Source: a virus
DNA: 35,938 nucleotides
Reading direction: 5' to 3' (one strand)
IMG/VR virus record: IMGVR_UViG_3300005581_000051
Span: 1-35,938 of that record
This document shows, one piece after another, positions 1-35,938 of this stretch (position 1 is its first letter; the number at the start of each line of letters is the position of its first letter). Under the pieces are notes generated by a model. The model saw only the letters and a list, made by a program, of their open reading frames with translations, searched no databases and had not been told where the DNA came from. Position numbers and translations under genes: made by a program.

Positions 1-1
1 G

Positions 2-829
2 ATTAAAATCTTCCACGACACTGCTCACTACGGCAAAAGCTCAGAACAGATCTATGATGAGATCTATGAGCAGTATGATGATGAAGAATTAGCGGCACTT
101 GGCGAGTTGTTAGACGAACATATTGACTGGGAGAAGGAAGGCAAAAATGGTCAGCCTGCTTACAGTAAAGAAGAGCTCAAGCAAATCCGTGATGAGATCA
201 AAGAAGCTATGATGACAGCGGCTCAGGCGGCGGGTGCGGGAAATGTGCCTGCAGAGATTGGACGCATGATTAAAGAGCTTACAGAGCCTAAGATGAACTG
301 GCGTGAAATTTTACGTCAGCAAATCCAAAGCACTATTAAAAACGACTATACCTTTATGCGTCCTAACCGCAAAGCATGGCACATGAGTGCAATTTTGCCA
401 GGCACTAACTATGCTGAGACTATTGACATTTGTATTGGTATTGACATGTCAGGTTCTATTAGTGACGAGCAAGCTAAAGACTTTATTAGTGAAATTAAAG
501 GTATTATGGAAGAATACAAAGACTACAAAATTAAATTGTGGTGCTTTGATACCAAAGTCTATAATGAAGCAGATTTTGACGGGTACGGTGAAGACATTAT
601 GGAATACGAAGTCAAGGGCGGTGGCGGTACCGAGTTTGATGTTAACTGGGACTACATGAAAGCTAACGATATTCAACCTAAAAAGTTTATCATGTTTACA
701 GACGGTTATCCATACGGCAGCTGGGGTGATGAAAACTACTGCGATACAGTATTCATCATACACGGCAATAACTCTATTGTTCCACCTTTTGGTGCTCATG
801 CATACTATGAGTCTAGTGATAAAACTTGA
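2..829 (+). CDS. Metallopeptidase/VWA-domain protein (DUF2201-like), 5' end missing
   Basis: The frame is open from base 2, so the gene starts left of the window and only about 275 C-terminal residues are visible. An internal TTG at 107 is not a credible start, because coding sequence continues upstream of it (IFHDTAHYGKSS...EQIYDEIYEQ). The C-terminal half is a von Willebrand A-like domain. Its MIDAS motif DMSGSIS has its Asp codon at 443-445, followed by a glycine-rich GGGGTEFD stretch and a later FTDGYP strand. In the DUF2201 family this domain follows an N-terminal zinc-peptidase-like domain with an HExxH-type motif, which would lie outside the window. Related genes occur in marine T4-like phages, often near a MoxR-type AAA ATPase. 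The function in phage is unknown; metal-dependent protein remodelling is inference. The 3' end overlaps the next gene by 23 nt. Confidence 0.8.
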   Translation: MKIFHDTAHYGKSSEQIYDEIYEQYDDEELAALGELLDEHIDWEKEGKNGQPAYSKEELKQIRDEIKEAMMTAAQAAGAGNVPAEIGRMIKELTEPKMNWREILRQQIQSTIKNDYTFMRPNRKAWHMSAILPGTNYAETIDICIGIDMSGSISDEQAKDFISEIKGIMEEYKDYKIKLWCFDTKVYNEADFDGYGEDIMEYEVKGGGGTEFDVNWDYMKANDIQPKKFIMFTDGYPYGSWGDENYCDTVFIIHGNNSIVPPFGAHAYYESSDKT

Positions 830-1376
830 TCCTGATGCATTCAGTGCTGGTCAAATTGAAAGTAAAATTTGGGCGGCACGTGAATTAGAAGTAGTAGTGG
901 CTCAACAGAAAATTGAGCCGCTACGTATTGCTATCCTAGGCGGCTGGTATGCACTACTGCATTTTATTCTGCAGACTAGAGAACGTGTAGCTATTGAATA
1001 TTGCAGATCTTATGATATTGATCCGAGTGCGTGTATGGATGCAAATCTTATCAATAACACTTGGGAAATAAAAGATTGGCAGTTTAGGTCGTTTCCTAGA
1101 GATGCTAATAAAGCTACATACGATGATAACATTAACCTAGTAGTCAATACATCCACTGAACATTTTGCCAGTAGAGAATGGTACGATCGTATACCCAACG
1201 GTACATTGTGCTTGTTTCAAGGTAATGACCTAGTTATAGATGATCACGTACAGCGTCCAGAAAATTTAGAACATTTCAAATCTCTCTGGCCTCTCAAAGA
1301 GTTGTTTAGTGGATCATTGCATTTTGATTTTAAAGATGCACCTTACACTAGACACATGACTATTGGTTACAAATAA
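807..1376 (+). CDS. Putative SAM-dependent methyltransferase-like protein (189 aa)
   Basis: The start is taken at ATG 807 (MSLVIKLDPDAF), which overlaps the preceding VWA gene by 23 nt. An in-frame ATG at 798 is possible, but the frame before that only shadows the upstream gene. No strong Shine-Dalgarno sequence is visible, so translation is probably coupled. The order of motifs resembles a class I Rossmann methyltransferase: a strand with a glycine turn (RIAILGGWYALL), an acidic-ended strand (CRSYDIDPSAC), and a motif-IV-like strand (NLVVNTSTEHF) followed by WYDRIPNGTLCLFQGND. The glycine loop is shorter than the classic GxGxG, so SAM binding is inferred rather than seen. The substrate is unknown. 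The gene ends TAATG, overlapping the next start by one base. Confidence 0.6.
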   Translation: MSLVIKLDPDAFSAGQIESKIWAARELEVVVAQQKIEPLRIAILGGWYALLHFILQTRERVAIEYCRSYDIDPSACMDANLINNTWEIKDWQFRSFPRDANKATYDDNINLVVNTSTEHFASREWYDRIPNGTLCLFQGNDLVIDDHVQRPENLEHFKSLWPLKELFSGSLHFDFKDAPYTRHMTIGYK

Positions 1377-1654
1377 TGGCATTAAAAAACGGTAAACCTA
1401 ATGCACTTAATGCATTAGATTTAAGAAAAGTCTCTTTTCCAGCACATCATTTTCATTATACACTATTAGAAAAATATACACCTACCTATCATAAAACAAT
1501 AGACTCTTGGATATATCAAAATCTTAACAGTCGCTATTATGTAGGACAAGCTGTAGATCTAGTAGACAATACAATAGTCTACGTTACTAAAATTGGATTT
1601 GAGCAAGAAAAAGAACTTAGTTTCTTCAAACTTGCCTGCCCACATTTAACCTAA
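1376..1654 (+). CDS. Small conserved phage protein of unknown function (92 aa)
   Basis: The start codon shares a base with the upstream stop (TAATG), which indicates translational coupling to the methyltransferase-like gene. The product is a small, basic, soluble protein with no signal peptide or membrane segment. It is rich in His and Tyr near the middle (FPAHHFHYTLLEKYTPTYHK) and carries a predicted beta-rich stretch (AVDLVDNTIVYVTKIGF). I recognise no family. Its place in a tightly packed + strand run with ThyX suggests a non-structural role, but that is only context. Confidence 0.7.
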   Translation: MALKNGKPNALNALDLRKVSFPAHHFHYTLLEKYTPTYHKTIDSWIYQNLNSRYYVGQAVDLVDNTIVYVTKIGFEQEKELSFFKLACPHLT

Positions 1655-1679
1655 CAGATAATTAATAAGCATATATAAT
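1651..1679 (+). promoter_or_regulatory. Possible sigma70-like promoter before the 73-aa gene
   Basis: A perfect -10 hexamer TATAAT lies at 1674-1679. A weak -35 candidate CTAACA (4 of 6 matches to TTGACA) lies at 1651-1656, with a 17-nt spacer. The -35 covers the stop codon of the 92-aa gene. The predicted start near 1686 falls at the edge of the ribosome binding site, giving a very short leader. This is one of few + strand gaps (42 nt) in the window. In AT-rich DNA a TATAAT match arises easily, so confidence is modest. Confidence 0.4.
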
Positions 1680-1685
1680 TCATAT

Positions 1686-1692
1686 AAGGAGG
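1686..1692 (+). promoter_or_regulatory. Strong Shine-Dalgarno AAGGAGG
   Basis: AAGGAGG ends four bases before the ATG at 1697. It is the strongest ribosome binding site in the + strand block and fixes the start of the 73-aa gene. Confidence 0.8.
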
Positions 1693-1696
1693 TCTT

Positions 1697-1918
1697 ATGA
1701 CTGAAGAAACCAATATACAACAACCGGCAGAAACTGCGCCACAACAAGAATCAAATGATTTAACCATTAGCGATCTTAGTGCTATGAAAACTATTATTGA
1801 CATTGCTAGTTCACGCGGTGCTTTTAAGCCTAACGAAATGGTAGCCGTTGGGCAAACATACAATAAACTGTCTGCATTTTTAGATTCAGTAGCAAAAACA
1901 TCAAAGCAAGGAGCTTGA
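1697..1918 (+). CDS. Small conserved phage protein of unknown function (73 aa)
   Basis: The start is well supported by AAGGAGG at 1686-1692. The N-terminal 25 residues are polar and Gln/Glu/Thr-rich (TEETNIQQPAETAPQQES) and look disordered. The rest is predicted helical: a segment LTISDLSAMKTIIDIASSRG, then FKPNEMVAVGQTYNKLSAFLDSVAK. Short proteins with this pattern recur next to the following gene in marine T4-like phages, as far as I recall. No function is known to me. The next gene starts one base after the stop, and its Shine-Dalgarno lies inside this gene's last codons, so the two are probably translated together. Confidence 0.75.
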   Translation: MTEETNIQQPAETAPQQESNDLTISDLSAMKTIIDIASSRGAFKPNEMVAVGQTYNKLSAFLDSVAKTSKQGA

Positions 1919-1919
1919 T

Positions 1920-2576
1920 ATGCAATCCTTAAAACACGTAGGAAGAATTAAAACAACTGGTCGTAGATGTATGGTAGTGTTTAGAACATTGCCAGGCGAT
2001 GCATTTAGTTGTCTTGTTGTTCAAACAGAAAGTCTTGACTCAAGCTATCATGATCAACTAGTAAGTCTGGTCGAGTCTAATGCGGCACAATCTGCAAATG
2101 AATTTAGTGAAGTATTAGCTCGTGCTGTATTTTCAGACGGTAGCACAATGTTACCTAGCTTGCATGTAAAAGGACTAATGGCTAAGTTTCCGACTGACGC
2201 TATTGAGATGGTTCCTAATATGCAGACAACTATTATGTTGTCAGAATTAAATCAAATTATTGCACAACAAGCAGGTGTTAGCGTACAGGATCTTGCTATT
2301 AAGCCCAATGCAAATCAGAATGTTGAAATTCAAGAAATGGCAAGAGTAGCTGACATTAGTCCTAAAACTGGCAACACTGATCCATTAATGGATCAGGAAG
2401 ATTACGGACGCACTACTAGCATGTCAGTTAACGAATCCATCGAGCCGTTAACCGATGACGCACTTGCTAAAAAATATCGCAGTGATGCTGATAGACTAAG
2501 CAAAGAAGCGGCCGAATTACGCAGACAAGCTGAAGCACTTGCGCCAACAAAGAAAAAAGCTACTGTTAAAGCGTGA
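1920..2576 (+). CDS. Conserved T4-like marine phage protein of unknown function (218 aa)
   Basis: The start ATG at 1920 is preceded by AAGGAG (1908-1913), and the previous stop is one base upstream. The N-terminal half (about residues 1-125) looks like a compact alpha/beta domain: LKHVGRIKTTGRRCMVVFRT, then LPGDAFSCLVVQTESLDSSY, then a helix ending in AVFSDG. From about residue 165 the chain is charged and helical (DALAKKYRSDADRLSKEAAE, then LRRQAEALAPTKKK). This suggests a short coiled coil with a lysine-rich tail. I recognise the sequence type from marine T4-like phages but know no assigned function. It overlaps the next gene's GTG start (GTGA). Confidence 0.75.
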   Translation: MQSLKHVGRIKTTGRRCMVVFRTLPGDAFSCLVVQTESLDSSYHDQLVSLVESNAAQSANEFSEVLARAVFSDGSTMLPSLHVKGLMAKFPTDAIEMVPNMQTTIMLSELNQIIAQQAGVSVQDLAIKPNANQNVEIQEMARVADISPKTGNTDPLMDQEDYGRTTSMSVNESIEPLTDDALAKKYRSDADRLSKEAAELRRQAEALAPTKKKATVKA

Positions 2577-2893
2577 ATAAAGGAAAGATATTTCCTAAAG
2601 ATGTTGTTGAACATTGGCCTGAAGTATTTGGGGAAATTACGTTAAACGTAGTTCCCCTAGTATACTTAGACTCAGTCACGGTTACATTTAAAAATAAAAA
2701 AGTTTGGGAAATTAAAATAAGTTCAAAACAGGCAAAAGACGACTGGGATGCTTTTGAACAGAATCTTAAAGAAATGCTAGCATCTTATGAAAGCGAAATT
2801 GAAAATGTTGATTTTAAACTAGATACAGAAAGAGTTAAAAAAGACATGATTAAACATACTAATCTTTTTTTAAGAAAACGAAAATTAAAATGA
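2573..2893 (+). CDS. Conserved phage protein of unknown function (106 aa), GTG start
   Basis: The start is GTG at 2573, overlapping the preceding stop in a GTGA arrangement. No in-frame ATG lies near the N-terminus, and no clear Shine-Dalgarno is present, which fits coupled translation. The protein is small and charged, with a beta-like first half (EITLNVVPLVYLDSVTVTFK, then NKKVWEIKISSKQA) and a helical second half (WDAFEQNLKEMLASYESEIE). It ends in a very basic tail (FLRKRKLK). No membrane segment or catalytic motif is seen. It ends in an ATGA overlap with thyX, so it is likely co-translated with it. Function unknown. Confidence 0.7.
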   Translation: MNKGKIFPKDVVEHWPEVFGEITLNVVPLVYLDSVTVTFKNKKVWEIKISSKQAKDDWDAFEQNLKEMLASYESEIENVDFKLDTERVKKDMIKHTNLFLRKRKLK

Positions 2894-3573
2894 ACGTTAA
2901 ACTTTTATCATATTCACAACCAACAGAAGAATTTGCTAATTTAGGAGTTGACGATGCGCAAGAACTTATTGCGTACTGCGCCCGTGTTAGCAATCCTAGC
3001 AATCAACTTAATACAGAAACTAGTGAGAAACTAATTAAGTATCTAGTCAAACATCAACACTGGTCGCCACTTGAAATGGTTTCAGCCTGTATTGAAATTA
3101 CTACCACTAGAGATATTGCTAGACAAATTCTTAGACATAGGAGTTTTAGTTTTCAAGAATTTAGCCAACGATATGCGGACCCTACTAAAGATCTTAACTT
3201 TGTCACTAGAGAAGCAAGACTACAAGATCCAAAGAATCGCCAGAACAGTGTTCAAGTAGATGATACAGATTTACAAAACGAATGGTTTCGTGCCCAACAA
3301 AGAGTTATCTATGCCGCAAAAAGAGAGTACGAATGGGCTATTAAAAATGGCATAGCAAAAGAGCAGGCTCGAGCAGTACTACCAGAAGGTCTTATTGAAA
3401 GTCGTTTATATATGAACGGTACTCTACGTAGCTGGATACATTTTATTGAACTACGTAGTGCAAATGGTACACAGAAAGAGCATCAAGAAGTAGCCGTTGC
3501 ATGTGCTAGTGCAATTGCTGCTATCTTTCCAATGGCTACTGATCTAGTTACTCAGGGCGCATTGGCAACTTAA
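2890..3573 (+). CDS. thyX: Flavin-dependent thymidylate synthase ThyX (227 aa)
   Basis: ThyX makes dTMP from dUMP using FAD, NADPH and methylenetetrahydrofolate. It supplies thymidine nucleotides for phage DNA synthesis in the host cytoplasm. The signature RHRx7S is present as RHRSFSFQEFSQR in the first half. It is preceded by a typical helix with YLVKHQHWSPLEMVSACIEI and followed by ARAVLPEGLIESRLYMNGTL, which carries the conserved substrate-side Arg, Met and Asn positions. The length matches the family (about 220-250 aa). The start ATG overlaps the previous stop (ATGA). The gene's last 26 bases overlap the 3' end of the convergent glycosyltransferase gene. T4 itself uses the unrelated ThyA-type enzyme, while ThyX is common in marine T4-like phages. 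Confidence 0.97.
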   Translation: MNVKLLSYSQPTEEFANLGVDDAQELIAYCARVSNPSNQLNTETSEKLIKYLVKHQHWSPLEMVSACIEITTTRDIARQILRHRSFSFQEFSQRYADPTKDLNFVTREARLQDPKNRQNSVQVDDTDLQNEWFRAQQRVIYAAKREYEWAIKNGIAKEQARAVLPEGLIESRLYMNGTLRSWIHFIELRSANGTQKEHQEVAVACASAIAAIFPMATDLVTQGALAT

Positions 3574-4615
3574 CATTAAGTTTAAATTGTTCGTACAACC
3601 AGGACCAGTCATTAATTTTAATTAATGCGTCCTGGTTATTTTTATTCTCAATTCCATACTGCATACCTAACATTGCACCCGGTATTACATATTCTCCAAA
3701 CCGTCTATCTAATCCTTTAGTGGTCCATGCTTGTAATCGTTCAGCAGTCTCATCTTGATTTGTTCGTGCAATCGTACTGCTGGCTAACTTTGCAGCTTCT
3801 CTAAATCCGCTACGCCATGCATTCCACGGACTAGATGCAAATCTATTAACGCTTGCTACTGTAGGAATAATTTTAAGTTTATTACTAAGACTAGTAGTAA
3901 TGTCAACTCCACCTTCTGTTCCACCAAACAACATTTTAGGCAATAGCTTAATAGCACCATTGCCGTACTCTAGATCATTTATTTCATTACGACTATGCCA
4001 AATATGTACTAGATCAAAGTTATAATCTTCTACAAAATAATCAAAGTTAAATGAATCTAGTACTTCATTATCAGCGTCAACTACCCAAAAATAATCTGTT
4101 GTAGATTGTTCAGCACAGGCCTTGTGACTGAGATAGATATTGGCTTCTCCGTATACACGTTTTGCCTGAGGGAATCTCTTACTTAGTATTTGCCAGTTTG
4201 CCCAACTATTGGGCTCATTGTAAGATAGAAAAAATATGTCGTATGTTATATCTTGCAACGTATATTGATTATTATATTTTACACTAGTGAAAAACTCTTG
4301 CGTAGTATCTATTTGCCTATTTTTTGCAATAAGATAGCATTGACATTTTTCGGTATATTGTTGATAGAGTTTAAAAACATGGATGTATTCACTATCCCAT
4401 TTTTTAGGTTCAAATACTAACATGTCATCTAAAAATTCATAACTAGAATCAATGAACCAAAAGAAGTTAGTAAAAACATTTTTCTTAGCTAGTTCAGCTG
4501 TATTAGTTAGCGTAATATCAAATTCTATAAATTTAGCAAATGGAAATTTTTCTGTTAGTAATTTGCCGCGTTCAACTGATAACGGTTTAGAATTATAAAA
4601 TACTAGATCGTACAT
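3548..4615 (-). CDS. Glycosyltransferase-like protein with internally duplicated N-terminal domain (355 aa)
   Basis: The C-terminal two thirds match the neighbouring gene (4615-5529). Shared features are YDIFFLSYNEP near residue 125, AKRVYG, a DxD-type VVDADNEV (D180, D182), YGNGAIKLLPK near 217-227 and SPWNAWRSGFRE near 262-273. The GT-A-like Rossmann start and DxD suggest a metal-dependent nucleotide-sugar transferase, but the sugar and acceptor are unknown. Residues 1-90 repeat the same pattern (YDLVFYNSKP, FPFAKFIEF, FFWFIDSSYEF), with DSS in place of DAD, so the first copy is probably non-catalytic. It starts in a TAATG overlap with the upstream gene and ends overlapping thyX by 26 bases tail to tail. 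It is the last gene of the cassette. Confidence 0.7.
   Translation of the reverse strand: MYDLVFYNSKPLSVERGKLLTEKFPFAKFIEFDITLTNTAELAKKNVFTNFFWFIDSSYEFLDDMLVFEPKKWDSEYIHVFKLYQQYTEKCQCYLIAKNRQIDTTQEFFTSVKYNNQYTLQDITYDIFFLSYNEPNSWANWQILSKRFPQAKRVYGEANIYLSHKACAEQSTTDYFWVVDADNEVLDSFNFDYFVEDYNFDLVHIWHSRNEINDLEYGNGAIKLLPKMLFGGTEGGVDITTSLSNKLKIIPTVASVNRFASSPWNAWRSGFREAAKLASSTIARTNQDETAERLQAWTTKGLDRRFGEYVIPGAMLGMQYGIENKNNQDALIKINDWSWLYEQFKLNVKLPMRPE
3597..3646 (+). terminator. Intrinsic terminator for the thyX run, inside the convergent gene
   Basis: An interrupted inverted repeat forms a 9-bp outer stem (AACCAGGAC 3597-3605 with GTCCTGGTT 3629-3637). It is separated by a 4-by-1 internal loop from a 7-bp inner stem (CATTAAT 3610-3616 with ATTAATG 3621-3627) closed by a 4-base loop. 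On the + strand it is followed at once by ATTTTTATT. No U-run follows in the - strand direction, so it should stop only + strand transcription. It begins 24 bases after the thyX stop and is entirely within coding sequence of the - strand gene. Confidence 0.8.
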
Positions 4616-5529
4616 TATTCTTTATCCAAAAATCCAACACCATTTCTGTATTGCTGTAGGTGTACTGCTTTAAAAAATTTACTAGCATCTGCATCTAAGT
4701 TAGCAATTTCAAGATCAAGTGCGTTTTTTAACTCATTTCCATAGTAAGAAATTTTAGTATCTAAATCAGTTATACTTTCTATTTCTGTTTTCCACATGTT
4801 GGTAAGATACTCAAAGTCTCTAACTTGCACGTAATCCCAATCTGTACAATTAGTCATATAACAACCGTGTCTTGCTCCTAATATAGCCCAGTTACCATTA
4901 ATAGTGTCTTGTCCTATATTAAGCCATACTAGTAATCGTTGTAGATTTTTCCAATGTATTTCTTTCTTAAATTCTTTGTTAGCAGTCTTAACTCCGCGAT
5001 CAAGTGACATCTTTACGCCTTCACGGAATCCAGCTCGCCATGCTTGGAATGGGCTAGCATTATTATAGACATCACTGTAACAACTATTCATCTGTATGTA
5101 TTCTGCATCCCAACAAAAATCTACCTGTGCATTAGGATCGTCAGCGGGTGCGTTTTCATGTGTTTTCATGTCTAGCACATACTGTTTAGGCCACAACTTT
5201 AATCCGCCATTGCCGTACATAAGTCCGTTGACTACGTTGTATCCTGCCCAACTAATAACACACTTTGATAAGTCTTTATGTTCTTCAAAGTTGACTTCTT
5301 GATTAAGAAAGTCTTCACGTACAATGTTATCACCGTCCACTGTGACAAATCTGTCTGTGTCACTTAATCTAGCGCAGGCCTTGTGTGCTTCATCGCTACC
5401 TTTAACGCCATGAACACGTTTTGCCCACGGCACTTTCTTTAGTAAATCTGCATAATTTTTTTCTGCATTTGGTTCGTCGTAACTAAGGTAAATTATATCG
5501 TAATCTAAAATTTTAACTGTTTGTGTCAT
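4615..5529 (-). CDS. Glycosyltransferase-like protein, DGD motif (304 aa)
   Basis: The start is placed at ATG 5529 (MTQTVKILDYDIIYLSYDEP), because homology to the next gene begins there. An upstream in-frame ATG at 5595 would only extend through the end of the preceding gene. Visible blocks: YDIIYLSYDEPNAEKNY (residues 10-26), WAKRVHGVKG (35-44), SDEAHKACARLSDTD (45-59), VTVDGDNIV with DGD at 65-67, YGNGGLKLWPK (105-115) and SPFQAWRAGFRE (159-170). The KRVHGVKG plus DxD pattern is a recurrent marine-phage family usually annotated as glycosyltransferase. The reaction itself is inferred. It overlaps the previous gene by 17 bases and shares one base with the next start. Confidence 0.75.
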   Translation of the reverse strand: MTQTVKILDYDIIYLSYDEPNAEKNYADLLKKVPWAKRVHGVKGSDEAHKACARLSDTDRFVTVDGDNIVREDFLNQEVNFEEHKDLSKCVISWAGYNVVNGLMYGNGGLKLWPKQYVLDMKTHENAPADDPNAQVDFCWDAEYIQMNSCYSDVYNNASPFQAWRAGFREGVKMSLDRGVKTANKEFKKEIHWKNLQRLLVWLNIGQDTINGNWAILGARHGCYMTNCTDWDYVQVRDFEYLTNMWKTEIESITDLDTKISYYGNELKNALDLEIANLDADASKFFKAVHLQQYRNGVGFLDKE

Positions 5530-6142
5530 ATAATATTTGATATCCAACTGTGGAAAAAAATTGTTTAACATATACCGATATGTTAGTAATATCACCTTCT
5601 TTATCTAACTGATAATCTACAAGCTCTCTATCTTTGTTAATTAAATCATTTACAGAAAGTTTAATAGTTCTATAGATAAAATTCATGCTACTATTGTCTA
5701 CTACATAAATCTCAAGACTAGTGTTAAGATTATATTTTAATAAAGACTGTTTTTGATCTGGCCTAATTTGAAACCCCCATTTTTTTAGTAATGGATAATT
5801 TTCAATAGTAAACATGTTGTCCCAATTATCAACTACTGGAACTTTAGTTAAAAATATTCCTGTGCTTGAATCTTCATATATAGATACAATCTTAGGTGTG
5901 TTTTGATCTATAAAAATAATTTTATATTTTGCTAATTGTTTTTTTTCAACTAAAAATTCTCTAATTGTATCATATTCAAATTCAACAAAATTTGAAAAGG
6001 ATAAATTTTCTTCGTTAGTGATAGACAACAAATTTCCGTTATCTTTATCAAAGTACACTCTATATACTAAAGATGTGTTGCTCAATGCTAGTGCTTGTGC
6101 CAACAGTTCTAGAGGAATAATATCTTCTTCAGGATTATACAT
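5513..6142 (-). CDS. Unknown protein within the glycosyltransferase cassette (209 aa)
   Basis: I do not recognise this protein. It is hydrophilic and beta-rich, with no signal peptide, membrane helix or DxD motif in a GT context. Notable stretches are LVYRVYFDKDNGNLLSITNE near residue 25, FVEFEYDTIREFLVEKKQLA near 52, and SLEIYVVDNSSMNFIYRTIK in the second half. The first of these recalls short beta-hairpin segments in phage structural proteins, but the match is weak. Its DNA is strikingly AT-rich even for this genome (for example 12 G+C in the 60 bases from 5941). It overlaps genes on both sides (8 bases upstream, 17 downstream), so it is clearly co-expressed with the transferases. It may be an accessory or acceptor protein, which is a guess from position. 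Confidence 0.6.
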   Translation of the reverse strand: MYNPEEDIIPLELLAQALALSNTSLVYRVYFDKDNGNLLSITNEENLSFSNFVEFEYDTIREFLVEKKQLAKYKIIFIDQNTPKIVSIYEDSSTGIFLTKVPVVDNWDNMFTIENYPLLKKWGFQIRPDQKQSLLKYNLNTSLEIYVVDNSSMNFIYRTIKLSVNDLINKDRELVDYQLDKEGDITNISVYVKQFFSTVGYQILYDTNS

Positions 6143-6959
6143 TTAATTTCTCAATAATTTGATCAGTAAGAAATTGATCTTCAACATAATGTACTACGCC
6201 TGATTGTTTAAAATTATTAAAATATAATTCTCTACGATTGTTAAAATTAATCATCATTTGAGTTAACCACGATACTGGAATAGGATCCCATCCTTGTAAT
6301 GCAGGTTTCATGTGTACAAAAGTAAAAGGAGAATTAGTGTGAACTATTGTATCTTCAATTCCTAATATTTTTGCAGCAATAGCTACAGTAACATCCATGC
6401 TAAAAAATTTCTGCTGTTGTTTAGGAGCATTATCGTAATAAATTCGTTGCCAGTTATTTGTAATGAATTCAACTAGTTTAAAAAATGTTAGGGCAGTTTC
6501 AGATTTTCTAAAATAGAACATTCCACAATATAGATTAGGCAAGTCATTTTCTACAAATGTTTTTCTATATACAGTATCAACAATAGTGCGATCTTTATAA
6601 TCTGCTACACGAGATGTAAAAAATAAATCACGATCATTAACAAATTTCCATGCATGTTCAATGTTATCCAATACTAACATGTCAGCATCAAATACTATAG
6701 TTTCATCATATGGACTTGCATAATATAACTTCCAACGATTTTCAATTTTCCATTCACTAGAGGCAGCAGCATCACCAAACGGTATAGGAATTATTTGATC
6801 AAAAACTGATTGATATTCTTCAGGCACATGATCATTAGTAACAATACTAATATTATTAATTGTTGGCTGAGTAGCCTTAATGCTTAGTGCAAGGGCGTAT
6901 GCTTGACGAACATAATCAACATCGCTATTTTGTGCAATAACTAAGAAGCCCTGTGTCAT
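6135..6959 (-). CDS. Putative GT8-like glycosyltransferase, DAD motif (274 aa)
   Basis: The N-terminus MTQGFLVIAQNSDVDYVRQA is a beta-alpha start typical of GT-A enzymes that bind nucleotide sugars. A central SPYDETIVFDADMLVL block carries the DxD metal and nucleotide-sugar motif (D91, D93). It is followed by a region with LPNLYCGMFYFRKSE, as in GT8-type enzymes where an (F/Y)N(A/S)G-like loop follows. The C-terminal VVHYVEDQFL supplies a late His of the kind that helps bind the metal in GT8 enzymes. Donor and acceptor are unknown. It is a paralogue of the next upstream gene, with which it shares MT-G-L--AQN and PYDET, and overlaps it by four bases (ATGA). Confidence 0.75.
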   Translation of the reverse strand: MTQGFLVIAQNSDVDYVRQAYALALSIKATQPTINNISIVTNDHVPEEYQSVFDQIIPIPFGDAAASSEWKIENRWKLYYASPYDETIVFDADMLVLDNIEHAWKFVNDRDLFFTSRVADYKDRTIVDTVYRKTFVENDLPNLYCGMFYFRKSETALTFFKLVEFITNNWQRIYYDNAPKQQQKFFSMDVTVAIAAKILGIEDTIVHTNSPFTFVHMKPALQGWDPIPVSWLTQMMINFNNRRELYFNNFKQSGVVHYVEDQFLTDQIIEKLNV

Positions 6960-7792
6960 TGTGCTTCCTTGTTTAAGTATCTTGTTAGACTGTATTTGTT
7001 CATAACATGCATGTCTAGATCCTTAGTTTTAGTAGCAATATATTCTCCTGAATAATTTTTCTTTTCAACTAAAAATTTTAACGTAGTATCTTCTATGTCA
7101 ACTAGCACATCTCTATCAAGAGTGTAGTTCATTTTACCAGGTAACGATTTAGCAAAGTCAGTGCCCATCATATGTATTGCGATACTAAACGCAAAATCGT
7201 TTCTAAACACAGTTGAATCAATATTATATAGAGCTCTAAAATAACCCCAATTTTGTTTAACGTGCTTTACAAGATCAAAAAACGCTTGATTTACTTTTGA
7301 CTTTTTAAAGTAAAACGCCGTTGCCCAATAGAAAGGAATAGCATATTGATTTAAGTATCTAAAACTTCTATCATCTCTCCACTGAGCAAGATCAAAACTA
7401 TCTTGGTAGATTAAAAAATCATTAACATTATCCCATATCTTAGCTAGATTAGAACTATTAATAATGTAGTCACTGTCAATAACCAGTGTTTCATCATAGG
7501 GAGTTAGATCATAGCAATCTGATCTATTTAGATTTTTCCACGTTAATGTTTTAGATGCAAGTGTACCATCATAGAATCTTTTTGTCTGCTGTGTGTCGGT
7601 CCAGGTTGTAATAAACTGATCAAACACATCTGCTGCCGTTGGTTGACTTTGTAATAACCAATCTTTACTATCAGTGATTAAACTAACAGGTACATTTAGA
7701 TGTCGTTTAACTTGTTCGGCAGCAAACAATGAGATTTTAGCATAGTCAATTTCACTGTTATTTTGAGCAAAAATTAGAACACCACGAGTCAT
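6956..7792 (-). CDS. Putative GT8-like glycosyltransferase, DSD motif (278 aa)
   Basis: This is a paralogue of the 274-aa transferase. It begins MTRGVLIFAQNNSEIDYAKI, has LTPYDETLVIDSDYI with DSD at 106-108 in the same place as the DAD of its neighbour, and then AIPFYWATAFYFKKSKVNQA where the neighbour has LPNLYCGMFYFRKSE. The C-terminus DLDMHVMNKYSL supplies a late His. No membrane segment is seen, so it should act in the cytoplasm. The two copies have diverged strongly outside the motifs, which suggests different donors or acceptors rather than a recent duplication. It overlaps genes on both sides in ATGA junctions. Confidence 0.75.
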   Translation of the reverse strand: MTRGVLIFAQNNSEIDYAKISLFAAEQVKRHLNVPVSLITDSKDWLLQSQPTAADVFDQFITTWTDTQQTKRFYDGTLASKTLTWKNLNRSDCYDLTPYDETLVIDSDYIINSSNLAKIWDNVNDFLIYQDSFDLAQWRDDRSFRYLNQYAIPFYWATAFYFKKSKVNQAFFDLVKHVKQNWGYFRALYNIDSTVFRNDFAFSIAIHMMGTDFAKSLPGKMNYTLDRDVLVDIEDTTLKFLVEKKNYSGEYIATKTKDLDMHVMNKYSLTRYLNKEAQ

Positions 7793-8136
7793 AGATTTAC
7801 TAGATCTCCAACTCGTCTTTTAGATCTTAAGTCTGCATACTTGGCCAAATATTCATTAGTTGCTTCATTATATACTGACAACATATTATCTAAAAATTCC
7901 TGTAAGTTTGAAACTTTTAAAGGAATACGGTTGTCATCTAATAGAATTGATTCTGTATTTCCAAGCTCAGTTAATGTATGCACAAAAACAATCAACTCTC
8001 TAGACACAGTAAAACTAGATCCTTGAAAATAATAAATGAGACTTTGGTTGTATTCTTCCAAGGCAGTCTTTCTAAGATTGCCAAGTGTAGCCATGTAATT
8101 GGCTGTTTGAAATGCTTTTTCTAATCGTTCGTCCAC
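7789..8136 (-). CDS. Small conserved protein, first gene of the glycosyltransferase cassette (115 aa)
   Basis: The start is GTG at 8136, supported by GGAGGT at 8141-8146 and by a sigma70-type promoter just upstream. The protein is mostly helical: LEKAFQTANYMATLGNLRKT, LEEYNQSLIYYFQGSSFTVS, RELIVFVHTLTELGNTES, then FLDNMLSVYNEATNEYLAKY and a basic end LRSKRRVGDLVNL. The middle (SFTVSRELIVFVHTLTELG, then SILLDDNRIPLKVSNLQEF) resembles a conserved small protein I have seen in marine T4-like phages, with no known function. As the promoter-proximal gene, it might be regulatory or a partner for the transferases. It overlaps the next gene by four bases. Confidence 0.7.
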   Translation of the reverse strand: MDERLEKAFQTANYMATLGNLRKTALEEYNQSLIYYFQGSSFTVSRELIVFVHTLTELGNTESILLDDNRIPLKVSNLQEFLDNMLSVYNEATNEYLAKYADLRSKRRVGDLVNL

Positions 8137-8140
8137 AGAG

Positions 8141-8146
8141 ACCTCC
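8141..8146 (-). promoter_or_regulatory. Shine-Dalgarno GGAGGT for the GTG-started 115-aa gene
   Basis: GGAGGT lies four bases before GTG 8136. It decides this start, since no ATG is available nearby. Confidence 0.7.
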
Positions 8147-8150
8147 AGAG

Positions 8151-8175
8151 TAACTACTATACAATATAGTAGTTA
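8151..8175. repeat. Perfect 10-bp inverted repeat over the -10 region (candidate operator)
   Basis: TAACTACTAT (8151-8160) and ATAGTAGTTA (8166-8175) are exact inverted copies around a 5-base centre. The element covers the -10 box, part of the spacer and the bases up to the predicted start. No U-run follows on either strand, so a terminator role is unlikely. From the promoter above it would not be transcribed, which favours a protein-binding site. It could form a hairpin in read-through RNA from the upstream tail genes. Confidence 0.6.
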
Positions 8176-8184
8176 TCTTGTCAA
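8156..8184 (-). promoter_or_regulatory. Near-consensus sigma70 promoter for the glycosyltransferase cassette
   Basis: On the - strand TTGACA (8184-8179, perfect -35) is followed after exactly 17 bases by TATAGT (8161-8156, five of six matches to TATAAT). The predicted start is near 8149, leaving a leader of about 13 bases that contains GGAGGT and then GTG. It lies in one of the largest gaps in the window (8137-8208). This is a host-type vegetative promoter, unlike the TAAATA-type motifs before tail genes. Confidence 0.75.
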
Positions 8185-8208
8185 GAGGTATGGGTATTGC
8201 CGTCCTGA

Positions 8209-9111
8209 TTAGGCAGCAGTTGGTGTTAATACAGAAACATTTGTGCCGCTTGGGCGATACATTGCAACCACTGTGTTTAGTGTTGGTTGTACATCTTCGT
8301 CAAAGTTTGGATCGCCTGCATCATTATCGCGGTATTCCATTGTAAGAATTAATTGTGTGCCATCAGCAGATTTTCTAGCATACGCATAGTATCTGTTCTC
8401 AGCATATGATCCTGCAGGTGCTGCCTTTTCACCAATTAATTGATTGCTAGTATTTAGATCTTCCCAGCCGATTGAATAACTAGTTGCTGATGACCCTGTG
8501 TATGTTGTAGCAGTATAGTTCATAACAAATTCACCCATTTGAGTGAACATTGTGTTCCAGTCATTGTTCTTACTAGTGCCAGTAGTTATGTTTGCACTAA
8601 TTCTTATTTTGCCGCCTGCATTAAAGAAATAACGCATATTAGCTGCAGATCCATTTCCGCCTGTGTTACCAGTAATAGTAACAGTATGAGTCAATGTTGA
8701 ATTCCAAGTAGATGATTGTGTCCTAGTGAGCAATCCTTCTGTTGAGAATTGTCCGCCAGCACTATCTGTATCAATAGAGTACTTGTTAGTGTTAAGAGTA
8801 GTAGCAAATGTGCTATATTGAGATCTAAATGCTTCCGTGATTGCTGCTCCGCTGGCTGGGACCACTAAATTTCTACCGTCTGTTGCTGTAGTTGATCCAA
8901 CTGCAGAACCAACTTGGTGTTGTCTTGCTTTTACCATGTCAGTGCGCAGATTAAGCCACTGCAGTGCGGTGATTTGATTACCAGCGGATACATCAGCTGA
9001 AGCTAAAGTCTGGCCATACCCGCTAGTGCCTGTACCCATCACAGTATCTACAACAGCTCTAATACTGTTATAGTCTGTTGCTTGAATTAATTGTCCAACA
9101 CCTGCTGCCAT
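8209..9111 (-). CDS. Putative virion structural/fibre-associated protein (300 aa)
   Basis: The start at 9111 has TAAGGAAAG just upstream, overlapping the stop of the preceding fibre gene. The N-terminal region (AAGVGQLIQATDYNSIRAVV, then GTGTSGYGQTL and ALQWLNLRTDMVKARQHQ) has the helix-turn pattern of small marine-phage virion proteins. Residues from about 80 onward are Thr/Ser/Gly/Asn-rich and beta-predicted (THTVTITGNTGGNGSAANMR, FVMNYTATTYTGSSATSYSI), as in phage fibre tips or decoration domains. No enzymatic motif or collagen repeat is seen. Position at the end of the fibre operon suggests a distal fibre or adhesin component, which is an inference. Confidence 0.65.
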   Translation of the reverse strand: MAAGVGQLIQATDYNSIRAVVDTVMGTGTSGYGQTLASADVSAGNQITALQWLNLRTDMVKARQHQVGSAVGSTTATDGRNLVVPASGAAITEAFRSQYSTFATTLNTNKYSIDTDSAGGQFSTEGLLTRTQSSTWNSTLTHTVTITGNTGGNGSAANMRYFFNAGGKIRISANITTGTSKNNDWNTMFTQMGEFVMNYTATTYTGSSATSYSIGWEDLNTSNQLIGEKAAPAGSYAENRYYAYARKSADGTQLILTMEYRDNDAGDPNFDEDVQPTLNTVVAMYRPSGTNVSVLTPTAA

Positions 9112-9120
9112 TTTCTTTCC

Positions 9121-10257
9121 TTACAATATAATTGCTTCTATTAACTTTACACTGGTATCGTTACTAGATTCTAAAGCAATAGCAAATACATCAGTTGAAT
9201 GATGGACTCCTACGCTAGCACACCCGTCGTTTGCTGCGATAAGATTGTCACCTTTTTTCACTGCGCCAATTACTTTAACTGGTACACGACCTTTTAGTGC
9301 AACATAAGTGCCGCCTTCTAATTCACTGTTCATCATGTAAGCAGGGTTTGTACTTACTGCACCAATTGCACGTTTGCCCCATGAGCTAGCAGTTACTTCT
9401 TTGTCACCGCCTATTACCATAACAGTACCCGGTGAGTATTCTGCATCAGCAAGATACTTTTCTGCTAAGTCAGCAAATCTAGCTGTAGTAGCAGTACCTT
9501 GAAATACATTTGCATAAAGGTCGCCGCTTGCATCTCTTGCAGCAACAGTGTTTATAGTTGCTAGTGTAGTAGCAAGTCTGTATGTGCCTTGTACTAGTAA
9601 TTCATCAGTTTGTAATGCATTACTAGCAGTTCCCCAGAATGTGTGAGCAGTCGACGTAACTCCTGTTGAATCTGTACCTGTTAATGTAAGACCTTTTTTA
9701 ATGTCGCTAAATCCTAAAATAGGATTAATACCATCATCAAGTGTAAATTCATCTGCAGAAATTACATATAAAGGTTCATCATTAATAATAGCTTCAATAA
9801 TAGCATGAGATACACCTAGATCGTCTGTTACTGATCTAGAACGCATCTGTGTGGTACCAATGCCGCCGGCAGTTTGCGGGCCGATTAATACATATCCGGT
9901 TGACGGTTTTTTAACATAAAGTTGATTATTATCAGTATCAAACCAAAAGTCACCTGTTGTTAATCCTACAGGTTCATCGCCACCAATTTCTGCGCCGCCT
10001 GTAGATCGAAATCTACTACCGTCATAGAATTTTAGTTTACTCTGAGTCGAATCAAACCAAATTTGGCCGCTAATTGGACGAGGGGGTTGACTTCCGCCAG
10101 AGAAGCTTTCCAACAAATGTAGGAAATTCTCGTTTTGTACTTCACCGTAACCAGCGTAATTTTTGCCGATTAGCTTAATATCAAATGTACTATTAATTGT
10201 ACCATCTTCTACTACTACTGGTGTTGTACCACTATATCTATCAATACTATATGGCAT
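9121..10257 (-). CDS. Tail fibre protein, paralogue 1 of 3 (378 aa)
   Basis: The N-terminal module is shared with the next two genes: IKLIGKNYAGYGEVQNENFL, LLESFSGGSQPPRPISGQIW, FDSTQSKLKFYDGSRFR, then GDFWFDTDNNQLYV. This is probably the part that attaches to the baseplate or trimerises. A middle segment (TAHTFWGTASNALQ) is also shared with the 714-aa paralogue. The C-terminal domain from about residue 265 (EYSPGTVMVIGGDKEVT, STNPAYMMNSELEGGTYVAL, KGRVPVKVIGAVKKGDNLIA) is a known kind of phage fibre C-terminus and differs from its paralogues. It has its own TAAATA-type promoter candidate and an AAGGGG ribosome site upstream. Confidence 0.8.
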   Translation of the reverse strand: MPYSIDRYSGTTPVVVEDGTINSTFDIKLIGKNYAGYGEVQNENFLHLLESFSGGSQPPRPISGQIWFDSTQSKLKFYDGSRFRSTGGAEIGGDEPVGLTTGDFWFDTDNNQLYVKKPSTGYVLIGPQTAGGIGTTQMRSRSVTDDLGVSHAIIEAIINDEPLYVISADEFTLDDGINPILGFSDIKKGLTLTGTDSTGVTSTAHTFWGTASNALQTDELLVQGTYRLATTLATINTVAARDASGDLYANVFQGTATTARFADLAEKYLADAEYSPGTVMVIGGDKEVTASSWGKRAIGAVSTNPAYMMNSELEGGTYVALKGRVPVKVIGAVKKGDNLIAANDGCASVGVHHSTDVFAIALESSNDTSVKLIEAIIL

Positions 10258-10280
10258 TTAGTTCTACCCCTTAACTTTAT

Positions 10281-10288
10281 GTATTTAG
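10281..10288 (-). promoter_or_regulatory. Candidate late promoter CTAAATAC before fibre gene 1
   Basis: The octamer CTAAATAC on the - strand lies 23 bases before the ATG at 10257, in a 39-base gap. It matches the T4 late -10 TATAAATA at the TAAATA core and is identical to the octamer before gp6. AAGGGGTAG follows as ribosome site. Similar octamers occur by chance inside genes, so position is the main support. Confidence 0.45.
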
Positions 10289-10296
10289 TTTCAAAA

Positions 10297-11319
10297 TCAA
10301 TTTAAATCAACCCATGCTCCTGCTGCATAAGCCTGGATTTTATCAGTTGTTGTATTATAAATTAGCTCGCCGTTATTTGCACTAGTCATTACTCTAAGAT
10401 CACGGGCACTTGTTGTGTATTTTGGCAGCTGGAGTTGAGTCGTGGCCCTAACTCCTCCTGCAACATCTAATGTATATTCCGGCGTATTAGTTAATATTCC
10501 TACTTTAGCATTTCCAAAATTACTAGTAATTGCCAATGTGCTTACATTTGTTGCTATTTCAAAATTCTGATTTGGTCCCAACAATAACGGTAGATTGTTT
10601 GCAATTGCTACTGTGCCGGATGTGCTAGTATCACCACCAGTACTCATAAAATCAGTATAGTCTAGAGTCGCTCCACTAAGTCCTGTTATTGTGTCTGCTT
10701 TACTAGCAGTAACATTAAACTTCATTCCAGAAAGTGTACTAGCATTAAATCCTGGCTTAATTGTGCCTGTAAAATTAGTTATAGCAGTCTTTGGTGTAAA
10801 TTCTATTGTACTACTACTAAAAATTCCTAACAGTTGACCTTGCGCCCATAATTCAACAATTACTCGTAGTGCATTGTTTGTATCATATAATGATACAACT
10901 TCAAATCCAGACTTTTGTTGACTGTCGCCCCATATTTTACTTGCTTCATATCTGTTGTTTGCAGATGAATAAAAATACAAACGCTTTTCTGTACTGTCAA
11001 TCCACAGATCACCTTGTGCTACAATACTAGGAGCAGTAGGTTGCACGATAGGACCGCTTCCTATTCTAAACCCGTTGCCGTCATATACTTTTAATCTGCT
11101 GGTTGCAGTGTCATACCAAATCTGACCAGTTACTGGATTATTAGGAGCTGAAGTATTTGCAAAGTTTTCTAATAGTTTTATTAAATTTTCATTAAAAAAT
11201 TCACCGTAACCGGCAACGTTCTTACCAATAAGTGTTAGGTCTGTGGCTGTTTGGTCAACAGTACTGTCAACAATTTCTGTTAGCAAGGTTCCATCTGTTT
11301 TATTAATTTTATAAGTCAT
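10297..11319 (-). CDS. Tail fibre protein, paralogue 2 of 3 (340 aa)
   Basis: The N-terminal module matches its neighbours: LTLIGKNVAGYGEFFNENLI, LLENFANTSAPNNPVTGQIW, YDTATSRLKVYDGNGFR, then GDLWIDSTEKRLYFYSS. The middle is Thr/Ser-rich and beta-predicted. The C-terminus (NTPEYTLDVAGGVRATTQLQ, then NGELIYNTTTDKIQAYAAGA, ending WVDLN) is the repeat type common before fibre tips. No S74 chaperone domain follows, so this fibre either ends in a short tip or depends on a partner. The start ATG shares a base with the upstream stop (TAATG), and TAGGAT supplies a ribosome site. Confidence 0.8.
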   Translation of the reverse strand: MTYKINKTDGTLLTEIVDSTVDQTATDLTLIGKNVAGYGEFFNENLIKLLENFANTSAPNNPVTGQIWYDTATSRLKVYDGNGFRIGSGPIVQPTAPSIVAQGDLWIDSTEKRLYFYSSANNRYEASKIWGDSQQKSGFEVVSLYDTNNALRVIVELWAQGQLLGIFSSSTIEFTPKTAITNFTGTIKPGFNASTLSGMKFNVTASKADTITGLSGATLDYTDFMSTGGDTSTSGTVAIANNLPLLLGPNQNFEIATNVSTLAITSNFGNAKVGILTNTPEYTLDVAGGVRATTQLQLPKYTTSARDLRVMTSANNGELIYNTTTDKIQAYAAGAWVDLN

Positions 11320-13463
11320 TATACAATCCTACCAGTATAAATTATGTAGTTTATTGTTAAGTAAGGATTCATAATATTCAAAGGTAGATCAGTAGTTGTT
11401 GAATCTACGCTGCCGCTGTTTACCATAAACTTACTGTACCCAGTTTGTAATTGTACTGAACGGCCAACCGCTTCAGAGTCTGCAATTGATCCAGGATCTG
11501 TTGAATCAGTGACTGAGTAAAACTGGGTGCCGGTATCTCCGGTAAAGTTGTGAACGTGATCAGGAAGGTTTGTAATATTAATTGATTGTTCTTCATTACC
11601 GTTTGATAACCCTACAGTATCCGCTGATACTGCAGTAACTCTGTTAGCTACTGGTCCAGGGATTCCGTCTTTATCTAACGTAGTTGTTCCTGATGTTGCG
11701 CCAGATGGTAATAAAGGAACTGATATACCATTATTCATATTATCAGCACCAATGGCCATCCTACCTCTTAGATCAGGCAATCTAAATGTTGCAATACCTA
11801 CTAATGGTACTAACCCATTATAACTGGTGCCTATGGTTGCAAACAGTTCGGGGTATGAACTAATTGATACCTCTGCACCGTCACATAATAGGTAACCATT
11901 GGGTAATGTTGTTCCTGCAAATGACACAAGAGATCCAATAGGCACTGTCGCTACTGTAGATAGGAACGTTGTTTTTGTTATTTTTCTTAGGCCAGTTAAT
12001 GGTCTGTTTACTAGCAGTTCATCTGTAGAAAGAAAATCAAGCAATTCAATCTTATTACCAATAACGTCTGAACTTAATGCAGTTGTAAAAATTGCAGTGC
12101 CGCCAACTTGCTGACCGTCAAAACTAATTGTGTTAGTACTAATAACGTCGCCAGTTAAAGAAAAATCTGTAGAGCTAACTAGTCGAGTTGCTGTTCCTGT
12201 AACTGAACCATTAAATGCACCGTTAAAAGATCCAGTAAAAATTGTACTAAGGTCTGGATTGCCAATGTTATTAGCATAAATTGTGTTGTAACGTAACAAA
12301 TTAGTACCAATATTATGTACATTGTTTGCTACTGGAGTGATAGAATTTGAAGTTAGTGTGCCAGTAATATGAGCGCCGGTGCCTACACGCAGAGTTTTTG
12401 CAATACTTGCGCCACCTGCAGTTTTAATACTGCCATTACTTAAGGTTGTACTATCTGTTGTGCTGGTAACAATTATATCATTACTAACTTGTAGTTTACC
12501 ATTAATATCTAATGCTTCTGCAGGATTTGTTTTGTTTATACCTACGCTTGTTCCGGTGACTGTCAACACATCACTAGAAGTTCCTGCTTGATTAACTCTA
12601 ATGAATATACTAGAACCTTCAATTTTATTAGTTAAAACTGTAGCACCATTTAATGTGTTAGTTAGTGTAGTATTAAGATCGGCACCTACAATTAATCCGG
12701 CATTGTTTTTAATAGTAAGACCGTAGTCAGTAGTACTTGCAACATCACCTCTAAGGAAATTATTTGCATCAAGACCATCAGCATACCCTGATACTACAAG
12801 TTTTGTTGCACGATCAGCTGTTCCCCAAAACTTGTTAAGTACAATTCCATTAAGATCAAAGTCTTTAGTTGACATGTTAACACCTTGATTGATTACTGAA
12901 AATCCATCAATTGTTATTTTTGGTGTAAATGTATCTTTACTAATAATTGCAACAACTTCACCAGCAATGATAAAGTTTAATATAATGCGTGGTAAGTTTG
13001 CTGTATCATAAATTGACTCTACTTTAGGTCCTGACTGCGTTCCTTCACTAAATTGAGGTCCGACTAGTAACCAGTTAGATCCTGACCATAAGTATAATTG
13101 TTGATTACTTGTGTCGACCCATAGATCTCCAATGACTGCTGTTGTGGGACGGGCAATACTTTTTGTTACATTGCCTGCAGCTACCCATTTAGTACTATCC
13201 CAAACTTTTAATTGTGGTTGAGGTGGGCTCGAAGTAGTACCAGTGTCATACCATAGTTGTCCTAATACCGGTTTTGTTGGACGATCAATGAAAGAACTAG
13301 CAAAATTTTCTAGTAAATGTAGAAAATTTTCTCCAATTGCTTGGGCATATCCTGGAAGATTCTTCCCTACAAAACTTAAATCAGTTGTTTGATTTAAGTC
13401 TAAGTCGTTAACTGTAATACTTCCGTTGTTAGGTTGGTCAAAATGGTCAATTTGATATGGCAT
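11319..13463 (-). CDS. Tail fibre protein with C-terminal phage collar domain, paralogue 3 of 3 (714 aa)
   Basis: It has the shared N-terminal module (LSFVGKNLPGYAQAIGENFL, LLENFASSFIDRPTKPVLGQ, LWYDTG, then GDLWVDTSNQQLYLWSG). A long beta-rich Thr/Asn/Gly shaft follows, with pieces such as VGINKTNPAEALDINGKLQV. Near residues 505-575 there is a phage tail collar domain (VPIGSLVSFAGTTLPNGYLL, CDGAEVSISSYPELFATIGT, FRLPDLRGRMAIGAD), with the usual C-terminal partner strand (NPYLTINYIIYTG). Collar domains form the receptor-binding end in T4 short tail fibres, so this is the best candidate short-fibre or adhesin of the set. It overlaps both neighbours in TAATG junctions. Confidence 0.88.
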   Translation of the reverse strand: MPYQIDHFDQPNNGSITVNDLDLNQTTDLSFVGKNLPGYAQAIGENFLHLLENFASSFIDRPTKPVLGQLWYDTGTTSSPPQPQLKVWDSTKWVAAGNVTKSIARPTTAVIGDLWVDTSNQQLYLWSGSNWLLVGPQFSEGTQSGPKVESIYDTANLPRIILNFIIAGEVVAIISKDTFTPKITIDGFSVINQGVNMSTKDFDLNGIVLNKFWGTADRATKLVVSGYADGLDANNFLRGDVASTTDYGLTIKNNAGLIVGADLNTTLTNTLNGATVLTNKIEGSSIFIRVNQAGTSSDVLTVTGTSVGINKTNPAEALDINGKLQVSNDIIVTSTTDSTTLSNGSIKTAGGASIAKTLRVGTGAHITGTLTSNSITPVANNVHNIGTNLLRYNTIYANNIGNPDLSTIFTGSFNGAFNGSVTGTATRLVSSTDFSLTGDVISTNTISFDGQQVGGTAIFTTALSSDVIGNKIELLDFLSTDELLVNRPLTGLRKITKTTFLSTVATVPIGSLVSFAGTTLPNGYLLCDGAEVSISSYPELFATIGTSYNGLVPLVGIATFRLPDLRGRMAIGADNMNNGISVPLLPSGATSGTTTLDKDGIPGPVANRVTAVSADTVGLSNGNEEQSINITNLPDHVHNFTGDTGTQFYSVTDSTDPGSIADSEAVGRSVQLQTGYSKFMVNSGSVDSTTTDLPLNIMNPYLTINYIIYTGRIV

Positions 13464-14074
13464 TATGCTACCTCACTAAGGCCAGTTAAACTCTGAATAC
13501 GCACTGTGTAATCAACTTGAATTAATCTATTTAGAGACTTTTGTACTGGATGAAAGATTACATGAGTTAATAGTCGGCCAGTGCCATCTGTAGCATAAGA
13601 TTTTAATCCTAATTCATCAAATACATATGTACCATCAGCACTAGTAGCATTATCAAATGCTTCTTGCCTGCTGGGCTCGCCGTAGTCCAATAAACAAGTG
13701 ATAAACACATCGGTATAATTTGTACCGGTTACGTGTCTAGTTTCAATTTTATTGCGAATAGGATCAGTGTTTACACTGGCACGGTCATCTACCACTTTAG
13801 AATAAGTTTCATTGTATAAACTTGCACTAGTTCCTGTGCTATTAGGTGTAAGATAGGTAATAATGCCCGTAGGATCTATAGTAGTTCCTCCGTTACCAAA
13901 TGCCATCTCATAGATGAATCCCTGTCCTGCATTAGCAATACTTTCTGCTAATGAGATGCTCATGTTTTCGTAGTGGATAGCATTGCGCTTATTAATAAAC
14001 ACTTCACCAGTTTCTGGATTGTGAATTTTAATATGCCCTTCAATGTGTATTCCTGATAAGTCTTTACCTTGCAT
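13463..14074 (-). CDS. Conserved virion structural protein, baseplate/fibre region (203 aa)
   Basis: The sequence IHIEGHIKIHNPETGEVFIN, KRNAIHYENMSISLAESIAN, GFIYEMAFGNGGTTIDPTGI, then ETYSKVVDD, is a conserved marine T4-like virion protein pattern. The T4 counterpart is not obvious to me. It has no membrane segment or enzyme motif and is predicted mainly beta. Its place between the giant wedge/fibre protein and the fibre set suggests an adaptor that holds fibres on the baseplate, as T4 gp9 or gp10 do, but I infer this from position only. It is preceded by a terminator-like hairpin and a TAAATA motif, so it probably opens the fibre transcript. Its stop overlaps the next start (TAATG), and GAGGT ahead of that start supports coupling. 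Confidence 0.7.
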   Translation of the reverse strand: MQGKDLSGIHIEGHIKIHNPETGEVFINKRNAIHYENMSISLAESIANAGQGFIYEMAFGNGGTTIDPTGIITYLTPNSTGTSASLYNETYSKVVDDRASVNTDPIRNKIETRHVTGTNYTDVFITCLLDYGEPSRQEAFDNATSADGTYVFDELGLKSYATDGTGRLLTHVIFHPVQKSLNRLIQVDYTVRIQSLTGLSEVA

Positions 14075-14091
14075 AAATGATCTCTTTTTTA

Positions 14092-14099
14092 TATTTACC
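14092..14099 (-). promoter_or_regulatory. Candidate late promoter GGTAAATA before the fibre operon
   Basis: GGTAAATA on the - strand (14099-14092) lies 17 bases before the ATG at 14074, just after a terminator-like hairpin. It shares the TAAATA core with the motifs before gp6 and fibre 1 and with the T4 late consensus. It would start the fibre operon. Chance matches in AT-rich DNA are the main doubt. Confidence 0.45.
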
Positions 14100-14108
14100 T
14101 AATACTAA

Positions 14109-14140
14109 TAAGTGGGTAGATTATACCGTCTACCCACTTA
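14109..14140 (-). terminator. Terminator-like hairpin after the giant gene
   Basis: TAAGTGGGTAGA (14109-14120) and TCTACCCACTTA (14129-14140) form a perfect 12-bp stem with an 8-base loop. The stem begins 4 bases after the giant gene's stop codon in the direction of transcription. The following - strand bases are TTAGTATT, a weak U-tract, so termination may be partial. It separates baseplate genes from the fibre operon. Confidence 0.65.
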
Positions 14141-14144
14141 AATA

Positions 14145-17100
14145 TTAGTCATTTTGATTATTAGACAGCGTGTACTGATATTTATCTGTCAAATATTCTG
14201 GAAATATTGCCTCTGAATTTTTAATAAAATTAGCAATCTCACTGTTAGAGTTATGTAGATCAGTTTCGCCCCACTGGGTGCCTGTCTTTTTAATCACTAC
14301 AATTCGTGTGTCTGCTGCTGCCTGATCTGTTAAACTAATACCACTGGCAACTCCATTTACTGAGAACTCAGCAGTAAAGTTAGAGTCGCCTTCCGGGCTG
14401 TAAGGATAGCCGTTTGACTCTTCAAATAACGTATAGTCTACTTTCTTTAATTTATATCCGCCTACAAATACGTCAATTTCATTTACACTAGTTGGTATAT
14501 ATCGTAATGCTACATTAGATGTACTACCATTGCTTATAGAAGTTTCAATAACATGAGTGTCAGCATACGGAATAGTTTCTGTTGGTCCAATGTCTAACAC
14601 TAATGTGTGCTCTAAATGTACATTAGGTGCTCCTGTACCTAATGTAGCACGGCGTAATTGCCCTAAAGTATTGCCTACTTTCGTAAAATACTCAATACGC
14701 TCGCCATTAATTTCAATAATGCCAGGCAAATTCAATACAGGATTAGGTGAGCTTAGTTTTGATCCGTCGACTAGTAGAATTTCTGCATCTTTCTGCAGTA
14801 AATCTCTAGCTAATCGTGTAGACTTAGCTTTAGAAATTCTCTTATAGTGTGTGCGATTTAATATATCTTTAAACTGCATGTAACCATAACTAGATTTAAT
14901 ATGTTGGTCACTAAAACAAACTATGTCTAAATAATCTGTAGTTTCCATAGGAGCTGCTAATTTCACTGTAACATGATCTGCATCTAAATAATAGTCAACG
15001 CTATGTGTTAAAATTTTACCATTCTTAATAACCCAAACGTAATCGTCAGTAACAACTGATCTACTTAATTTAAATTTACCGCCAACTAAGTGTTTAGCTC
15101 TAAAATAATCGTATGTTCCGCTAACTAATGACCCGCTTAGACTAGTATACTCTGTTTCACGTTGAATAGCTTCAACAGAATGATTGTAAAAAGATATTAC
15201 TTCTACAGTGCCCGTTGGTGGAGTTGTAAAATTTATTTGATTACCATTTATTGTATAGTTTTCATATGCTAACTTAGCTACAGTTAAGGTTGCTCCTTCT
15301 ACATATGCTTCTGCTCTTAGATTAATTGTAACTCCAGAGTAATCAATTACATAACCAGATCCATATGTTAACTGGGCTCCGTTTACAAAGATTGCAAAAT
15401 CTGTAGGTGTTGGAACATAAGGAGGTGACTTATAGGCAGCTAATGTATAATCTAATGTATTATTTTCTAAAACAAAATATTCATTTACAGTTGTTCTATA
15501 TATAAAATTTCCAGCACTTACTAAAACATTATTTGCATATGGTTCGGTAGTGCCTATTGGATTTGCTAGTGTAAAGGTGTCTAGCACACCATCTGTTGGC
15601 AGTGTTTCAATTTTAATAATAGATGCTGTTTGATTTTCATCAGCAGTTATCATATAAGTGATTAATTCGTTAACAGGTCGAGCTGCTGCAAATCTAATAC
15701 CAACTTTATCTAATGATGCGTATGCGTCTGTAGTCTGAAATAGCTCGTAATCAACAGCTAGCCCGTCAACTAACACTACTGATCCTATTCCTTCAATCCA
15801 CGGCGCATTAGTTACGTACTCTAATGTTGCGCCATCTGATATAAAATAGTCAGAATCTAATAATGATTCACTGGCTACACTAAATGTAATTACACTTAAA
15901 ATTTCTTTATCTGCAGGCGGTGGTGCTGTTAATAGAGTAACTGTACTATCTTGCCAGTTTACTGTGTAATCGATACCTTGTCTCAGAATATTACTATCCA
16001 CCTTAACAAATATAGATGCAAGATTGCCAGGAATTTGACCCATGTTAAATTCATTTGTTGCTCCATCACAGATAAAATTCTTAAACATTATCTTAGCAGA
16101 ACCAGCAGTTGGTAACTGATAAACTTTAATTGCTACAGCATCTGAAATATGTCCTGGAACAATTTCTTCAGGAGCAGCACTGGTCAACGGAGTAACTAAG
16201 CCAGACCCTTCTAAAATAATGTCATCAGGTGCTATACCTGTTGCAGATGTCAGTGCTGTTCCTTCAAATGCTCCGCCACTTAACTGCGTATCGTACTCAT
16301 TCTCAAGCGGAGTATAACTGCCATCGCTGGTACTCTTACGGAAGATAACTTTGTCATTTACATTAATTGTTAAATTTAAGTTAGGTAAAGTAAAGACCTG
16401 TGTGGTGCCATCACCGATAATTGGCGTCATTACTACATATGGCTTACCTGGCATCGGGTACGTTACAAACTCAGAATCGTCAATTCTTTGTCCGTTTACA
16501 TACACGTTTATTTCTTCTCCGTCTGTAGGAGAATAATCTAAATCGTATGTATATTGTGATGCACCTGCTGAAAAGATTTTATCATCAAATGTAGCATCAA
16601 ACGATTCCCATGCGTCTGGCGCAATGTCTTCTCCGTTTGTGCCTACCATCCAACCGCCTCTAACATTAAATCCTAATCCAGTTATCTGTGTACCACCGTA
16701 ATCAATACCTGTCATTAACTGCGCAAGGTCTTTACCGTACATACCACTAGTTGGGTTGTAATAAAAATTAATTCTATCAGTTGCTGATAAGTGATTAAAA
16801 TTCTTAGTGTACGTAACACTAACAATTTCGCCTTGAGCAGGAGCGGTTTCTAATATTAACACTCCGTAATAACTAGTAAATCCTCTACTAGCAGTTGTTT
16901 TAGTCTGCAGAGTATATTCGTTTCTTAACACATCAATGTTATTAACTGTTACAGAACTTGTACTACGATCTCCATTAGGACTAAATTTTAAAACAAATTG
17001 CAATTGTGAACCAGTTCCAGTAAATGTTTCTGTTTCTTCAAGCTCAGTAACTACATATGTTCTTGAAATTCTATCAAATTTAATTGCAATTTTATTAGAT

Positions 17101-20100
17101 CTAACTACTTCGCTTTCAATTACCACTGCTGCACGGGCAGCAACGCCATTAACTGATAGTCCACCATCTATTATAATTGTTGGTGCTTTAAGATAACCTG
17201 TACCTTTTGATATTAATACAAGTCTATTAACACGACCATTAGCAATATAGGCTTTAGCTGTTGCGCCTGTCCCGTACCCGCCTTCAATTCTAACAACTGG
17301 ATTACTTATATATCCAGAGCCACCGTCAACAAGTGCAATGCTTTGTACAGTGAAGCCAACATGATCGTACCAATGTTTCCATGGATACGATGTAATTTCT
17401 GGTGAAGATGTTTCAATTTCACCTGTAGAAGAAACTGTCACAGTCACTGGTGCAACTTCAAATTTAGAATTGATAGTTGGAATTAAATCAAAATCAGTAA
17501 CTGAACTTTGTGAATATTCTATTCCAGTGTATGAACTTACATACTCACGAATTTGTGTCTTATAAGGCTTAACCTCTTTGATATAATCTTCAAAATTTTC
17601 TAAATTGTCATTGTTATACGTTACTTTCTGAGATAAGTTTCCTACATTGTGAGTTGCTTTTACAAAACTAGTTTTAAATGCCCAGTCAATAAAAGTTTGT
17701 TCATGTAGTGCATATCTTAAAGATGCAAAGAATAACTTCAAATATTCAACTTTAAATTCGTCAATAAGAATTTTATTTTTAATTGTATCAATAATTATTT
17801 TTAATTCAATGGTTGCTAGATCGTCATATTGTGCTGAATCAAATAACACACTATCGTATCCTATAGCCGAATAGTTGTAGAGGTTGCTAGAGAACTGTAT
17901 CGTTCCGTTTTCACGGCCAACAACAGAATAGTTTTGCGTATAATCAATAGTGGCTATATTATTATATTTTTCTAGTAGCAGCCAGCCGCCTGATCCAATA
18001 TTTTTAACTCGTACAATACTACCGACATTAGATTCTAATAGTGCCAATTGATATGTGTTGTCTACTAGATGATCAATTTTTGTAAATTGATTATATCCTG
18101 TAGCATACCAGTCCATGTAGTCCCAATATTTTGTTACATCAAAGGCTTGTCCTTTTTCTCTATCCCAAATTAATTCTGTACTATTCCATGTATAAGTAGT
18201 CCACTTATCAAAAGTGTTAGAGTCGCTTAATACCAGTACAGCAAACGGACGAACTGTAAATGTAGTGTTGGGCTGGTAGCCTTCTCCCTTATTGATTATT
18301 TCAACTCCCGTCACTTGACCAGCCGCATTTATTTTGGTTTTAACTACTGCGTTCTTACCGGTTGAAGAAATAATTACATATGGAGCATTAACGTAGCCGC
18401 GACCTGCTGACACAATGTCTGCTCCAATAATTCTACCATTTTCAATAACTGGCGTTAAGCGGGCTTGTTCTAATGTTGCTACTCCCACAAAACGTAATTC
18501 AGCATTAGTGTCAATTGTTATATCCCACTGGCCAGTTACTGTACTAGGAGGAGAATTATAACCTTCTAGATCAGTTAAGTCGTAGTCATCAACAATTAAA
18601 TTTGTAGCTAAAACTGCATTAACACGTTCAATGTATTGTTTTAGTGCTTCCACACGATTGATAAACATACTTTGACGAGGTCTAAAATTAATACCATATT
18701 GTTGCTTAAATGGTAATTTAATATCAGGTACTAGTCTATCGTTTTCATCTTTACCAACTAGACTATGAATCCATTTATTTTCAAGCTCAACAGGAAGTAT
18801 AGTATTAGGATGCTCACTAATTATCTTCCACTGGCTGTGTGCGTTGGTGCCTATATAATCTAACGACACTGTCCAATATTGAACTGTTAAATTAAAATCA
18901 GTACTGTCTATTAGACCAGTAACATTTACTAGACTAAAAGAGTCAGCACCTGTTAGTGCAAGACATGAGTATCCTTCTGAGATAGGATCAGAAATTAATT
19001 TAGAAACATTGTATGCTGACAGTGATCTTCCAATAACATTAGGAGCAACAGTTGGATTCTTTACCCAATAGTAATAGGTATTTTGGAATGTTTTAGATAC
19101 TGCATCATATCTCTTTTTAACGCTGTATACCGCATCGCCATAACGACTAGTTCCGCTTATACCTAAAGAGTTTCCTTTATCGGTAGGCGATAACTTGTCC
19201 CACTCCGAAGGTAAGTATTTTGTTTCTACCCATTCGTAAATATCAATGCTAGCAGTATCATATAAAGTATTCCATGTAGTTGATCGGTAAACAACTCCGC
19301 CTGCACGATTGTCTAAAAATCTAGCACGGGTCAAATCCCACCATAACATGCCAACTTGATCTTTAGTCCAATTCATTCCGTCATCAACATTAACTGTACT
19401 ATTACCTACAGAATAAGTAGCTGGGTCAAAATATGTTTTATAACTAATTTCTTGATCAGCAGGTCCTGGAATCTTTCCTTGGCTTGCATCTACTACGTCT
19501 ATGTAAGACGTTAAAACATTTTTAGTTCTATTATAAATAAATGCTTTTTTAATTTTATAAACATCAGGTCTACTAGTTTCTGTATATTCTGCAATCCACG
19601 ATCTAGCAGTTAGCGGTCTTGTATAAGCGTATACTGAACCTTGACGATCATAAGTTAATGAATCTTCTGGAGCACTAATTAGAATATAATCGGTAGCTAT
19701 TGCTATAGATGTTCCATATAGATCGATGCTAGTAGAATCAGAAGTAAGACTTTCGCCAAATATAAATTTAGTAGCGTATCTATCAAATATATCAACTCTA
19801 CCAGAGTCTACTTGATAATCAACAATTCTTAATGTGTTATTATCAAACGTAGTTAAGCCACCTTCGATGAATGTTGTTAATTTTTCAATGTCACCGCTAG
19901 CTGAAAATATTACTAACGACTCATCGGTGTTCATAAAATTAACAGTGTATCCAAATTTTGCATTGAGTTCTTTTTTACTACTAACTATTGTTTGATGCAG
20001 ATTAAAATTATCAGCTACATCGAATACAAAAACTTTTCCAGCATCTACACTATCGGCATCTGTAAATGGAGCACCAACTGCTAGGTACTTTCCGTTTGTA

Positions 20101-23100
20101 GATAGCGATATTGATTGCCCAAACTTGGCTCTTGCTGTTAAATCAACTGTAGTACTATCTAGGGTAGTTTCTAAAGTATATAAATTGTTAGCTAATCTAT
20201 ACACATAAACTTTCCCTTCATATGATGATTCTGTATTAGCTAAATCTACAGGAGCAGATGCTACAAAAATATCTGCTGACTCGGAAAACGCAATATCGTA
20301 TCCAAACAAATTCCTTGTGCCAGCAGTCTTAGGACTTGCATACGTAGTCCAAGAATTGCTGGTAAATTCATAAAAATATACTTTGCCTGTGCCGTTATTG
20401 AATCCAGTTGCAGATACTGCAAGGATATACTGAGATCCGTTTTTAGTAAATGCTAATTTAGATCCAAACTGCTCATAAGCTACGGGAGCCTGGCTAACTA
20501 ACAACTGTTCAAAATTATAATTGCTTTCGCTAGCTTTACGATATAGAGCAACATAACCTTGTTCAGCAAATACACTGCCGTTAACCTCACTGGCAGTAGT
20601 GGCAGCAATTGCCAGCCACTCGCCGTCAGTTGAAAATGCAAGTTCTTTTCCAAAATTTAAGTTAGCAGGGTCAGCTAGATTAAGATTAGGAAGGTACTCG
20701 TCGTGTGCTACCCATAGGCTAGTAGATGAACTTTTTGTGTATATAATAATAGAATCATTATTTGTAGCCACTGCTGTTACGTATCCATTTGGAGAAATTG
20801 CTACAGCTTTTCCAAAGTTTAAATTAGAAACAGGAGCAAAATTACTTAGAGTTTGTTCGCTAAACACAGGATTATTATTGTAAACAGAGTACAATCCTTG
20901 GCCGTTATCATCGACCCATACTTGTTCATTAACTTTTAAGTTTGTAGGAATAATTTCATTAAGACTGTCAATACTGCCTGTTCTAACTGAATCAAACTGG
21001 TATACTAACACTTCTGCCAAGTCGGCAAATGGATTAGTCCACCCCGCAACAGTTGTAGTAATATAAATCTTACGGCCTTGTACTGAAGATACAACGTGGA
21101 AGCCTTTAATTTTATTTGCGTTTTCTATTCCTAAAACATCGCCAGCAGCTATGCTAGGAATTTTAGAACATGTAATAGTCAATGTGCCTGCAGTGTATTC
21201 AACATTCTCAATATCAAAATTAGAATGTGTAAATCTATAAACGTTCCAATCTCTACCTTCAAATGCGCACCATACATAATCACCTTCAATAAAAGTTGAA
21301 ATATCTTTTGTAATTAGATCTGTTAATGTATCAACATGTAGTTTAACATCCTCATATCTAACATATCCAGGTGTTCTTAAATAATCATTAGTATTTGCAA
21401 GTGGCCAAATATTGTTAGTATATCCGACTGGTTTAATATAAACATCTGCAGGAGTTTGTCTATAGACAAAATCTACAACAGTAGGATCAATTGTTGATGT
21501 TAGTTCAAACGGCTGAGGATTTAGTTTGAATTTGCTTTCGTCTAATTTAAATTCTACTTCTTTAAATGAGTCGCTTGCGCCATAGTTGCCCACACGAACT
21601 GCCCATTCTTCGTTGAACGTTAGACTGTCTTGACTATCCGCACTTAGCACATCAAATAGCTTGTTAAAGACATTTTGTGTGCCTTTCTCAATAATCATTC
21701 CTTGATAGAACTTGTACTGACTAACATCGTCTTGAATAATGTTTTCAAGATATTGACGTTTCTGATAACCAATTAAGTGCTGTGCCATTTTCTGTTGGCC
21801 AATATCAAAGTTGTCGCTATCTAGGCTGTAGAAGTCACTAAATTGATCTGCTTTGTAATTCCAGTTAGGTAACATTTGAGATACAGGTTTTTCGTCTAGC
21901 TTGATCCAACTGTCGCTATCAAATAATTCAACGCCAGGTAGGAATGCTCTAGCTGAATAATAAAACTCTTTATACTTTACAATGTCTCCTAGATTATAAT
22001 CAGTCCAAACTGTCCAATTAGTTATAATTGCTTGGTCGTAGATAAATCCAGGAATATTAAATCCGCCATTCCAGTTTGTTGACAAGTACCCAGAAACTTT
22101 AATTCTTTCTTGACGATAACCCGGAGCTTGGTCGTATATTACATCGTTAAACAATGTTGTATTATCTAACAGCAATACATGTTCTTTTTGTACTAGATAT
22201 AAGGTTGCACCGTAAATTCCGTGATTAGTGTTTTCAGGTTTTAGTACAAACTGATTGCCTTCTCTAAATGAATTTATATTGTCTGCTGGTAATTTTTGTC
22301 CATCAACTCTAAATATCTTATATTCAAAAAATGTGTCTACTACATTATTAACAACCGAGTTAGTGCTGTTTAATACTAAGGTATTCGCTGCAGGACTTAG
22401 AGAAATCACACTTCCTTCTGCCCAGTTTTGTGTAGACCAGAATAAAAATTCTTTAATAGAAGTTTCCCAATTATTAACATTTTTTAAATCTACGTTGAAC
22501 TCGTCAAAAACAAATCCTTGTGCTTCTAAGTATACGCCGTATCCTTGTATAAAATCTACTATAGATTGTATAGAAGAAAATTTAGTACCGTAGCTAACCG
22601 TTTGTTCTTTACTAGTGTCCCATGCTTTTCTTAATTCTGCACTACGGCCGCCGGTCACTGGCAATTCTGCAAGTCTAGTATAGTAACTAACATCAAACTT
22701 TTCACCGCTTTGGTGTGTTGTTTTTACTCGGTAATACTGATTGTTAGCTCTTATTAATTTACCAGCAACATAGTATTTTCCTTCTGTCCATTCAATATAG
22801 CTTTCACTAATGCCGCCTACGTTAATTGTTCTGCCACTTAGAGTATAAGGATAGTATGTGAAGTAAGGATGATCATTATTGTAGCCTCTTACTTCGTAAC
22901 CATCTGCATATTTTGTAATAACAATTCCACTATAGACTAATTTTTTAATAGGAGAACTTACATTAAAAATTATTTCGTAATTTTCTTCAGGTACAAATAC
23001 ACCACCAGAGCTTGACAAACTCTTGCTGTCTAATAGTAATCTAAATTTGGACTTACTAGTAAATCCGCCTAATTTAGAACTAATTTTATTTGTTAATGCT

Positions 23101-26100
23101 GATAAATCATTAGCATACTGTGACACTAGTAGTGTTACATCACTGGTAATATAGTCAACAATATAGTTAATTAATCCAGCAGTGTTTGTTCTAACCGTAC
23201 TAGATGCGGTAGAAGGCAATACTAGATCACTTAATTGAATTCTTAAACTTGTGTCTGCATAAACTAGTTGATCGTTTAGATTACGTACAATTCTACTACG
23301 ATCTAAACAAGTACCTAATACATGATTAGGCTGCAACAGTAGTGCTGTTTGTATTACTGAGAACGCATAATAAGAGCTTCGGCGCCATGCTGACTCTACT
23401 GGCCCCACATCTCCAAATACATAATACCCTTCAGCTGTTGGATTGATATACCCACTGACGTGTCCTGCATTGTACGGAGAAACTAAATTTCCATCTTCAT
23501 CAACGGGGTACCCGTTTTCTAATACAGTTCTAGCAAACTTAGACAAGGTTCTAATAGGAACGCCAGGTTCTCTTACAATACCATGTTTAATGTCGTCCCA
23601 TAGAACATAGTTGTTATTAGTGTATGGGAGCGGTCCGTAGACTTCTTGCCACCATTTTGGCTCTATACTAAATCCTAAACACTCCCATGGGTGAGTATGC
23701 GGACGATCAGTATCTAAAGTCCAACGATATATTCCTCTCCAGAATGCGGGAGAACTTGAATTATCTGGTAAAGAATTATTTCTGTAATTCCAAGTAAACG
23801 AATCTAGTCTATCCCATAAGGCATTATTTTGCTGTGTATAATCTTGTGCAATATTTGTAGCCCATTGGAAAAAATATTGACTCATTACACTATCCACTTC
23901 TACTTTTGAATATGCTGTAGTTCTACTGTATCCAGGAATAATATTGTAGATATCAAATATCTGCGTATTGTAATTAACTTTTACATTGTTAAAAATTCTT
24001 TTTTCTAATTCAAGAATTAGTGCATCACGGTAATCACCGAAAGCAATTGTTATGCTACCGTCATGACCTTGTATTACTTCTGTTGTTTCAAGGTATGTAT
24101 CGTCAATATAAATTTTTGGTTCAAATAACGGATATAATCCTAGCTTACTAGGAGTAGCTGGACAGTACGATCCATCAGTACTAGTGTATTCATAAGCTTC
24201 AATTACGTCGCCTTCTGTTAGGGTAGTTAAAATTTCAAAAAACACATCTGTGCCAAATATGTAATCTCGGCCATGCACTAGCTGTTCACCATTTAAATAA
24301 ATGTTTGCTGCTTGGTTTGACAAGCTGTTAAGATTAAATGCAGTTGTCAACGGATAGGTAGTAACCCTAGGATCCAATACAGTGTATTCAGATCTAGTTC
24401 CTCCTGCATATGCAAACATATCAGATAGGTAGTATGATTGCGTTTTTGTTTTATCTTTTGCTAACTCTTGTAGAATAAAATCAACGTGTTGTTTTGTTTC
24501 CGTGTCAATGCCAGACTCGCTAGCAAAGGTTATAAATGCTCGTTTAAATTTTCCATAATCGTTTCTAGATTTTTCAAGAGCTTTGATGATATTTGCGGTC
24601 TGCGATCCTAGATGATACAAACTTAGATTCATAGGCCCACTATGTTGTACAAAGCGGGTACCATATGGTGTTATGTTTCCAATATCTCGTAAATTACTAT
24701 AACCTGGATATGCTCCACTGAACGTAGTGATGTGTTCAACAATCGTGTCAACATGGTCAATTACTTGCCCCAACGTAAATTGTGTTACGTTATCATTTAA
24801 TGGATTATTTTGTAAACTAAGCGGCAGCTCGTAATAACCGTTTTCATTTTTAGCCTGTGCCGCAAAACATTTCAATGTTACTACATCTGTTATATTCACA
24901 TCTTTGTTTAACACTAGTAATTTTCTAATAGTGCCGTCTACAACAGTGTATGAATCTTTATTTTGTCTAAGTCCATTAATGTAGACATTTACTTCTAGAT
25001 CATCTAGTTTATCTTTAAAATCGTAAACATCTATAGGAAAATTATTAATTAATTCACTTTCTTTAAACGTTCTAACAATAGGTTGCACATTGGCAATCTT
25101 TGAAAGAGTCCATCCATTTTGATAATCTACTGTAGTAAGATCTGTAATAACTTTTAAATAGCCAATATCTGTAGTTTTGCTTAGTACAGATATTACTTGT
25201 TTGTAATTAAATGAATCTTTTAACAGATTGAATTCAAAAACAATATCACCTATGTTACTGATATTTTGATAACTTAATGGAAATCCTAGAGCGGTATCAT
25301 TATTTCCTGTTCCAACTTTGTAGGAAAATACCTTAGTACCGTGAAAGTTAGATCCGTCATATACACTGACATCACCATAGCTAACACCATTTTCGTCAAA
25401 TATATCAAATAGTGGAGACTGGTTGATAGTTGTCTTTTGCTGTCCTAATTTCCATACAGTTCCGTTATACCAAAACATTGACCCTTGATACTGTGCTCCT
25501 GTTTTTACTAACACTGTTTCATTTTCTATCGGAGTAGTGTCAATGTCTTCTGTTAGATTGATCTGATGACGATACCCGTTAAATGTTTCTACAGTATGAA
25601 TTCCATCTCCTGTATTAATTATATTAGCTTGGGTGAGCAAAATTTTATCAGTGTAAAGTCTAATGTGTGTAGCATCTATAACCATTACATAATATACTTG
25701 CCTGTTAATTAATCCTTCTATGTTAGAATTAGCATTATTCAAATATATAATTTGATTTCCTGTTGCTAATCCGTGAGCAGTTGTAGAAGTTATAATATTA
25801 TCTACAATGTCAACTCCTGTGTTACCTAAGAAATCTATTCGACGGCCGGGCTCAGTTATGTCAATAAAATTAACTTTAAAAATTTTACCGTTTACAAATC
25901 TATCAGGATCTGCAGTAAATAACACTCGCATGCCATTTGCTAGATCAATTCCGTCAATGTTATATCCTAAGCTACCTTCAATCGTAGAAAATACATCAGT
26001 AGTAAACGTATCAACAACATCAACATTTTTCTTTGATTGGTGACCAAAATTAAATAATTTTAAACCAGCTTCAAATTCAATAATTGGTCTAGTAGCACGT

Positions 26101-27344
26101 TGTGCTTGATCAATATCTGGAACTTGTCCGTCTGCTGCTGCTGCCGCTATAATAACATCTTGATGGTACCATCTGTTATAACGACTCCACTGGTTCCTGT
26201 CAGGGCTAGCACGATTAATAACAATATAATCTTTGTCTCTAGGGAAAGAAGTTAGTGTACTAAATGGAGATTGATCAAATGGTTCATCATCAAATAATAA
26301 AGCCGTTTCTTGCGAATATGAACTTATAATTTCAAGGTCGCTATCAGAGACTAGGTTAATGGCTGTACCTACACCTTCAACATACCAATAGCCTGAAGAA
26401 TAAATTGACGGGGTAACATTGCCTGTGAAGAATAATTTCATACCATTAGATAACGGAATACCGTTGCTCATAGTGTATGTTTTCTTGCCAATTATATCAG
26501 TTGTGAGATCTAAAAATGTATTTTCATCGATATCTTTTATAGAAAACACACCACCTGTGTTTGCATCAACTTCGCTGACATAAAATAACACATCAGGAGA
26601 ATCACTAGGAACAGTGAATGTAATTGTTCCAGATTGAACTGCGCTTGCAGATACTCCGTCAGTATAACGTTCTAATGGTCCCGCTACTCTAACTGTTTTA
26701 ATTGAAAACGGATTATTAGGAGCAGTGATATCAAAACTGTAGGTCTGTCCTCTGTACAATGTCAGTGCAGGATTACGAGTAAGTCCGTCTGGTGTGAAGA
26801 TATAAACATAGTTGTCACCTTCGTCTTCTGTAGTAACAGTATATGTGCTAGAAATAGCTTGTTGTTGGCCTTGAACCTCAATTGGTGTGGGCCCGTAAGG
26901 TAGCCAGTAATACTGTTGAAAGTTTACAAATTTGTCCCAGTTAATATGTGGATTCCATGCATAAAATTCTTGCTTGTTTAGTCTTTCATGGTTAGTAACA
27001 TTGCCGCCATTAGTCTCTACATGATTGATATGATCAATATAGTCTTTATAAAAACTAGTGTTGCCTAAATAATCCTGAATAACTGCTGCTGGCTCTAATT
27101 GATAATTTTGTCTATCAGCATCCGTGGCTGCAATGAATACGTCAGAAGATTTAACGGCTTTGGCGTTCTTTCTTCCAATGTATCCTGTTAGTTTTTTAAC
27201 TGTTCCTGGCTGTGTTAGTTGATCCAGTGTAGCTGACAAAAACTTTTTGTTGCTGTCAGTTCTGTAAAAACGAGGAAGTAAGTCAGCAGTCTTCCTGCCT
27301 TCACTATTAGACAATGGTAGACTTGATTCGTTTTGATTAGCCAT
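14145..27344 (-). CDS. Giant virion structural protein, gp7/gp8-position wedge or fibre protein (4399 aa)
   Basis: This unbroken 13.2-kb gene lies directly after gp6, where T4 has gp7 and gp8, and starts in a TAATG overlap with gp6. The N-terminus (TADLLPRFYRTDSNKKFLSA, then YAWNPHINWDKFVNFQQYYW) is the start typical of giant marine-myovirus tail proteins. Residues about 165-275 look cupredoxin-like (NPALTLYRGQTYSFDI, GTITFTVPSDSPDVLFY) but lack the copper ligands. A GHDGSITIAFGDYRD motif sits at 1093. Residues about 2165-2575 form a seven-blade FG-GAP/integrin-like propeller. Glycine-rich GRGY/GEGY repeats occur near 2975-3030 and 3335-3395. Repeated beta-sandwich units with a VYVNG-like strand run from about 3440 to 4140. 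No membrane segment or protease motif is visible. The role in wedge assembly or host binding is inferred. Confidence 0.88.
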   Translation of the reverse strand: MANQNESSLPLSNSEGRKTADLLPRFYRTDSNKKFLSATLDQLTQPGTVKKLTGYIGRKNAKAVKSSDVFIAATDADRQNYQLEPAAVIQDYLGNTSFYKDYIDHINHVETNGGNVTNHERLNKQEFYAWNPHINWDKFVNFQQYYWLPYGPTPIEVQGQQQAISSTYTVTTEDEGDNYVYIFTPDGLTRNPALTLYRGQTYSFDITAPNNPFSIKTVRVAGPLERYTDGVSASAVQSGTITFTVPSDSPDVLFYVSEVDANTGGVFSIKDIDENTFLDLTTDIIGKKTYTMSNGIPLSNGMKLFFTGNVTPSIYSSGYWYVEGVGTAINLVSDSDLEIISSYSQETALLFDDEPFDQSPFSTLTSFPRDKDYIVINRASPDRNQWSRYNRWYHQDVIIAAAAADGQVPDIDQAQRATRPIIEFEAGLKLFNFGHQSKKNVDVVDTFTTDVFSTIEGSLGYNIDGIDLANGMRVLFTADPDRFVNGKIFKVNFIDITEPGRRIDFLGNTGVDIVDNIITSTTAHGLATGNQIIYLNNANSNIEGLINRQVYYVMVIDATHIRLYTDKILLTQANIINTGDGIHTVETFNGYRHQINLTEDIDTTPIENETVLVKTGAQYQGSMFWYNGTVWKLGQQKTTINQSPLFDIFDENGVSYGDVSVYDGSNFHGTKVFSYKVGTGNNDTALGFPLSYQNISNIGDIVFEFNLLKDSFNYKQVISVLSKTTDIGYLKVITDLTTVDYQNGWTLSKIANVQPIVRTFKESELINNFPIDVYDFKDKLDDLEVNVYINGLRQNKDSYTVVDGTIRKLLVLNKDVNITDVVTLKCFAAQAKNENGYYELPLSLQNNPLNDNVTQFTLGQVIDHVDTIVEHITTFSGAYPGYSNLRDIGNITPYGTRFVQHSGPMNLSLYHLGSQTANIIKALEKSRNDYGKFKRAFITFASESGIDTETKQHVDFILQELAKDKTKTQSYYLSDMFAYAGGTRSEYTVLDPRVTTYPLTTAFNLNSLSNQAANIYLNGEQLVHGRDYIFGTDVFFEILTTLTEGDVIEAYEYTSTDGSYCPATPSKLGLYPLFEPKIYIDDTYLETTEVIQGHDGSITIAFGDYRDALILELEKRIFNNVKVNYNTQIFDIYNIIPGYSRTTAYSKVEVDSVMSQYFFQWATNIAQDYTQQNNALWDRLDSFTWNYRNNSLPDNSSSPAFWRGIYRWTLDTDRPHTHPWECLGFSIEPKWWQEVYGPLPYTNNNYVLWDDIKHGIVREPGVPIRTLSKFARTVLENGYPVDEDGNLVSPYNAGHVSGYINPTAEGYYVFGDVGPVESAWRRSSYYAFSVIQTALLLQPNHVLGTCLDRSRIVRNLNDQLVYADTSLRIQLSDLVLPSTASSTVRTNTAGLINYIVDYITSDVTLLVSQYANDLSALTNKISSKLGGFTSKSKFRLLLDSKSLSSSGGVFVPEENYEIIFNVSSPIKKLVYSGIVITKYADGYEVRGYNNDHPYFTYYPYTLSGRTINVGGISESYIEWTEGKYYVAGKLIRANNQYYRVKTTHQSGEKFDVSYYTRLAELPVTGGRSAELRKAWDTSKEQTVSYGTKFSSIQSIVDFIQGYGVYLEAQGFVFDEFNVDLKNVNNWETSIKEFLFWSTQNWAEGSVISLSPAANTLVLNSTNSVVNNVVDTFFEYKIFRVDGQKLPADNINSFREGNQFVLKPENTNHGIYGATLYLVQKEHVLLLDNTTLFNDVIYDQAPGYRQERIKVSGYLSTNWNGGFNIPGFIYDQAIITNWTVWTDYNLGDIVKYKEFYYSARAFLPGVELFDSDSWIKLDEKPVSQMLPNWNYKADQFSDFYSLDSDNFDIGQQKMAQHLIGYQKRQYLENIIQDDVSQYKFYQGMIIEKGTQNVFNKLFDVLSADSQDSLTFNEEWAVRVGNYGASDSFKEVEFKLDESKFKLNPQPFELTSTIDPTVVDFVYRQTPADVYIKPVGYTNNIWPLANTNDYLRTPGYVRYEDVKLHVDTLTDLITKDISTFIEGDYVWCAFEGRDWNVYRFTHSNFDIENVEYTAGTLTITCSKIPSIAAGDVLGIENANKIKGFHVVSSVQGRKIYITTTVAGWTNPFADLAEVLVYQFDSVRTGSIDSLNEIIPTNLKVNEQVWVDDNGQGLYSVYNNNPVFSEQTLSNFAPVSNLNFGKAVAISPNGYVTAVATNNDSIIIYTKSSSTSLWVAHDEYLPNLNLADPANLNFGKELAFSTDGEWLAIAATTASEVNGSVFAEQGYVALYRKASESNYNFEQLLVSQAPVAYEQFGSKLAFTKNGSQYILAVSATGFNNGTGKVYFYEFTSNSWTTYASPKTAGTRNLFGYDIAFSESADIFVASAPVDLANTESSYEGKVYVYRLANNLYTLETTLDSTTVDLTARAKFGQSISLSTNGKYLAVGAPFTDADSVDAGKVFVFDVADNFNLHQTIVSSKKELNAKFGYTVNFMNTDESLVIFSASGDIEKLTTFIEGGLTTFDNNTLRIVDYQVDSGRVDIFDRYATKFIFGESLTSDSTSIDLYGTSIAIATDYILISAPEDSLTYDRQGSVYAYTRPLTARSWIAEYTETSRPDVYKIKKAFIYNRTKNVLTSYIDVVDASQGKIPGPADQEISYKTYFDPATYSVGNSTVNVDDGMNWTKDQVGMLWWDLTRARFLDNRAGGVVYRSTTWNTLYDTASIDIYEWVETKYLPSEWDKLSPTDKGNSLGISGTSRYGDAVYSVKKRYDAVSKTFQNTYYYWVKNPTVAPNVIGRSLSAYNVSKLISDPISEGYSCLALTGADSFSLVNVTGLIDSTDFNLTVQYWTVSLDYIGTNAHSQWKIISEHPNTILPVELENKWIHSLVGKDENDRLVPDIKLPFKQQYGINFRPRQSMFINRVEALKQYIERVNAVLATNLIVDDYDLTDLEGYNSPPSTVTGQWDITIDTNAELRFVGVATLEQARLTPVIENGRIIGADIVSAGRGYVNAPYVIISSTGKNAVVKTKINAAGQVTGVEIINKGEGYQPNTTFTVRPFAVLVLSDSNTFDKWTTYTWNSTELIWDREKGQAFDVTKYWDYMDWYATGYNQFTKIDHLVDNTYQLALLESNVGSIVRVKNIGSGGWLLLEKYNNIATIDYTQNYSVVGRENGTIQFSSNLYNYSAIGYDSVLFDSAQYDDLATIELKIIIDTIKNKILIDEFKVEYLKLFFASLRYALHEQTFIDWAFKTSFVKATHNVGNLSQKVTYNNDNLENFEDYIKEVKPYKTQIREYVSSYTGIEYSQSSVTDFDLIPTINSKFEVAPVTVTVSSTGEIETSSPEITSYPWKHWYDHVGFTVQSIALVDGGSGYISNPVVRIEGGYGTGATAKAYIANGRVNRLVLISKGTGYLKAPTIIIDGGLSVNGVAARAAVVIESEVVRSNKIAIKFDRISRTYVVTELEETETFTGTGSQLQFVLKFSPNGDRSTSSVTVNNIDVLRNEYTLQTKTTASRGFTSYYGVLILETAPAQGEIVSVTYTKNFNHLSATDRINFYYNPTSGMYGKDLAQLMTGIDYGGTQITGLGFNVRGGWMVGTNGEDIAPDAWESFDATFDDKIFSAGASQYTYDLDYSPTDGEEINVYVNGQRIDDSEFVTYPMPGKPYVVMTPIIGDGTTQVFTLPNLNLTINVNDKVIFRKSTSDGSYTPLENEYDTQLSGGAFEGTALTSATGIAPDDIILEGSGLVTPLTSAAPEEIVPGHISDAVAIKVYQLPTAGSAKIMFKNFICDGATNEFNMGQIPGNLASIFVKVDSNILRQGIDYTVNWQDSTVTLLTAPPPADKEILSVITFSVASESLLDSDYFISDGATLEYVTNAPWIEGIGSVVLVDGLAVDYELFQTTDAYASLDKVGIRFAAARPVNELITYMITADENQTASIIKIETLPTDGVLDTFTLANPIGTTEPYANNVLVSAGNFIYRTTVNEYFVLENNTLDYTLAAYKSPPYVPTPTDFAIFVNGAQLTYGSGYVIDYSGVTINLRAEAYVEGATLTVAKLAYENYTINGNQINFTTPPTGTVEVISFYNHSVEAIQRETEYTSLSGSLVSGTYDYFRAKHLVGGKFKLSRSVVTDDYVWVIKNGKILTHSVDYYLDADHVTVKLAAPMETTDYLDIVCFSDQHIKSSYGYMQFKDILNRTHYKRISKAKSTRLARDLLQKDAEILLVDGSKLSSPNPVLNLPGIIEINGERIEYFTKVGNTLGQLRRATLGTGAPNVHLEHTLVLDIGPTETIPYADTHVIETSISNGSTSNVALRYIPTSVNEIDVFVGGYKLKKVDYTLFEESNGYPYSPEGDSNFTAEFSVNGVASGISLTDQAAADTRIVVIKKTGTQWGETDLHNSNSEIANFIKNSEAIFPEYLTDKYQYTLSNNQND
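14930..17060 (-). repeat. C-terminal beta-sandwich repeat array in the giant protein
   Basis: Residues about 3440-4140 hold roughly seven to eight degenerate units of the form DG-x-F-x-L, then V-x-VNG or VDG, then DY-x-V, then I-x-L-x-AP, then D-x-I-x-V. Examples are SVTVNNIDVLRNEYTL, EINVYVNGQRIDDSEF, IFVKVDSNILRQGIDY, VVLVDGLAVDYELF and FAIFVNGAQLTYGSGY. Such arrays usually form rod-like fibres. Unit borders are by eye. Confidence 0.6.
19620..20822 (-). other. Seven-blade FG-GAP/integrin-like beta-propeller domain in the giant protein
   Basis: Seven units begin with FG or YG and end with a G-x-V-x-x-Y/F strand: NFGKAVAISPNG, NFGKELAFSTDG, QFGSKLAFTKNG, LFGYDIAFSESA, KFGQSISLSTNG, KFGYTVNFMNTD and YGTSIAIATD. 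Closing strands include GYVALY, GKVYFYEF, GKVYVYRL, GKVFVFDV and GSVYAYTR. The spacing averages near 58 residues. GLYSVYNNNPVFSEQTL just upstream may be the strand that closes the ring with blade seven. Confidence 0.75.
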
Positions 27345-30300
27345 TAGTTAGTTCCTGCACTAGTTATAGTTTGTTGGCTAGCAGTAGTTGAAGATACAGT
27401 GATTATGCCTGAGCTTCTAATCTTGCTTGCAGTTATTGCTGAGATAATTTCAATATTGCTCACTGTTGCACCGTTGATGAATATTTGATCTTTTTCTGCA
27501 CGTATTTCATATAGACTTCCAAACGTCAATAATGATTGTTTAGGTACAATAATAAAATTAACAATATTAGGTGTTAGCCTATTCATTACATATGCTGATA
27601 GTTCTGTAAAATAAAAGTCTCCGCCGAAGTCCCAATTTTCTAAAGCAAAAAATTCGTTAATTGCAGATAATACTTTTGATTTAACATCATTGTCGCTAAT
27701 AACAACTTCAGAATTTTTTACAATTTTAAATGTTGCTTGTACATCTGAAGATGCCTTATCTCCAAATAATACTTTGTATTTTACAGGATGGTAGATAATT
27801 TCATCGCTGATAGATTTAATTTTGTTTAGTTCAGTAGACAATAAATTGTATAAGAAATCTGAACTAGGAGCAAGTGGCTCGACTGTTCGCGATCCGTCTA
27901 GCCATTCTCTAAATGTTTTGTCGTAATCTTTAGTTAATATGAATACGTCAACTAAATTGGTTAGTCCTGGATCAATTCTAGACTCGTAGTCTGCGTTATG
28001 GATATATTGAAACTTAATGTTAGAACGACCAACGTATACTCGATAATTTAAACTTACAATAAATCCATCAGTAGAGCTATATTGTTTAACTACATCAGTA
28101 TCAATAAAATAATAGTATTGGCCATTAACACCGCTAATAGGTTCTGTACTTAAAATAACAACAGTATTATTAGAGTTGTCAACCCAACGATAGTCTTCTT
28201 GCCCTTGTGCAATAGTGTACAACTCAAGTACAACATACTGATTAGTAGTAGGATCGACAATCTCATCAAATATAGACGGATCATCTACCACACTGTCATC
28301 GTCTGAATCGCTAAAAGTGACTTGAATCTTCTTAGTATCAACGTAGCCATCAAGCCCTCTATACTCTTCTGAAATTTCCCAATCACGATCATAAGTGTAG
28401 GGACTTGTTCCGCCTGACGTTGCAGGATCTGTATTAATACTTAATACTTTAATTTTGTCTTTGACAATGGTATTAGATCTAGTGTCATAAATTTTATCGC
28501 TAGCATCAAAGTAAAAACGCAGTTGTTGATCACTTTCAAATATAAATCTCAATAGTCTAGATGTAACTGTGTAAAATTCTGAGTCAGTAGTGAACAATAA
28601 TAACCAACTAGCGTCTAATTGTTGATTACTATTATTTCCTTGATTACCCAAACTAAAATCAGCAGCAGTATTTAGATTTACTTCGAATACAATTTTCCAA
28701 GTACGTGTTTCAACATCGTATCTTAGACCAAAAGGTTTATTAGAAAATACTAAATCTACCATGGTGTTAATCGTGTTAGTATCAAGCGTGGTTCTCCATG
28801 CTGGAATAATTTGACTTAATATTGCACCAGTTGGTATGACATCGTTTAGTACAACTGTGCCAGAACCGTCTACTAGTGTACCAGTATTATTGTTTGAACC
28901 GTCACCACTAACTGATACAATTTTGCACCATAGATTAGTAGTCGCATGCGATACTGTTGCCGTGCCTGTTACTAATGCATTGTTATTAGCTTTATTAAAA
29001 TACTTGCCGGTAGGTGCTACAAATTTAACTAGTGCGCCTGCTGTGACAAATCTTAACGAAGTACTGGTATAAGATCCTAATTTAAAAGGCACGTTAGATT
29101 CATTTTTAATATAGCCAGTACTTTGATTAACATCAGTAGTCTTGTTAAACCAAGATACATTTTCATCGCCTACTGTCTTTGCAGTAAACTTAGAATAATA
29201 ATAGTCTCGTAATTGTTTTGACTTAAGAGTTTCTAAAAGTTGATTATAAATTACAGCTTCAATGTCTGTTTGAGTTGTGTAACTAAATCTAAAACTATCA
29301 GTATATTCTTGTTTATACAGAGCACCATCATCTGCAAACAAGTTAGTCTTAGAATATTTGCCAGTAGGATCTACTAGATCAAAATAACGACTAATACCGC
29401 TCGAGCTGCGATTTACTGCTTTAACTTTAACTACCTGTTGATTTACGGCCAGCGGACTGATGTTGTAATCTTCTCCCGTAATCATACGATTTTGTGTATA
29501 ATATGTTGCAGGAGCATTAGACTTGATACTAGTATTAGATTCTGTTTCAGAAGCATTGGCTACTGAACTTTGTAGATTCATAGTCACTGACAATGTTTCC
29601 ATTTGATTTAAATTAGAAACATACGGAATTTCAATTGCAATATTTCTAATATCTTTTGGATTAATAGTGTAGCTAATGCCATTACTTTGTCTATAGTAGA
29701 CACGGAACGAGCCTTGTGGTAAATTACCAAAAGTTCCATCGCTGAAAGATAAGCTGACACGATCATCAGTGCGAGTAACAACACTATAGATATTTCTAAT
29801 AGATTTCTTTAAACTATTATAGATAGCGTTATTACCTTCAAGCGCAGGAATTTTTGCCCAATATTCTGATTCTAATCCTGCAGAATTTAACTTATACAAC
29901 CATACGTCATCATTGTTAATGTTAGTAGCATCAATATCAACTGTTTCGTTTGTGCTAGGTTGATTGATCGTAAATGTACCTTGATTTAAAATGCCCTGAC
30001 GGAAGTGTATAAAGAAACCAGTATTAGCACTACCGTTGCCGCGGCCATCATTACGATAGATAAATGCCAGTCTGTTACCTACTGCTGGAGGCTCTTCATA
30101 TATTTCTGTTTTGTCTTTAAAGGTAGTACTAACTACTTCAAAAGGTAATACACGGCCGTCTACTGCTTTTGTAAATCCGTAAACTGGAACATCTGTATTG
30201 CTGGCTTGAAAGCGGTATTGTTCTGTAGGAATACCATAAATTTCATTCTTATCGTCTGGATTTCCAAACTGACGATTAACTGGTAAGGATGCGTTGATTA

Positions 30301-30775
30301 CTTTGATAAACTGATCATACCAGTTGGCGTTTGCAGGATCATTCCAACTGATCACTTGTCCAGAAAGATTACGGCCGTTTGAGTCGTAGACGTTTTGACT
30401 AGTAGAAACTGTGGTAAATTTTAATAATCCGCTGCCTGCAATGTTTCTTTTAGGATTGTAACTTAGTAACTGAGCAAGGCGTAGTACTGACTCACGGCGT
30501 TCTGCTAGCTCTAAAAAGTTATCACGAGCATTTAGATCAATACGAAAGGCAATGCTTTGACCTAAAAAAGCAATTAGATCAATAAGTGCTAGGTATTCAC
30601 TGCTTTCAATATAGTCATTAAAATCTTCAGGATAATTTTCCCTAATATAATTAACCATAACTCTACGTAGATTTTCAAAGTCATAGCTTTGAAAGTCTGC
30701 GTTACGGAAGCTCTGGTATATGCGTTTCCAATCTTCCGCTACTAGTAATCTATTTTGTCTATCAGTTGTTGACAT
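27344..30775 (-). CDS. 6: Baseplate wedge subunit gp6 (1143 aa)
   Basis: Gp6 forms the ring of dimers that joins baseplate wedges in T4. The N-terminus (RIYQSFRNADFQSYDFENLR, then NYIRENYPEDFNDYIESSEY, LIDLIAFLGQSIAFRIDLNA, RDNFLELAERRESVLRLAQL) is the conserved gp6 start seen in marine T4-like phages. The C-terminal part (VKSKVLSAINEFFALENWDF, GGDFYFTELSAYVMNRL, then LYEIRAEKDQIFING) matches the gp6 core fold and dimer region. It is much longer than T4 gp6 (about 660 aa), with extra beta-rich sequence in the middle. The start is taken at ATG 30775; an upstream TTG at 30787 adds four residues and is less likely. A TAAATA-type promoter candidate precedes it, and the giant gene overlaps its stop. 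Confidence 0.9.
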   Translation of the reverse strand: MSTTDRQNRLLVAEDWKRIYQSFRNADFQSYDFENLRRVMVNYIRENYPEDFNDYIESSEYLALIDLIAFLGQSIAFRIDLNARDNFLELAERRESVLRLAQLLSYNPKRNIAGSGLLKFTTVSTSQNVYDSNGRNLSGQVISWNDPANANWYDQFIKVINASLPVNRQFGNPDDKNEIYGIPTEQYRFQASNTDVPVYGFTKAVDGRVLPFEVVSTTFKDKTEIYEEPPAVGNRLAFIYRNDGRGNGSANTGFFIHFRQGILNQGTFTINQPSTNETVDIDATNINNDDVWLYKLNSAGLESEYWAKIPALEGNNAIYNSLKKSIRNIYSVVTRTDDRVSLSFSDGTFGNLPQGSFRVYYRQSNGISYTINPKDIRNIAIEIPYVSNLNQMETLSVTMNLQSSVANASETESNTSIKSNAPATYYTQNRMITGEDYNISPLAVNQQVVKVKAVNRSSSGISRYFDLVDPTGKYSKTNLFADDGALYKQEYTDSFRFSYTTQTDIEAVIYNQLLETLKSKQLRDYYYSKFTAKTVGDENVSWFNKTTDVNQSTGYIKNESNVPFKLGSYTSTSLRFVTAGALVKFVAPTGKYFNKANNNALVTGTATVSHATTNLWCKIVSVSGDGSNNNTGTLVDGSGTVVLNDVIPTGAILSQIIPAWRTTLDTNTINTMVDLVFSNKPFGLRYDVETRTWKIVFEVNLNTAADFSLGNQGNNSNQQLDASWLLLFTTDSEFYTVTSRLLRFIFESDQQLRFYFDASDKIYDTRSNTIVKDKIKVLSINTDPATSGGTSPYTYDRDWEISEEYRGLDGYVDTKKIQVTFSDSDDDSVVDDPSIFDEIVDPTTNQYVVLELYTIAQGQEDYRWVDNSNNTVVILSTEPISGVNGQYYYFIDTDVVKQYSSTDGFIVSLNYRVYVGRSNIKFQYIHNADYESRIDPGLTNLVDVFILTKDYDKTFREWLDGSRTVEPLAPSSDFLYNLLSTELNKIKSISDEIIYHPVKYKVLFGDKASSDVQATFKIVKNSEVVISDNDVKSKVLSAINEFFALENWDFGGDFYFTELSAYVMNRLTPNIVNFIIVPKQSLLTFGSLYEIRAEKDQIFINGATVSNIEIISAITASKIRSSGIITVSSTTASQQTITSAGTN

Positions 30776-30794
30776 ACGCTTTCCCAATTATTGA

Positions 30795-30802
30795 GTATTT
30801 AG
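30795..30802 (-). promoter_or_regulatory. Candidate late promoter CTAAATAC before gp6
   Basis: CTAAATAC on the - strand lies 19 bases before the gp6 ATG in the 52-base gap after gp25. The octamer is identical to that before fibre gene 1. A short TACGCT/AGCGTA inverted pair flanks it (30775-30780 and 30801-30806), which may be chance. It would start the gp6-giant transcript. Confidence 0.5.
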
Positions 30803-30827
30803 CGTATATTATTATGTGTGTAGTTAA

Positions 30828-31271
30828 TTACATACCAGACAAGCCGTTGGCTTTGTCAAACTTTAACTGTATAGCTTCTTGTATGTTGTAGGGATAGTAA
30901 ACCACGGTGCATTCAATCTGTATGCCTGTTTCATAAGGCGTAACTGTTATCTGTTCTGCACGGATTCTAGGATCATAATTGACAATTGTTTCAACATCTT
31001 TAATGATTATATCACGAATTTGATCTGTTAATGGTTCAAATAATACGTCCCAAATAACAGTGCCAAACTCAGGTTGTTCAAGCCTTTCGCCTAGTCTAAT
31101 ATGAAAATGATTCAACATGTCTTGTTTAATTAGATTCAAATCATAGAGTGCAAAACTCTCAGAGGCAGCAGAAATTGTACTAAAGCCTTTGTAGGTCTTA
31201 GTACCAGGAATAACCTGTCCTTGTGATGTGCCTTTTAGGACAATCTTGTCATATAATCTAGATGCTGCCAT
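30828..31271 (-). CDS. 25: Baseplate wedge subunit gp25 (147 aa)
   Basis: Gp25 is the most conserved baseplate wedge protein of contractile tails and related injection systems. It nucleates sheath assembly and links the wedge to the sheath. The signature region is clear: HFHIRLGERLEQPEFGTVIW, then DVLFEPLTDQIRDIIIKDVE, then IVNYDPRIRAEQITVTPYET, ending IQIECTVVYYPYNIQEAIQL. The length is close to T4 gp25 (132 aa), with about 30 extra residues at the N-terminus (GTKTYKGFSTI), as in marine relatives. It follows gp5 after an 8-base gap with a weak ribosome site (GAAGG). Confidence 0.93.
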   Translation of the reverse strand: MAASRLYDKIVLKGTSQGQVIPGTKTYKGFSTISAASESFALYDLNLIKQDMLNHFHIRLGERLEQPEFGTVIWDVLFEPLTDQIRDIIIKDVETIVNYDPRIRAEQITVTPYETGIQIECTVVYYPYNIQEAIQLKFDKANGLSGM

Positions 31272-31279
31272 AGTAGTAT

Positions 31280-33331
31280 TTAACCTTCGCCCTCGCCCTC
31301 TCCTTGATCAGGAGGGGCTACTTTAGCAAATGTATCCGTTTTAGTGGTGTATTCTTTCCATACTGTAGCAGGTTCAGCCATGTCACTAGTAGAATCAGAA
31401 TAACGACCATCTTGATCTCTATCTAATTTGTCAGGTTTAAATCGCATGGGATCTAAATTTTCATGTAACGGATACGGTTCAGCTGTGGGCATTCTACGTA
31501 CAATTACAGTCTTGCTAACTGGACTTTCTGCATCAGGAGTTGCCATATCAGCAACTTCATGAGTTTTTAGATTTAGAGGAATAGTAGCTTTGGCAGTGGT
31601 TCTAGCTTCTTCCGGTAATACTGCTATTTGTGCAGTCGGTGCAGACCCTGCAGTTGGGCCATTCATATGTATCTGCGGAGCAGTCTCAATTATATTTCCG
31701 CCTGCATTAGTTTCATTGCTTCCGGCTGAAGTATTAAAAATATGCGCTCCGGATTTTATATCTATATTTCCAGAAGAAGTATGCTTCCAAGTTGAGTCTG
31801 TATTAACATCAACTGCACCTGTAATCTTAGTCTTTAAGTAGCCACGAATAGTGTGATCAACATTGACGCCAATATGTTCAATACGCATGTCTTGATATAT
31901 TTTAATATCAATCCTGTCAGGAGTTGCTCCGTTAACATCTTCTACTGGAGATGTGTCATCTGGGTTATTTGAAACAGGGTCATCGCCCGATGATTGAGAT
32001 GAATCAAACGGTGCAAAACTCGGAGCAGACCCAGGGGCACCGCCTGTTAGGCTCAGTGAGCCAACTCGCCAATCCATACGTTGAGCAACATTATGCGTGT
32101 AAGTTTTTGCATAAAACTTCTTAACATCATCATTAACTGTTTGTCTAAGTTGTTCATCAATAGTTTCATCACGACGACGTTTGATGTGAATTTTCTGATC
32201 TCTATCAACAATTAATACTTGATCTTTAACAACATTAGTGTGCATTTCACCGTTAACTTTAGTATTAAAATTACGTCCAGCTTCCATGTTAATGTCACGG
32301 TCTGCATAGAAATTAAAATCTTGTTTGGTTCTAAAGCTGATACTGTCTTCGGCATAGACTTCAATCTTTCCGTCGCTGGTTAATTCAATCCAAGCAGTGC
32401 CGCGGGCATTACCAATGTAGATTAAATCTTCTGTGTTGTGCATTAGAATTTGATGGCCAGTGCGAGTACGCAGGCGAATTAATTCGTTATGCAATAGGTC
32501 TTTCTGGCCGTCAGTTTCATCCTGTTCTACTGCAGCATACTCTGGAGGACCTTCACTAGCTGGCGTTTTACGCAGGAACTTATCATCACCATCATCCATT
32601 ACAAAACTAGAGCCGCCAAGTCGACTAACAAAAGCATTAGGAATCTTATGCTCGTGTTTACCTACTTTACCTTGTTTACCTGCTTTATCTACAGGTCCAG
32701 GTGTGCTAATCCCAAATACCATGCTAGGTACTTCACGACGAGCACTAGAAGTTGTTATACCTCTAATGTCATCTTGTAGCAACCCTTGTTTTTCTAAAGC
32801 AAGAGCACTGGGATGTTCTGGTTTTAATTTTTTTGTAGTATCACTTTGAGTTTCAGGATGAATAATTTTATTATATTCACCAACAGGAACTCTAGTCTTA
32901 ACAGTGTCTGTTTCTCTGCTGTCATCAACAACATATTCTGTAGCAGCATAACCTGGTAAGCTAAAGTTCATATCTTCATTTTGAACACACCCCATCCAGA
33001 ATCCCTTACGTGGATCGCCGCCAATAAAAATAACAACTACTAGAGTGCCGACATCCGGTGGTACCATCCACATGCCATAGGCTTTTTGTGTATTGTCGTG
33101 AGTGTCAGGATCGTCTGAGACATAGTCAATATGTGTTGATCCGTAAAAAGGGTTTAAGTATTTTACAGTTCTAAGCTGTCCTTCACGTGAGTCGTCATTA
33201 CCTGACTCATGAAGTATTTGTACTTCTAAGCTGCCCATATAGCTAGGGTCAAGGTGGCTAATAATCTTAGCTATAAAAGGACCAGGTGATAATTCTGAGG
33301 AGTTTACTCCAGATCTAAATTCTTCTGCCAT
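31280..33331 (-). CDS. 5: Baseplate hub/spike protein gp5, without lysozyme domain (683 aa)
   Basis: Gp5 forms the central spike that punctures the host envelope. Residues about 15-130 are the OB-fold (GPFIAKIISHLDPSYMGSLE, then AYGMWMVPPDVGTLVVVIFI, GGDPRKGFWMGCVQ). From about 290 a VgrG-like beta-prism region follows (LRTRTGHQILMHNTEDLIYI, TAWIELTSDGKIEVYAEDSI, SFRTKQDFNFYADRDINMEA, GRNFNTKVNGEMHTNVVKDQ). The T4 gp5 lysozyme, which lies between these parts, is absent: the 130-290 linker shows no catalytic Glu/Asp/Thr pattern. A Ser/Pro/Asp-rich linker near 435-475 and a second beta stretch (HTIRGYLKTKITGAVDVN) follow. The C-terminus ends in an EGEGEGEG acidic tail instead of a clear tip. 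Confidence 0.88.
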   Translation of the reverse strand: MAEEFRSGVNSSELSPGPFIAKIISHLDPSYMGSLEVQILHESGNDDSREGQLRTVKYLNPFYGSTHIDYVSDDPDTHDNTQKAYGMWMVPPDVGTLVVVIFIGGDPRKGFWMGCVQNEDMNFSLPGYAATEYVVDDSRETDTVKTRVPVGEYNKIIHPETQSDTTKKLKPEHPSALALEKQGLLQDDIRGITTSSARREVPSMVFGISTPGPVDKAGKQGKVGKHEHKIPNAFVSRLGGSSFVMDDGDDKFLRKTPASEGPPEYAAVEQDETDGQKDLLHNELIRLRTRTGHQILMHNTEDLIYIGNARGTAWIELTSDGKIEVYAEDSISFRTKQDFNFYADRDINMEAGRNFNTKVNGEMHTNVVKDQVLIVDRDQKIHIKRRRDETIDEQLRQTVNDDVKKFYAKTYTHNVAQRMDWRVGSLSLTGGAPGSAPSFAPFDSSQSSGDDPVSNNPDDTSPVEDVNGATPDRIDIKIYQDMRIEHIGVNVDHTIRGYLKTKITGAVDVNTDSTWKHTSSGNIDIKSGAHIFNTSAGSNETNAGGNIIETAPQIHMNGPTAGSAPTAQIAVLPEEARTTAKATIPLNLKTHEVADMATPDAESPVSKTVIVRRMPTAEPYPLHENLDPMRFKPDKLDRDQDGRYSDSTSDMAEPATVWKEYTTKTDTFAKVAPPDQGEGEGEG

Positions 33332-33334
33332 GTG

Positions 33335-35512
33335 TTATGCTCCGCCTATTGCTGCATCATACGGCATAGGTTCTTTCTTAGGATACTTGCCCGGTGTTTC
33401 ACTATCTTGTCCAGGTTGTCTAACTAATCCTAATACTTGTGTGAACTTACCTTTGTTGAATTCGCTGCTTATACCTTGCACTTTAAATATTCCAGAAAAT
33501 TGTCTCACTGCTTTAGAATTTTTAAAATCATACATACCAGTATCAGTGTTTATATCGTTTGGAGTTCTAAATGTAACTCGTACCATTACTTGTCCTTTTT
33601 GCCAATCTATTGACCCTTCTTTGTTTATTCCATTTCCTGCTGATTCAAGTGTAAAATTACCCATGCCGCTGTCACCAATAAAATATGGATCGCCTAGAAT
33701 TTTTAAATCTAAATTTAGCATGTCTTTGCCTTGTGTGGCTAAATCCATAAACTGGCGGGCAGCTCTAGTAGCAGCGTCGTCAGGAGCCATTGCACCACCA
33801 CGTTTACCTGTAGTTGATTCTGTGCCATCTCTACGAACTTTTTCTTGTCCGTAACCGCCTTTAGGTTGCGATTCACCTGTAGTTGCTCCTGCGGGTGAAG
33901 GATATGCACTGCTAACTGCACTGGCTAGCTCTTTATCTTCAGCTTCATAACTACCAGATAACATCTGTCTATAGAATCCTAACTTATATTCTATTTGAAA
34001 ATCTAAGATATCATGATTTTGTCCAGTGTAGATATAATTAAATTCTCGTTTAGGAACTACTAATTCAGCGTTAGATTTTGTATTAGCTGGAAAAAAGATT
34101 GCTGCATCTATTTGATAAGGCACCACACGGAAGATTACTTTTTTAGCTTTTTCGCCTGTTTGAGTATCAGTAGGAGAAATATTATGTACGTGTGTTTCAA
34201 CACGCCACCAAATAATTTTTCCGTCTGGTGTTTGATTAGCTTCTTCTAGAGCTTTTCTTCCATAGTCACTGACTAGAATAACTTGATTGATAATATCTTG
34301 TACTTTAGAACCTTGTGCAAATTTAAAATCTGCATTCTTAGTATCAATAGTAATTTCGCCGCGTTTATAAATTCCAGTTGTGGAATCATAAGTTGCATTG
34401 TCTTTTGCCATAGGAGTACCTGCTTTGTTAAACACTCCAAAGCCTAGATCTGCAGTTCCAATTGCATTGCCCGTGTCATTACCTGTGTAGGGTGCAACAG
34501 GGAATACAATATCAATTTCGTGAGCGTACTCTACATCTTTCTTTCTATCTTTGTCGTCTTTGAGTTTTTTATTGATAATTTCTTTTAGACTTTTTTCGCC
34601 TTTTTGTAAAAGGTCAGCAACTGTATAGGGGCCGCCTTGATTACAAGAAATATTTGCATCTGTTTTAATTTCTGCAAAGCTATTTGAGTGCCCTTGTTCA
34701 CTCCACGGAAATGCAGATACCTCATATTCTGAGCCCTTGGCAGTAACACGCATACTCAGCTCTCTTAGTTTAATATGAAAGTACTTGGTTGTTTTAGGAA
34801 TAGTCTTTAGGAGTTCGTCTGGACCAAAGTGTCCTTTAAATTCTAATTTTAACATGAAAGGAGCATCAGTATAGTTTTCGTGGCCTGCTCGAAATGCGGC
34901 AGCCTGTAGTGTTTCCCAAAACTGTCCCATACTATATGGCTCAATTACTTTGAAATTTATTTCAGTGGAGTTTGAGTTACCTTGCATTTGGTCTAGGCCA
35001 ACTACTCCTGACATTCTTACCTGGTCTATAAAAACAGTTGCGCCAACTTGATCAGGAGCTCCTGTAGGCATTTGAATAATAGGAAGGCCGCCTCCTCTAA
35101 CTCCTCCGTTGACTTCTCCGTCGGTGAGCGCATACAATCCAAACATGTAAGTGTAAGATGCATATTTGTGCAATGGATTTGCTTCAGTAGTACCTGTAGT
35201 GTTTCCGCTAATATCCCCAGCACCAAATAATCCTGCGAGAGTTCCTGCAGCTCTTATAGCTCCTTGAAGGCCTGAAGATAACCCTGCTACTCCTGCGGCA
35301 ATACCTGCGGCGGTGCTTGCTACTCCTGCCAGTGCGCCTGTTACTCCAGTACCAACATTGGTAATTCCGTTTAATGCAGAACTTCTTATAGCTGATGCAC
35401 TTTGTGTAATTGCAGACAAACTAGTAGTTGCTTGATTAACTCCGCCAACTACTTGATTTGTTTTTGAAACTACATTGGTTGCTGCTTTAGAAACCTTATC
35501 AAAATATCCCAT
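33335..35512 (-). CDS. Hub-region virion structural protein upstream of gp5 (725 aa)
   Basis: I recognise this as the large virion protein that marine T4-like phages carry between gp53 and gp5. In many contractile-tail phages the hub protein (T4 gp27 or P2 gpD type) sits next to the spike gene, so a hub role is plausible but inferred from position. Residues about 46-99 are a long Gly/Ala-rich hydrophobic stretch (TGVTGALAGVASTAAGIAAG, VAGLSSGLQGAIRAAGTLAG) like a membrane-active helix pair. The rest is mixed alpha/beta (ATVFIDQVRMSGVVGLDQMQ, PFMLKLEFKGHFGPDELLKT, IIWWRVETHVHNISPTDTQT, VIFRVVPYQIDAAIFFPANT). A Gly/Ser/Lys-rich linker lies near 545-585. AGGAT precedes the start, and gp5 begins 3 bases after its stop. 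Confidence 0.75.
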   Translation of the reverse strand: MGYFDKVSKAATNVVSKTNQVVGGVNQATTSLSAITQSASAIRSSALNGITNVGTGVTGALAGVASTAAGIAAGVAGLSSGLQGAIRAAGTLAGLFGAGDISGNTTGTTEANPLHKYASYTYMFGLYALTDGEVNGGVRGGGLPIIQMPTGAPDQVGATVFIDQVRMSGVVGLDQMQGNSNSTEINFKVIEPYSMGQFWETLQAAAFRAGHENYTDAPFMLKLEFKGHFGPDELLKTIPKTTKYFHIKLRELSMRVTAKGSEYEVSAFPWSEQGHSNSFAEIKTDANISCNQGGPYTVADLLQKGEKSLKEIINKKLKDDKDRKKDVEYAHEIDIVFPVAPYTGNDTGNAIGTADLGFGVFNKAGTPMAKDNATYDSTTGIYKRGEITIDTKNADFKFAQGSKVQDIINQVILVSDYGRKALEEANQTPDGKIIWWRVETHVHNISPTDTQTGEKAKKVIFRVVPYQIDAAIFFPANTKSNAELVVPKREFNYIYTGQNHDILDFQIEYKLGFYRQMLSGSYEAEDKELASAVSSAYPSPAGATTGESQPKGGYGQEKVRRDGTESTTGKRGGAMAPDDAATRAARQFMDLATQGKDMLNLDLKILGDPYFIGDSGMGNFTLESAGNGINKEGSIDWQKGQVMVRVTFRTPNDINTDTGMYDFKNSKAVRQFSGIFKVQGISSEFNKGKFTQVLGLVRQPGQDSETPGKYPKKEPMPYDAAIGGA

Positions 35513-35513
35513 T

Positions 35514-35813
35514 TTATAATCCTAGCAATTTAGTTAGGCGACTTCCTTTAGGTATGTATATCTGTACTCCTGGGATGAAATCATAAATTGGATCATTAAG
35601 TGTATCTAGATTGCGTTGTATAAACACCCACCATAGTTTAGCATCTTTGTAAAGATCGTAAGCTAATAGATCAGGACGATGTGTGTATTGTGATTCGATT
35701 GTGTATAAAAAATCATCAGGCTCTGCTGGCACTGGACGAATAGATAAAAAACTTAGATAGTTTTCTACAATAGGAGTGTCTTTCCAAGGACTGTTTTCTG
35801 AATAAGTTGCCAT
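35514..35813 (-). CDS. 53: Baseplate wedge subunit gp53 (99 aa)
   Basis: Gp53 clamps neighbouring wedges together in the T4 baseplate. The match is a compact LysM-like core: SQYTHRPDLLAYDLYKDAKL, then WWVFIQRNLDTLNDPIYDFI, then PGVQIYIPKGSRLTKLLGL. The N-terminus has SYLSFL/RPVPAEPDD-like entry sequence (NYLSFLSIRPVPAEPDDFLY). It is half the length of T4 gp53 (about 196 aa), as expected for marine relatives. The start shares a base with the upstream stop (TAATG), with AGGAT as ribosome site. Gp53 next to the hub-region protein and gp5 recalls T4, where genes 53 and 5 are adjacent. Confidence 0.9.
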   Translation of the reverse strand: MATYSENSPWKDTPIVENYLSFLSIRPVPAEPDDFLYTIESQYTHRPDLLAYDLYKDAKLWWVFIQRNLDTLNDPIYDFIPGVQIYIPKGSRLTKLLGL

Positions 35814-35938
35814 TATACAAATCCTGCTGAGCCGCCATTGACGAACGAATATAAATTAAAGTTTTTAACTTTTTCTCTGCTGTAAATTGGCTGTAGTGTC
35901 ACGTTAAATGAACTTTTAATAGGTACGTGGCTTGCACC
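35813..35938 (-). CDS. C-terminus of a virion structural protein, 5' part outside the window
   Basis: The last 126 bases are open on the - strand and end in TAA overlapping the gp53 start (TAATG). They encode 41 residues including HVPIKSSFNVTLQPIYSREK and VKNFNLYSFVNGGSAGFV. It is too short to identify. The spacing and TAATG overlap are the same as for true genes here, so it is almost certainly the 3' end of another baseplate or tail gene. Confidence 0.7.
   Translation of the reverse strand, partial: GASHVPIKSSFNVTLQPIYSREKVKNFNLYSFVNGGSAGFV

Follow-up and report, generated by a model that had tools for sequence, protein, structure and literature searches.

In pelagimyophages and cyanomyophages, a variable island known as the host recognition cluster, which lies between VrlC and gp14 behind the gene of a very large baseplate protein, brings together tail fibres, radical SAM genes and GT8-type glycosyltransferases, the last of which are interpreted as changing the host O-chain (PMC7029224). 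A second precedent concerns expression: for the T4 genes e, soc, 49 and I-TevI, the ribosome-binding site is hidden in long transcripts, and a promoter lies near the 5' arm of the structure that hides it (PMC3014915). Mycobacteriophages encoding glycosyltransferases have glycans on their virion proteins, according to work cited in a further study (PMC12619734). The kind of island is, thus, already known; our literature search found no description of the fixed core, the new glycosyltransferase-like family or the promoter-in-hairpin switch that we report below, and no paper joining post-translational modification of phage tail fibres with radical SAM enzymes and glycosyltransferases.

Here, we analysed the whole 35,938-nt IMG/VR record IMGVR_UViG_3300005581_000051 (hereafter, the window), and all coordinates are positions in that record.

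A six-gene unit follows the tail fibre genes

Six open reading frames occupy positions 3548-8136 of the minus strand, where the initial annotation had placed them, and we refer to them in order as U115, G278, G274, U209, K326 and K355 (Table 1). K326 had been listed as 4615-5595, a protein of 326 aa with a GTG start at 5595; alignment with relatives puts its real start at the ATG at 5529, giving 304 aa. All five junctions proved to overlap, as had been claimed. Thus, ATGA joins U115 to G278 and G278 to G274 (7792-7789 and 6959-6956, respectively), G274 and U209 share 8 nt (6142-6135), U209 and K326 share 17 nt with the corrected start (5529-5513; 83 nt with the GTG start), and K326 runs into K355 through TAATG (4617-4613). 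These junctions support the view that the six genes form one transcription unit. K355, the last gene, overlaps a convergent thyX tail-to-tail by 26 nt. A scan of the window for TATAAATA gave one site, which is on the opposite strand and within the giant structural gene.

Table 1. Coordinates of the cassette genes, the neighbouring fibre genes and the regulatory elements in the window
Feature	Positions	Strand	Remarks
Fibre genes (714, 340, 378 and 300 aa)	8209..13463	-	Upstream neighbours; tail fibre/collar PHROGs
Outer stem, ACCUC (8189-8185) with Shine-Dalgarno GGAGG (8146-8142)	8142..8189	-	Predicted in read-through RNA
Sigma70-type promoter, TTGACA (8184-8179), 17-nt spacer, TATAGT (8161-8156)	8156..8184	-	Conserved in relatives
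Perfect inverted repeat TAACTACTATA-TTG/CAA-TATAGTAGTTA, 11-nt	8151..8175	-	Overlaps spacer and -10 box; RNA fold
U115, 115 aa	7789..8136	-	First gene of the unit; ORF and predicted structure
G278, 278 aa	6956..7792	-	GT8-like; DSD with D106 and D108 invariant; paralogue of G274
G274, 274 aa	6135..6959	-	GT8-like; DAD; profile match to glycogenin, E 3e-5
U209, 209 aa	5513..6142	-	Fast evolving; flanked by G274 and K326 in 143/143 locus entries
K326	4615..5529	-	KRVHG family, GT-A-like; invariant D67-x-D69; alignment, model and fold search
K355, 355 aa	3548..4615	-	K326 paralogue that has an additional N-terminal region; DAD, both D invariant

The cassette is a conserved companion of the fibre genes

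The gp6-type baseplate protein of the window is closest, at 35% identity, to those of the jumbo phages Phosso, Atu_ph07, Vibrio 2.275.O, Serratia BF and the Erwinia phages, and contigs of 357 and 364 kb are among the cassette-bearing relatives. On these two grounds, we place the window in a T4-derived jumbo-phage lineage, which is uncultured and represented almost only by metagenomes.

Three scans of IMG/VR yielded over 140 entries for the locus. Many of these are pieces that overlap within the same contigs, so, wherever possible, we count distinct proteins or leaders. A fibre homologue was found directly upstream of U115, at most 4 kb away and on the same strand, in 65/65 distinct relatives whose upstream sequence extends to 4 kb or more, which bears out the earlier statement that the cassette lies beside the tail fibres. 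The genes were together in every relative examined: a five-gene core (U115, G278, G274, U209 and K326) was present in all locus entries spanning that stretch, and a U209-type gene followed G274 in 143/143 checkable entries, 93 of them by BLAST and 50 by profile (E below 1e-3). Four-fold degenerate sites were saturated for every gene compared, so the conservation of amino acids reflects purifying selection and not recent transfer. The same saturation rules out recent transfer as the cause of the high conservation of K326, the most conserved protein of the cassette.

When isolate phages were searched by tblastn with seven cassette-family proteins (four from the window and three diverged members), no match was obtained. 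The same search with fibre and baseplate queries did find matches, which indicates that it works. Among bacterial and archaeal genomes, the G274 family was met in only two contigs (one marine MAG), both of which are probably misbinned phage. Together, the computed gene content and synteny show that the cassette is a conserved module that constantly accompanies the fibre genes. The five-gene core, the promoter hairpin and the radical SAM arrays described below are points beyond those made in the initial annotation.

Four glycosyltransferase-like proteins form two paralogous pairs

The cassette had been described as encoding four glycosyltransferases, namely, two KRVHG/DxD proteins and two GT8-like proteins with DAD and DSD motifs. 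K326 and K355 are indeed paralogous (31% identity, E 4e-28; hhalign E 3e-43), as are G274 and G278 (28% identity, E 4e-14; hhalign E 7e-30), and no sequence relation was detectable between the two pairs. In each of the four families, alignments of relatives showed a DxD with no or almost no variation. The literal KRVHG, however, is confined to the 304/326-aa protein; its counterpart in the 355-aa protein is KRVYG.

We then compared these proteins with known families. The G274 profile matched glycogenins (Table 1) over the N-terminal, nucleotide-binding half that holds the DxD, while the C-terminal half was unmatched. The G278 profile gave no match in the PDB, and its likeness to GT8 comes only through paralogy with G274. 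Neither protein reached the Pfam gathering threshold for Glyco_transf_8, to which 1 of 37 members gave a weak match (E 0.055), and we therefore call the pair GT8-like and not GT8. No protein of the cassette exceeded a Pfam threshold, and K326, K355, U209 and U115 could be assigned to no Pfam, PHROG or NCBIfam family by curated threshold or significant E-value.

The structure model of K326 (mean pLDDT 89.8) came out with a GT-A-like fold, as the initial annotation would have it, with the DxD at the end of a strand. Its fold matches in the PDB were led by SunS, a peptide S-glycosyltransferase, followed by RmlT and cellulose synthase, and further included TarP, K4CP, PGANT9A and WrtF as well as the GT-A-like nucleotidyltransferases RmlA, HddC and IspDF; the model is only distantly similar to the solved structures (E 9e-4, TM about 0.3). 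Among viral folds, uncharacterised phage proteins came first (E 1e-13), followed by annotated glycosyltransferases. Matches of K326 to ammonium transporters were weak and local and were set aside. Pfam has no entry for the KRVHG proteins, and none of 50,697 isolate phage records matched them; going by the model and its fold matches, they appear to constitute a conserved phage GT-A-like family. Of the four assignments, then, one rests on a modelled fold (K326), one on a profile match to a glycosyltransferase family (G274) and the other two (G278 and K355) on paralogy; with moderate certainty, we consider all four to be glycosyltransferases, their enzymatic activity being a prediction.

As for the small proteins, the model of U115 consists of a long helix, a beta hairpin, a helix, a second beta hairpin and a long helix. 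This predicted structure does not support U115 as a RiPP recognition element, and its fold weakly resembles DUF4376 proteins. A profile search of solved structures with U209 gave no match. Both might serve as helper proteins of the glycosyltransferases.

The promoter of the cassette lies within a predicted, conserved hairpin

The TTGACA-17-TATAGT pattern before U115, with a predicted transcription start at about 8149, is the sole 11/12 match in 12 kb. Promoter-like matches were no commoner in the window than in shuffled sequence (42 versus 47.9), so that the window alone is no proof of a promoter. The pattern, though, preceded U115 in 49/71 distinct relatives and was found at most once before any fibre gene, counts that share a phylogeny and are not independent events; this conservation leads us to reject a chance match. 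The late motif ATAAATA was present in 0/67 U115 leaders, in 44/69 leaders of the 378-aa fibre gene and in 10/19 leaders of the gene at 13463-14074, and the claim of a near-consensus sigma70-type promoter, as opposed to a late one, was thus upheld. In the 364-kb relative, the strict pattern occurred 30 times versus once in a reversed control, and several of these sites lay ahead of small genes towards one end of the record. Judged by such sites, the pattern looks like the early or middle promoter class of the phage, a timing that we infer.

The promoter overlaps an inverted repeat, and RNA entering from the fibre genes is predicted to fold there at -22.5 kcal/mol (z -3.5), while in RNA starting at the promoter the structure is predicted to be absent. 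Over 60 relatives, which again are linked by phylogeny, the leader had a mean z of -3.0, compared with about 0 at seven other gene starts. The Shine-Dalgarno of the cassette was the least accessible among ten gene starts, with a predicted unpaired value of 0.21 versus 0.38-0.68. Compensatory changes were seen in 5/13 consensus pairs of an alignment that is short and has some pairs broken. Since the promoter is inside a predicted hairpin that pairs with the Shine-Dalgarno, read-through from the fibre genes is predicted to be silenced or terminated, and the hairpin argues against expression of the cassette only with the late genes.

A different account of the regulation alone is that the palindrome is a protein-binding operator, at which a phage repressor or activator sets the timing. 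The perfect 11-nt repeat on the core promoter would suit an operator, as would the palindromes found across many promoters of the class in relatives, and hairpins do coincide with other promoters of the class at a higher rate than with random sites (z below -2 in 28% versus 7%). Nevertheless, the sequences of the arms vary freely among relatives while the pairing, including that with the Shine-Dalgarno, persists, and in relatives L112, L123, L127 and L136 a U-run follows a terminator-like hairpin at the same spot, where it may also act as a terminator. We consequently regard an operator as fairly unlikely.

Radical SAM genes extend the island in about half of the relatives

Where sequence extended 7 kb downstream of the cassette, a convergent thyX was found in 23/54 distinct relatives and radical SAM genes in 30/54; in about half of the relatives, radical SAM genes come after K326 and extend the operon. 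L079 has six of them in a row, and the four L079 proteins tested matched the N-twitch radical SAM family NF033640 (N_Twi_rSAM) with 305-362 bits, the NCBIfam cut-off being 170 bits; about 8-9 records (9/14) were over this cut-off. Radical SAM matches numbered up to 14 per genome and clustered near the cassette, with all 13 in the 357-kb record at most about 23 kb from it and all four in the 364-kb record at most about 10 kb away. No radical SAM genes were found beside the cassette in the window and its own clade. In the isolates Sinorhizobium phage Phosso and Agrobacterium phage Atu_ph07, the same slot behind the fibre genes holds a cupin/JmjC protein and radical SAM genes, and no G274-family match was found anywhere in these two genomes.

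The fibre is the most likely acceptor

Proteins or peptides are frequent substrates of cupin/JmjC and SPASM-type radical SAM enzymes, and the presence of cupin/JmjC and radical SAM genes in the same slot favours a protein target; taken with the strict fibre linkage, these partner enzymes favour the fibres. Tentatively, therefore, we see the cassette as the enzymatic core of a fibre-linked modification island, with the fibre as the most likely acceptor. Under such a scheme, two GT8-like and two KRVHG-type GT-A-like enzymes, with two small helpers, would build a short glycan. The cassette would be transcribed from its own sigma70-type promoter, and the hairpin would form only in transcripts that continue from the late fibre genes, where it would hide the ribosome-binding site or, where a U-run follows, end transcription. 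The enzymes would then be expressed before and apart from the fibres, and the fibre protein from the adjacent genes would be synthesised in the presence of the enzymes that decorate it.

Several points tell against decoration of the fibres. Adjacency is no proof of substrate, and host-recognition islands also gather genes that may alter the host surface; the fold likeness of K326 is distant; and the clade of the window lacks radical SAM genes beside the cassette. No glycosylation motif was identified in the fibre proteins.

The enzymes may instead modify host lipopolysaccharide or another surface glycan early in infection, which would keep out superinfecting phages or stop progeny from adhering to debris. 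GT8 enzymes often build the lipopolysaccharide core, and soluble GT8-like enzymes would act at the cytoplasmic face, with no flippase needed. An early promoter combined with a block on late read-through fits a change of the host surface at least as well, and the GT8-like content agrees with the published reading of the pelagimyophage enzymes (PMC7029224). Yet Pfam recognises in the cassette no membrane-anchored glycosyltransferase, no flippase or polymerase and no gene for sugar-nucleotide synthesis, partners of the cupin/JmjC and radical SAM kinds are atypical of surface conversion, and the strict attachment to fibre genes would then mean merely a shared island. A host-surface target is thus possible but, in our view, somewhat doubtful. 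Early-type expression as such fits both targets.

Phage DNA had been named as a third target, where glycosylation would be a defence against restriction. Phage glycosyltransferase clusters can hypermodify DNA, according to work cited in PMC12619734, thyX adjoins the cassette, and early expression would fit. However, PF00303, of the thymidylate synthase/hydroxymethylase type, was found away from the cassette and in only 2/12 longer relatives, which may be incomplete, so that absences there are weak. Moreover, thyX is convergent in fewer than half of the relatives counted above, the cassette is sited among structural genes, and the folds are GT-A-like or GT8-like and not GT-B, the fold of the T4 DNA glucosyltransferases. 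Fibres and host surface accordingly remain the leading candidates of the three proposed initially, and DNA is very improbable.

It is also conceivable, if improbable, that the glycosyltransferases, the helpers and, in relatives, the radical SAM enzymes make or mature a RiPP-like peptide or a small molecule unrelated to fibres or surface. Such a product would account for the weak similarity of the radical SAM arrays to RiPP maturases and for SunS as the best PDB fold match of K326, but no precursor peptide gene was recognised, the SunS similarity is at superfamily level only, and the absence of radical SAM genes from the window clade and the strict fibre linkage both tell against it. We thus rank the targets as fibre, host surface, peptide or small molecule and DNA, with the fibre favoured slightly over the surface.

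Glycosylation of the fibres might also be one part of a wider protein-maturation island, in which new-family glycosyltransferases, N-twitch radical SAM arrays and, in cultured relatives, cupin/JmjC proteins would modify the receptor-binding fibres, with the promoter-in-hairpin uncoupling enzyme expression from fibre synthesis; as a whole, this proposal seems rather unlikely to us. If the fibres are the target, receptor-binding proteins would be changed chemically and not by sequence only. In abundant aquatic phages, this would be a route to host range that has been little explored. The radical SAM genes beside the fibres of the cultured phages Atu_ph07 and Phosso make the question experimentally reachable.

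Comparison with known systems

The closest described island is the host recognition cluster (PMC7029224). Like that cluster, the present locus has fibres, GT8-like genes and, in relatives only, radical SAM genes, all behind a very large structural protein, which in the window has 4399 aa. Unlike it, the locus has a fixed syntenic core and its own promoter-in-hairpin and belongs to a jumbo lineage; the passages of PMC7029224 consulted do not mention the KRVHG family.

Atu_ph07 and Phosso share with the window lineage the slot behind related fibre and giant structural genes, in which they have several radical SAM genes, but a cupin/JmjC gene takes the place of the glycosyltransferase core. Members of the GT8 family, such as glycogenin and the lipopolysaccharide GT8 enzymes, resemble the cassette proteins in the N-terminal nucleotide-binding part with its DxD, whereas the cassette proteins stay below the family threshold and leave the C-terminal half unmatched. 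The glycosylating mycobacteriophages are unrelated phages, and, as cited in PMC12619734, it is their capsid and tail tube, not fibres, that are glycosylated.

For regulation, the nearest parallel is T4 e and soc. There, as predicted here, the hairpin that masks the ribosome-binding site has a promoter within it, the Shine-Dalgarno being paired in the long transcript and free in the promoter's own, so that only short transcripts would be translated. The two arrangements differ in what is silenced: T4 silences early read-through and uses a late promoter, whereas here the embedded promoter is of sigma70 type, not of the late type, and late read-through would be silenced. The promoter-in-hairpin would, in this way, provide a precise rule separating the timing of the enzymes from that of the fibres, a mirror image of the T4 lysozyme switch.

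Other genes of the window

The largest gene of the window, a single ORF for a virion structural protein, occupies 37% of its length. Homologues of the 216-aa protein lie, in distant relatives, inside the island that holds the glycosyltransferase cassette.

Further genes and their positions in the window
Product	Position	Remark
VWA/metallopeptidase-like protein (DUF2201)	107-829	same strand as thyX, convergent to cassette
216-aa protein	726-1376	no family assigned
4399-aa virion structural protein (phrog_10938)	14145-27344	single ORF

Cassette surroundings in relatives and other phages

We observed promoter-like sites in relatives (L170, L174, and L188) in which a G+C-rich hairpin occupies the spacer between the -35 and -10 boxes; those of L170 and L174 are close to the operon that runs convergently towards the cassette. 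In the 364-kb relative (G001:356300-364554; L218, L219), small genes stand in tandem behind promoters of the form TTGACA-17-TATAnT. The -10 box of these promoters falls within a strong hairpin, either in its loop or in an arm, and the arrangement resembles an early region where promoters and terminators overlap.

The family of G274, the GT8-like cassette protein, was also present on two contigs of one Neomarinimicrobiota MAG, PBPT01000082.1 and PBPT01000016.1 (L204, L205), which are probably misbinned phage sequence.

Immediately 3' of the cassette, radical SAM matches of the N-twitch family NF033640 cluster in relatives, with up to 13-14 per genome (L079:9918-17682; records G002 and G003). 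In the cultured jumbo phages Phosso (L226:16999-24742) and Atu_ph07 (L227:14811-21549), genes for a cupin/JmjC protein and radical SAM proteins lie immediately behind the fibre gene.
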